Positions 1-42,442 of a stretch of 42,442 nt of DNA are shown piece after piece; the first letter of the stretch is position 1; each line of letters begins with the position of its first letter. A model generated the notes under the pieces. The model did not search any database, had not been told where the DNA came from, and saw only the letters and a list, made by a program, of their open reading frames with translations. The stretch is from a virus. The position numbers and the translations under genes are program-made. Location of the stretch: IMG/VR virus record IMGVR_UViG_3300043466_002170, positions 1-42,442 of that record. One strand, 5' to 3'.

Positions 1-513
1 ATCATTGGCAGTAGGGGTACAGGTAAGTACATCCAACCAGATGTGACATGCGACTCAATGGACGAGTTCCAGGCAGAACTAGACTCCGGCAAGTATGTAA
101 TGTCGCTGCCGTTATACATGCTGGCGCACGGAGTAGTCCGGCTCAGCACTGGGTCATTCAGCGATCCATGGGACAGCGGTCAATGCGGCTTCGCTGCACT
201 CACAAAAGAGCAGGCGCTAGATGTAACCGACAAAGAAAATCTAGAGTCAATGCTCGCAAACGCAGTAAAAACATTCGACAGCGCAATGAATGGCAATGTA
301 GTAGGGTATGTAATCACTCGCAAAGTCAAGTGCGCAACATGCGAAAACGAATCAGAAACGCACTTGGAATCGTGCTGGGGTTTCGTACTATCGGGCTGGG
401 GCGGGATGGACGGCTTCCTAATGGAAGAAGTATATCAGCAGTTCAACTACTGGGTTGATCACTTCAGCCAACAGGAACATGCAGCTACAAGCACAGCAAA
501 GTCAGATGACTAG
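1..513 (+). CDS. 3' part of a phage protein with a PWDSGQ-type motif (gene split by the window edge)
   Basis: The frame is open from base 1 to the stop at 511-513. An internal GTG at 43 could serve as a start, but no Shine-Dalgarno sequence precedes it. The protein carries a central block LSTGSFSDPWDSGQCGF followed by a Cys pair (CATC) and ESCWGF. From memory this matches a widespread small phage family whose usual form is D-E-F..LPLYLYDHSG..STxPFSCPWDSGQVGF...DSCWGF, function unknown. Family members have about 50 more N-terminal residues containing a Y-Q-D-x-D segment. Exactly such a segment (WAVYQDLDVDPDD) is encoded at the right edge of the window (42330-42442), so this entry is probably the C-terminal part of that gene in a circular molecule. 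The small gene at 526 follows 12 bases after the stop. Confidence 0.75.
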   Translation: MIGSRGTGKYIQPDVTCDSMDEFQAELDSGKYVMSLPLYMLAHGVVRLSTGSFSDPWDSGQCGFAALTKEQALDVTDKENLESMLANAVKTFDSAMNGNVVGYVITRKVKCATCENESETHLESCWGFVLSGWGGMDGFLMEEVYQQFNYWVDHFSQQEHAATSTAKSDD

Positions 514-525
514 GAGGAGAAATGA

Positions 526-657
526 ATGAAACGATTACCAGGAGCATCAGATGAAGATAAGCGAAAAGCGCTACGAGAAGAGGTAGAAAGATTCTTTACA
601 ATGCTATTGTTCCTAGTAGCAATAGTAATCTCGCTAGCGTCAAGTAGCAAGAAGTAA
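526..657 (+). CDS. Small single-pass membrane protein, 43 aa
   Basis: This 43-residue reading frame starts at an ATG preceded at 8 bases by AGGAGG (512-517), which also covers the stop codon of the gene before it. A nearer upstream ATG at 522 gives only a few codons. Residues 1-22 are charged (KRLPGASDEDKRKALREEVE) and residues 23-39 form one hydrophobic helix (FFTMLLFLVAIVISLAS) with a short Lys tail. It looks like a small inner-membrane phage protein of unknown function; a holin-like or superinfection role is possible but unsupported. It is the last gene of the rightward arm and its stop runs into the terminator at 656-698. A-ending codons (GTA, GCA, CTA, ATA) match the other rightward genes. 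Confidence 0.7.
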   Translation: MKRLPGASDEDKRKALREEVERFFTMLLFLVAIVISLASSSKK

Positions 658-698
658 AAAGAAGCCGGCGCCGCTCACGCGGCGTCGGCTCTTTTTTT
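656..698. terminator. Bidirectional intrinsic terminator between converging arms
   Basis: A 12-bp stem (AGCCGGCGCCGC at 663-674 with GCGGCGTCGGCT at 679-690, one G-T wobble) closes a TCAC loop. T7 follows on the plus strand (692-698). On the other side A5 at 656-660 gives a TTCTTTTT tail when read leftward. It can therefore stop both the rightward arm ending at 657 and the leftward arm ending with the tRNA at 744. Confidence 0.9.
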
Positions 699-716
699 GC
701 CCCAGTATAAGGTTGG

Positions 717-728
717 CTCACTATCACA
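717..728 (+). repeat. CTCACTATCACA element, copy 1
   Basis: This 12-base sequence occurs identically at 717-728, 4359-4370 and 39959-39970. Here it lies in the convergent intergenic gap, between the terminator and the tRNA, and is followed by ATAGGCGAGGCAAGG. The copy at 39959 has a similar flank (ATAGGCAAGGAGG). CTCACTAT is also the core of the T7-type promoter, but no T7-like RNA polymerase gene is visible in the window. Its role is unknown. Confidence 0.5.
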
Positions 729-743
729 TAGGCGAGGCAAGGT

Positions 744-819
744 TGGTAGGCCCGCCAGGATTCGAACCTGGGACCGCCCGGATATAAGCCGGGTGCTCTA
801 ACCGTTGAGCTACGGGCCC
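744..819 (-). tRNA. tRNA-Ile with UAU anticodon and encoded CCA
   Basis: The minus strand folds into a full cloverleaf. The acceptor stem is GGGCCCG/CGGGCCT with a G1-U72 wobble. The D-arm is GCTC/GAGC, the anticodon stem CCGGG partner of CCCGG, and the anticodon loop CTTATAT (U33, anticodon UAU, A37). The variable loop is 5 bases and the T-arm CCAGG-TTCGAAT-CCTGG. The discriminator is A and CCA is encoded at 744-746. UAU reads the rare AUA isoleucine codon directly. Most bacteria instead use tRNA-Ile(CAU) with lysidine at position 34. Bases 810-819 overlap the end of the upstream gene, whose TAG stop lies inside the tRNA. It is the last element of the leftward arm. Confidence 0.93.
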
Positions 820-1097
820 TCGTTGCTCATCAAAAATATTGGAGTGTGATTACCAACCCAACCGCCGGTGACATTAAAGTCCATCCACTCCTGGGCTTCT
901 AGATCATGATCACAATCACACGCGCTTGCGTACTCGCACTCTGCCCGAAACTGCAAATCCAATTTGGCGAGGCACTTGTTGTAGTCGTAGATCGCCACCG
1001 GCCGATTGAACTGCGTCCCGAACCCTATTAGGCAATCATCGAATCCGTCATATAAAATGGCCCCATCGGCCCATTCCGGTGTCTCCAGGTCACTCAT
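810..1097 (-). CDS. Hypothetical acidic protein, 95 aa
   Basis: No family is recognised. The protein is acidic (many Asp and Glu) with a Cys-containing middle (CEYASACDCDHD) that could bind a metal, and no membrane segment. Its start ATG at 1097 follows a GGAGGT (rev. comp. of acctcc at 1101-1106) at short spacing. The final three codons and the TAG stop lie inside the acceptor and D-arm sequence of tRNA-Ile, an overlap of 10 bases, so processing of the tRNA would trim the message end. A 34-base hairpin separates it from the gene before it. It is the last protein gene of the leftward arm. Confidence 0.7.
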   Translation of the reverse strand: MSDLETPEWADGAILYDGFDDCLIGFGTQFNRPVAIYDYNKCLAKLDLQFRAECEYASACDCDHDLEAQEWMDFNVTGGWVGNHTPIFLMSNEGP

Positions 1098-1123
1098 AAA
1101 ACCTCCGTATTCCGGTCTCAGAA

Positions 1124-1157
1124 GCCCCAGGAAGCCCGGAAAAGCTCTCCCTGGGGC
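1124..1157 (-). other. Intercistronic hairpin without U-tract
   Basis: GCCCCAGG (1124-1131) pairs with CCTGGGGC (1150-1157) around an 18-base loop, in the gap between the genes ending at 1172 and starting at 1097. No T-run follows in either direction, so it is more likely an mRNA-stability or processing element than an intrinsic terminator. Confidence 0.55.
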
Positions 1158-1171
1158 GAGGCAGCCCCCCT

Positions 1172-1462
1172 CTAATTTGCGAGCTTAAATGCCTCTTTAT
1201 TGACTTCTACCTTCCCGTCCGGCCTTACCTCCGTAAAGGCATAAAGACGGCGAAGAAGAGTCTCTACCATCGGCCTGTGATCCTTGCCGGCTTTGGAGAG
1301 TTTAGCGACAGCGTCGGTGATCATCTCCATGTTTTCCAACACGGCCTCATATCCCTCGCGGAATCCGACTGCGTGTGCTTCAGGCATAATTTCCTTCTCA
1401 ATCTTGTTGGCCATGCACCTGCACAAACCATGCTCACAAGCATCAACCTCGATACTGATCAT
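1172..1462 (-). CDS. Hypothetical protein, 96 aa, next to DnaB
   Basis: No recognised family. The N-terminus holds a Cys/His cluster (DACEHGLCRCMANK, residues 7-20) that could bind a metal. The rest looks helical (EAHAVGFREGYEAVLENMEMITDAVAKL) followed by KDHRPMVETLLRRLYAF and a Lys/Glu tail. Its start codon shares one base with the DnaB stop region (1462), so it is translationally coupled to the helicase and may be a replication accessory protein; that is inference from position only. Confidence 0.7.
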   Translation of the reverse strand: MISIEVDACEHGLCRCMANKIEKEIMPEAHAVGFREGYEAVLENMEMITDAVAKLSKAGKDHRPMVETLLRRLYAFTEVRPDGKVEVNKEAFKLAN

Positions 1463-2751
1463 TATCTCACCTCACTAAACTTAGCTGTTGGCCGATGAAA
1501 CTGTAGCTCAGCCAAGCCGGTCGGCCCATTCCTGTGCTTGGCAATCTTAGCATACACGGTCTCGTCGATGTCGTCAAAAGCAACGTCGCCCTTCTTCCAG
1601 AGCATGAGAACCACGTCGGCATCCTGCTCGATTGCGCCGCTGTCCCTAAGGTCAGACAGGCGAGGCTCACCAGACTCACGGTACTCAGACGAGCGCGAGA
1701 GCTGCGACAGGGCAATGACCGGAACGTTCAGCTCGCGTGCCAGCATCTTCAGGCCCCTGCTAATGTCACTCACGTCGCTTACGCGGTTGCCGTCCTTGGA
1801 TACGCGATCAGGGCTCATGAGCTGAAGGTAATCAACGATGATCAGATCAACTCCCTTGTCCGAAAGAAGACGTCGGCACTTTGACCTAAGCTCGCCTGGA
1901 GTTGCAGATGGCGTGTCGTCTACGCTTATGTCAGCACTCTCAACCTCATAGACGCCCGCAGCAATGCGAGCAAGGTCCATGCCATTCTGGACTCCCTGAC
2001 GGATATTCTGTAGAGGCACACCACTAGAAGAGGAAAGCATGCGGGCACCAATCTGCTCAGAGCTCATCTCGATGGAGAAGATGGCAATCTTCTTGCCAAC
2101 AGCGGCTGCATTCATAGCCATCGTCGTAGCCAGGGCAGTCTTGCCGACACTAGGACGAGCAGCGATAATGATCAGGTCAGACTTCTGCCATCCACCTGTG
2201 ACGCGGTCGATGCTTGCAATGCCGGTCGGAACTCCAGCCCTGCTTTCCCCCGCCGCGATGCGAGCGATTCGGTCATAGGCCCGACCCACCATCTCTGGCG
2301 CTGTCCAGAACCTACCGCTTCGCTGGCTTCGGCTGGCGGAGAAAAGGATCGACTCGGCCCTGTCCAGGGCTGACTCAGTCGAATCTGGCGAGCTGTACCC
2401 CAGCTCTGCGATCTTGCGAGCTGCTTCAATCAGCCTGCGGTAGACCGCGTTGTCCGCAACGATCTTCGCATACGCCTGCGGATTACCGGCGTATGGAGTA
2501 GATGTCATAGTCTCTGTGATGATGTTGGCGATACCCGGGTACGCCTTAGCCTCCTCGTAGACAGTTACCTGGTCGATAGGCTCGCCCTTGGAGTCAAGGC
2601 GCTCGAAGGCACCCCAAACCTCCTGTAGACCTACGTTGTAAATGTCGTCCCTCTTAATCAGCTCAGAAAGCTGGCTGAAGATGGACGGATCAATAAGGAC
2701 GCTACCTACAAGAGCCTGCTCTGCTATCTGGTCATGCGGTGCTAGATGCAT
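1462..2751 (-). CDS. dnaB: Replicative DNA helicase, DnaB-like
   Basis: The 429-residue protein has the DnaB layout. An N-terminal helical domain (residues about 5-110, EQALVGSVLIDPS, the usual DnaB opening) is followed by a linker and a RecA-like ATPase domain. Walker A is ARPSVGKTA (198-206). SIEMSS (226-231) is the DnaB H1a-type motif. Walker B is LIIVDYLQLM (about 303-312). LSQLSR and RDSGAIEQDADVV near residues 346-380 match motifs H3 and H4. It should unwind the phage fork as a hexamer. It is near the usual DnaB length of about 450. No primase, loader or DNA polymerase gene is visible, so host enzymes probably complete the replisome. The start ATG lies one base after the stop of the gene at 2753. 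Confidence 0.97.
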   Translation of the reverse strand: MHLAPHDQIAEQALVGSVLIDPSIFSQLSELIKRDDIYNVGLQEVWGAFERLDSKGEPIDQVTVYEEAKAYPGIANIITETMTSTPYAGNPQAYAKIVADNAVYRRLIEAARKIAELGYSSPDSTESALDRAESILFSASRSQRSGRFWTAPEMVGRAYDRIARIAAGESRAGVPTGIASIDRVTGGWQKSDLIIIAARPSVGKTALATTMAMNAAAVGKKIAIFSIEMSSEQIGARMLSSSSGVPLQNIRQGVQNGMDLARIAAGVYEVESADISVDDTPSATPGELRSKCRRLLSDKGVDLIIVDYLQLMSPDRVSKDGNRVSDVSDISRGLKMLARELNVPVIALSQLSRSSEYRESGEPRLSDLRDSGAIEQDADVVLMLWKKGDVAFDDIDETVYAKIAKHRNGPTGLAELQFHRPTAKFSEVR

Positions 2752-2752
2752 A

Positions 2753-2893
2753 CTAAGCCTTCTTCTTTCGTGGCTTGTAGCACTTGCTGCAATAGAGAAG
2801 AAGCCCGCCAGACTCGTTCCTCATGAGATCGAGCAGCCCATGCTTCTTCCCTTCGGATGGGCAGTAAACCCAGAAATCCTGTACTTCATTCAT
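2753..2893 (-). CDS. Small Cys-rich protein, possible zinc ribbon, 46 aa
   Basis: The frame starts with ATG at 2893, overlapping the end of the gene before it by 8 bases, with GGAGG upstream. It stops one base before the DnaB ATG. The 46 residues begin MNEVQDFWVYCPSEGKKHG and contain a later YCSKCYKPRKKKA tail. One N-terminal Cys plus a C-x2-C pair and His18 could form a small zinc ribbon of the Com type. The strongly basic tail suggests nucleic-acid contact. The tight packing between two real genes with no leftover space supports it as a gene; the function is not known. Confidence 0.6.
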   Translation of the reverse strand: MNEVQDFWVYCPSEGKKHGLLDLMRNESGGLLLYCSKCYKPRKKKA

Positions 2894-3158
2894 TTCGGCC
2901 TCCGTTGCACTCTCGATATACTACTCCACCCCAGATTCCAAAGTCGTCACCGTGGGATGAGATGCAAGCCCAAGACTCGCAATACATGCAGTTTAGGGCA
3001 TAGACCTTGGGGTCGTCAACCACAAGCCTCAGAAACGTGTGACCGTTCTTGACAGCTCTCTCGACAGCCCAGTCCAGCATCTTGTGGACCATTGGTACGT
3101 CCCAATTCCCTCTGTAGTAGCGCCCCTTAAATTGATCCTTAGTGTATGCCATGTCCAT
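2886..3158 (-). CDS. Hypothetical protein, 90 aa
   Basis: The frame is open further upstream (to 3209), but AGGAGG at 3165-3170 sits six bases before the ATG at 3158, so that start is preferred. The longer form would also run through the hairpin at 3192-3222 and the end of the neighbouring gene. The protein begins MDMAYTKDQFKGRYYRG and has three Cys (NCMYCESWAC) plus aromatic and Gly-rich stretches (HGDDFGIWGG). No family is recognised. It overlaps the following small Cys gene by 8 bases, which suggests coupled translation. Confidence 0.65.
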   Translation of the reverse strand: MDMAYTKDQFKGRYYRGNWDVPMVHKMLDWAVERAVKNGHTFLRLVVDDPKVYALNCMYCESWACISSHGDDFGIWGGVVYRECNGGRNE

Positions 3159-3191
3159 AGATGGCCTCCTTCCTATGGGCATCCTAGCAGA

Positions 3192-3222
3192 AGACCAGGG
3201 AACGGTCAAGTTACCCTGGTCT
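3192..3222 (-). other. Hairpin over a stop codon, no U-tract
   Basis: AGACCAGGG (3192-3200) and CCCTGGTCT (3214-3222) are perfect 9-bp arms around a 13-base loop. The TGA of the upstream 54-aa gene (3206-3208) lies in the loop, so the last codons of that gene form one arm. No T-run follows. It separates two gene groups of the leftward arm. Confidence 0.6.
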
Positions 3223-3370
3223 GGCTTATAGGAATCTCTGGGCGCGTCTTCCCGACTAGATCCCAGTAGTCGATGCCATACTTGTCGCAGTAGTCCTTTA
3301 GGGACATACCCTGCTTTATGGCGTCGCGCCGGAAGAACTCAGCCGCTTCGTCTTTGGGTTTCTTGCTCAT
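3206..3370 (-). CDS. Small hypothetical protein, 54 aa
   Basis: This short frame starts at ATG 3370 with AGGAAG just upstream and overlaps the end of the gene before it by 32 bases. The product is mostly helical and charged: MSKKPKDEAAEFFRRDAI, then KQGMSLKDYCDKYGIDYWDL and a short Pro-containing tail. The middle (SLKDYCDKYGIDYWDLV) resembles a small helix-turn-helix, but this is only an impression. Codon-level packing with both neighbours and the good ribosome site favour a real gene. Function is unknown. Confidence 0.55.
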   Translation of the reverse strand: MSKKPKDEAAEFFRRDAIKQGMSLKDYCDKYGIDYWDLVGKTRPEIPISQTRVT

Positions 3371-3536
3371 ACTTCCTAATGATCTCTATGGCCAGGGCTA
3401 CTCCCCCGGCAGCGGCGTGTGCAATGGTGTCGACGTCGCCGCGAACAATCGAAGATCGTATGGCCTCTATCTGCTCTGCCGTAAACTTTCTGCCGGAGAT
3501 TAGACGCTCCAGCTCAGACTCAACCCTGCTCGCCAT
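3339..3536 (-). CDS. Small helical hypothetical protein, 65 aa
   Basis: The protein is almost entirely helical (ESELERLISGRKFTAEQIEAI, then VDTIAHAAAGGVALAIEIIRKY). An Ala/Gly-rich hydrophobic stretch at residues 41-52 is too short to be a clear membrane span. It ends in a charged tail. The start overlaps the DUF1599-like gene by 17 bases, consistent with a compact operon with the nucleotide enzymes upstream. No family is recognised. Confidence 0.6.
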   Translation of the reverse strand: MASRVESELERLISGRKFTAEQIEAIRSSIVRGDVDTIAHAAAGGVALAIEIIRKYEQETQRRSG

Positions 3537-3894
3537 TATTGTCCCTCGCTAGGGTAGACCACTTTTCTTCCCCCAAGGAAATCATAATCATGGCATAGTT
3601 GGCGATATCTATTAGGGCGTCACGCACCTCCGGTCCGTACCAGTCCTCGTTTAGGTTGATCTTACCGCCCTCGATGCTGCCATTCATAGAGTTCCAAACC
3701 CTGGCACATTTGTCTGACGCCAATCGAGAGAACACACCATGAGGCCCAAGGGCCTCGATGTTGGTAGGTCCGTAGCCACGCTGCCTGGAAACAAGGATCT
3801 CCCAGCAATCCCCGTAGAGATTGTAGAAATAATCTTGGAACGATTGGGGAACGTCATACCGCACGGTTGATGCTCCGCTCGCTGCTGAACCCAT
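3520..3894 (-). CDS. DUF1599-like nucleotide-modification associated protein
   Basis: The protein fits the DUF1599 pattern. It has an N-terminal helix with CWEILVSRQRGYGPTNIE, then a Gly and the HGVFSRLASDKCARVWNSM segment, and a C-terminal VRDALIDIANYAMIMISL helix. The (K/R)-x2-YGP-x-N, R-L-x-x-D-K and D-A-L-x-D-x-A-N-Y-A signatures are typical of that family, which often lies in phage nucleotide-metabolism clusters. It directly follows MazG, overlapping it by 41 bases. A GTG at 3864 with GGAG eight bases upstream is an alternative start that would shorten both the overlap and the protein by 10 residues. Its catalytic role is not established; context suggests a part in nucleotide pool or base modification. 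Confidence 0.72.
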   Translation of the reverse strand: MGSAASGASTVRYDVPQSFQDYFYNLYGDCWEILVSRQRGYGPTNIEALGPHGVFSRLASDKCARVWNSMNGSIEGGKINLNEDWYGPEVRDALIDIANYAMIMISLGEEKWSTLARDNNGEQG

Positions 3895-4195
3895 CAGGGT
3901 ACCTGGCCTTGAGCTTGTCTATATTCTGCTGCGCCACGTCTGACATATCCGCGTTGATCGCGCTGCAGATCTCTGCTACATACCACAACACGTCGCCCAG
4001 CTCTTTCACCAACTTGTCCTTGTCGAGCTTGTGGCCATGTCCAACAACTTTCTTAAGGTAGTCCACAACTTCGCCAGCCTCACCGGCCAGACCAAGACCA
4101 GCGATGGCAAGCCTGGCCTGGTCGCTGTAAAGGTCTTGGAACGCGCCGGATGTGGCGGAAGAATCTTTCTGGTACTTATTGAAGTCAATGCTCAT
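3854..4195 (-). CDS. mazG: MazG-like nucleotide pyrophosphohydrolase
   Basis: The 113-residue protein is a minimal all-alpha NTP pyrophosphatase. The metal-binding pattern is complete: GLAGEAGEVVDYLKK supplies E39 and E42, and VKELGDVLWYVAEI supplies E65 and D68 (the ExxE and ExxD pairs of MazG enzymes). Such enzymes hydrolyse (d)NTPs to the monophosphate and pyrophosphate. In phages they are thought to adjust nucleotide pools or (p)ppGpp signalling. It lies just before the DUF1599-like gene and just after a zinc-ribbon gene that it overlaps by 11 bases, so the three are probably co-translated. Length is normal for the single-domain phage form. Confidence 0.9.
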   Translation of the reverse strand: MSIDFNKYQKDSSATSGAFQDLYSDQARLAIAGLGLAGEAGEVVDYLKKVVGHGHKLDKDKLVKELGDVLWYVAEICSAINADMSDVAQQNIDKLKARYPDGFSSERSINRAV

Positions 4196-4394
4196 CTTCC
4201 AACCTCTCTTCTATTGCGGCAGCTGCCCTGCCGCGAGCTATAAATGATACCACGATGAACCTGTGCCGGCAATTGCCACACACGTACATCCTCGCAACGT
4301 ATTGCCTGGCTCCATAAACTAGGAACTTCTTTGCCCTCTTTCGGTGGGGGGATACTGCCTCACTATCACACTGAGGGCAAGTGAAGTGAATCAA
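4185..4394 (-). CDS. Zinc-ribbon protein, 69 aa
   Basis: Two Cys pairs, CPQC (residues 6-9) and CGNC (residues 39-42), frame a basic stretch (HRKRAKKFLVYGARQYVARMY), the standard arrangement of a zinc ribbon. The tail is Ala- and Glu-rich (RGRAAAAIEERLEDEH). It probably binds nucleic acid or a partner protein; specificity is unknown. Its first codons overlap the preceding gene by four bases (ATGA) and its end overlaps MazG. The second copy of CTCACTATCACA (4359-4370) lies inside this gene, where on the minus strand it encodes the residues after the first Cys pair, so that copy may be coincidental. Confidence 0.72.
   Translation of the reverse strand: MIHFTCPQCDSEAVSPHRKRAKKFLVYGARQYVARMYVCGNCRHRFIVVSFIARGRAAAAIEERLEDEH
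4359..4370 (+). repeat. CTCACTATCACA element, copy 2 (inside a gene)
   Basis: The 12 bases are identical to the copies at 717 and 39959 and in the same orientation, but this copy lies antisense within the zinc-ribbon gene. It may be coding coincidence. Confidence 0.35.
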
Positions 4395-4597
4395 CGCTTA
4401 CGGTCGTACGCCAAGGCAAGGATGAGAGCTGCCATTAGGCCAGCAAATGGCTGGGGAGCTGTTGTAGCTGCCGCCGCAATTGCCAAGAATACCACTCTCT
4501 GCTTTCCTGCGTGATCGCCGACCGGTGCCGTGATCTTATCCATAACTCGCTGAGCAAACTTGGGCTGTTGCTGTACTTCTTCAGGCGTCGTCGCCAT
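4391..4597 (-). CDS. Small membrane protein, 68 aa
   Basis: The start is taken at ATG 4597, with GGAAGGGAG upstream, rather than at a further upstream ATG (4681) that would run through the neighbouring frame. The protein opens with a hydrophilic MATTPEEVQQQPKFAQRVMD segment, then has two hydrophobic stretches separated by a Pro-containing turn (VVFLAIAAAATTAPQP and AGLMAALILALAY), and ends DRKR. This is a helical-hairpin membrane topology of the size of small holins or inner-membrane accessory proteins. No family is assigned. It overlaps the zinc-ribbon gene by four bases. Confidence 0.6.
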   Translation of the reverse strand: MATTPEEVQQQPKFAQRVMDKITAPVGDHAGKQRVVFLAIAAAATTAPQPFAGLMAALILALAYDRKR

Positions 4598-4787
4598 GGT
4601 CAACTCCCTTCCATAGTTCGGCTGCGACTTGACCCGCAACCTCAATTGCCGTGTCATTTCTTCCGCCAGCCTCAGCGTCAATCTCCTGAGAGTCGTAAAA
4701 CGTCTGCAAAACTGCGGCGTAAATAATTCTCCATTCCATCAACGCCTGGTCAATAGATGGCTTAGTCTTAGGCTTCTTAGGTATCAT
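4581..4787 (-). CDS. Hypothetical protein, 68 aa
   Basis: The frame starts with the ATGA overlap to the epimerase gene at 4784 and ends inside the start of the small membrane gene. The product has a Lys/Pro-rich N-terminus (MIPKKPKTKPS) and a helical remainder (DQALMEWRIIYAAVLQTF, then TAIEVAGQVAAELWKG). No motif is recognised. The four-base coupling to a confident gene supports expression. Confidence 0.6.
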   Translation of the reverse strand: MIPKKPKTKPSIDQALMEWRIIYAAVLQTFYDSQEIDAEAGGRNDTAIEVAGQVAAELWKGVDHGDDA

Positions 4788-5299
4788 TTCTTCAAGTCCT
4801 CAATATTCTGTGCGCCTCGATCCTTATCGCTGACCAGGATCTCAACGTCAGATATCCTGTTTAGATCCCATGAGACTCCACAGGTCATTGGGTTAACGCC
4901 AAACTCTGACCCGGGCCGGTAAACGTCAGAGCACGCGTACGAGACGATTGTGCCTTCTTCCAGGGCTAGGAACCCTCGGCCCCAGTTATCTGGAGCCCAG
5001 AATACCTTGCCGTCTCCTGCCGCCATGTGGTGCGTAACTACTTTCCCGAAGTCACCGGAAGTGACATCAAGGTTCACAGCTACAATCTGAGCGCTGCCGT
5101 ACGGAACCCACATAGCCTTAGACATTCCGGTCTGGGCGTGGATGCCACGGATTGTTCCCTTTTTACTTTTGCTCATATTGATCTGACGGATGGCACCCAA
5201 GGAGTTCATCACGTCGTCTCCTTCCTTGGAGACCTCTTGAAAGAACCCTCGCTCATCCAGGAAAATTCCCTTACTCAGTATTTTCGGTGTCTGATCCAT
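4784..5299 (-). CDS. RmlC-like sugar 3,5-epimerase
   Basis: The cupin-type protein matches dTDP-4-dehydrorhamnose 3,5-epimerases. It has DERGFFQE near the N-terminus, IRGIHAQ carrying the catalytic His, VAVNLDVTSGDFG (the usual D-x-R-x-x-S-x-x-FG region), NWGRGFLAL where typical enzymes have GFAHGFL, and SYACSDVYRPGSE, whose Tyr region fits the second catalytic residue. GGAGG five bases before ATG 5299 decides the start; an ATG 30 bases upstream is also in frame. At 171 residues it is near the normal 180. It would epimerise a 4-keto-6-deoxy nucleotide sugar in the cytoplasm. No RmlA or RmlB is visible, so the substrate is presumably taken from the host or made by the two SDR genes at 7863-9661. 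Confidence 0.85.
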   Translation of the reverse strand: MDQTPKILSKGIFLDERGFFQEVSKEGDDVMNSLGAIRQINMSKSKKGTIRGIHAQTGMSKAMWVPYGSAQIVAVNLDVTSGDFGKVVTHHMAAGDGKVFWAPDNWGRGFLALEEGTIVSYACSDVYRPGSEFGVNPMTCGVSWDLNRISDVEILVSDKDRGAQNIEDLKK

Positions 5300-5645
5300 A
5301 CCTACCTCCAAACCACTCCTTGAAATCATCCAGGGTAGTTACGACATAAGCCCGGCGCCTGACCCCTGGTCCGTCAGCGCTCGCAAAAACTACCGCCTTG
5401 AGCTGCGAAGCATTCGGCTTAAGCGACTCAAGGAGCCCCCAAACCTTTTCCGAGAAATTGGACGGGCCAGACTTGACTTGAATGACCAGCCACTCATCGT
5501 GTCTGCCCCCATCAGCCTTCCCTCCAAACATTCCCGTACGAGAAATGCCAAGTTCCTTACAGGCCCAGAGCTCAATTGAGTTCCCCCTCTTTCTATTATT
5601 CCTACCGCGCCGTTGAGCTGCAGTAAGAGGACCCTTTATTGCCAT
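5271..5645 (-). CDS. PD-(D/E)XK nuclease, Holliday-junction-resolvase-like
   Basis: The protein is short and basic. Its pattern is that of archaeal-type Hjc or VRR-NUC nucleases: RGNSIELWACKELG supplies Glu25, GGRHDEWLVIQVKSG supplies Asp50 and the Q-x-K motif (56-58), followed by a helix. This is the restriction-endonuclease-like catalytic core (E, D, QxK) that cuts branched DNA. A strong CAGGAGG precedes the ATG at 5645. Placement near ERF, the Cas4-like nuclease and the OB-fold gene suggests a role in resolving recombination intermediates before packaging. A restriction-type nuclease is the alternative. Confidence 0.75.
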   Translation of the reverse strand: MAIKGPLTAAQRRGRNNRKRGNSIELWACKELGISRTGMFGGKADGGRHDEWLVIQVKSGPSNFSEKVWGLLESLKPNASQLKAVVFASADGPGVRRRAYVVTTLDDFKEWFGGRYGSDTENTE

Positions 5646-5997
5646 CTACCCTCCTGAGAACCACCTTGGCCACCCCATGATGGAGCGGGATTCCAAGCGC
5701 TTCGAATAGTATCGGACTTAGATCGACCAGTCGTTTTCCGGTGCAGCCGGCACAATGGTCGACTACTTTGGCGATGACGCACTTGCCGGTCTTGACCGAA
5801 CATACCTGAATATTATACGGCGTGTCTTTCCATTTGAATGATTTAACCGCCGCAAAGTTTAGAACCTTGTTCTTTCCACGAGTGTACCAAGGGTTGTTGT
5901 AGAGATGACTGGACTTCATTGGCGAGTCGTACCATGACGCCCACCCCTTGTCCTTGTCAGCTGGACCCGGGAGGCAGATCGACATGACCGCCGCCAA
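5602..5997 (-). CDS. RlpA-like double-psi beta-barrel protein, secreted
   Basis: The body matches the RlpA/expansin-type DPBB fold. It has GWASWYD at the front and VIAKVVDHCAGCTGKRLVDL, then FEALGIPLHHGVAKVVLRR, near the end; the Asp and the G-V-A-x-V strand are typical. Family members act on peptidoglycan glycan strands or bind them. No ATG fits the start well. TTG at 5997 gives a clipped hydrophobic leader. CTG at 6012, with GAGGAG upstream, would add VALV and complete a hydrophobic signal-like segment (VALVLAAVMSICLPGPA). It overlaps the nuclease gene by 44 bases. A cell-wall role in lysis or exclusion is likely, though it is placed among the recombination genes. Confidence 0.68.
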   Translation of the reverse strand: MAAVMSICLPGPADKDKGWASWYDSPMKSSHLYNNPWYTRGKNKVLNFAAVKSFKWKDTPYNIQVCSVKTGKCVIAKVVDHCAGCTGKRLVDLSPILFEALGIPLHHGVAKVVLRRVDGNKGSSYCSSTAR

Positions 5998-6005
5998 GAC
6001 CAGTG

Positions 6006-6215
6006 CTACCAGAGCTGCTCCTCGCCTCGATCTTCCTTAGAGATCTCAGCCGAATTGCTGGGGTTTCGCATCCACATCCAGACGCTCTTTACGATGTCTG
6101 CCGGAAGATGCGCACACCACTCGCACTCTGCATGGTCACGCTTAGAGTACTCGCGGTCCAGGGCGCATCGAGATGCCTCGATTACTGCCCTGGCACCGCT
6201 GAACTCTACGGTCAC
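6006..6215 (-). CDS. Hypothetical protein, 69 aa
   Basis: The frame begins in an ATGA overlap with the OB-fold gene and ends just before the RlpA-like gene. The protein is hydrophilic with a Cys pair and His (CEWCAHLPADIV), Trp-rich (VWMWMRNPSN), and an acidic tail (SKEDRGEEQLW). It could be a small metal-binding accessory protein. No family is recognised. Its last codons include the GAGGAG that may serve as ribosome site for the next gene. Confidence 0.6.
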   Translation of the reverse strand: MTVEFSGARAVIEASRCALDREYSKRDHAECEWCAHLPADIVKSVWMWMRNPSNSAEISKEDRGEEQLW

Positions 6216-6604
6216 TTGCGAAGTGGCCCAAAGATTAGTGGGCTAGCTTCGACAACATTGAAGTCGACGAAGTACCTCTTGCCGTCATCGGATAGCTTCT
6301 TCTCTCCGCTGTATCGGCCAATGACGTGAATATGAGGTCGAGGATCCCGGCTGTCTGACTCCAACTTCTTGGAGTACGAAGCGTAAATCTTCTCTACGTG
6401 CTCAGACAGAGCCTCATCAAACACGGTAACTGATGCGTTCAGGTACCGTACAGTTGGCTCTGGGCCCTGCTTCTTGTTGGCCACCCACGAATCATACTCA
6501 GCTGTCTGAGCCTGCCCTCGGAAGGTCAGGGCGTTTACCCCAAGCTTCTCGATGCGCTTGCGAACCGGAGCCTCCTTACCAAACCAAAGATCAAGTCGTT
6601 CCAT
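6212..6604 (-). CDS. Putative OB-fold single-strand DNA-binding protein
   Basis: The 130-residue product has alternating beta-strand patterns. ALTFRGQAQTAEYDSW is an SSB-like first strand pair. RYLNASVTVF follows, then a helix, and HIHVIGRYSGEKKLSDDGKRYFVDFNVVEA resembles the SSB G-R-(x)n-D-G-x-R-Y/F hairpin. The start shares one base with the ERF stop, and it precedes a small gene by a four-base overlap. ERF-type annealing proteins usually lie beside an SSB, which supports the call. The identity is by fold impression only, so another beta-barrel protein is possible. Confidence 0.45.
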   Translation of the reverse strand: MERLDLWFGKEAPVRKRIEKLGVNALTFRGQAQTAEYDSWVANKKQGPEPTVRYLNASVTVFDEALSEHVEKIYASYSKKLESDSRDPRPHIHVIGRYSGEKKLSDDGKRYFVDFNVVEASPLIFGPLRK

Positions 6605-7125
6605 TAGAAGTCCACCCCTTCAAAGTCTGCAGACGCTGTCTTGGCGGGCGCCTTTGCCGCTGGCTTAGCCTCGAAGATTCTAGCAGCTGCGTCGGCAATT
6701 GTCTTGTCGCCGCTGTCATTCTCCGGGTCGTCGCCTGTAGGGATAAGGAAAGCGGTCAGGAGTGCGTACTTAAGCGCACCGGTGGCCGCCTTGTACGCAG
6801 CCTTGTCGCTGCTATCCGATCCTGTGCCAATGGACTGGAACGAAATCGTCTCGCCAGTATCTCCATCCGTAAGTGTCCACGTAAATCGAAGCGTAAGGAG
6901 GGTCTGCTTGCCGCTAGGCGTGAGCCCCTCCGCAACCACATCGACTGACGATGGGACCATCGACACGTTGTTCTTGGCCATCTCTTCGCGAACCGCGTCC
7001 GCCACATCGGTAGCCATTACGTACTTGTACCCCTGGGCCTGGTTAGTTCCAGACTTACGGATGTATCCAACTGCCCGCATGATGTCCACGAGCTTGGCAG
7101 CTAGGTTCTTCTTGGCCTCAGCCAT
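6604..7125 (-). CDS. erf: ERF-family single-strand annealing protein
   Basis: The protein starts AAKLVDIMRAVGYIRKSGTN and continues QGYKYVMATDVADAVREEMAKNNV, the signature start of phage ERF proteins. Then comes the beta core TLLTLRFTWTLTDGDTGE and GTGSDSSDKAAYKAATGALKYAL, again characteristic (the Gly-x2-D-x2-DKA motif). Family members anneal complementary single strands in phage recombination and form rings. The C-terminal 40 residues are Ala/Lys-rich and end DFEGVDF, an acidic tip like those by which SSBs and partners are bound. The Cas4-like nuclease gene before it overlaps by eight bases, giving an exonuclease-annealase pair. Confidence 0.9.
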   Translation of the reverse strand: MAEAKKNLAAKLVDIMRAVGYIRKSGTNQAQGYKYVMATDVADAVREEMAKNNVSMVPSSVDVVAEGLTPSGKQTLLTLRFTWTLTDGDTGETISFQSIGTGSDSSDKAAYKAATGALKYALLTAFLIPTGDDPENDSGDKTIADAAARIFEAKPAAKAPAKTASADFEGVDF

Positions 7126-7774
7126 TTGTACCTCCTAGACATTCTGTCCGCCAATTACACCATCCACACGGCCACTTCCGTGTGTCGGCCTCTGGCAACC
7201 GTGGCGGTTTTCGGTCGCCATAGTAGTCTAGCACATTTAGGATTCTCCTGGCTCGGTCGGCCCAAGAGGGTATGTCCACCTGGAACTCCAGGATGTTGTA
7301 GTTCTCTTTGTCGACGTATACCACCCAGGCCTCGATGTCCTGAGCCCCGATCAGCCTGGCATAAGATGCCACCTGTATGGCATGCTCTGGCTTGGGGTCC
7401 TTGAGTCTGATGAACCCTTGGTGCTTGATGCTTTTAAATTCTAGAACGATTACCTTGCCGCTCTCTAGTTGGATCAAGGCGTCAATGTTTCCGGCAAAGT
7501 CGAACTCGTCTGATATAACCGGAACCTCGAATCTGATCCTGTCTCCGTACGCCTCGCGCAGTGCCTTCTCCAGGAAGTCACCAACCGCATTACCCATTGC
7601 GAATACTCGCAGGGTGTCATCGGTAAATGGCTCCGAAGCAGGCACGCCGTTGGCTGAGTACCAGTGCGCCCGGACGCATCCACCAAGAAGGCTGCCGCGC
7701 CACTTTCTCTTAGACGGTCTACCGACTTCGTTACGGTCCCTTAGGACCTGGTCGATCTTGTCCTTAACGTACAT
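7118..7774 (-). CDS. Cas4/RecB-like PD-(D/E)XK exonuclease
   Basis: The 218-residue enzyme has the order of Cas4-type nucleases. Cys33 stands in LLGGCVRAHWY. FAMGNAVGDFLEKAL follows, then GNIDAL (Asp98), VLEFKS (Glu112, Lys114), and a helix with IQVASYA. The C-terminal Cys trio CGWCNWRTEC (203, 206, 212) is also present. The four Cys would hold an iron-sulfur cluster, and the Asp/Glu/Lys set is the nuclease site. In phages such enzymes resect DNA ends for the annealing protein encoded next. AGGTGG precedes the start. There are no cas1 or cas2 genes or CRISPR repeats nearby, so it is a recombination nuclease rather than a CRISPR protein. Confidence 0.85.
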   Translation of the reverse strand: MYVKDKIDQVLRDRNEVGRPSKRKWRGSLLGGCVRAHWYSANGVPASEPFTDDTLRVFAMGNAVGDFLEKALREAYGDRIRFEVPVISDEFDFAGNIDALIQLESGKVIVLEFKSIKHQGFIRLKDPKPEHAIQVASYARLIGAQDIEAWVVYVDKENYNILEFQVDIPSWADRARRILNVLDYYGDRKPPRLPEADTRKWPCGWCNWRTECLGGTNG

Positions 7775-7798
7775 ATCGCCACCTAGTCTCAGATAGTT

Positions 7799-7851
7799 GA
7801 GGGCTCCTGCGGAGACCTACGCAGGAGCCCTCGTAGAAATTGGTCTCTACG
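7799..7851 (-). other. Tandem intercistronic hairpins with complementary loops
   Basis: A perfect 13-bp stem (GAGGGCTCCTGCG at 7799-7811 with CGCAGGAGCCCTC at 7820-7832) closes an 8-base loop. It abuts a 6-bp stem (CGTAGA and TCTACG, 7832-7851). The loops contain GACC and GGTC and could kiss. No U-tract follows either. They separate the SDR gene at 7863 from the nuclease at 7774. Confidence 0.6.
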
Positions 7852-7862
7852 ACCCTATTCTC

Positions 7863-8807
7863 TCACGGATTTTTGTAGCTGTCAAACCACGTCCGCAATT
7901 GCTCTAGCCTGGTCGGGTACGGCTTACCGTAAGCCAGCACAGAAGACCGAACGCCTGCCATCGCCCCAATGTCTCCTACCCTGAGGAGGGGCGCCAGCTC
8001 GGCTGAGATGCTGTTATACCTTGAGCAGTCCATAGCGTAGTCACGCTTGTCCGGCTCTTTAGATTCTGACCAGTCAACGTCGATAGAAAGGTAGAATGAA
8101 ACGGCCTTGGCGATATCGCTGACGGTAGTGTTCTCTGCCCCAACGTTCACCACCCGATTCGTCCAAAGGCCAGATCTGCCGGCCAGCATCATTGTCCGCG
8201 CAGCATCAGCTACGTGGAGCATTGGCCGCCTGGCCTGAGCCTTGGGCCGGATAATCCCAGAGTGAATGCCTTCGTGCATAAACGCGTTTACTACGATGTC
8301 CCTACGGAAATTGGGTGACCCGCCCCACAGTGTGCCCATGCGCAATATGGAGTAATCCCAGTGACTCCTCACCACCTTCTCCGCTTCAACCTTGCTCACT
8401 GCATACGCGGTAAGTGGGTTGAACGGGTACCTCTCATCAGCGATGTCCGTCGACGGGATCGCCCCGTAGACAGATGCCGATGAGGCAAGCACGTGGCGTG
8501 CGTTCGGGTACTTAGCGCATAGCGCCTCAACCAGAACAACATTAGTCGCATGAGTTAGGTCCTTGTATGCATCTCCCATTGGATCGTTGGATATGGCCGC
8601 CAGGTGGTAAACAACGTCGTACCTGGTGTCGCCCATGTCCCTGATCGATGCGTACTGTGCGTCCACATCGTAGACCATGTCCTCTTTAATTAGGGTGGCA
8701 ACCTGCATCCCATTGTCAATACCGTGAACGTTGTGACCATGCATCTTGGCCATGTTTGTTAGCACTGACCCTAGATACCCCAGGTTACCTGTGATTAAGA
8801 TATTCAT
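7863..8807 (-). CDS. NAD-dependent sugar epimerase/dehydratase (extended SDR)
   Basis: The N-terminal GNLGYLGS (residues 7-14) is the Rossmann GxxGxxG motif. YHLAAISND follows at the NAD-binding strand, SSASVYG supplies the Ser region, and YAVSK supplies catalytic Tyr135 and Lys139. The length of 314 matches nucleotide-sugar epimerases and 4,6-dehydratases of the GalE/WcaG group. The substrate is a nucleotide-activated sugar that cannot be named. It overlaps the RmlD-like gene by four bases (ATGA) and belongs with it and the RmlC-like gene in a phage sugar pathway. A strong hairpin pair follows the gene. Confidence 0.88.
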   Translation of the reverse strand: MNILITGNLGYLGSVLTNMAKMHGHNVHGIDNGMQVATLIKEDMVYDVDAQYASIRDMGDTRYDVVYHLAAISNDPMGDAYKDLTHATNVVLVEALCAKYPNARHVLASSASVYGAIPSTDIADERYPFNPLTAYAVSKVEAEKVVRSHWDYSILRMGTLWGGSPNFRRDIVVNAFMHEGIHSGIIRPKAQARRPMLHVADAARTMMLAGRSGLWTNRVVNVGAENTTVSDIAKAVSFYLSIDVDWSESKEPDKRDYAMDCSRYNSISAELAPLLRVGDIGAMAGVRSSVLAYGKPYPTRLEQLRTWFDSYKNP

Positions 8808-9661
8808 CGTCTGTCCTCTGCTCGAACCGTCCCCTTCAGGTACTCTTCCAAAGCAAGTGCCCAGTGTCTAGGACGGGGTAGCTTGGTGTTTGAAAGAGCG
8901 CCGAACTTGGGGCGAAGTATATCGCTCCTTACAGATCCGGTTACTTTTACTTTTGCCCTTAGAACCTCAAAGATATACGCCGTAAAGTCCTTCCAGTTGG
9001 TTGACCCGCCATTGACCGCATGGAATATCCCAGACATCCCTGGCTCCGCAGCCACGTCTAAGATAATACCGGCCACGTCAGGAAGGTACGTTGGTGAGAA
9101 ATGTTGATCTGTTGGCATGTCAAGACCGCCAGCAGAAATTCCCTTGGGGACAATCGTGTCCACAAAGTGCGGCCGCTCCGGGCTTGGGTAGATGCCCCAG
9201 GGCGAGGCGATCCTTACGACCGCCCCACCCAATGCTAGGACCTCCCGCTCGCCAGCTGCCTTGGTAGCCCCGTAGACGCACATGGCGTCGGTGGGGTCGT
9301 CTTCTTTTCGCTTACTATCATGCAAGCCGCGGAAGACGTAATCCGTAGACAAAAAGACCTGCCTAGGCCCCTTCTGAGATAGGAGCCTGGGCAGGTCGAT
9401 ATTTATTTTACGGGCGAGCTCTGAGTCTTTTTCGCACGCGTTTAGATCGCGGAAGGCAGCCGTGTTGATCACAACGTCGCAGTCGGCGACAGCAAGGATC
9501 AAGTCCTTCTCGTCTACCCACGTCCGGTTGGGATCAAATGCACGGTTGGAAACCGTAGGCCCATCGGCACGGCCAATGAGTACGACGTCAAGCCCAGTTT
9601 CTTTAGCTTCGGCAACGAGATGTTGGGCGACTTGGCCGCTGCCGACCACGCCCACTCTCAT
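8804..9661 (-). CDS. RmlD-like dTDP-4-dehydrorhamnose reductase family protein
   Basis: The protein opens with MRVGVVGSGQVAQHL, a Rossmann GxGxxA-type motif. It then shows INTAAF-x3-NACEKD and INIDLP, and STDYVF (105-110), which is the RmlD signature, followed by YGATKAAGE with Tyr130 and Lys134. HFSPTYLPDVAG and GIFHAVNGGSTNW match the C-terminal substrate region. At 285 residues it has the usual RmlD length. It should reduce a 4-keto nucleotide sugar with NAD(P)H. It is translationally coupled to genes on both sides (four-base overlaps), so it is made with the epimerase and the exonuclease. Confidence 0.88.
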   Translation of the reverse strand: MRVGVVGSGQVAQHLVAEAKETGLDVVLIGRADGPTVSNRAFDPNRTWVDEKDLILAVADCDVVINTAAFRDLNACEKDSELARKINIDLPRLLSQKGPRQVFLSTDYVFRGLHDSKRKEDDPTDAMCVYGATKAAGEREVLALGGAVVRIASPWGIYPSPERPHFVDTIVPKGISAGGLDMPTDQHFSPTYLPDVAGIILDVAAEPGMSGIFHAVNGGSTNWKDFTAYIFEVLRAKVKVTGSVRSDILRPKFGALSNTKLPRPRHWALALEEYLKGTVRAEDRR

Positions 9662-10449
9662 CGGTGCATTACGTGAACGAGCTTCTTTAGCTTTCCGAAC
9701 ACGTCCCTAAGGACCAATACGTCTGCTTCGCAATGTTCGATAATCAATTCGTACGCATCCTTGTCCCCGTGGTCAGCACGATCCCAGATACGCACGTCAA
9801 GCGGAGTCTTGGAGTTGTTGACCTCAAAGTACTTGGACACGTTCTCTAGGGACTTTCGGCCAATCGCCAGGGCAGATCCGGTGGCCTTATACATAAGGTC
9901 CACATGCATCTGTGGCTCGCACGGCTTGAGATCGTTCTTCAATAGTCGCGAGTTAATGACAGGAATGTCAAACAACTTTCCGTTCCAGGAATAGAGCACG
10001 TCGAACTCCTCGAGACGGCGGGCGTAAGCCTCGACTAGCTTTGAGTCGTCAAGCCAATTCTTTCCGGGATGGGTGTCCAGCGTGTACGTCTCGACGTTTC
10101 CGAACTGGTCGGCAATCGATCCGACTAGCATCCGGCGCCAGCTGGAGTAAGTGCTTTCAATATCAAAGAACCCGACGTTGACTCCGATGTAGTCATCTCC
10201 GCCGGGCGTATACAGAACTCCTGAACTATTAACAGTTCTGTTTAGCTTCTTATTAGCTTTTCGAGTATTCTTTTTGTCCAGTCCTTCTGTACTATTATAC
10301 AGTTCTGATGTGCCTTCGTCAACGTCTGACCCATAGGCCTTAAGCTTCTTCTGGACCTGGTCCTTGGTTAGGCCGATCTTCTCGCCTATCTGAGAGAATG
10401 ACAGACCCTGATCTTTCAGCATCTTGATGATCCGTATCTCCTGAGACAT
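9658..10449 (-). CDS. DnaQ/YprB-like 3'-5' exonuclease with N-terminal helix-turn-helix
   Basis: Residues 1-40 form a helix-turn-helix (IIKMLKDQGLSFSQIGEKIG, then LTKDQVQKKLKAYG). A Ser/Lys-rich linker (about 41-75) follows. Residues 85-260 form an RNase H-like exonuclease: VGFFDIEST (D96, E98), YSWNGKLFDIPVINSR (D161), and HCEADVLVLRDVF near the end give the DEDD-type set. This matches the exonuclease domain of family B polymerases and YprB proteins, but no polymerase domain is attached. The fusion suggests a DNA-targeted nuclease for repair or host DNA breakdown. The start shares a base with the gene at 10449. Confidence 0.8.
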   Translation of the reverse strand: MSQEIRIIKMLKDQGLSFSQIGEKIGLTKDQVQKKLKAYGSDVDEGTSELYNSTEGLDKKNTRKANKKLNRTVNSSGVLYTPGGDDYIGVNVGFFDIESTYSSWRRMLVGSIADQFGNVETYTLDTHPGKNWLDDSKLVEAYARRLEEFDVLYSWNGKLFDIPVINSRLLKNDLKPCEPQMHVDLMYKATGSALAIGRKSLENVSKYFEVNNSKTPLDVRIWDRADHGDKDAYELIIEHCEADVLVLRDVFGKLKKLVHVMHR

Positions 10450-10697
10450 TAGTTTCCCCCAAGCTTTATCGCCTGCAGTATGAAGGACATGACTGCCCCT
10501 AGGGCGCTAATAGCGATCCCCACCCGCCATCGTAGCGCAATTGACCGGTCCCGTCCAGCCTCGTCCAATGCCTCTGACTTGGTCTGAAAGTTTTCTACCT
10601 CCCTGAGGCGCATCTCTATACGGTCCAGGCGCTCGGTCAGGTCATCCCGTACGCTGTTGATCGCGGCCATGAGGGCCTGAAACTGAGCGTATGACAC
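10449..10697 (-). CDS. Coiled-coil membrane protein, XhlA-like
   Basis: Residues 1-50 are a coiled coil (DDLTERLDRIEMRLREVENFQTK broken into heptads) and residues 58-77 a single hydrophobic helix (VGIAISALGAVMSFILQAI) followed by KLGGN. This order, a coiled coil and then a C-terminal anchor, is that of XhlA-type holin-associated proteins and tail-tip adjacent proteins. It follows directly after the tail protein, sharing one base, so a role in tail-tip contact with the membrane or in lysis is possible. No catalytic motif is present. Confidence 0.62.
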   Translation of the reverse strand: MSYAQFQALMAAINSVRDDLTERLDRIEMRLREVENFQTKSEALDEAGRDRSIALRWRVGIAISALGAVMSFILQAIKLGGN

Positions 10698-12532
10698 TAG
10701 AAATTGGTGCCGTTAATGAGCTCAAGGGTGAGCTCCTCATGTCCGTCTGAGAAGCCTACCCAGTCCATTCCGGCTATGTTTAGGGACTCGTTGGGCAGGT
10801 TGACGTTGCCGTGGACCACGTGTACTGCCACGGCGTCACCCAGGTCGAAACCATCCCATGGCTTTAGTGCCTCCTCCTTGACCACGATGTTTACGGTCTT
10901 GGTGTTATCCGTTTTAGAGGAGTCCGCAATTCTAAGCGCCTCTAGCTCTGCGGCTATGTCATCGACAAGCCCTGCCCTGGTCTCCAGGAGAGGGATCTCA
11001 CCGTAGATGGATGCCTCTCCGGTGGTGGCCGTAGACCCGTCAATTGAAATACCCACCGCACCGCCGCTGGACGTACCGGCAAGGAACGGAGTGGAGGGGA
11101 TGACGCGGATATGGGTCTTGACGCTCGATGTTCCAGGGCTGTACGAGTAGGACCTGATGGTCTCAGGGTAAGACAGCCTGATCGTGTCAATGTTTGAGGA
11201 GGATACGTTGTACCTAATCCGGAAGTCTCCGTTGTAGCTACCGGTAGACGTAGGGTGGGATATGCCAAATATAGTCTTTTCGCCGTCCGTTCTTGATGCC
11301 ATCTCGAGTCGTGCGGTGTTGGCAAGATATGTTACAGGTGGCTCTCCGGCACTGAATGTGAGGAGTGTTGTGAATGGAGACCCAGATACTGACCTGGAGG
11401 CATACCTAATCCGGCTAAGCGGGAAGGTTGTCTTTGCGGCGTTGAACACCCGGTCAAATATGTCGGTAAAGGTTTCGTAACCTGTTCCCAACGTAAACTT
11501 ATCTGTTTTCCCTGGGTTCTTTGTCCGCATCCAATGCGCGTATGTTTTTGCGGAGTTTGTTCGATATATGGCACCGTGTATGTGGGCGCTGTACGTAACC
11601 CCCTTTCTCAGGGCGAACTTCCCCTTGTTTGCCTCGAGGGCAGAGTCCGCAGCGGCAGTAGTGCTGCCGTTGGATATCATTATTGCCCTCATGGCCGCCT
11701 TTGTCTCATAGGGGTACAGGGTAACAGCGCAATCGTTGATGGCAAACGTTGTGTCCCCGGTAAAGGTGGCCTCGTACACTCCTCCCGTAGTCGCCGGAAC
11801 GTTAGGGGACTCTGGCGATGGAGGGGTTACGTCTAGGCGGAATCTCCATGTTTTAGTTGATTCAAAATGTGCGGTAATTGTCCCTGCCCAAACTGCATTC
11901 CAAAGTATTGTAGAGCTTGGGGTAGTCGCAGTAGAGCCATTTATTACCAGGGTGTCGCTCACCTTTGAGGACACGTCAACTTGTTCGATTCTAAAGTTCT
12001 CCTTGTTGGAGAACCACACCTGGGACCCAGGAGCGGTCTCCCCGGAAGGGTCGTCATCCCCGTCGGTCCCGCTCAGTGTGGCCCCGTCCGAAAACCCGAA
12101 AATTGTTTTCAGGAAATCATCGGTTGCAGTGGACGGAGAAATGTCTGGAGAAATGTAGTTTGTGGACGTAAAAGTTAGGGCAACCGTTGGCGTGTAGTAT
12201 TGATTGAATACCGCCATGTAGTCTATGCCTCGGAACGTGGTCTCGTTCTCACCCACCTCGGCGTCATCTAGTATCCCTGCACCAACCCACCTATAGTCGT
12301 TTCCATCGACGTCATACCTATGGATCTCGTAGTGCCGAAGAAGGGGAACGCAGTCCGAAATAAGCGGGTGGTTGTTCGGGAGAACCCAGTACGCCTCCCC
12401 TACCTCATTGGCCCTTTCTGATACGCCAACCTCGATAGGATCGTATATAGCAGAGGCAACAGAGCCCCGCCACCCCGTGGAGGTGTCGAGGCTGTACAGG
12501 ATGATCCGGAACTTGCCGGTAGCAAGGCTCAC
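10697..12532 (-). CDS. Tail-tip protein, ReqiPepy6 Gp37-like (Tal-type)
   Basis: The N-terminal 120 residues (FRIILYSLDTSTGWRG, YDPIEVGVSERANEVGEA, then LLRHYEIHRY and FRGIDYMAVF) fit the Siphovirus ReqiPepy6 Gp37-like family of tail-associated proteins. The C-terminal 200 residues (IRLSYPETIRSYSYSP and VNIVVKEEALKPWDGFDLGDAV) give the late beta domain seen in Tal proteins. Between them lies a variable beta-rich insert. It should form part of the distal tail or hub that touches the cell surface. Length 611 is usual. It overlaps the Dit-like gene by four bases. Confidence 0.75.
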   Translation of the reverse strand: MSLATGKFRIILYSLDTSTGWRGSVASAIYDPIEVGVSERANEVGEAYWVLPNNHPLISDCVPLLRHYEIHRYDVDGNDYRWVGAGILDDAEVGENETTFRGIDYMAVFNQYYTPTVALTFTSTNYISPDISPSTATDDFLKTIFGFSDGATLSGTDGDDDPSGETAPGSQVWFSNKENFRIEQVDVSSKVSDTLVINGSTATTPSSTILWNAVWAGTITAHFESTKTWRFRLDVTPPSPESPNVPATTGGVYEATFTGDTTFAINDCAVTLYPYETKAAMRAIMISNGSTTAAADSALEANKGKFALRKGVTYSAHIHGAIYRTNSAKTYAHWMRTKNPGKTDKFTLGTGYETFTDIFDRVFNAAKTTFPLSRIRYASRSVSGSPFTTLLTFSAGEPPVTYLANTARLEMASRTDGEKTIFGISHPTSTGSYNGDFRIRYNVSSSNIDTIRLSYPETIRSYSYSPGTSSVKTHIRVIPSTPFLAGTSSGGAVGISIDGSTATTGEASIYGEIPLLETRAGLVDDIAAELEALRIADSSKTDNTKTVNIVVKEEALKPWDGFDLGDAVAVHVVHGNVNLPNESLNIAGMDWVGFSDGHEELTLELINGTNF

Positions 12533-13383
12533 AGCCAGGCCTCTCGGTAGATTATAGACCCGCCAGACGCGCTTCCACTCAGGACAACGCTTGAGCCCGA
12601 ATATATGGCTCCAAAGCCGGTCATGAGAACCTCATTGAATTTTCCCTGCGATATGGTCCCGGTAGCCGAACCTATTCTGAGGGTTGCCCGGCCGTGGTCG
12701 ATGTAGTAGCTAGTTCCCGATGAAAGGCCGATAAGAGAAACTGTCTTGCCACCAAGTGTGTAGGAAGCGCTGGTACCTGATGCTGTAACAATTACCGTGG
12801 GGTAATACTTATAGTTTCCTGTGTACGGAACAGTTGTCGTACCTACCGATATTGAAACGGTAGACTCCGAAACAGAAATCTTTCTCGGGTCCTTAGAAAT
12901 GAAGGGAAGTTGCGTGTTGGTTGCAAACCCCTTGGCAGACGTGCCAATGGACTGATTCTTGGTAACCCCTATGGCAGGAGTGGCCGTTGGCCTTACCAAC
13001 ATGTATACTTGTTTAGTGGTAACTCCTGTTGGGGAATAGAACCTTAGCTGCCTGAATCCGTCATCCGTTACAAATGGGTCAGGGTAAGGGTCCATAGACC
13101 CGCTGAGAGTGTCTATCTTGTCCCAGAAATTTCCAATCGTGCTTCCGTAAACGGATACAACAAGGGTAACGTTTCTCGGCCCAAGAAAGGCCTCTGCCCC
13201 CCTAATGCCGTCCCTTTGCGCTTCTTCAACCGTGTAACCACGTACATTTGACGCCCCAATGTTTGCGCCGTCAACGGCATAGCCGGACAGCGGAGTTGCA
13301 GGGCCAATAGCCGAGGTAATCGTATTGATTTCCAAGAACGTAGCAGATGCAGTCTGCAGGCTGATGGGCTGGTTAAAATCCAT
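12529..13383 (-). CDS. Distal tail (Dit)-like protein
   Basis: The protein is beta-rich throughout. It starts with MDFNQPISLQTASATFLEI and has NVRGYTVEEAQRDGIRGAEA, then NVTLVVSVYGST, which resembles the N-terminal belt domain of Dit/tail-tip proteins. The second half (VPYTGNYKYYPTVIVTASG, then SLIGLSSGTSYYIDHGRATL) is like the galectin-type C-terminal domain. It lies between the head-tail adaptor and the Tal-like gene, the normal Dit place, and overlaps the next gene by four bases. No tail tube or tape-measure gene lies nearby, which is unusual for a Dit/Tal pair. Confidence 0.65.
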   Translation of the reverse strand: MDFNQPISLQTASATFLEINTITSAIGPATPLSGYAVDGANIGASNVRGYTVEEAQRDGIRGAEAFLGPRNVTLVVSVYGSTIGNFWDKIDTLSGSMDPYPDPFVTDDGFRQLRFYSPTGVTTKQVYMLVRPTATPAIGVTKNQSIGTSAKGFATNTQLPFISKDPRKISVSESTVSISVGTTTVPYTGNYKYYPTVIVTASGTSASYTLGGKTVSLIGLSSGTSYYIDHGRATLRIGSATGTISQGKFNEVLMTGFGAIYSGSSVVLSGSASGGSIIYREAWL

Positions 13384-14073
13384 TTATGCCACCCGGCGCA
13401 TGCGTCGGATTCGGCGTAGTTCGTCCTTCCATCGCTGCCTGGCGCTAAAGGCAAGCTGGTTCATGCCGATTGGGGTTACGTCAGTTGCGCCAGAGGATAC
13501 CTGCCACTGCTGGAATGAAGCTCGGTCGCCAACGAGTCGGTATAGAGCCTCCGACTGGACAAATACTTTTACGGCATTTTCCGCTGAGGCATCTAGGTCT
13601 ACTGTAACAGCAGATGCAGACACGCCTGATGCGCAGATGTTGTATGTTCCATATCCGTAGACTCGAAGAACTGAGGGGGAGGCTATTGTGTACCCAGGCG
13701 GGAAGTACAGCACCCCTCCATGGATCTCCCATCCGGAGTTAGCTCCCTCACCACTTGACGTGACGATGCTTTCTAGGTACCCAGTGCGGCTTCCGATTGA
13801 GCCTCCGAAGACGTCTATTCGGAATATTGTTAAGAACCTGTCGCCACCGGCAGTGTTCGTCGTAGTCGATATATCTACCGTCTTCAGTCCATTTGAGATC
13901 AAAGGAGAAGTGTAGTTGTACTCCTTGACAATCTCCTTGGGGTACACTCCCTCTATGTGCTGAACCCCAAGGTTGATCAGGGACTTGATCTCCGCCTCTG
14001 ACCATGTCAGGGCGTTCGGGTCGCGAAGATCCGACTGGATATCGTCTATGAGATTTTGGAATGTCGCCATCAA
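13384..14073 (-). CDS. Head-tail adaptor protein
   Basis: The N-terminus is helical (FQNLIDDIQSDLRDPN, WSEAEIKSLINLGVQHIEG). A beta-rich middle (FLTIFRIDVFGGS, GGVLYFPPGYTIASPSVLRV) and a helical, Arg-rich C-terminus follow (VFVQSEALYRLVGDRA and RQRWKDELRRIRRMRRV). This helix-beta-helix organisation of about 230 residues fits the adaptor proteins that bind under the portal, such as P22 gp4 or the HK97 gp6-like group. It abuts the Dit-like gene and overlaps the glycosyltransferase by four bases. The basic tail may contact DNA or the portal. Confidence 0.6.
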   Translation of the reverse strand: MMATFQNLIDDIQSDLRDPNALTWSEAEIKSLINLGVQHIEGVYPKEIVKEYNYTSPLISNGLKTVDISTTTNTAGGDRFLTIFRIDVFGGSIGSRTGYLESIVTSSGEGANSGWEIHGGVLYFPPGYTIASPSVLRVYGYGTYNICASGVSASAVTVDLDASAENAVKVFVQSEALYRLVGDRASFQQWQVSSGATDVTPIGMNQLAFSARQRWKDELRRIRRMRRVA

Positions 14074-15329
14074 TCTTCCTTCTTTCGTAGGCCATAGTTC
14101 GGGTGCTCAGCGGCCCAGCGGAACACTTCGGCCCACTCCTGGGCCCTTTCCTTGTAGTCGTACTCCTTCAAAATGCGCTCCTTGGCTGCTCCGGCAAGCT
14201 GGTCCCTTAGGTCCTTGCTCTCCACCAGCGACTTCATTGCGCTGTACCATTCTGATCTGGTCGATGCCAGCATTCCGTCCACGCCATGTCGGACCATGCT
14301 GTAGGGGGACTCCCCGTACTTGAACTTCTGCCCAACGAAAGCCGCCCCAACCATTGTATACTCAAGCCAGTGAAGCTCAGACTTGTTCCTGTCAAAATCG
14401 TCGCCGACCAATGGGGCTATCCCTATATCTGGGTAGCTTCTTGTGAGGGTTTCCGCAAAGCCCCGGATGTTCTCAACGTAGTGGTATGCTTCGTCAAAGA
14501 ACGGAGCGATCACGTGTTCCGTGCCAGGGTTGACCCCAATAAACACATTCCAAAGCTTCTTGACAGGTCTGCGCAACTCCTCTATGGCTTTGCCGCAGTA
14601 CCCCCCTACAAACCTCTTTTTTCCGTGGTCGTATTCTCCGCCGTAGTCTCGCATTCGCACCGTGCTTCCATAGTAGACCACACGCGGAAGATCGCCACTG
14701 ATGTCAGGACGGCTATGCTCAGTAGTATAAATCGACGGATCAATTGCATTTCTTATTATCCTAACGCTGTCATTGAATTTGCCATAGTAATCTGCTATCG
14801 GCTTTGTGCTTGTAGTGATGACGTCTGCACGCTTGGCCATTCTCTCGATAAGCGGCCACTCCTGGACCACGTCCGGGAAGTAGCCATTCCACGGCTTTAT
14901 GAAGAAGTGATTGTCGTCTGTTTCGTATATGATTCCCTTGTTGTGGGCTCGGCTCTCAAAAGCCGGCCAGGTCATCTCCGTGATACCGTCTCGAAGATCC
15001 ATCTTGTGTGGGTGGGACCTTATGACCTCACCGTCTTTACTTGCCAGTCCGCACGTAGTGCATTTGGCAGAGCAGTTATAGTATCGGCGGAACATAATCA
15101 CGTCCGCCCAGTCGATATCCTTTGTGTCGATCTTGAGAAGTCCCTTAGTCATCGCCTCGTCCTGGCTCATGCCCGCCGCCAGGGGATGGGAAACGAACTC
15201 TACCTTGTCAATATGCCGCATCTCGATTCCGAGCCTCTTAAGCTCCTCATCGAACATGTGGCCACGAAAATATGCGCAAGGGCCCTGCTCGGCAGTCCCC
15301 CAGACTAAGACCTTGACAGTATCAGCCAT
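14070..15329 (-). CDS. GT-B (GT4-like) glycosyltransferase in the head module
   Basis: The 419-residue protein shows two Rossmann-like halves. The N-terminal half holds VKVLVWGTAEQGPCAYFRG, DIDWADVIMFRR and YETDDNHFF. A middle ADVITTSTKPIADYYGKF marks the start of the second half. The C-terminal half holds FDRNKSELHWLEYTMVGAAFV and a G-V-D-G-M-L segment, the usual place for donor binding in GT4 enzymes. CSAKCTTCGLASK is an added Cys cluster, possibly zinc-binding. It sits between the major capsid gene and the adaptor gene, which is uncommon, and a capsid or tail protein may be its acceptor. The hairpins at 15360-15421 precede it. Confidence 0.82.
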   Translation of the reverse strand: MADTVKVLVWGTAEQGPCAYFRGHMFDEELKRLGIEMRHIDKVEFVSHPLAAGMSQDEAMTKGLLKIDTKDIDWADVIMFRRYYNCSAKCTTCGLASKDGEVIRSHPHKMDLRDGITEMTWPAFESRAHNKGIIYETDDNHFFIKPWNGYFPDVVQEWPLIERMAKRADVITTSTKPIADYYGKFNDSVRIIRNAIDPSIYTTEHSRPDISGDLPRVVYYGSTVRMRDYGGEYDHGKKRFVGGYCGKAIEELRRPVKKLWNVFIGVNPGTEHVIAPFFDEAYHYVENIRGFAETLTRSYPDIGIAPLVGDDFDRNKSELHWLEYTMVGAAFVGQKFKYGESPYSMVRHGVDGMLASTRSEWYSAMKSLVESKDLRDQLAGAAKERILKEYDYKERAQEWAEVFRWAAEHPNYGLRKKED

Positions 15330-15359
15330 ATCTGTTATCCTTCCATGGCTGGGTGTAGA

Positions 15360-15421
15360 GGGGCTCCGACGGCCAACTTGCGGTACAACCGCCGGAGCCC
15401 CACTCAGCTAACTATGCTGAG
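15360..15421 (-). other. Long hairpin plus small hairpin downstream of the capsid gene
   Basis: GGGGCTCCGACGG (15360-15372) and CCGCCGGAGCCCC (15389-15401) form a 13-bp stem with one A-C mismatch. CTCAGC and GCTGAG (15403-15408 and 15416-15421) form a second stem just after the capsid stop. No U-run follows. They may set high capsid mRNA levels by protecting the 3' end or reducing read-through into the glycosyltransferase. Confidence 0.6.
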
Positions 15422-15422
15422 A

Positions 15423-16394
15423 TTAGACAGAGACCGTAGCCTGTGTCTTCAGGATGCGATAGCGGGCGCCTGCCTCATCGAGGAGGAGCGAGCCAAAGCG
15501 CATCTTGTAACCGACCAACGCCTTCTGTGCGAGTGGGTCGGAGTGATCGCCACCAGGAGCCACAAAGTAGCTCTGGAGGGTCTGCGAGTCACCGATGGTG
15601 TACGCATCTGGGCTCAGGAAGAGAGCGTTATAAACGTTCCCTGACGAAGCGCCAGCTGTTGAGTAAACCTTCGCGTCGGATGACACGATGAAGCGCACGC
15701 CAGCAAACTGCCCAATCTCATTCGTGAGAAGCGGGGTGTTGTTGACGTACTTGTGTGCCTCGATCCAGCCGTTGACGCTGGTGTCTGACACGAGGTCATA
15801 CTCCTGCGCTGGGTGGATGATGCAGCGATACGTGCCGTCAGCGAACTGCGGAACGTTTGCGCCCTTTAGGCGAGCAACCATTTGCTTAACGAATGCACCG
15901 GTGAGCACGCCCGCAGCAGCAACTGCGCTGTTGGCCGTGTTCGAGGTCAGGGTCGTTGCGCCGGTTGCACCGAAGATTGCTTCGGTCTTAGCCGAGCTGT
16001 GGATCTTATCTCGGACCATGACATCCATCGAGCGAGTCGCCTGATAGGCGATGCGCTCCGCAGCGATCCCAATTAGATCGTGTGGGTTGTCGATCTGAGC
16101 AAGGTCCGTCACGGCGACGGTTGCACCGTACTGATCAGCAGTGAAGAACTCGCTCGAGATCGTCAATGCCTGATCCGTTGGCGCGGTGCCTTCCGAAAGC
16201 GTCGACGTAACGACGCCAAGGTCAGCGTATCGTGCGTAGCGAAGGGTGTTCGTTCCCTTCACGAAACGCGCAGGGACATACATCCCTGGCATCGCATGCA
16301 CTGCACGTGCACGCAACTCCTCAAGAGCTCGCGCCGCAACAAGTTGCGTTACGAGATCAGAGAAGTTCGTAGTAGCGGTACTAGTTGTAGCCAC
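15423..16394 (-). CDS. Major capsid protein, N4-gp56 family
   Basis: The protein fits the N4-gp56 capsid family (TIGR04387). It has TSTLSEGTAPTDQALTISS, then FFTADQYGATVAVTDLAQID in the N-terminal part, a helical SMDVMVRDKIHSSAKTEA spine region, and the beta-rich P-domain and A-domain part with IIHPAQEYDLVSDTSVNGW and FAGVRFIVSSDAKVY. The end GYKMRFGSLLLDEAGARYRI is also typical. At 323 residues it is somewhat shorter than N4 gp56. It starts at GTG 16394 with a GAGG site upstream. The scaffold gene directly before it supports the call. Capsids of this family use the HK97 fold. Confidence 0.92.
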   Translation of the reverse strand: MATTSTATTNFSDLVTQLVAARALEELRARAVHAMPGMYVPARFVKGTNTLRYARYADLGVVTSTLSEGTAPTDQALTISSEFFTADQYGATVAVTDLAQIDNPHDLIGIAAERIAYQATRSMDVMVRDKIHSSAKTEAIFGATGATTLTSNTANSAVAAAGVLTGAFVKQMVARLKGANVPQFADGTYRCIIHPAQEYDLVSDTSVNGWIEAHKYVNNTPLLTNEIGQFAGVRFIVSSDAKVYSTAGASSGNVYNALFLSPDAYTIGDSQTLQSYFVAPGGDHSDPLAQKALVGYKMRFGSLLLDEAGARYRILKTQATVSV

Positions 16395-16410
16395 TTTCTT
16401 ACCTCAATCT

Positions 16411-16971
16411 TTACTCAAAGAATGGATTGCCAAGCGATTTAAGCTCATCGGCAATTGCCGAGGCATCGCGCTTGGTATTAACTTTGGGTTCAGATCTTCG
16501 TGGGTTGTTAGGGTCTACAAGAGATGTCGTCTCCTCACCGCTTACAGCACGCGCATCGGCAATGAACTTCTCAAAAGCAGCAGCCCTCGAGTCTTCGTCT
16601 AATCCGGCAGTGTCCTGCAAAAGCTGATTGTAGAGAGGATATTCTCGTGCGAGCCTTTCCCTCTTTGCCTGTTCCCGACTGGATGCTATCTCGCCTTCCA
16701 GGGCCTTGATCCGGTTCTGGGCCTTGTCGTATTCCGACATGCTCTGTTCCTCGATCTGTGCCTTGAACTTTGCTAGATCGTCCAGCTGGCGCTTAGCATC
16801 ATCAAGTTCCTTCTTGGTTGCCGTCAGCGCCTGGTCCTTACCAGCAAGACGCTTCTTCCAAGTGGTAACGTCTTCAGAGCCCTGAGTGGGTTCCTCGGCC
16901 ACAGGCAAATTGTCCTGCACGTCAAGGGGGGCCGACTCTGTGACTCCTTGTGTCACGACTTCGTCCGTCAT
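16411..16971 (-). CDS. Scaffolding protein
   Basis: The 186-residue protein is acidic at the start (VAEEPTQGSEDVT) and then forms a long coiled coil (KKELDDAKRQLDDLAKFKAQ, IKALEGEIASSREQAKRERL). A charged, less ordered C-terminus follows (DPNNPRRSEPKVNTKRD and an ending helix IADELKSLGNPFFE). Highly charged helical proteins just upstream of the capsid gene are scaffolds in many phages, and the basic/helical C-terminus would bind the coat. It is 16 bases from the capsid gene. Confidence 0.8.
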   Translation of the reverse strand: MTDEVVTQGVTESAPLDVQDNLPVAEEPTQGSEDVTTWKKRLAGKDQALTATKKELDDAKRQLDDLAKFKAQIEEQSMSEYDKAQNRIKALEGEIASSREQAKRERLAREYPLYNQLLQDTAGLDEDSRAAAFEKFIADARAVSGEETTSLVDPNNPRRSEPKVNTKRDASAIADELKSLGNPFFE

Positions 16972-17010
16972 GCGTTCCTCCTATTTTTCCAAATGCAACG
17001 CCAGATGGCG

Positions 17011-20000
17011 TTACTTGTTTGGCTCAACATAATCAACAGGGCCATCGAAGTAATCCCATACTTCTGATCCGACCCCGCCGAATCTCTTTAGAACTCCGTA
17101 TACGTTTTGCGTTGCACCCTGTTCAGCCAGCGCCCTAATGGCGTAGAATGGATCTGCCTGGGCAGGCTCTCGTCCTGGTGCAGGAGGCCTTCCGGCACGC
17201 TCAAGCTGCATTAGGTATGCATTAAGCCACTTTGGACCGCTCACAGAAATATCACCTGGAACGGCCGGGAAAAGCTGCTTGAACATGAATACCGCATCCG
17301 ACTTGAACAGCGCGTCCATCCCTTCTGGGTCAGTCTCCGCCCATGTGGCCAAATGGTCCTGGGCCTCCCTGACCATTTCGTATCCAGCAAATGGCCTCGT
17401 CTTGTTTGTGAACGGCATTTTTACAAAAGCAGCCCTGGCCATCTCAGGAACAACCTTGCCCATCATGTAAGAAAGTGGGTATATCCCAAGAACGGGATGA
17501 TTTAGGCTTCTTTCAAAAGCTGTTCTGTTAGGGTTGTAGAAGTGGATTCTGTTTGCAGCATCTGCAGTATCCTTTAGTGTAACCCGTAGAGCTGAAAGTA
17601 GGACCTCCTCGAAGCCATGCTCCCCGATTAGCTTGTTCATTCCAAACTGAACCGCACGAACATCTTCTGCGTCAAGCTTTTGACCCTTCTGAAGTTTTGT
17701 TAAGGCATTTTCTAGTCCCGGGAAATCCCCGCCATACTTTCGGAAGTTTGCCAGAGATGCCGCAAGGCTTTCCCTTGTAAATCCCTTTGTGTTAAATCCA
17801 GCAAGCTCTGGGTACTCCTTGATGGCTTTTGATAGCAGATCGAAGTTCTTGACTGACTGCGTGGCAATTGCCTGTCCCTCATTGGCAAACGCTGCCATCT
17901 TGTCTATGATCTTTATGGCCTCGTCTCCACTCCTAACGCCAATAAGCTTAATGTTAAGTTCCGCCAGTTTGGAAACGTCGTTGCCAAGGGCAGCAGACTT
18001 TTCTATAGCGTCCTTAAGGATAATCGACTCGGCTTTTGCCGTGGCAATCTTAGATGCCTCGTCTGAAGCCCCGGACACTTTGCCCCTGAGAGAAGACACG
18101 TCTCCTGCCAGAGATTTGGCTGCATCTGGAGATCCCTTGGCAGAGAACCCAAAGCCAGGTGGACGGTTTCCATCAAGAACGCGTACTGGGTTCACATAAC
18201 CATTTTTAGCGTCACGTATAAGGTTGATTAAAATTTCTTTTGGGTTATTTGTTCCGTATGTTTTTGATCCCTGAACAAACTGCCTTGGGAATTGGGTTCT
18301 CATAACAGCCCCAAGCTCGTCAAGCCCAATAGACAGGGCGGCCTCTTCTCGCCTGGCCATCTTCATAGGGTAAGGGTTCATAATATTCCTTACCATGTCC
18401 CCAAACCCGCCTTTTATGCTTTGAGCCAAGCCCTGCCTTACTATGGCGCCATTCTTTGTGTCGTCGACAACTTTGCCAATCTGGGCCCCACCAAGGGCAA
18501 CCAGGGAGTTTATAACGTCAAGGTCAGCGGTTATTGCAGCGGTGGAGTCTCCAAGAACCGTTGCGGCCAGAGGTTGTGTGATCTCCTCTCCAAGCTTGGA
18601 TATGCCAGCCCTCTGTGCTACGCGGCTTTCCAGAAAATTTGAACCGTACGGAAGAGCTCTTATCCAGCCATGACGAGTTTTATACTCTCCGCTTGTCATT
18701 GTCCGGTTAATACCTCGAAGCCGGTTGAAGAATGGGGATTCAATGTACTCCTGAACAAAGAAGAACGGGTTGTATCGGAACTTTAGTTGAGGGTACACGT
18801 AATCTGTTATTATAGCAAGTGAGGGAACCTTTGTCTTTGCCCAACCAGTAAAGTTCTGGGCAGTCCCTACGGTCCCCTTTGATCCGGCATAAAGGGTCAT
18901 GAGTGCCTTGCGAGGGTCTCCTATTTCGTCGATCATTTTGGTATATACTTTTGGTCCAAATGCAGACTGGAACGTCTTTGTTACAAAGTTCTCGTCCATG
19001 ATCAAAGCGCGAGGAACCATCCTTCTACGGAGGGCCTCCTCGTTGATCTGCGCCAAGACCCTTCTTCCGTCCGCCTCGGTTCCGCCGTACCTTTGTGCTA
19101 GCCTGATTGCGGTGGCAATCTGCTCATTTTGAACCGCTCTAGAGCTAACAGGGGTCAGCCACTTGTCGGCCATCTGTCGGAGAGCTGACCTATTAAATGA
19201 GTTAGCGGAAAGCTCTAGGGTGTCGTCAAAGAGGTTGGCTGTGCTGTCAATGAAAGGAAGTACGGAATCCGGGATATACTCAACCGCGTCGTCCGTTACC
19301 TTTGTGGCCATAGAAACCCTTACCCCAGACTCTGGGGCAAACCCAAGGCTGTATCGACCGGACTCTAGAGACTTCAGAACGGCCGCTCCGGCACCTGGGC
19401 TAAGCTTGTTTAGTATTCCTTGAAACTCAGCAACTTCGTCAGCAGATGCCTTAACAACGTAGTTCCCGCTCTTGATCATTTCGTCTATGTTGGACTTCAT
19501 TTCAGCCCAAACCGCTTTTTCTGCACGGTTTACTATCATGCCAAAGTCAGGGAAGTATGAAGCAATAGCTACGGCTATGTCGTCAGGGCTCTTTGCCGCA
19601 CCGACAATCTGAGCAAATTCTTCAGGAAGAGACGCAAGAATTCCAGAAGGAAGGGCCTCGCCCTTCTCCACGGCGGCAGCAATGTCCCTAAGAGATTCAA
19701 GCCGCTCTTTAGTTAGACTGTCGGACTTTACAAGGTTAATTCTGGTGTACTTAGTGTTTGCAGGGTCGGACAGCATCTTTCGTAGCTCTTCGAACCTTGC
19801 AGTAGGAATCTCCTTGCCAAGAATTTCAGCTAGCTTTTTCTCATCCCCCTTGGCAACGGCCGAAAGAGCTGTTCTTATTATTGCTGCGTTAGTTCCCTGG
19901 TTACCGTAGGCGGCGATCTCCATGAGCTGAACATATCGAGCCTGGTCTTCTGGGCCCATTTTGGAGACAGTCTCGTCCCAGAATCGACTAAGAAGTGCAG

Positions 20001-21522
20001 TTGCCTCTGGACTTGTCGGTGTAATATTTCCAGAAAACGCGTCAGCAACCTGCTTCTTTCCATGGCCGGACACGGCGGCGGCACCCTTTTCGATGAAGAG
20101 TGTTCTTCGGAATTCAGGCGAAAGTCTCTCAAGTTTGTATGCCCCTTCCGCAATGTGGGAGGATGCCTCGAGTGCCGAGTCTGACATTCTAACGCCACCA
20201 GCCTTCTGGATGGTTTGCCAGTTGCCTCCGGCCTCGGCTCCAACCTGGCGTACTTCTGCCTTTACCTGTATGTCGATCCAATCTCTTCGGGCAGCCCTTA
20301 CTGCATCGTCAGAGGCCTCCCAGATTCGGTTTAGGAGCTCCATCGATCCTGCGTCGCCGGAAGAAAGGCCCTCGTTATTTAGCTCTTTTGCTGCCCACTC
20401 CTTACCGTTTGCAACCCTGCCGGCCTTTTCTAGTGCCCGTCCTTGATTCCTAATGGAAACAACTCGGTTTGCCCTTGCGGTAGCTACGTTTGAAGCAGAG
20501 CGATTGAAAAGCTTTCCGATTGTAAATATCATGGTCTGGTTGAGACCACGGCCAATAGCTTGCGCAAGGTTGTCTGCAAGTTCAGGCCTGCCATTATCCG
20601 CAAGGAACTTTACTGTGAGCCTAGGGGCTTGCCGTAGCTCCTTGGTGGCCCCAATAAATACTGGCGTAAGCATTGCAGAAGTGAGCGCCCCAAAACCCCT
20701 GCCCATTTTACCAACAGTCGCGTCGTATAGGGCTCCCGGGATTCGCCATCGCTCGAGGAATGCGGCGTCCTCAGGGTTAATTGCACCCGCAAGAACTGCG
20801 CTCCTTATTTGGCTTGGCCTTTTGCCTGCCACTGTTACTCCCAGCTCAGACTCAAGGGCCGATACTGATTTCCCGGCCTTAGATGCAGCTATAAGTTCAT
20901 CAGCCCTGGATAGGGCTGTGGCCTCAACTTTTGCCAATCCTGCCGCTCCTCTGGCCATAGTGAATGGCTTAGCTATTGGAACGTAATTTAGCGGGTCAGT
21001 GACAAGAGCAAATCCAAGGTTAGCTGCTGCGTTATCGCTAAAGGCTCGATTATTCTTTACTAGGTAGTCAACAACTTCCCCGAATTGCTTACCGCTTGAC
21101 ATCATGCTCTTTACGTCGTCTGGCCTATCCCCAAAAACACCAGATGCCCTGACTGCTGCCGCCCCGGTCTGTACAACTTGGCCAGGAATCATCGCAAGGT
21201 CAAGGGCTCCCTTTGCAATGTCTTTTACCTGAAGAGTTCCCTTAAGCCCCACTTCTCCCAGTGCACCTATTCCTCCGGCTATTGCCTTCCCGACATCCCC
21301 TATTACGGGAACTCCTCCAAGAAAGTCAGCGGCGCCGGCGGCCCCTTTAACAACACCGGTAAACAGATTTCCAACGCCTGCAGCTACCGTCTCCACTGGA
21401 TTGGTGGGGTCAAGATTTATATCAATCGGCTGCTTTATCTCTGGCTTAGGGGCACGCGGCATTGACGGCGCAGGCTGAAGCATTCCCCCAGAAGTGTCGG
21501 ATCCCCCTCCGATATAGCCCAT
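17011..21522 (-). CDS. Giant virion-associated protein, 1503 aa
   Basis: This is the largest gene in the window. The protein starts with a Pro/Gly-rich segment (MGYIGGGSDTSGGMLQPAPS). An amphipathic Gly/Ala stretch (about residues 45-110, VAAGVGNLFTGVVKGAAGA, then GDVGKAIAGGIGALGEVGL) resembles membrane-inserting segments. The rest is mostly helical, with a long region of coiled-coil-like segments and a C-terminal part (YPLSYMMGKVVPEMARAAF). It lies between the scaffold and the 913-aa protein and was checked for RNA polymerase motifs (none found) and for a peptidoglycan hydrolase motif (none obvious). It is probably an internal or ejected virion protein. A tape-measure role is unlikely given the position. 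Confidence 0.72.
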   Translation of the reverse strand: MGYIGGGSDTSGGMLQPAPSMPRAPKPEIKQPIDINLDPTNPVETVAAGVGNLFTGVVKGAAGAADFLGGVPVIGDVGKAIAGGIGALGEVGLKGTLQVKDIAKGALDLAMIPGQVVQTGAAAVRASGVFGDRPDDVKSMMSSGKQFGEVVDYLVKNNRAFSDNAAANLGFALVTDPLNYVPIAKPFTMARGAAGLAKVEATALSRADELIAASKAGKSVSALESELGVTVAGKRPSQIRSAVLAGAINPEDAAFLERWRIPGALYDATVGKMGRGFGALTSAMLTPVFIGATKELRQAPRLTVKFLADNGRPELADNLAQAIGRGLNQTMIFTIGKLFNRSASNVATARANRVVSIRNQGRALEKAGRVANGKEWAAKELNNEGLSSGDAGSMELLNRIWEASDDAVRAARRDWIDIQVKAEVRQVGAEAGGNWQTIQKAGGVRMSDSALEASSHIAEGAYKLERLSPEFRRTLFIEKGAAAVSGHGKKQVADAFSGNITPTSPEATALLSRFWDETVSKMGPEDQARYVQLMEIAAYGNQGTNAAIIRTALSAVAKGDEKKLAEILGKEIPTARFEELRKMLSDPANTKYTRINLVKSDSLTKERLESLRDIAAAVEKGEALPSGILASLPEEFAQIVGAAKSPDDIAVAIASYFPDFGMIVNRAEKAVWAEMKSNIDEMIKSGNYVVKASADEVAEFQGILNKLSPGAGAAVLKSLESGRYSLGFAPESGVRVSMATKVTDDAVEYIPDSVLPFIDSTANLFDDTLELSANSFNRSALRQMADKWLTPVSSRAVQNEQIATAIRLAQRYGGTEADGRRVLAQINEEALRRRMVPRALIMDENFVTKTFQSAFGPKVYTKMIDEIGDPRKALMTLYAGSKGTVGTAQNFTGWAKTKVPSLAIITDYVYPQLKFRYNPFFFVQEYIESPFFNRLRGINRTMTSGEYKTRHGWIRALPYGSNFLESRVAQRAGISKLGEEITQPLAATVLGDSTAAITADLDVINSLVALGGAQIGKVVDDTKNGAIVRQGLAQSIKGGFGDMVRNIMNPYPMKMARREEAALSIGLDELGAVMRTQFPRQFVQGSKTYGTNNPKEILINLIRDAKNGYVNPVRVLDGNRPPGFGFSAKGSPDAAKSLAGDVSSLRGKVSGASDEASKIATAKAESIILKDAIEKSAALGNDVSKLAELNIKLIGVRSGDEAIKIIDKMAAFANEGQAIATQSVKNFDLLSKAIKEYPELAGFNTKGFTRESLAASLANFRKYGGDFPGLENALTKLQKGQKLDAEDVRAVQFGMNKLIGEHGFEEVLLSALRVTLKDTADAANRIHFYNPNRTAFERSLNHPVLGIYPLSYMMGKVVPEMARAAFVKMPFTNKTRPFAGYEMVREAQDHLATWAETDPEGMDALFKSDAVFMFKQLFPAVPGDISVSGPKWLNAYLMQLERAGRPPAPGREPAQADPFYAIRALAEQGATQNVYGVLKRFGGVGSEVWDYFDGPVDYVEPNK

Positions 21523-24263
21523 TAACGCCCCCCATTTGTTGATGTCGATGTCGAGATGTTTAAAGGAGCACGCTCCCCAGCACGGAAGTCAACCATTGAC
21601 TGGGAAATTTGCTGTGGGGTAAAGCTTATGGACTGTGCCGGTGGCCGGCTGTCCGTTAGGCCGGTGCTGAGAGACGTCCCCTTAAACGAAGAGTCTACAT
21701 TTGAAACCCCGGCATCAAGCTGTGTACCACCTGCATACCTGAAAGCATAAGAACTGTCAAGGCCTGGCACAGAAGCCTGCGGTAGGCCATATTTCGTGTA
21801 TGGAGATGATGCCATTTCCCCAGGAACCCGAAGCCTTGCCGCTGCCCCAGCTGCCTGGGTTCGGAATGGATTAGCTGCCGCCTGTGCTCCTGTTGGCCTG
21901 GCGAGATCAGAAAGACCCTGAATCCCAAGGCCTGCGATGTAGAACGGGTTTTGCTCCGGGTTTGGACCGATAGCCTCACGAAGGTTCTTGTTTGCCTGAA
22001 GCTCATCGTACATTTGGGAGGCTGCGACATATCCCCTGTCCATCCTATCGGATGCCTGTTCCGGAGTCGGAGTAAGGCTGGTTCCACCGTCGGAAGTTGC
22101 AAACATTTCTGGTGCTGCGCTCATTCCGGCGTATCCCTCTCCGTCCACCCCTCTTGATTTCCTAATAATTGTAGTGCCGACTTCGCGCTTTATTCGTGAC
22201 CCGGCTTCTGAGTTGAACAAGTCTAGTATGTCGCTAGACAATAGGCCTGTCTCACGGAATGCAAGGTCCTCATTTCGGACCACAAGATTTCCATCTCCGT
22301 CAAGCCCAAATGCAAGATCAAGAGTCCCAGACTCGGTCAAGTTTTGGTAAATTGTCTTCGCAACCTCAGAAATTGCAGCATCAGACCCAGGCCCCCTAGC
22401 GATATTGTCAAAAATCGAATCCGAAACGTACTTTCCCCATGATGCATTCTGTTTGATTAGAGCACCAGTAGATGCCCGACCTATAAGTTCCGGAGATAGC
22501 CCCGCAACGGAAATTCCACCGTTTTCCGCATCGTATGAAGATGCTCCTATGCCATCCAGGTACTTTAGGTATGCAGCCTGATCCATAACATAGTTGTCAA
22601 GTGTAAGGACCTTTTGCACCCTTCGATTGTTTTCGTCAATTTCGAAGAAAGTGTGTCCAAGAAGTGATCCTTCTTGTGTTAGTATAGGAGTCTTTTCCTG
22701 CTTGGCAAGAACTTGCCAACCGCCTCCCTCTGTCAAATCTCCGCTGGAAAGAGTAACTATTCCGTTGCTAACAGGCTTGTTGACCACTTCAATAACTACG
22801 CCGTTTGCACCGTATGGAACGGCCTTTAGATATCCTTCTCCACTCTGAACAAGATCTGCTGATCTATAGTCATTTACTGCACCAGTAATGAGCTCTTTAG
22901 GGTCTACTGAGCCGTTGGTAAAAATCAGAGCAGTTCCGGTGTAGGTTGCAACAAGCCTGTCAACTTGAGACTGGCTTAGGTCTGCAATGAACTCTACCGG
23001 ATCACCATTATTATCCAGGAAGTCTTTTCCTCCGTCTGGAGTCTGTCCGTTTAGAATTGACATAAGACCCCTGCCCATTATGTCAGTTCCAACCTCTTCG
23101 GCAATGTTATTTGCATGTCTCTGGTAAAGCTCGACATTGGTCAATGGATTTCCGAGGCTTCTCTCGTTGTCAAGGGTAAGATTTAGAGATGAGCGGTCCG
23201 CGGCCTCAAGCCCGGTCAGAAGTCCCATTGGACCAGAAAGCTCAGCATCGAATTGGGTTAGCATCGCAAGCGCCTGAGCCTTTGTCGATGCGTCAGACAT
23301 GCTTGACTTTGCAAGGATCTTAATTGACTCCCTAGTCTCTTGGGTCCATGCGATAATTGAGTCGGAACTAAGCTCGACGTCTCCAAGCATTATTCCCGCT
23401 TTTTGACCAGATAGGATCACGTCAATCTTGGAGTCTAGTCCAAGGCTAAGCCATCGTGAAACAACGCCCATTGGGTCGCCATTCCCTTGAATTGCCAGCA
23501 CATCATCCTGGGTCATGAGACCAGTATTGGCGGCCTCTTTGGCAGCCTCGATGAGTGTGGATGCCAACTTAGCGGTCCGCCTAGATACAACATCGACTGC
23601 GTCTTGCAGCTGCTTTCTCTTAAAATCATCTGCGGCTCGGTCTGATGCGTCCGCGAGATATCCCTGGATGTCCCGGTATACCTTGCTGTCCTTAGATAGG
23701 CCCATCTCTTCAGCACGCTTAAGCTGACGGTCGTAGAACCTGGCAAAAGAACCAGCACTAGCGTTCTTGGCTTTCATGTCGCTACTTATGTCATTGAATG
23801 TGACAAGAAATTCCTCTTTGGTATACTCTATCTTGTCGGCATCGCTGCTGGTTAAAGACTTTGCATCCCTAAGGAAAGTGAGGTACTTGTCCATAGTTAC
23901 TTGCTCGCCAAAAGCATATGTTCCGTTTTCGTAAGCATCAGCGTAGGCTGACATTTCCTGCCTAAGTGAGGATGCCCTGAAGTCGTTCAGCTCAGCTGCA
24001 AGCTTGTCCCTCTCGGTTGTGCCCTCTGGGTATGCCGACATCATTTCGATGTAGAATTCCTCTACGGCAGCTCGGTCGACAACCTCTCCCCCGTAAGTTG
24101 AGTCGTACGTCTTTGTGCTCATGTTTGCGTTGAACGCAGTAAGCAGTGCCTGCTTTCGTGCAGTCTGCTGCTCCTTTAGTATGTTGTAGATTAGGGTGGT
24201 AAGGTTCTGTGTACCGGATGTGGCCCGTCGGAATCGGGCTCGTCGCTTAGTTCTGATTGCCAT
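21522..24263 (-). CDS. Large virion-associated protein, 913 aa
   Basis: The protein opens with a strongly basic run (TKRRARFRRATSG) and is largely alpha-helical with repeated charged helices (VEEFYIEMMSAYPEGTTERD, then EQVTMDKYLTFLRDA and RQLKRAEEMGLSKDSK). The C-terminal part (from about residue 740) is low-complexity and Gly/Ser/Pro/Ala-rich. It overlaps the portal stop and the 1503-aa gene start by single bases. Position directly after the portal and the shape fit an internal core or ejection protein, as in podoviruses with complex internal heads. No enzyme motif is seen. Confidence 0.7.
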   Translation of the reverse strand: MAIRTKRRARFRRATSGTQNLTTLIYNILKEQQTARKQALLTAFNANMSTKTYDSTYGGEVVDRAAVEEFYIEMMSAYPEGTTERDKLAAELNDFRASSLRQEMSAYADAYENGTYAFGEQVTMDKYLTFLRDAKSLTSSDADKIEYTKEEFLVTFNDISSDMKAKNASAGSFARFYDRQLKRAEEMGLSKDSKVYRDIQGYLADASDRAADDFKRKQLQDAVDVVSRRTAKLASTLIEAAKEAANTGLMTQDDVLAIQGNGDPMGVVSRWLSLGLDSKIDVILSGQKAGIMLGDVELSSDSIIAWTQETRESIKILAKSSMSDASTKAQALAMLTQFDAELSGPMGLLTGLEAADRSSLNLTLDNERSLGNPLTNVELYQRHANNIAEEVGTDIMGRGLMSILNGQTPDGGKDFLDNNGDPVEFIADLSQSQVDRLVATYTGTALIFTNGSVDPKELITGAVNDYRSADLVQSGEGYLKAVPYGANGVVIEVVNKPVSNGIVTLSSGDLTEGGGWQVLAKQEKTPILTQEGSLLGHTFFEIDENNRRVQKVLTLDNYVMDQAAYLKYLDGIGASSYDAENGGISVAGLSPELIGRASTGALIKQNASWGKYVSDSIFDNIARGPGSDAAISEVAKTIYQNLTESGTLDLAFGLDGDGNLVVRNEDLAFRETGLLSSDILDLFNSEAGSRIKREVGTTIIRKSRGVDGEGYAGMSAAPEMFATSDGGTSLTPTPEQASDRMDRGYVAASQMYDELQANKNLREAIGPNPEQNPFYIAGLGIQGLSDLARPTGAQAAANPFRTQAAGAAARLRVPGEMASSPYTKYGLPQASVPGLDSSYAFRYAGGTQLDAGVSNVDSSFKGTSLSTGLTDSRPPAQSISFTPQQISQSMVDFRAGERAPLNISTSTSTNGGR

Positions 24264-26557
24264 TATTCCTCACTCCCGTTTTCTACTGGAACTTCGAGTC
24301 CCATTGGAAGCTCGGCCCCGACTTCGGCGTTAGCCGGCAGGGACTCCGCTGGTGGATTGGCTAGGTTCTCAAAGCCACCTAGCGCCGGTCCGCCGATCGC
24401 AGGCGGATTAAGCGTTCTGGAAGCGTTGAGTGATTGCTGTTGAGCCTGGAACTGCTCTTGAGCTGCCTGCTCTTGAGGCTGAAGCTGCTGGGACTGAATT
24501 CCCTGCTGCTGTAGCTGTTGGAACAGTTGCAACAGATTACCCATCGTCAAGACGGCCGCAGGATTGATGGTCGCATCAGTCTGCTCGTCTCGGATGATGT
24601 CAAGCTCGCCCTCTGGGTCCTCTACGCCAACGCGATCCATTGCGCGTTCAGCGCTCCAGATGCGGTTCTGTACGAGGTTGATAGCAGTTTGAGCCAGCTC
24701 GAGGGTATCTCGTGGAGTGAGCTCAGGCGGGATGATATCGATACGGTATTGGTCCTCAAAGATTTGGGCAATAGCCTTATCTTTTGAAGCCCAAACACGT
24801 CCGGAGAGTGTCCATACGTCCTTCATCCACTGGTAGAAGAGCTTGCGCTTAGGTGCAATTCGTGACTCATAGTTTGCAATGAGAGACGCGATTGCCTTAG
24901 ACGAACCAAGCACGCTCGTCGGCGCAAGGCCAAGAAGCAAGTCGTTGAGTCCGGTGACCACTGCGATTTCTCGGTCGATACGCTTGTTGTAGTCCTCAAT
25001 CTGGAACTGAGGAATGAACGGCTGCAATGCTCGGAGCTCGTTGCCCGGTCCTGGGGCCGCAACCTTGTTAGGCTTGGGGAGGGCGTTAGGTGGTACCTCA
25101 TCAGGCGCCTCGGCGCCGATGAGCTGCCACATCTGGCCACCGACGACCGACTGTATCATCTGTGCCTGGTTGGTGATGCGCTCGTCCTTCTCGCGGAGAA
25201 GCTGCTCAACGTCGTAGAGCTCTGGCTTGCCGTATGGGCTGCCAGGAACCTTGCCGTTCTGCACCATAACGTACGGAATGCTGCCAGCGTACTCTGGGTG
25301 TCGCGTATGACTTACCAGAGTGTTGCCGACGTAGATTGCATTCCAGACCATCGGAGGCTTTCCGGCAGACGTAGGAACCTTGTACCAGTAGTCGTACACC
25401 TCTACCTGGAGCTGCTCATATACAGTCTCTCGGCGGAGTGGGTTTCGCTCAAACTGATTTTGGTAAACAGTTCCAAGTGGATCGTCATGAGTGGACCCTG
25501 TGGAATATCCGTACCACTTCTCTCCCTGCTTGACTGGGATGATGTCAATCCCGAAGTCTTCCTTGACCGCCTGTGGGGATAGGCCGTAGCAGTACAGGGC
25601 CCAGTCCAGCCGTGTGTAGTCTGAGTTGCCGAACCCCATGTATAGGTTCTCTGGCTGCTCGATGATATTTACAGACGGCATGCGCAGGTTGGCGTCCCAG
25701 TAAATCTTGGCTGCCGTGTATCCGTAGAGGCTCTTTGTGAGAGCAGCTGTCTCAAGCTTGAGGTCCATGTTCTGCTCGTGCCACCACGAGAAGAAGAGGC
25801 GCTCTCGGTTGGCAGCGTCCTCCCTGGCCTCCTCTGTGGGAGCTTCCGGGATGTAGTGGATGACCGGAGTCACCGCCTGGAGGGAGGAGGGGATGTTTAC
25901 GTAGGCTGCGTGAACGTTGACAGATACGTGGGCGCGGCCGGCAAGACGTGCGCTAGGGTCCTCGGCCCAGTGGTCGGCGCCACCTAGCGTGATAGTATCT
26001 GGATGGTACATCCTGTCGAAGCGACGGAAGATGCTGCGGAGTCGGTTCTGCTCCGGCTCCAGCTGCTGCTTTCGTGTAAGGATTTCTCCATATAGCTTGA
26101 ACTCTTCGTGCTCCTCTGGGTTTACATCCTGCATCTCCAGAGACTTCTTCAACATTGTTACAGAATTTGACTGGGAATCTGTAAGCTTGTCCATTTGAAG
26201 AGGGGTGTAGTTCTTCTTTATTGGCGTCCCTCGTCCGCCGGACGATGAGTTGACCTTGGTAGGTGAAGTCGATATAGGGGATCCGCCAGCAATTCCGGAG
26301 TTGAGAACAGAGGATGGAGCTGGCGTCCTCGACTCTCCACGAACTTTAGCAGCTGACGCAACATTCTTTACGGCAATGCCAGCTTGCGGCATTCTTCCAG
26401 GCTCTACCTGTCCTCGAGAAAGTCTCTTTGCCTTGTCGATAGACTTTCCAATTTCTGCAACCTGGGAGGCAGGTGCTACCGCCGGGTCAGTTGTGTACTG
26501 CCCCGGTACTCCCTTGCCATCTACGAAAGAACGCGGTACGCCTCTTACCTTAGCCAT
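24263..26557 (-). CDS. Portal protein
   Basis: The 764-residue size matches the large portals of N4-like and P22-like phages. The N-terminal 110 residues are low-complexity. The core begins about residue 115 (KLTDSQSNSVTMLKKSLEM). It then has RRFDRMYHPDTITLGG, a wing region with FFSWWHEQNMDLKLETAAL, and the crown/stem part with IDREIAVVTGLNDLLLGLAP and SSKAIASLIANYESRIAPKR. RAMDRVGVEDPEGELDIIRDE is the usual late portal sequence. The C-terminus is Gln-rich (LLQLFQQLQQQGIQSQQLQ), like barrel or tail segments. It directly follows the terminase gene. It forms the dodecameric DNA channel. Confidence 0.88.
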   Translation of the reverse strand: MAKVRGVPRSFVDGKGVPGQYTTDPAVAPASQVAEIGKSIDKAKRLSRGQVEPGRMPQAGIAVKNVASAAKVRGESRTPAPSSVLNSGIAGGSPISTSPTKVNSSSGGRGTPIKKNYTPLQMDKLTDSQSNSVTMLKKSLEMQDVNPEEHEEFKLYGEILTRKQQLEPEQNRLRSIFRRFDRMYHPDTITLGGADHWAEDPSARLAGRAHVSVNVHAAYVNIPSSLQAVTPVIHYIPEAPTEEAREDAANRERLFFSWWHEQNMDLKLETAALTKSLYGYTAAKIYWDANLRMPSVNIIEQPENLYMGFGNSDYTRLDWALYCYGLSPQAVKEDFGIDIIPVKQGEKWYGYSTGSTHDDPLGTVYQNQFERNPLRRETVYEQLQVEVYDYWYKVPTSAGKPPMVWNAIYVGNTLVSHTRHPEYAGSIPYVMVQNGKVPGSPYGKPELYDVEQLLREKDERITNQAQMIQSVVGGQMWQLIGAEAPDEVPPNALPKPNKVAAPGPGNELRALQPFIPQFQIEDYNKRIDREIAVVTGLNDLLLGLAPTSVLGSSKAIASLIANYESRIAPKRKLFYQWMKDVWTLSGRVWASKDKAIAQIFEDQYRIDIIPPELTPRDTLELAQTAINLVQNRIWSAERAMDRVGVEDPEGELDIIRDEQTDATINPAAVLTMGNLLQLFQQLQQQGIQSQQLQPQEQAAQEQFQAQQQSLNASRTLNPPAIGGPALGGFENLANPPAESLPANAEVGAELPMGLEVPVENGSEE

Positions 26558-28056
26558 TATTCAGCAGCTCCAAAATAGGAAAAGGCCACGTTCGCCGCGG
26601 CCTTCTCGGGATTCCTTATTGCATAGCGGACGGCGATTGCAAGTGCCATTACGGCGTCCTGCTCAATCTTCTTGTCATCTAGTTTGTATGCCAAGAGCTG
26701 CCTCCGTAAATCTTCCCAGATGCCCCCTCTTGGGAACTTGATCTGGCCCTTGTCGATGATTGTCTTTAGGTCGTTTAGTAGCTCGAGCTTCTTCGATTTG
26801 GTGCCACCGAAGTCGAAGTCTCTAAGTGGTTTTATGATCGAGAACTCTTCGCGGAAAAGCTTTCCGCCCATCCCGGTAGAGTCGACTACCGTTGTGCACT
26901 GTGCGCTTGAACTGTAAAGCAAATGCCCTTCCCGGACCATGTTGACGACCGCTGTGATCGTTTGCTTTCCAGAACGCTTTCGCGCCCTGACTCCTTGCAT
27001 TGCGACACGCTTTGTGATGTCGATTGTGAGCGCCCATGTTGCGTCGGACGAAATACCAGGGTCACAGCCCTGGACGTAACGGTGAGCCGACTTTGGCGCA
27101 TCCTCGACCTCCAATGTGCTATCGAAGCAGGCTTCGACTCCTTGAGACGAGAAGAACGCCTTACGGGACTCAATGAAGTATCCATCTACGTTCTGGGGGA
27201 TTAGGTACTCAGCTTGCTGTCTAACGACCGCGTCGAAATCTTCCTGACGTAGTCCGTATCCGATATTGTCCCTCGTGGACAATCGGAACGATATGAACTG
27301 GTCGTCCCTGGTTGGGTTCTCCGGGTTTCCCATCTCCCAGAGATCCGAGTAGTCGTTGTAGCCTTCGGTTGGTGTCCCGATGAAGTGGAGCGGCCCACCG
27401 GTAGACAGGCGGCGCAAGTTTAGAACCTCTTGGTAGATTGTTATCAAGTGAGGCTCGAAAGCTGCCTCGTCGAATGATATCCCCTGCATGTCCTTGCCCA
27501 GGAGCGCCTTCGCCTTGTCCTGGGTCGTTCGGAAGTGGATGCTGGCCCCGCCCAGAATTGGGTTGAACTTTATCCACAGGTACTCCCCTCGGTACTTCTT
27601 CTCAAAGTCGGCAACCTTGCCGAGCTCTTTTGTTAGGGGGCAACCGCGACCCTTCTGGGCCGGATGCGCACCCTGCAGTATCATTGCAATTTCGCGGTGA
27701 ACAAGTTCTGCGGTCTCTTGCTGGATGCCAACGTGGTACCACTCGTACGGGTCATTGATCCACCTGATCGCATCCGTTTGATCTCCTCCGGCGGGAGGTC
27801 TAACCCCGAGTTTGTAGAGGGCATGATGAAGACAGACAACCGCCATCGCGAGCGTTTTGCCGGCACGATTACCAGCGGAAACGACGGTTGTGAGGTACCT
27901 TGGCCGGAATCCGTCATCTGCACGGTCTGCACAGGCCTTCCACCATCTGACTTGTCCAGGGTTCCCCTTGATACCGAGCCAGCGAGAAGCAAAGAACTCG
28001 ACGTCACTGCGACCGCGAGCCAGATCGAGAGCGGCTTGTCCTTGGACAGAATTCAA
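26557..28056 (-). CDS. Terminase large subunit
   Basis: The 499-residue protein has both terminase parts. The ATPase holds Walker A SAGNRAGKT (60-68), Walker B ISFDEA (193-198, Asp196 and Glu197), and HFIGTPTEGYNDYSDLW, the coupling motif. The nuclease holds the metal acidics: QGCDPGISSDA (Asp332), TTVVDSTGMGG (Asp392), and EQDAVMALAIAV near residue 470. It packages DNA into the prohead through the portal, encoded next with one base of overlap. A basic DUF6321-like gene precedes it by a four-base overlap. The headful (pac) or cos mode is not visible in the protein. Confidence 0.95.
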   Translation of the reverse strand: MNSVQGQAALDLARGRSDVEFFASRWLGIKGNPGQVRWWKACADRADDGFRPRYLTTVVSAGNRAGKTLAMAVVCLHHALYKLGVRPPAGGDQTDAIRWINDPYEWYHVGIQQETAELVHREIAMILQGAHPAQKGRGCPLTKELGKVADFEKKYRGEYLWIKFNPILGGASIHFRTTQDKAKALLGKDMQGISFDEAAFEPHLITIYQEVLNLRRLSTGGPLHFIGTPTEGYNDYSDLWEMGNPENPTRDDQFISFRLSTRDNIGYGLRQEDFDAVVRQQAEYLIPQNVDGYFIESRKAFFSSQGVEACFDSTLEVEDAPKSAHRYVQGCDPGISSDATWALTIDITKRVAMQGVRARKRSGKQTITAVVNMVREGHLLYSSSAQCTTVVDSTGMGGKLFREEFSIIKPLRDFDFGGTKSKKLELLNDLKTIIDKGQIKFPRGGIWEDLRRQLLAYKLDDKKIEQDAVMALAIAVRYAIRNPEKAAANVAFSYFGAAE

Positions 28057-28370
28057 GATCCCTTCTTCTTCTTATTCTTAAGGCGCTCGCTCATGGCACG
28101 CGCCTTGGCTTTAGCGTCCGATTTGCTGCTGGCGCCCCATGCCTGTAGGCTGAGTAGCAGTCTTGTAGGCTTGCCTTTCTCGTCCCTCTCCGGACCGGGC
28201 ATGCCGCCCATTCGGGCCAGGAACGATGCCCTTCTGGGGTTGTCCCCCTTCTTGACTGGCGCCTTCAAAGTGCCCCCGGTCTCCGCCTTGTAGGAAGCTC
28301 TGCCCTTGGCGTTTAGGCCACCCTTAGGGTTCTTTCCTTCTTTTCGCTGCCATGCTGCCGTTCTAGCCAT
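28053..28370 (-). CDS. Small basic protein, DUF6321-like
   Basis: The 105-residue protein is rich in Lys, Arg and Gly. It matches the small phage family DUF6321 by WQRKEGKNPKGGLNAKGRAS, GGTLKAPVKKG and RRASFLARMGGMPGPERD, followed by KPTRLLLSLQAWGA. Family function is unknown; the strong charge suggests DNA binding. Its ATGA overlap with the terminase gene and its place next to packaging genes make a role in DNA packaging or virion DNA compaction plausible. The C-terminus ends in a Lys-rich run (KNKKKKGS). Confidence 0.75.
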   Translation of the reverse strand: MARTAAWQRKEGKNPKGGLNAKGRASYKAETGGTLKAPVKKGDNPRRASFLARMGGMPGPERDEKGKPTRLLLSLQAWGASSKSDAKAKARAMSERLKNKKKKGS

Positions 28371-28908
28371 TCCTCACCTCGTTGTGGAAGTACAGTACCT
28401 TCGGCACGAACTTCAATGATTTAGACCTTGAGGCTATCTTTTCGATGAACGTTCCGTCAGCCTCGTAGTGACGGTCCGTGTACCCTGCCTCCCTGGCAAG
28501 TGTAGTGCTAACTATGTAGTTGCCAGAGGTAGAACTTCCGGACCTAAAGTTTGGGGTTGAGGACTTGGACCACCCGCAGTAGACTGCGTCGTGGCCAGAC
28601 TCTGCCTCGGACATCATCACTTCGATGTACGTCTTGTCGTATGAGTCGTCGTGGTTGAACCAACCCGAGTAATCAGATGCCGCCAGGTCAAGCCCCTTGG
28701 CTCGCTTGTCGTGACCCCAGTCATTGAGGTTCGGCTCCGGGTGGAACCTGATTGCCGGATACGCTCTTTCAGCTTCAGAGAGGCTAATATCACTAGCCAG
28801 GACAATGATTTCATTAGGGACCCTGGTCTGGTCCAGAAGTGAGTTGATCGTACGTAGCATTGACGACTCGTCCGCATGAGCAGTTACAATTGCTGTGAAC
28901 GTAGCCAC
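28363..28908 (-). CDS. GT2-like (GT-A) glycosyltransferase
   Basis: The N-terminal half fits family 2 glycosyltransferases. FTAIVTAHADESSMLRTINS and LLDQTRVPNEIIVLASD form the nucleotide-binding strand and helix, and SGWFNHDDSYDKTYIE supplies the metal-binding DD motif. The second half has GHDAVYCGWSKSS and an E-x-D-G-T-F-I segment near residue 155, where these enzymes place the catalytic Asp. At 181 residues it is a short, minimal form. It overlaps the cytidylyltransferase gene by 95 bases in another frame. The two probably act together; the acceptor is unknown. Confidence 0.8.
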   Translation of the reverse strand: MATFTAIVTAHADESSMLRTINSLLDQTRVPNEIIVLASDISLSEAERAYPAIRFHPEPNLNDWGHDKRAKGLDLAASDYSGWFNHDDSYDKTYIEVMMSEAESGHDAVYCGWSKSSTPNFRSGSSTSGNYIVSTTLAREAGYTDRHYEADGTFIEKIASRSKSLKFVPKVLYFHNEVRNG

Positions 28909-29326
28909 TGATTCTCCTAATGATATCGCTGCTTGATATTCCCGTGGTATATGGGACGTATAGCATTTGGATCGATCGCTCTTCCAGCCATTCCTGGCTT
29001 ATACCGAGCTGACCTAGGAGTGAGTTGCCGGTCCAGTCATCTCCGTGAGCTATGTAGATCACTTTGACTCCGGCTAGCGAGTCGATGGTCTTGCCTGTGT
29101 CTTCGTCGCCAATATTCACAACGACCTTGTCGACCCATCGGCAAGCTTGTGCTGCAGCCATCCGCTCAGCGATGTTCATGATTGGCTTTCTCTTGTACCG
29201 CTCTGCGAACTCGTCCGAGTTCAGCGATACAATCACCCTGCCGTAGTCCCTGCACTTTCGCAAGAACTCTGCGTGTCCGTGGTGGAACATGTCGAATGTT
29301 CCTCCAACGTATACCCATGTCATCAT
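28814..29326 (-). CDS. Cytidylyltransferase, TagD/RfaE-like
   Basis: The nucleotidyltransferase core is clear: WVYVGGTFDMFHHGHAEFL holds HxGH (H15-H18), followed by YGRVIVSLNSDEF and MNIAERMAAAQAC. GDDWTGN and TTGISSSDII fill the second half and match the ISSSx motif that binds CTP. Such enzymes join CMP to glycerol- or sugar-phosphates for teichoic acid or heptose pathways. A normal protein of this family ends soon after the ISSSDIIRRI helix. This one runs about 30 residues further (a Cys-rich tail with CNCSCG) through the 95-base overlap with the next gene. Its start overlaps the upstream gene by four bases. Confidence 0.82.
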   Translation of the reverse strand: MMTWVYVGGTFDMFHHGHAEFLRKCRDYGRVIVSLNSDEFAERYKRKPIMNIAERMAAAQACRWVDKVVVNIGDEDTGKTIDSLAGVKVIYIAHGDDWTGNSLLGQLGISQEWLEERSIQMLYVPYTTGISSSDIIRRISGYVHSNCNCSCGRVVNATYDQLTSGPDQGP

Positions 29327-29811
29327 TCCGTAAGTAGTTCCGGCTCCACTGGAGTTGCTATTCCCTCTACCACGATGGACCCACCCAGTATGGATGCCAG
29401 GGTCATGGCCAGATCCCTATCTGCGCCCTTCTCCTGTCTCCTGTCCAGAATTTCCTGTGCCCTCAGCCCTTCTGAAAGGGTGGGCAAGAGCTCGCCGTTT
29501 TCTATTGCGGAAAACGTGTAGTCCCGGACAAGAGAGGCAAGATCGGTTCCGGAGGTTGGCTTCAAAGTATTCTTTCGCTTCTCCATAACCTTGATCGCAG
29601 CGGCCTTGGCTTGCTCGAAGTCTGTGGTTAGGTGCTCTCTTCGATGCTTGCCAAGAGTTATACGGCTGACGTACTGACCCTCGGACTCCAGCCAGCTGCT
29701 GATCCTGGTATCAGGCATGCCCTCTTTCATTCTTTTGCCAATCATTTCGGCAAAAGGGCTCCTACAAACGTGGCACCCAGTTAGTATCGGGGCCAGATCT
29801 ATAGACTTCAC
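29323..29811 (-). CDS. Putative terminase small subunit
   Basis: The 162-residue protein starts with a C-x2-C pair (GCHVCRSPFAEMIGKRMKEG). A helix-turn-helix-like MPDTRISSWLESEGQYVSR and a basic ITLGKHRREHLT follow, then a helical C-terminal half (LASLVRDYTFSAIENG, EGLRAQEILDRRQEKGADRD). DNA-binding N-terminus plus helical oligomerisation part is the plan of small terminases, and it lies on the same message upstream of the large subunit with three sugar or basic genes between them. A different regulator with a Cys pair is possible. No identity was seen by motif alone. Confidence 0.45.
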   Translation of the reverse strand: MKSIDLAPILTGCHVCRSPFAEMIGKRMKEGMPDTRISSWLESEGQYVSRITLGKHRREHLTTDFEQAKAAAIKVMEKRKNTLKPTSGTDLASLVRDYTFSAIENGELLPTLSEGLRAQEILDRRQEKGADRDLAMTLASILGGSIVVEGIATPVEPELLTE

Positions 29812-30105
29812 TTAAATATCGAACTGCTTCTCCGCAGCTGCCTTATCCTCAGGAGACTTTTCCTTGATCCCGAACGCGCTGTTCTTTGGGTCAAGGAACT
29901 TGATGAGTACCTGAAGTCCTGATGCCAGTCCTGCGGACAGCACCGTGCGGAAGTCTCCGCCCGTGATGTCTAGGAGCGGGATGCCAAGACCGAGGGCGAC
30001 GGAGATGGAGACCGTGATGAAGGTTCGTCCGAACTCAATCAACGCCTCGTCTACGCCTGTGTTGTCAATAACCCAGCGGATGCCCGCCTTGATGTCGCTA
30101 TACAT
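29812..30105 (-). CDS. Membrane protein, probable holin
   Basis: The 97-residue protein has an N-terminal amphipathic part (KAGIRWVIDNTGVDEALIEF) and then two hydrophobic segments (residues about 28-48, ITVSISVALGLGIPLLDIT, and 53-70, TVLSAGLASGLQVLIKF). A charged C-terminal tail follows (SPEDKAAAEKQFD). This is a class II holin-like layout, and its place next to the cysteine-peptidase gene and a second small two-span protein supports a lysis role. The gene precedes the putative small terminase by a single base. Confidence 0.65.
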   Translation of the reverse strand: MYSDIKAGIRWVIDNTGVDEALIEFGRTFITVSISVALGLGIPLLDITGGDFRTVLSAGLASGLQVLIKFLDPKNSAFGIKEKSPEDKAAAEKQFDI

Positions 30106-30114
30106 TCTGACTCC

Positions 30115-30723
30115 TTACTTCCATTCCACGATGACGACGTGCTTGTGGGCAGCGCCACCAGTGATCTTCTTCTTGCTTGCAGCAATCTGCTTGAGTTGCT
30201 CTTCGGTCACAACGACCCCGAACTTCTCGTTGCCTTTTCCCTTTCGGGTAGGACATGCCCACTGCCATCCATCAACAGCATGCCACGCAGCAGCGGTCAT
30301 GTGACCATATCCCTGCGTAATGTGCTTCTTATCCTTTTTCAACCAGTAGTTCTGCCACTTCTTGTGCCACTCGCTGATTTCCACGGACGGGTAATCAACA
30401 GCCTGCTGAACCCAGATAATGAGCCCAGCACCACGATGCGCAGAGATTACAACGTCATCCCATGACTTGGCGTATCGTGCCTTGGCACCCATCTCCTTGG
30501 CGGTCTTGATCAGGTCACCGAGGGACGAGCCGTTGTCGGACACGCCTTCCTTCTCCACGAACCCTGTTGCCTTTGCCTTTGCCTTGATGCCATCGCCAGC
30601 AGACGGGTCGACCTTGTATCCAGATGCCCACGCGACGGCAGCTGCCGTGCTGGACGGCCCACAGTCGTCTAGGATGCCGCCCTTCTCTACGTGGTCCAGC
30701 TGTGACTTGACCTTAAATTTCAT
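30115..30723 (-). CDS. C39-like cysteine peptidase, possible endolysin
   Basis: The protein starts at ATG 30723, which has GGAAGGA six bases upstream; a longer in-frame start at 30765 would overlap the next gene. A papain-like C39 fold is suggested by Q-x-D-H followed by LDDCGPSSTAAAVAWASG (Cys near residue 19) and by the His-containing GHMTAAAWHAVDGWQWAC near residue 140. SAHRGAGLIIWVQQAVDYPS and the end AHKHVVIVEWK fit the strands around the site. Members cut peptide bonds; in a phage lysis cassette it would cut peptidoglycan cross-links. It lies between two holin-like genes. Confidence 0.7.
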   Translation of the reverse strand: MKFKVKSQLDHVEKGGILDDCGPSSTAAAVAWASGYKVDPSAGDGIKAKAKATGFVEKEGVSDNGSSLGDLIKTAKEMGAKARYAKSWDDVVISAHRGAGLIIWVQQAVDYPSVEISEWHKKWQNYWLKKDKKHITQGYGHMTAAAWHAVDGWQWACPTRKGKGNEKFGVVVTEEQLKQIAASKKKITGGAAHKHVVIVEWK

Positions 30724-30724
30724 C

Positions 30725-30895
30725 TTATTCCTTCCAACGTAGTGGACCAGTGATGAGCCACCCAAGTGTTAGTAGAACAAATAGTGTTGCCATCGTAGTC
30801 TGCGTTCCCCCCTCGGGAAGAACGACGACAGCGAACAAGAGCCCAAGTACTGTCCAGGCTCCGCCGATCAGGTCAAGGATAATTCTTTTAATCAC
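30725..30895 (-). CDS. Two-span small membrane protein, possible second holin
   Basis: The GTG at 30895 has AGGA seven bases upstream and is preferred to longer starts that would run inside the repeat-protein gene. The result is a 56-residue protein: [20 protein letters not shown], then [10 protein letters not shown], then [18 protein letters not shown] and PLRWKE. There are two hydrophobic helices joined by a Pro/Gly turn, with positive ends. The last eight bases of the secreted-repeat gene overlap its start. Size and neighbours fit a holin or antiholin. Confidence 0.62.
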
Positions 30896-32000
30896 GTTGC
30901 TTTCCTTTTTGATTGCTGCGAGGCTTGTCCATACCGCCCGTACCACCACCGCCCCCACCGCCACTACTTGGCGTTCCGCCCGTCGAGCGAACTGCTGATG
31001 CTGCTGCCGAAGTTGCGATTTGACTTGCGACAATTGCTGTTGCAACTGGCTGCGCGTCTTCTTTTTCTGTTTCATCGAGGTCACTACCGATCTCCGTAAT
31101 CGCAATGATGTTGTCAAAAACTTCTGTGACTGATTCTAGCGCGGCATCCACTGCCTCCCCGACGGCTTCCGCTACCTCGTCTACGGTAGGAAGATCGGTG
31201 TCAGGATTATCAGTAGGCTCAGGGCTAGGCTCAGGGCTAGGCTCGTCAGTAGGATCAGGAGTTGGCTCAGGCTCCTCTGACGGTTCCTCCGACGGTTCGG
31301 GCTCGGTAGTCGGCTCTGGCTCTACCGTCGGCTCTGGGGTAGGCTCGGGAGTCGGCTCTGGAGTAGGCTCAGGAGTCGGCTCTGGCGTCGGCTGCGGAGT
31401 TGGCTCAGGCGTCGGTTCAGGCGTTGGCGCTGGCGTCGGCTCGGGCGTAGGCTCAGGCGTTGGGCTCGGCTCTGGAGTTGGATCAATTGGCGGCTCCAAA
31501 CTTGGCTCTGGTGTAGGTGTTGGCGCAGGACCTACGACCCACGTGGTGTTGTTGATTTGTAGGAATCCTGCTCCACAACAAGAGTCGATGCTTATAATTC
31601 GGAATCCAAAGATACCGCCAGCGGCGATATAGACAGTCTGCACGCCACTCTGCTGGAGAGGGTTGTATCCGCCCTGATTCCAAATAGCAAGGTCAATCCA
31701 ACTCTCGTCGAGCAGCATCTGTGCCTTGTCGTAAAACACGCCGTCGGTTGTCCAGTATGACCAGTCAAACGATACGGTTTCTCCAAGGGATGAGTCCGTT
31801 GTTAGTCCAGTCACCGTGTTCTGCCACGGGTACCCTGGACCTGCGTTGTTGGATCCTTGAATTAGGATGGTCCCATCGGTTAGTGTGATGGTCCCGTTGC
31901 TATCGATCTGCTGGTCCCACTCGTCCGTGTCCTCAAGTGCGAGTGCGCCCACCGGAGAAAGAAGCAGTGTCAAGGCTAAAATGGCTGCAAGCCTTACCAC
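30888..32000 (-). CDS. Secreted protein with Pro/Thr/Glu repeats, 370 aa
   Basis: A signal peptide is clear ([21 protein letters not shown], cut probably after residue 21). Residues 22-160 form a beta-rich domain ([37 protein letters not shown] and [20 protein letters not shown]). Residues about 160-270 are E-P-T-P repeats. The C-terminus holds a helix ([19 protein letters not shown]) and a Gly-rich, Lys-rich end ([17 protein letters not shown]). The start is GTG 32000 with AGGAG upstream. Secretion of a phage protein suggests a surface or lysis-linked role. No catalytic site is seen. Confidence 0.8.
31202..31482. repeat. Imperfect tandem repeats coding for (E-P-T-P)n
   Basis: About 12-base units such as GGCTCTGGAGTAGGCTCAGG recur many times in slightly different forms, encoding Glu-Pro-Thr-Pro and Glu-Pro-Ser/Glu units on the minus strand. 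Unit sequence drift suggests old amplification rather than recent slippage. Confidence 0.85.
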
Positions 32001-32056
32001 AATTAGCTCCTTTCTAGATTAGCATCCGCAATCCTGTTCGATCTCTTCCAAGGTCA

Positions 32057-32293
32057 TTACTTAACGAGCGCCGCGACTTCTGCCTCGGTCAGACCGAGTG
32101 CTGCCAACTTAGCGCGGGCTGACTCACGAGCGGCTTCAGCCGCAGCACGTTCGGCATCTTCAATTGCCCTTCGCTCTGCAATCTCTGCCGAAATTACTTG
32201 AAGATCAGCAATTTCCTGTGCGGTAAGTGGGATTACTTGCGTTTCCCCAGTTTGAGCGTCAACGACTACCCTGTTTGGAATTGATTCTGACAT
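32057..32293 (-). CDS. Small protein, tail-fibre-assembly-like, 78 aa
   Basis: Residues 1-25 read PNRVVVDAQTGETQVIPLTA, resembling the opening of the short tail-fibre assembly or fibre-associated proteins that follow fibre genes in many phages. The rest is an Ala/Glu/Arg helix (IADLQVISAEIAERRAIEDA) ending TEAEVAALVK. It lies 9 bases after the last of the fibre paralogues in the leftward direction. It may be a chaperone that trims or helps fold a fibre; this is based on position and general look. Confidence 0.6.
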   Translation of the reverse strand: MSESIPNRVVVDAQTGETQVIPLTAQEIADLQVISAEIAERRAIEDAERAAAEAARESARAKLAALGLTEAEVAALVK

Positions 32294-32302
32294 AAACTCT
32301 CC

Positions 32303-33031
32303 TTACTTAACTCCATAGATATAAAACTTAGACCCAGAAGCAAATGTTTGTGCAGTTGCAGATACTCCAGCAAAAAACGAAATTGCCGTTATCGCAGAAG
32401 TTGATGCGTACTCAAAGATTGCCTCATACATATTTGCCCCGTTAGTACTCGCGCTAGAACCTCTTGGCATAAACGACTTAATGTATCCACATTTTTCTGC
32501 AGCAGTATTCGCGTACTGATGTATCCATCCGTGGACAAGTCCAACACCATTTGTATACGACGAACGTGCAACTCCGCTGATTGCATCAATTTGTGTTTTC
32601 GTCGAATCAGAAAATGCCCGTGTGCTGGCAACGTTAGTTCGTATCGTTGCCCAAGATTTATATAACGATGAAGATGAAGAGTTTAACCTAACGTACATAC
32701 TTTCTGTTGTTAGGTCTGTTGTCGCCGTATGAGAGGAAATAACAACAAAATGAAGAACCCTATACGCACCAGAGATATTTGTAAACTCAACGCTTGATAC
32801 TGCAGCAGTATTTGTAGTATAAGAAATTGCTTCGTATCCTACTACTGGGCTTGTTGGTGCCGTCGTATAGTACATACCGCCAACAGATGCGGAGTTTGCT
32901 GTAATCGCAAGTCCGTTACTTCCAGCAGCAATCCTAATATTCGTCGTACCGTTATGGCTAAGGATGTCCCCCTTAGAGGTAAGCGTTGTCTGTCCTGGAG
33001 TTAAAATTACTGACGAGTTAGCAATTGACAT
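32303..33031 (-). CDS. Tail fibre/receptor-binding protein, paralogue A
   Basis: The N-terminal module (KGDILSHNGTTNIRIAAGSN, then GLAITANSASVGGMYYTT) is shared with the genes at 33031 and 33756 and with many phage fibre proteins. The C-terminal part is a beta-rich head (ISGAYRVLHFVVISSH, TESMYVRLNSSSSSLY, KFYIYGVK end). It shares a base with the next paralogue. The base composition is visibly AT-richer than that of the terminase and portal genes. It would form a trimeric receptor-binding tip. Confidence 0.7.
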   Translation of the reverse strand: MSIANSSVILTPGQTTLTSKGDILSHNGTTNIRIAAGSNGLAITANSASVGGMYYTTAPTSPVVGYEAISYTTNTAAVSSVEFTNISGAYRVLHFVVISSHTATTDLTTESMYVRLNSSSSSLYKSWATIRTNVASTRAFSDSTKTQIDAISGVARSSYTNGVGLVHGWIHQYANTAAEKCGYIKSFMPRGSSASTNGANMYEAIFEYASTSAITAISFFAGVSATAQTFASGSKFYIYGVK

Positions 33032-33756
33032 TAGTACTGCGCTCCCCTAATTCCGTAAAGAGCCATGCTTGTTCCAGATGGGATCAAAGAAGTTGGACTT
33101 AGACTGTCTAGTCTAACCGCTGTGGTTAATGCGGCAAAACTTGTTGCAAAATGAGATTCTGCGCTATACCCTTCGGAACTCCCAGAAAACCCACAAGAAC
33201 TTCTTGTTGCCGCCTGAAATTGTGTGGCATTTGCCATATTTGGAATGTCGAATGTGTAATTCCAAAACATTCCGTGATCTTTACCGTACCACGAAACTAC
33301 AGTAAAATTATATCCAGTATTTATTGCCGCATACGTGTAATATTCCCATAGCATCTGCTGCTGATTAGCGTCCCCCGTTGTGTTCCTATTGTTCCAAATT
33401 ATATAGGGGCTATTCATTGTTCCAGCAGTGCTTTTTGACGGCAAAGAAATCTCTAGCCTAAGCCACGCATAGTATGGATTGGAGGCTGTGCCAACTCCCC
33501 CGACAGTTTCTAACGATAAATTGCTAAGAGAAAGAGACTGCGCGTTCGCAGTCAATGTCCCAGATGCAATCAGGCTGTATGCTGTAGCGGATGGTGGAGG
33601 CGAAATCCATTGTAATCCAGATGATGCAGTGGATTGTGCGCTCAATACCTGAAGGGATGTCCCAAGCGGAACCCTTATTCTTGTACTTCCATCAGATGAA
33701 AGAATATCTCCAGTTGCGCTTTGTGGGTTTAGGCTAATTTCTTGTGTTGTTGGCAT
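33031..33756 (-). CDS. Tail fibre/receptor-binding protein, paralogue B
   Basis: It starts with the short form of the shared module (SATGDILSSDGSTRIRVPLG, then SGLQWISPPPSATAY). The head domain differs from that of its neighbours: SLSNLSLETVGGVGTASNPY, NSPYIIWNNRNTTGD and YEYYTYAAINTGYNFTVVSWYG in broken form. It ends MALYGIRGAQY, like the ending LYGIKRAT of paralogue C. The same module with diverged heads implies duplication followed by diversifying change. Confidence 0.7.
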   Translation of the reverse strand: MPTTQEISLNPQSATGDILSSDGSTRIRVPLGTSLQVLSAQSTASSGLQWISPPPSATAYSLIASGTLTANAQSLSLSNLSLETVGGVGTASNPYYAWLRLEISLPSKSTAGTMNSPYIIWNNRNTTGDANQQQMLWEYYTYAAINTGYNFTVVSWYGKDHGMFWNYTFDIPNMANATQFQAATRSSCGFSGSSEGYSAESHFATSFAALTTAVRLDSLSPTSLIPSGTSMALYGIRGAQY

Positions 33757-34475
33757 TATGTTGCCCTCTTAATTCCATATAGGTGCCACCTTGATGAATC
33801 CTCAAATCCATAAGTTCCAGATGTAGTTGCAAGCGTTATGCTTGTAATTGCAGAAGTTGATTGCCAGTCACCCATCTCAAAGTAACGATATGTCGTAAGG
33901 TAATTATTTGCAGTTCTTAATATCTGCCAATCAAGGTCCCAGGGCTTATAGTGAGCAGTGCTGGAATATGAGTAGATTCTCATCATTCCCATCGTTGGTT
34001 GTCTAGACACATTTCCACCACTCATTCCCTGCTGGTAGAACCACGGTCTTTGATCCGATCTTCCAGTGTCTAGGCTAGGAGTGTTGGTGTTGAACCTGTT
34101 CCATCCAGCGTAAACCACCATATAATTTGCGTCTACAGTATCTGAATTAAATGATATAAAGCATTGGTCACTTCCTGCCGAAGTTTCCCCAGTGCTTGAA
34201 AATAACAAAATTAGATCATCATATGATGTGCTAATGTTTGAAAATGTTACGCTTTTTGCTCCACTAGTCGCTGTAGCAACTGCAATAGGAATCCAATATT
34301 CCGTTGGCGTCGTTGGACCATCAATCCACTGAAGCCCGCTTGTCGTTGAACTTTGTGCAGTAAGGATTTGCCCATTTGTCCCAGGAGAAATGACAATATT
34401 CGCAGTACCGTCGTGCGAAACAATGTCGCCCTTTGACCGAAGGGCAAAACCGTCGCCAATTCGATCAACAGCCAT
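33756..34475 (-). CDS. Tail fibre/receptor-binding protein, paralogue C
   Basis: The frame is open upstream, but ATG 34475 (MAVDRIGDGFALRSKGDIV) overlaps the previous stop by one base and starts exactly at the shared module, so it is preferred. The module reads KGDIVSHDGTANIVISPGTN, then GQILTAQSSTTSGLQWI. The head domain has a unique sequence (SFNSDTVDANYMVVYAGWNR and WYQQ-type loops) and the common end HLYGIKRAT. Like paralogues A and B it has many Ser/Thr/Asn. Confidence 0.7.
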   Translation of the reverse strand: MAVDRIGDGFALRSKGDIVSHDGTANIVISPGTNGQILTAQSSTTSGLQWIDGPTTPTEYWIPIAVATATSGAKSVTFSNISTSYDDLILLFSSTGETSAGSDQCFISFNSDTVDANYMVVYAGWNRFNTNTPSLDTGRSDQRPWFYQQGMSGGNVSRQPTMGMMRIYSYSSTAHYKPWDLDWQILRTANNYLTTYRYFEMGDWQSTSAITSITLATTSGTYGFEDSSRWHLYGIKRAT

Positions 34476-34804
34476 TAGGCAATCTCCGTTCCAAAGACGT
34501 TGAATGACACGGTTGCCGTTGACGCCTGAACGGTAATCACATCGGCTGCATCCGCCGTGATACCAAGGGTGAATGCCGCGGTCTGGCTTGCTCCAATTGC
34601 AGCATCGTATACAAGGTAATGCTTGTCCGCCAGCGTCTCGCCATTCGGTCGGACCGCAATTCGGATGTTGGCAGAGCCAGTCCCCTGGTTGCACGCCGTA
34701 ATGGTGGATACTACCGCCTGCGTTGCAGACGGAACCGTGTACGCCGTCGTCGCGGAAGCCGCTGACGGCTCGATCTGTCCTAGAACCTTATATGTCGTTG
34801 CCAT
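34475..34804 (-). CDS. Small structural/beta-sandwich protein, 109 aa
   Basis: The 109-residue protein starts MATTYKVLGQIEPSAAS and is beta-rich (TTAYTVPSATQAVVSTITAC, then SANIRIAVRPNGE and AAFTLGITADAADVITVQAS). This pattern is common for small phage proteins associated with tails or capsids, and its place between fibre genes suggests a virion decoration or a fibre-connecting role. The function is not established. It shares a base with the next gene. Confidence 0.65.
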   Translation of the reverse strand: MATTYKVLGQIEPSAASATTAYTVPSATQAVVSTITACNQGTGSANIRIAVRPNGETLADKHYLVYDAAIGASQTAAFTLGITADAADVITVQASTATVSFNVFGTEIA

Positions 34805-35905
34805 TTATGCTCCCATCAGTAAGAAAGCGTCCAGACCGCCGGACGACAGCGTTTGATTGACCCACTGGCTTGTAGATGACTGCCAGATTAAGGCTTGTCC
34901 GTCTGCTGGCGATCCAGCGTTAACGTCGTGAAGTTCGTTGAGTTCGTAGCCGTTCTGGACTTGGACAAGGATCTCTCCATTGTTTAGGTTTGACCGAGCT
35001 ACAATACCCAGGAATACGCTGTGGGATGGATCTGCTGGTGGTGCGCCATAGACGCGGCTACCAGGAGTATCCCCAAGCCATACGGTTTGCCCAGCAGTGG
35101 CTGCGCTTGTGTCGATGCCTGCAAGTAGGCCAGTCTCAATGACATAACCGAATGCGTTGTTGGAAAGGTCCTGAGCAAGAAGTCCAAGTGTCTTGGAGGA
35201 TGTCGCCTCTGTGGATGCCGAGGACAGAGAGATAGTCACATTCGTACCATCAGCACCGCTCACATAGACTGCCTGACCCTTGGTCATCGCCGATCCGCTG
35301 CTGTTCTTTACATACGTTCGAATGACTTCTGCATTAGTTGCAGAGTTTGCGGTAATTGCGGTCTGGTCAACGCTGACCGTAATGGCGGTGGTCCCCGTTG
35401 CCGAGATCGGCGAGGTCCCAACGACGCCAGTGACGTAGGTACCAGCTGGCTGGTAGCTTCCTGCGGTCTGGTAGTTGGCGTTGAGGGAGATTGTCGCCGT
35501 GGTGCCAGAGACTGCGGCACTGATCGGCGAGGTCCCGATGATGTTGGTGATCCCCGTCGCGTCCCCAGGAAGAGCCTCCCACGCAACTCCGCCAGACCCA
35601 TTCGCCGTTAATACGTACCCGTCTGAAGCTGACGTGGATACGATTGAGATGGTTTTACCGGAGGTTGTTGAAGTTGCGGAAATCGGAAACGTGCCGGATA
35701 TAGCGGACGCGGAAACGCTGTTCGTGAGAGTTAGGAACTCATTGGTATCGATCCACTCCAGGGACGGTTCTGCCCCACGCAGGTCGGACTCAAACTCTTC
35801 GTAAAGCTGGTCAGGGATGGAGAACACCGTACCGGCCGTACCGACAATGTCGTAGCCGTTCCAGTGAATGTTTATGTCCTTGCCAACGAACCTAAATGTT
35901 GCCAT
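34805..35905 (-). CDS. Tail fibre protein, 366 aa
   Basis: The N-terminal part (VGKDINIHWNGYDIVGTAGT) is distinct from that of the shorter paralogues and may attach to the tail. It then carries repeated G-T-S-P-I-S-A segments with SDGYVLTANGSGGVAWEALP, which resembles the shared module, and ends GQALIWQSSTSQWVNQTLSS with GGLDAFLLMGA. At 366 residues, rich in Ser/Thr/Gly and without Cys, it looks like a slender trimeric fibre and is likely the base of the receptor-binding part. It directly follows the HNH-like gene by one base. Confidence 0.72.
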   Translation of the reverse strand: MATFRFVGKDINIHWNGYDIVGTAGTVFSIPDQLYEEFESDLRGAEPSLEWIDTNEFLTLTNSVSASAISGTFPISATSTTSGKTISIVSTSASDGYVLTANGSGGVAWEALPGDATGITNIIGTSPISAAVSGTTATISLNANYQTAGSYQPAGTYVTGVVGTSPISATGTTAITVSVDQTAITANSATNAEVIRTYVKNSSGSAMTKGQAVYVSGADGTNVTISLSSASTEATSSKTLGLLAQDLSNNAFGYVIETGLLAGIDTSAATAGQTVWLGDTPGSRVYGAPPADPSHSVFLGIVARSNLNNGEILVQVQNGYELNELHDVNAGSPADGQALIWQSSTSQWVNQTLSSGGLDAFLLMGA

Positions 35906-36133
35906 CTACTTCTTACTCCGATTCTTGGACTTGCTCATAACCCTGAGGTTAGACTTGCGGTTGTCCTTTGGATTCCCATTCTTGTGGTCGACGTCTTTAC
36001 CGCGGATCTTGTCTTTTCCGACTGCAGCCTTTACCTTTCGACGTGCCTTGTTGCGCGAAGATCGGTTTTCGACCTGCTCGGTCTTACCATGGTACGTATC
36101 GTACTCCTTACGGTAATCCCGCGGTTTATTCAT
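35906..36133 (-). CDS. Small HNH-type nuclease-like protein, 75 aa
   Basis: The 75-residue protein is very basic (KTEQVENRSSRNKARRKVKA). It contains KDVDHKNGNPKDNRKSNLRV, an HNH-type motif with the Asp-His and the two Asn of the usual D-H-x-N-G-x-P-x-D-N-R-x-x-N-L-R-x pattern. Only the core is present, so DNA-cutting ability is uncertain. Similar small proteins lie near structural genes in many phages. It may help DNA end processing at packaging or be a remnant homing endonuclease. A hairpin separates it from the previous gene. Confidence 0.7.
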   Translation of the reverse strand: MNKPRDYRKEYDTYHGKTEQVENRSSRNKARRKVKAAVGKDKIRGKDVDHKNGNPKDNRKSNLRVMSKSKNRSKK

Positions 36134-36150
36134 TCAATACCTCAAGTTGG

Positions 36151-36182
36151 TGGGGGTAGGCCCAGCAGCGAGCCCACCCCCA
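36151..36182 (-). other. Intercistronic hairpin
   Basis: TGGGGGT (36151-36157) pairs with ACCCCCA (36176-36182), and inner GGC/GCC add three pairs after an A-C mismatch. No U-run follows. It lies between the low-complexity gene and the HNH-like gene. Confidence 0.5.
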
Positions 36183-36206
36183 GGAAGGGCTGGTCGTGGA
36201 TCCAGC

Positions 36207-36971
36207 CTACTTAGCTCGCATTGCGGTGGTTGACTTCCTCTTTACCGGGGCCGGAGCCTTGGAGGCTACCGATGCCTTGGCTGCAGGCTTTGCAGCGCCG
36301 CTTGGGGCGGCTGCCCTTGGTGCGGCTGCACGTGGGGCAGATCCTGCGGAGGAAGTTCTGGCAGGGGCTGCAGCTCTGGCTTTGGCAGCTCCTGCACGAA
36401 GTGATGCAGATCCAGCCCGAGCAACTGCGGAACCGCGCTGGGTTCCGCCCATTCGGGCAAGCTGTGCAGGACGCTGCAGTTTGGATTGACCAGAGGAAAT
36501 TCTGTTATAACTACCCATTCGCTCCCGCATGCTGTCCCCGCCAACACCAGTTTTTAGGATACGAGGGTCGCTTGGGCTGGTAGCAGGACGCTGAGCAGCT
36601 GCGATACGGTTGTAAGTATCTTGCCGTTCCGACATGCTATCTCCACTTACTCCTTGGAGTCGTGGGTCTAGTAGATTTGTGACTGGATCAAGGCTTGGTA
36701 GCTTGTAAAGTCCCTGGTTGAAAAGCTGTCCAATCGGGGTGTTGCTGTCCCACGGGGTTAGAGGATTCTTTGTGAAGTCTGGAACTGTTGGCGTAGTATT
36801 GCCCCCTGGAGGGGTTCCGCCTGGAGGGGTTGGCGTACCGCCTGTCTTACCGCCACCGCCGCCGCCGCCGGAGCGTCCCTTGGAACGCACACGTACGCCG
36901 CCGCCGCCACCGATTGAGCCCTTGATCTGCCTGCGGCCTCGACCGGCCAGCTTGAATCCCCTTGGTGCCAT
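36207..36971 (-). CDS. Low-complexity basic protein with Ala/Lys/Pro-rich tail, 254 aa
   Basis: ATG 36971 has GGAGG at eight bases and is preferred to an ATG 15 bases upstream. Residues 1-70 are Gly- and Arg-rich (KLAGRGRRQIKGSIGGGGG) with a Pro/Thr stretch. The middle (FTKNPLTPWDSNTPIGQLFN, then DSMSERQDTYNRIAAAQRP and MRERMGSYNRISSGQ) holds two copies of a G-D-S-M-(S/R)-E-R segment. The last 90 residues are Ala/Lys/Ser/Pro-rich, histone-H1-like (AAPRAAAPSGAAKPAAKASV, ending KRKSTTAMRAK). It looks like a DNA-binding or virion-core protein; no family is recognised. Confidence 0.65.
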   Translation of the reverse strand: MAPRGFKLAGRGRRQIKGSIGGGGGVRVRSKGRSGGGGGGGKTGGTPTPPGGTPPGGNTTPTVPDFTKNPLTPWDSNTPIGQLFNQGLYKLPSLDPVTNLLDPRLQGVSGDSMSERQDTYNRIAAAQRPATSPSDPRILKTGVGGDSMRERMGSYNRISSGQSKLQRPAQLARMGGTQRGSAVARAGSASLRAGAAKARAAAPARTSSAGSAPRAAAPRAAAPSGAAKPAAKASVASKAPAPVKRKSTTAMRAK

Positions 36972-36987
36972 CCTTGTATCCTCCATA

Positions 36988-37002
36988 GCCCGCGAAGCGG
37001 GC
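36988..37002 (-). other. Small hairpin between genes
   Basis: GCCCGC (36988-36993) and GCGGGC (36997-37002) form a 6-bp stem with a three-base loop in the gap between the DUF5872-like gene and the low-complexity gene. No U-tract follows. Confidence 0.4.
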
Positions 37003-37021
37003 GAAATTTTGTTACTCCGAT

Positions 37022-37417
37022 TTACCTGTACTTAGAAGTTTTATTGGCAATCTTGCTCGGCTGCTTGGAGAATTGCTTCCCCTTCTTCGTATCCGCTCTC
37101 TTTTTGGCGGAAGTTGCCGAGTACTCTTTCTTTGAGAGGGCCTCTCGGGCCTTTTTCGGAAGATACCGCTCGCCGGTGGCATTTGGCCCCTGCGTGCTTG
37201 GCTTGCCGGACTTTGTTCCCCATTTCTCTCCTGTCCACTTGGAAAGTGACTTCTGGGACTTCGTCTTCTCTCCGGAGTAACCGCCCCCGGCCTTTTCGTA
37301 GGCCTGAGCTAGGAGCTGGGCCTTGCGGGCTGACCACTGGCCAGGCTTACCGCCCTTGCTGCTGGCCATGACGCGGTCCTTGATGGACTCACGAAGTGCT
37401 GGCTTGGTGTAGGCCAT
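37022..37417 (-). CDS. Basic protein, DUF5872-like
   Basis: The protein fits DUF5872, a small basic family found in phages and other large DNA viruses. It has RESIKDRVMASSKGGKPGQW, SARKAQLLAQAYEKAGGGYSG, KSQKSLSKWTGEKWGTKSGKP and RYLPKKAREALSKKEY, the known order of the family (KPGQWSARKAQ; QKSL.KW..E.W.TK.GKPS; RYLP..A). Its function is unknown; the charge and the order suggest binding to DNA or to packaged genome. It shares a base with the 41-aa gene before it and lies in a cluster of small Lys-rich genes. Confidence 0.8.
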   Translation of the reverse strand: MAYTKPALRESIKDRVMASSKGGKPGQWSARKAQLLAQAYEKAGGGYSGEKTKSQKSLSKWTGEKWGTKSGKPSTQGPNATGERYLPKKAREALSKKEYSATSAKKRADTKKGKQFSKQPSKIANKTSKYR

Positions 37418-37542
37418 TACTTCTTCTTCTTAACCTTTGGCTTTGCCTTCTTCATAGGCTTACCGGTCTTCTTGGCGTACTCTGCAGCAGCCTTCATACC
37501 GGCCTTGTCGTAACCGAATTCCTTGCCAGCGACCTTAGGCAT
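37417..37542 (-). CDS. Very small Lys-rich protein, 41 aa
   Basis: ATG 37542 is preceded by GGGGGGAAGTAACAA, a leader also found before the gene at 37811. The product is MPKVAGKEFGYDKAGMKAAA, EYAKKTGKPMKKAKP and a Lys-rich end (KVKKKK). The stop TAA overlaps the ATG of the DUF5872-like gene (TAATG). Small proteins with an A-G-K-x-F-x-Y-x-x-x-G-x-K-A-A form occur in phages near structural genes. It is likely a DNA-binding peptide or virion part, but the size limits certainty. Confidence 0.6.
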   Translation of the reverse strand: MPKVAGKEFGYDKAGMKAAAEYAKKTGKPMKKAKPKVKKKK

Positions 37543-37556
37543 TTGTTACTTCCCCC

Positions 37557-37811
37557 CTACTTAGTCTTGTTTAGAGAGCTGCCACCGCTACGTCGACCCA
37601 TTGAAGCCGCCCCACCAATAAGAGTGGCTGCAGCTACTCCAAGACCGCCAGCGATACCGAGCGCTGTGCGCTGTGCGGTTGTAAGGGGCTTGCCGGCCTT
37701 TGCCAGCTTAGAGGCCACCTTCTGGATGTTTTGCTTGCGAAGGGCGGCCGACTGAGCTCGAGGGCTTGATGCCTTGCGAGTAGCGGTGCCATATCCTTTT
37801 TCTACGGCCAT
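37557..37811 (-). CDS. Small protein with C-terminal NKTK tail, 84 aa
   Basis: The N-terminal half is basic (YGTATRKASSPRAQSAALRK), followed by KPLTTAQRTALGIAGGLGVA and a hydrophobic Gly/Ala stretch (AATLIGGAASMG). It ends in RRSGGSSLNKTK. The gene at 38218 ends in RSGGGGSNKTK, so the two share a C-terminal tail that may be a common sorting or binding signal. ATG 37811 follows GGGGGAAAGTAACA, which also contains the stop codon of the metallopeptidase gene. Confidence 0.65.
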   Translation of the reverse strand: MAVEKGYGTATRKASSPRAQSAALRKQNIQKVASKLAKAGKPLTTAQRTALGIAGGLGVAAATLIGGAASMGRRSGGSSLNKTK

Positions 37812-37813
37812 TG

Positions 37814-38218
37814 TTACTTTCCCCCGAAATCTGGTGTCGGTAGTAGCCCCCCGACCGGGCCGGACAGTGCGTCCGCAGCTCTCTCTACCTCAATATCCCA
37901 GAACTTAGAGAGAAGTTCGTGGGCCTGGCCGCCGAGTATTGGCTCCAGGTGGTTGATAATACGCTCGACACCGGCATAATGCAGGTGGAGCAGCTCGTGG
38001 GCCACGATCTTGGCCTGATCCTCCGGCTTTTCCTTCCAGAAGTCCTCTGAGAGGCGTAGCTTGGCGTGCCAGAGGTAGTCATGGGGCTCGATGTCGGCGT
38101 AAGCGTCATCTGCCGACGGGTAGTCCTGGACCTTGATCTCCCACTGGGAGAGGTTAAGGACGTCCTTAGCCTCATCGACGTATGCCTGGGCCCGCTGCAA
38201 ACGTGTGCGCGGCGCCAT
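37814..38218 (-). CDS. HELLH zinc metallopeptidase-like protein, 134 aa
   Basis: The zinc-binding site is plain: IVAHELLHLHYAG holds H74-E75-x-x-H78 as in gluzincin/metzincin-type peptidases. The third ligand is probably a Glu in LEPILGGQ or DIEVERA. The N-terminal part is helical and basic (RTRLQRAQAYVDEAKDVL), then there is a beta strand QWEIKVQDYP and a charged region with WHAKLRLSEDFWKEKPEDQA. It would cut proteins, perhaps a scaffold or head-maturation target. The end has Pro/Gly-rich PTPDFGGK. It overlaps the neighbouring starts by one base or lies two bases away. Confidence 0.8.
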   Translation of the reverse strand: MAPRTRLQRAQAYVDEAKDVLNLSQWEIKVQDYPSADDAYADIEPHDYLWHAKLRLSEDFWKEKPEDQAKIVAHELLHLHYAGVERIINHLEPILGGQAHELLSKFWDIEVERAADALSGPVGGLLPTPDFGGK

Positions 38219-38559
38219 TACTTAGTCTTGTTGCTTCCGCCGCCCCCGCTGCGACCAAGGGAAAGGGGTCCCATTGCGCCAGCGTTAGTGGACCTAAGAG
38301 CCTGCCGAAGTCCAGAACCGGCCCCGGCGTCTACTGCCCTTGCTGCTGCACCGAGCTGACCGGCCGTACCAACACGATATGCCGGCATCCAGCCGTATCC
38401 TGGCCTCCACACCGCCTTGAAGGCGTTTGGGCCACGTACGGTCCCGAGATTAACCGGCTTAGATCCGCCACGAGGGGCTGGAGCGTAGCCGCGGGCCTCG
38501 CCAGCAGCCTTACGGCCTTGACTCCACTCGTCCTGCCCCGGCTTATCTCCTCGTCCCAT
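38218..38559 (-). CDS. Gly/Ala-rich small protein with NKTK tail, first gene of the leftward arm
   Basis: The 113-residue product starts MGRGDKPGQDEWSQGRKAAG and carries GYAPAPRGGSKPVNLGTVRG, AVWRPGYGWMPAYRVGTAGQ, and an Ala/Arg region (LGAAARAVDAGAGSGLRQAL). It ends in LGRSGGGGSNKTK. The shared NKTK tail links it with the gene at 37557. GGGAGATGTAACA precedes ATG 38559. There are no Cys or membrane segments. It may bind DNA or coat; no family is known. It lies directly downstream of the structured region at 38560-39290. Confidence 0.65.
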   Translation of the reverse strand: MGRGDKPGQDEWSQGRKAAGEARGYAPAPRGGSKPVNLGTVRGPNAFKAVWRPGYGWMPAYRVGTAGQLGAAARAVDAGAGSGLRQALRSTNAGAMGPLSLGRSGGGGSNKTK

Positions 38560-38590
38560 TGTTACATCTCCCAGGGCAGACTGCCCCCTA

Positions 38591-38606
38591 AAGGTATATA
38601 TACCTT
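38591..38606. promoter_or_regulatory. Perfect 16-bp palindrome AAGGTATATATACCTT
   Basis: The sequence is fully self-complementary. A shorter palindrome with the same GGTATA/TATACC half-sites lies 28 bp away, centre to centre. Such paired palindromes look like operators for a dimeric repressor controlling the promoters of the leftward arm. No repressor gene is identified. Confidence 0.5.
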
Positions 38607-38620
38607 CTTTGTTTAAGATT

Positions 38621-38632
38621 CAGGTATACCTG
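38621..38632. promoter_or_regulatory. Perfect 12-bp palindrome CAGGTATACCTG
   Basis: It shares AGGTATA/TATACCT arms with the larger palindrome at 38591. A TATATATAAG tract at 38643-38652 follows on the plus strand at the right distance for a -10 region, which would put this site over the -35. Candidate operator. Confidence 0.5.
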
Positions 38633-38947
38633 TAATAGTCCTCTATATATAAGACAGGTTTTTGGCACTTTTTGCAGAAAATTGCACAAAAGGGTTATCT
38701 AAGGGGGTCTTAAGGGCGGAGGCAGGGTGTACCCAAGCGTTGACGGAAATTTATATATTCTCCCCAGGGAGCCCCCTTGCCCAAAATCCAGCGTCCTGCG
38801 GCTTGTCATAGTTGTTTTACACAGGGTAAGCAGGCACTGCGTGTGTATCACCCTTATTCGTGCTCAACACTAGATAAGCCAACATGCACACAATGGCACC
38901 CAACAAGAGCAGGCACAAGAAAGCACCACGCGAAGCAAGCCGAGCAG

Positions 38948-38966
38948 GACTGCGCAAGGCGCAGTC
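38948..38966 (+). other. Hairpin GACTGCGC-AAG-GCGCAGTC
   Basis: A perfect 8-bp stem with a 3-base loop in the GC-rich part of the divergent region. First of four stem-loops upstream of the SSB-like gene. Confidence 0.55.
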
Positions 38967-39058
38967 TCCGCAGTTCTGCCGAAATGCGGGCTCGTCTCGC
39001 TTCGCGAAATAAGGTCTGGGGGCTGGTCTTCCTAGAGTACCATCGGAGTAAAGGGCGT

Positions 39059-39105
39059 GCATGGGGCTGCGCTTATTTATTCAAAAGCGATGCGCAGCCC
39101 CATGC
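39059..39105 (+). other. Long stem-loop, 14-bp perfect arms
   Basis: GCATGGGGCTGCGC (39059-39072) and GCGCAGCCCCATGC (39092-39105) are exact complements around a 19-base AT-rich loop. There is no U-tract. The arms would be very stable as RNA or as a DNA cruciform, so an RNA element or a replication-related cruciform are both possible. Confidence 0.7.
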
Positions 39106-39119
39106 CGCAGTCACCTGCG

Positions 39120-39132
39120 CCGGCCAAGCCGG
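39120..39132 (+). other. Short hairpin CCGGC-CAA-GCCGG
   Basis: A 5-bp stem in the series of structures upstream of the SSB-like gene. Weak alone, it gains interest because three others flank it. Confidence 0.35.
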
Positions 39133-39178
39133 AGCGCTCTACTATCACTCGTCGCTTCACAGCTCCTCGTACAAATGC

Positions 39179-39202
39179 GGCTCCGCCCTCGCGGGCGGCG
39201 CC
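39179..39202 (+). other. GC-rich hairpin CCGCCC-TCGC-GGGCGG
   Basis: A 6-bp GC-only stem (39183-39198) extended by three outer pairs after one mismatch, ending about 90 bases before the SSB-like gene start. Last of the four hairpins. Confidence 0.5.
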
Positions 39203-39290
39203 CTTGACAGCCGATGGGTACTCTCGTTGTCCAGCCCCCGCAAGGGACTTCCGAGCAGGTACCTGGATAAAGCAAAAGGAGTTAGCAGAC

Positions 39291-39629
39291 ATGGCTAACA
39301 CGGTTAGGCTCTCAGGTAAGTTCCAGCAGTTCCGAGCAGACGGTGCGACACCATCGTACCAGTATCTCAGCAAGGAACAGTCGCAGTACGGTTCAGCACG
39401 CCTAACCTTCACAGTTGCTGCCACCAGCGGCGAAGGTGAAGATACCAAGGTGCGCTACATCCGCTGCATCGCAAGCGGCACAGTAGCCGAAGCGCTTGCA
39501 GCACAGGCAGGTAAGTTGGTAGACTTCAATGGTCACATTGACATCAAGAAGAAAGATGTCGCAGGTGGTAAGCCAGTGTACTATACCAACATCGTTGTAG
39601 ACAGCATGAATGAGGAGGTTCCAGCATGA
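39291..39629 (+). CDS. SSB-like OB-fold protein, first gene of the rightward arm
   Basis: ATG 39291 has AAAGGAG at nine bases and is preferred to a longer in-frame start at 39057 that would run through the hairpins. The 112-residue product has the strand pattern of an OB-fold DNA-binding protein: VRLSGKFQQFRADGATPSYQ, then SARLTFTVAATSGEGEDTKV and RYIRCIASGTVAEALAAQAGK. LVDFNGHIDIKKKDVAGGKP, VYYTNIVVDSM and the acidic end EEVPA complete it, matching the small acidic tail of SSBs. It may bind single-stranded DNA in early replication. It overlaps the next gene by four bases. Confidence 0.6.
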   Translation: MANTVRLSGKFQQFRADGATPSYQYLSKEQSQYGSARLTFTVAATSGEGEDTKVRYIRCIASGTVAEALAAQAGKLVDFNGHIDIKKKDVAGGKPVYYTNIVVDSMNEEVPA

Positions 39630-39814
39630 GCGCAGGAGAGAAGATCCTATTGGTAGCAGGTATCGGCTTCGGCAGCGCAGCAGGCTACGCAGCCTTCGGC
39701 TCCGCACTGGGCGTTGGGTTCGGTCTATTCGCTGGTATAGCGGTAATCGGACTATCACTCTGGATCGGAGATGAAGTCGACGATGCGCTAAGGAAGCACT
39801 ACCGCAAGATCTAG
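39626..39814 (+). CDS. Small membrane protein, 62 aa
   Basis: The frame starts in an ATGA overlap with the SSB-like gene. Two hydrophobic segments are visible: ILLVAGIGFGSAAGYAAFGS (residues 7-26) and GVGFGLFAGIAVIGLSLWIG (29-48). Both are Gly/Ala-rich, with a short loop between them and a charged end (DEVDDALRKHYRKI). It is the last gene before the terminator at 39835, so it and the SSB-like gene form a two-gene operon. Function is unknown. The 8-mer ACTATCAC occurs inside this gene (39751). Confidence 0.7.
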   Translation: MSAGEKILLVAGIGFGSAAGYAAFGSALGVGFGLFAGIAVIGLSLWIGDEVDDALRKHYRKI

Positions 39815-39828
39815 ACCAGCAGGTCTAG
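39811..39828 (+). other. Hairpin overlapping a stop codon
   Basis: CTAGACC (39811-39817) pairs with GGTCTAG (39822-39828). The stop TAG at 39812-39814 lies in the first arm. It lies directly before the terminator and may add to 3' end protection. Confidence 0.45.
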
Positions 39829-39834
39829 CAACTA

Positions 39835-39872
39835 CCGCCCAGCCGCTCACGCGGCTGGGCGGCTTTATTTTT
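39835..39872 (+). terminator. Intrinsic terminator after the SSB-like operon
   Basis: CCGCCCAGCCGC (39835-39846) and GCGGCTGGGCGG (39851-39862) form a perfect 12-bp stem with a TCAC loop, followed by CTTTATTTTT. The loop is the same TCAC as in the terminator at 656-698, and the layout is near identical. Confidence 0.9.
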
Positions 39873-39886
39873 CCCCCCAAAAGGAA

Positions 39887-39938
39887 CAGTTGCTGCGCAA
39901 CTGCTCGTAAGAGCCGCTGCCGCTAATCGCGGCAGCGG
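39887..39938 (+). other. Two further perfect hairpins in the intergenic gap
   Basis: CAGTTGC/GCAACTG (39887-39903, 3-base loop) and CCGCTGCCGC/GCGGCAGCGG (39914-39938, 5-base loop) follow the terminator in a row without T-runs. They sit upstream of the CTCACTATCACA element and may form an untranslated leader for the next operon or an RNA processing site. Confidence 0.55.
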
Positions 39939-39958
39939 TAAGAAACGGAGCGGCAACG

Positions 39959-39970
39959 CTCACTATCACA
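39959..39970 (+). promoter_or_regulatory. CTCACTATCACA element, copy 3, before a gene
   Basis: This copy lies 17 bases upstream of ATG 39988, followed by ATAGGCAAGGAGG whose last part is the ribosome site. With the identical copy at 717 and the related AACTATCACA at 41922 (also just ahead of a gene), it looks like an element of the rightward arm. A T7-like core CTCACTAT is noted, but no matching polymerase is visible. Could be an RNA or promoter element. Confidence 0.5.
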
Positions 39971-39987
39971 ATAGGCAAGGAGGTTTC

Positions 39988-40140
39988 ATGGGTAGCAAAT
40001 ACAAGACATACCTATGCGTTTACAAGTCATGCAGGGCGCTAGGGCATGTAGTAGTATACACGCATGACTTCAACACAAAGAAAGGACTGCACATGTGTAA
40101 GAAGCACGCAGCGGCCAACGGCCAACCTATCCTATGGTAG
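39988..40140 (+). CDS. Small Cys/His protein, 50 aa
   Basis: ATG 39988 is preceded by AAGGAGG (six bases). The 50-residue product reads MGSKYKTYLCVYKSCRALGH, VVVYTHDFNTKKGLHMCKKH and AAANGQPILW. Its C-x4-C, His and C-x2-H spacing could bind one zinc ion. The stop overlaps the next start (ATGGTAG). Rightward-arm codon use (GTA, CTA, GCA) supports it. Function is unknown. Confidence 0.65.
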   Translation: MGSKYKTYLCVYKSCRALGHVVVYTHDFNTKKGLHMCKKHAAANGQPILW

Positions 40141-40391
40141 AAATCAGAAGCAAATGCTGGAGGTGCCAAGACAACTTCAAGACAAGCAAAATGGTACTAT
40201 GGCATGGGTACTGGGGAGCAGTAAAAGGCAGCTACTGCCAAATGTGCTGGGAGATCTGCATGTCAATGTGGGTGATGACCCAAAACGACAGAGAAGGATG
40301 CCTAGCACTAGTAGACGATATAATCAAATCAGTAAGAAAGGAGTTGCAATATGTATCATCAGCCGAAAGAATTCAATCTAGCAAAATTTGA
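40134..40391 (+). CDS. Double-CxxC protein, 85 aa
   Basis: The protein has CWRC near the start and CQMC in the middle, with aromatics between (SKMVLWHGYWGAVKGSYCQM), a zinc-ribbon-like arrangement. A helical C-terminus follows (ALVDDIIKSVRKELQYVSS). It starts within the last bases of the previous gene and overlaps the next one by 41 bases. No family is known. Of the two overlapping products at the end, this one provides no further motif, so the end is less certain. Confidence 0.6.
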   Translation: MVEIRSKCWRCQDNFKTSKMVLWHGYWGAVKGSYCQMCWEICMSMWVMTQNDREGCLALVDDIIKSVRKELQYVSSAERIQSSKI

Positions 40392-40623
40392 GGCAGAGAC
40401 AGAAAAGCACGGATGCCCAGGGCCATGCGAAGCCTGCCATCCGACATACGAAAAGCGCATCAGAGTAGTACAGCACCAGGATGTATACCGCAGCACAATC
40501 GTGTATGCGCTAAGCAATAGTCTAGCAGCAAAGGAGATTGAGGAAAATGGACACAAGTACGATTGGGAACACGAAGAACTGGGGTGGGAAACAGTTGAGT
40601 CCTGCAGTGAGCCACTATCATAG
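40351..40623 (+). CDS. Small Cys-containing protein, 90 aa
   Basis: AAAGGAG precedes ATG 40351 at seven bases. Residues 22-29 (CPGPCEAC) form a Cys cluster. The rest is polar (PTYEKRIRVVQHQDVYRST, then AAKEIEENGHKYDWEHEELG). It overlaps both neighbours (41 bases before, 77 bases after). Such dense overlaps are usual in this arm. No family is recognised. Confidence 0.6.
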   Translation: MYHQPKEFNLAKFEAETEKHGCPGPCEACHPTYEKRIRVVQHQDVYRSTIVYALSNSLAAKEIEENGHKYDWEHEELGWETVESCSEPLS

Positions 40624-40915
40624 CGAGATCAGCCTACCAGGATGCATGCCAGATTATCACGAAGCATTCGTAACGGCACGCGATGCAGTAGAAGATCTAA
40701 AGTCACATCTAGACGAAGAAGACTTTACAATGCGCGTCTGGAACGAACCATTCCTTGCAGTGTTCAAATGGCCTGGCAAGCCATCAACACTAAATTGCTA
40801 CGCATACGAATGCAATGAAGCAGAATGCGTAGTTACATCACAACTTCTAGAATTAATAAAGAAAGGGGGTGATGAGAATGGCAAAAAAGAAACTGGTTCA
40901 GTGCGCGGATTGTGA
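40547..40915 (+). CDS. Hypothetical acidic protein, 122 aa
   Basis: ATG 40547 is used; a TTG at 40538 is also in frame, but the AAGGAG at 40531-40536 sits ten bases before the ATG and only one base before the TTG. The protein starts MDTSTIGNTKNWGGKQ, with a middle PDYHEAFVTARDAVEDLKSH and LDEEDFTMRVWNEPFLAVFK, and a Cys pair later (NCYAYECNEAECV). The C-terminus is helical (TSQLLELIKKGGDE). No family is recognised. CACTATCATAGCGAGA at 40613-40628, inside this gene, resembles the repeat element. Confidence 0.6.
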   Translation: MDTSTIGNTKNWGGKQLSPAVSHYHSEISLPGCMPDYHEAFVTARDAVEDLKSHLDEEDFTMRVWNEPFLAVFKWPGKPSTLNCYAYECNEAECVVTSQLLELIKKGGDENGKKETGSVRGL

Positions 40916-41099
40916 AATCCGGTTCGATCCAGTGGAAACAGGATTCTATTCAGAAGGATTCGGATATGGTTTATGTGACCAATGCGAATCAGAACAAGCA
41001 AGAGCAATGAGTAGTGTTCAGGACTTCAACCTGGACAGAATAGGAGAGACCAGTGAATATTCAACAGTTGAGAGAACTTCTCGATTCAGCGAGGAGTAG
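40878..41099 (+). CDS. Small zinc-ribbon protein, 73 aa
   Basis: The start ATG 40878 lies eight bases after AAAGGGGG; nearer starts at 40869 and 40872 are in frame but have no spacing. CADC and CDQC (C-x2-C pairs) surround IRFDPVETGFYSEGFGYGL, a zinc-ribbon arrangement. A polar C-terminal part follows (ARAMSSVQDFNLDRIGETSE). It overlaps the previous gene by 38 bases and the next by 47. A DNA- or RNA-binding role is possible. Confidence 0.65.
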   Translation: MAKKKLVQCADCEIRFDPVETGFYSEGFGYGLCDQCESEQARAMSSVQDFNLDRIGETSEYSTVERTSRFSEE

Positions 41100-41499
41100 C
41101 GCATACGACGCAAGCAACGCAGCAGAGAGCGCAAGTTCTTATGCAAGCGATGCAGAAACACAAGGCAATAATGTATACGAAGAACTGGACAGCATCGTTG
41201 ACCGGCTTGATGATCTTGTAGGTTTCAATCCAGAAGTGCTGCGTGACCTGCGTAAGGTTCAAATGAACTTAATCAGGGCAGCAACACTAGCGGGTAAAGA
41301 AATGGACAGGATCATCGATGGTGACGGAGTAGAAGAAGACAAGAGATGGTCATTCTTTAATGCCATCATGCAAAGAGTCTTCGAATACAACGAAACATAT
41401 AGTGAGTACAAAGGATTCGATGAATCATACGATATTGAGTATGACTTCGGAACAGGCGCATACATTGTATCGCGCAAGAAGGAGGAGAACAATGGCTAA
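41053..41499 (+). CDS. Helical acidic protein, 148 aa
   Basis: GTG 41053 has AGGAG six bases before it. The first 45 residues are a Ser/Ala/Asp-rich helix (QQLRELLDSARSSAYDASNA, then AESASSYASDAETQGN). A longer helical core follows (VYEELDSIVDRLDDLVGFNP, EVLRDLRKVQMNLIRAATLA, GKEMDRIIDGDGVEED), and the end is Tyr/Glu-rich (YNETYSEYKGFDESYDIEYD). The low pI and the repeating D/E helix look like a DNA mimic or an inhibitor of a host DNA-binding protein, which is speculative. It overlaps the next gene by eight bases. Confidence 0.6.
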   Translation: MNIQQLRELLDSARSSAYDASNAAESASSYASDAETQGNNVYEELDSIVDRLDDLVGFNPEVLRDLRKVQMNLIRAATLAGKEMDRIIDGDGVEEDKRWSFFNAIMQRVFEYNETYSEYKGFDESYDIEYDFGTGAYIVSRKKEENNG

Positions 41500-41923
41500 G
41501 GTAATCAAGAAGAAGTTAAAGTCAGTTCCGCCGCGTCTAGCAGATGTCAAGGATCTAAACCTTGACATCAGCGCAGGAGTGTCACTAAGCATCATCTCAG
41601 ATGTAATGGAAGCAGCAGTCACAGAACTTGGCAGGCAGTTGAGTAAGAATTCCTATCACAAGCCAGGAGTTATGGCAGCTGTAAAGTTCGCGAGCGATCT
41701 ACACGAATCAATCAAAGATCTGCAGAAGTATGACAACTACGGAGCACGATCAACAATCGCAGCAGAACTTGGATACTCTAGCGATTACTGGCAGTCAACC
41801 AATTGCGACGAGCGCAATGTTGACTTCGGTGATATCTATGAACAGAGCACAGTCACATTCGCTGTAGCATACCAGCGAGCAGCAAAGCCAACTGCAACAC
41901 TCAAGAAGTTGGGAGTCAAGTAA
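41492..41923 (+). CDS. Hypothetical helical protein, 143 aa
   Basis: ATG 41492 has GGAGG a few bases upstream, so it is preferred to the longer frame. The protein starts basic (MAKVIKKKLKSVPPRLADVK). Helices follow (LDISAGVSLSIISDVMEAAV, LGRQLSKNSYHKPGVMAAVK, FASDLHESIKDLQKYDNYGA), ending with TVTFAVAYQRAAKPTATLK. No family is recognised. Its stop runs into TAACTATCACA at 41921-41931, one of the repeat-like elements. Confidence 0.65.
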   Translation: MAKVIKKKLKSVPPRLADVKDLNLDISAGVSLSIISDVMEAAVTELGRQLSKNSYHKPGVMAAVKFASDLHESIKDLQKYDNYGARSTIAAELGYSSDYWQSTNCDERNVDFGDIYEQSTVTFAVAYQRAAKPTATLKKLGVK

Positions 41924-41932
41924 CTATCACAT

Positions 41933-41956
41933 GGGGAGGGGCTTCGGCTCCTCCCC
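41933..41956 (+). other. Hairpin with UUCG tetraloop before a gene
   Basis: GGGGAGGGGC (41933-41942) and GCTCCTCCCC (41947-41956) pair with one wobble around TTCG, a very stable cUUCGg loop. AAAGGAGG (the ribosome site of the next gene) follows at once and no T-run is present. It may protect the start of the message or act with the ACTATCACA element just upstream. Confidence 0.6.
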
Positions 41957-41968
41957 AAAGGAGGACTG

Positions 41969-42346
41969 ATGTGTAGCGAATACAACGGATGGACAAACTA
42001 CGAAACATGGAATATGAATCTATGGCTTACCAATGATTCAAGTTTCTATGAAATCGCAGACGACGCCATTCAAGTTATAGTCAACAATGACTACAAAGGT
42101 ACAGAAGACAAACCAATAAAAATCGACAAGGACGATGTTGTATGCCAAACAGCAGAGTGGCTCAAAGACCATGCATACGATGTATATCTAGATGGCTTTG
42201 ATTCAACAGACTACAATAGATACGGGCCAATCGGAGACTTTGTACACGCATCGTGGAACGAAATCAACTGGTATTCAATAGCAGAACATGTTGTAGATGA
42301 CTGGCTAGAAAATAACAAGGAGGAATACTATGCCGTTCTCAGATAA
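41969..42346 (+). CDS. Phage protein of the GWTNYETWN type (DUF7249-like)
   Basis: The N-terminus has EYNGWTNYETWNMNLWLTND, a widespread phage and plasmid signature. A helical part with DDVVCQTAEWLKDHAYDVYL, FVHASWNEINWYSIAEHVVD and DWLENNKEEYYAVLR completes it. The family is small and its function unknown; some members lie close to antirestriction genes. The start has AAAGGAGG four bases ahead. It overlaps the split gene at 42330 by 17 bases. It is acidic with high Asp/Glu content. Confidence 0.75.
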   Translation: MCSEYNGWTNYETWNMNLWLTNDSSFYEIADDAIQVIVNNDYKGTEDKPIKIDKDDVVCQTAEWLKDHAYDVYLDGFDSTDYNRYGPIGDFVHASWNEINWYSIAEHVVDDWLENNKEEYYAVLR

Positions 42347-42442
42347 GGCTCTAGAGTCCGGACGCAACGATACCCACGGTATCGAATGGGCAGTGTACCA
42401 AGATCTAGATGTAGATCCAGACGATCACAAAGAGTTCACTAT
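42330..42442 (+). CDS. 5' part of the gene continued at base 1 (split by the window edge)
   Basis: ATG 42330 has AAGGAGG six bases upstream. The 37 codons read MPFSDKALESGRNDTHGIEW, then AVYQDLDVDPDDHKEFT, and stop at the edge without a stop codon. Joined to base 1 with the shared AT counted once, the frame continues TII-GSRGTG... into the protein ending at 513. That yields the known order of the family (Y-Q-D-x-D...; D-E-F; PLYMLxHG; PWDSGQ; ESCWGF). Without removing the AT the frame is shifted and ends at a TGA at 44-46. So the molecule is probably circular or repeated at the ends. Confidence 0.72.
   Translation, partial: MPFSDKALESGRNDTHGIEWAVYQDLDVDPDDHKEFT

Follow-up and report, generated by a model that had tools for sequence, protein, structure and literature searches.

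The window, by which we mean the whole stretch of DNA analysed (42,442 bp), covers all of the IMG/VR virus record IMGVR_UViG_3300043466_002170, and both of its edges fall within coding sequence. The last 113 bases open a gene, with a GGAGG followed by an ATG at 42330; positions 42330-42440 translate to MPFSDKALESGRNDTHGIEWAVYQDLDVDPDDHKEFT and leave an 'AT' over. From the first base, frame 1 encodes a further 170 residues (IIGSRGTGKY...SMDEF...PLYMLAHG...DPWDSGQ...ESCWGF...KSDD, then a stop). The longest exact repeat between the window ends is 2 bp, and counting the terminal AT once yields a single 207-aa ORF across the junction. The features around the junction are listed in Table 1.

Table 1. 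Features at and around the junction of the window ends.
Feature	Position	Strand	Basis
DUF7249 gene (PF23907), just upstream, overlapping the start of the split gene	41969..42346	+	Pfam E 1.3e-9; 39.3 bits (cut-off 27)
5' part of the split gene, 37 codons including the start, plus AT of codon 38	42330..42442	+	translation; GGAGG ribosome-binding site before ATG
AT shared with window 1-2, forming the entire terminal overlap	42441..42442	+	alignments of relatives
3' part of the split gene, codons 38-207 plus stop; phrog_6186-like	1..513	+	translation; phrog_6186 E 6.7e-10
Bidirectional intrinsic terminator-like hairpin between the rightward and leftward arms	656..698	.	stem 663-690 with T tract
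tRNA-Ile (anticodon TAT)	744..819	-	ARAGORN; Rfam RF00005 72.4 bits

The landmarks on both sides of the split gene are conserved. The DUF7249 gene keeps its place beside it, with nucleotide alignment up to window position 41959 in four relatives (G001, G002, G003, and G005), and the tRNA-Ile(TAT) downstream is positionally conserved in all six close relatives and also present in G014. The more distant relatives G010 and G011 have a tRNA-Arg(TCT) in its place. The predicted terminator stem has 12 pairs plus the T tract. It folds well on either strand, at -33.0 kcal/mol (z -5.9) on one and -28.9 kcal/mol (z -4.1) on the other, and on this folding model the hairpin is real. An earlier reading made from the sequence alone (the sequence-only reading) had held that the rightward arm and this bidirectional terminator are continuous across the window edges; indeed, the arm starts at about 40064, crosses the junction, and reaches the terminator at about 656.

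The same reading had proposed that one gene is split by the window edges and that its halves join in frame if the AT at both ends is the same two bases. An IMG/VR scan with the 170-aa 3' part gave six relatives with 65-93% identity; the 37-aa 5' part is 81-92% identical in five relatives (residues 1-37) and 47% identical in the sixth (residues 7-36). In these six independent contigs both halves lie in one uninterrupted ORF of 207-208 aa, and the joint falls exactly where it had been predicted, between FT and IIG (FD and IIA in L007), with zero residues added or lost in all six. The two halves are one gene, and the joined protein, expected at about 205 aa, proved to be a single ORF as foreseen but of 207 aa. 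In these six relatives the database matches thus show one protein and not two separate proteins.

The nucleotide alignments placed the joint to the base. When five whole relative contigs were compared with the window by blastn, window positions 1 and 42442 adjoined, overlapping by exactly 2 bases, and when the AT was left uncollapsed in a doubled window, a 2-base gap appeared exactly at the joint in all five relatives checked, as expected if the terminal AT is one and the same pair of bases. With the closed circle as reference, the alignments of all six relatives ran straight through the junction, so that the ends of the window are adjacent to each other in these related genomes. The map closes at 42,440 bp, in agreement with the length near 42,440 that had been anticipated. 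A degenerate junction pattern retrieved only four relatives from IMG/VR, all already known, and no same-strain contig with the exact junction sequence was found in that collection. The adjacency is read from relatives about 70-95% identical around the junction, and we infer that the DNA of this phage has the same adjacency and that its opening position is biologically meaningless.

We found near-full-length contigs via the terminase and the split gene and then tested each for end repeats of its own. Four of them close at other places. The opening lies within the gene for the major head protein in G007 (end overlap 21 bp), within the homologue of 6604-7125 in G010 (123 bp), within TerL in G011 (123 bp), and within the gene for the scaffold protein in G012 (140 bp, one mismatch). 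Collapsing the overlap restored full-length ORFs of 323, 173, and 500 aa in G007, G010, and G011, giving circles of 40,750, 42,389, and 40,906 bp, respectively. G009 has a 27-bp end repeat, with no known gene spanning its ends. The contig ends of the mapped relatives are scattered, and none lies at the window junction. Because the opening points differ and the contig ends of relatives are scattered, the cut in the window does not represent a site that is fixed in the group. The uncultured phages around IMGVR_UViG_3300032291_003450 and IMGVR_UViG_3300007734_000680 (long contigs of 35.7 and 40.0 kb) have a TerL 96-99% identical to that of the window and the same gene order in their aligned parts, whereas divergence or replacement affects variable regions, for example those at about 17.4-24 kb and 32-35 kb. 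Two very large ORFs of 1503 and 913 aa at 17011-24263 (-) are strongly diverged between otherwise close relatives, and neither matched a PHROG or Pfam entry.

We consider it almost certain, taking the explanation as a whole, that the record is a complete phage genome with a circular map, opened by the assembler at an arbitrary base within a gene; an uncultured tailed phage would thus be represented by one essentially complete unit of its genome, 42,440 bp long, in which the split gene is intact. The reads would have come from a map-circular template, whether an intracellular circle, a concatemer, or linear virion molecules permuted across a population, and the assembler would have closed the cycle and written it out linearly from an arbitrary base inside the gene of the DPWDSGQ-family protein, leaving ends that abut with two shared bases. 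The closure of near-complete relatives at four other places counts for arbitrary opening, and the conserved neighbours on both sides, the DUF7249 gene and the tRNA-Ile(TAT), count for a closed map. By our estimate, two ends no more than a few bases apart would be expected about once in 10^4 under a random-fragment model. Against closure counts the overlap of 2 bp, which is far below an assembler k-mer and leaves the exact abutting without explanation.

The alternatives fare poorly against the same observations. Sequencing of a phage with fixed ends could run exactly from one end to the other, and the overlap is only 2 bp, as might be expected if the window ends were the real physical ends of a linear virion molecule, either cohesive or cut by the terminase, inside the split gene. 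The gene would then be broken in the virion, however, and no mapped relative contig ends there. Packaging ends inside the split gene were rejected because relatives read through the site and open at other places, and we regard such physical ends as very improbable. Still harder to credit is a linear fragment lacking a stretch between its ends, with the in-frame joint a coincidence. A 2-base terminal identity would arise by chance in about 1 in 16 cases, but in six relatives neither a residue nor a base is lacking at the joint; moreover, the hallmark phage genes are all present in the window (DnaB helicase, exonuclease, major head protein, portal, TerL, and Dit), and its length is consistent with that of the closed relatives, 40.7-42.4 kb. 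This fragment reading we hardly entertain.

Opening of a closed map by the assembler, the explanation we prefer, is an ordinary effect of a kind already known, and nothing points to a function of the split itself. The authors of CheckV describe assemblers as breaking circular templates at random places, and their repeat test needs a direct terminal repeat no shorter than 20 bp (PMC8116208). The window and the contigs with direct terminal repeats in that paper (PMC8116208) are alike in having a circular map opened arbitrarily with the same bases at both ends, over 21-140 bp in the relatives of the window; they differ in that the window overlap, at 2 bp, is under the 20-bp limit. An automatic repeat-based circularity call would therefore miss the window, although a repeat of that length is a criterion for the automatic call and not a requirement for circularity. 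If our explanation is true, repeat-based tests would class such a record as linear or incomplete, and counts of complete genomes may miss similar records; relatives can provide support for closure even where an end repeat is below the length that an automatic call needs. The annotation would regain one intact gene, the genome would be fixed as complete at about 42,440 bp, and the rightward arm would be continuous to the terminator.

A circular map of about 42,440 bp is well supported by these sequence comparisons as a claim about the map, not about the physical virion molecule. The sequence-only reading had also implied a circularly permuted or terminally redundant genome, which is plausible. 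Headful packaging, with virion DNA both circularly permuted and terminally redundant, would be a refinement of the assembler-opened circular map rather than a competitor, and we judge the case for it evenly balanced. It is favoured by the four closed relatives, each opened at a different place, and by a sub-threshold match of TerL to Terminase_6N, a T4-type family. However, assemblers also open cos or fixed-repeat genomes randomly once circles or concatemers are sequenced. A circular map can also arise when a phage with such ends forms circles, or concatemers in replication, and hhalign of TerL against the terminases of Sf6, T4, T7, N4, lambda, and HK97 gave no usable score. For N4 we used gp68, which we take to be its TerL; the record does not name it so.

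TerL had no match in the PDB, where profile matches were at chance level only, and none in 50,697 phage records. In IMG/VR, by contrast, TerL (26557-28056, -) has hundreds of relatives, with 274 stretches confirmed in one scan. By sequence similarity, the TerL group appears to be a common group of uncultured phages without an isolate in the 50,697-record collection. We think it rather probable that the record is a complete genome from a group with no isolate relative in the phage collection and with a terminase that is unassignable to a known packaging type. Directly upstream of TerL lies a DUF6321 protein (28053-28370, -; PF19846, E 5e-25), 79-85% identical in distant relatives, whose position suggests a putative packaging role. 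Upstream of TerL, the ends of many relative contigs form a loose group between 28.2 and 28.8 kb (28218-28797), which may reflect a variable region or a packaging site in what is a biased sample, the contigs having been chosen by TerL. We dropped the attempt to read the packaging mode from the contig ends of relatives because selection by TerL makes this group uninterpretable.

The split protein itself belongs, by its profile match, to a widespread phage family with no assigned function, phrog_6186. The match covers residues 21-129 of the 170-aa part and positions 79-185 of the 220 in the profile (E 6.7e-10), and the DPWDSGQ motif is invariant in 45 homologues. Isolates carry relatives as well, such as Moorella phage MTATph1 and Bacillus phage vB_BcoS-136, but the split protein is only about 30-36% identical to the versions in isolates. 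An AlphaFold model of one relative is confident (pLDDT 87.7) and had no match in the PDB at E <= 0.001; its significant viral matches at that threshold were uncharacterised phage proteins, save one named only 'Zinc ribbon domain protein' and a few unnamed. A host search in genome contigs gave a single remote match (24%) on a Neomarinimicrobiota MAG contig, no basis for a host call.

Elsewhere in the window, the gene at 30888-32000 (-) encodes a protein with a long repeat (tandem 12/24-bp units, 31212-31469) after a signal-like N-terminus; it gave only one weak match against PHROG. Glycosyltransferase genes and a dTDP-4-dehydrorhamnose 3,5-epimerase-like gene (14070-15329, 28363-28908, and 4784-5329, -) lie among the structural and replication genes.
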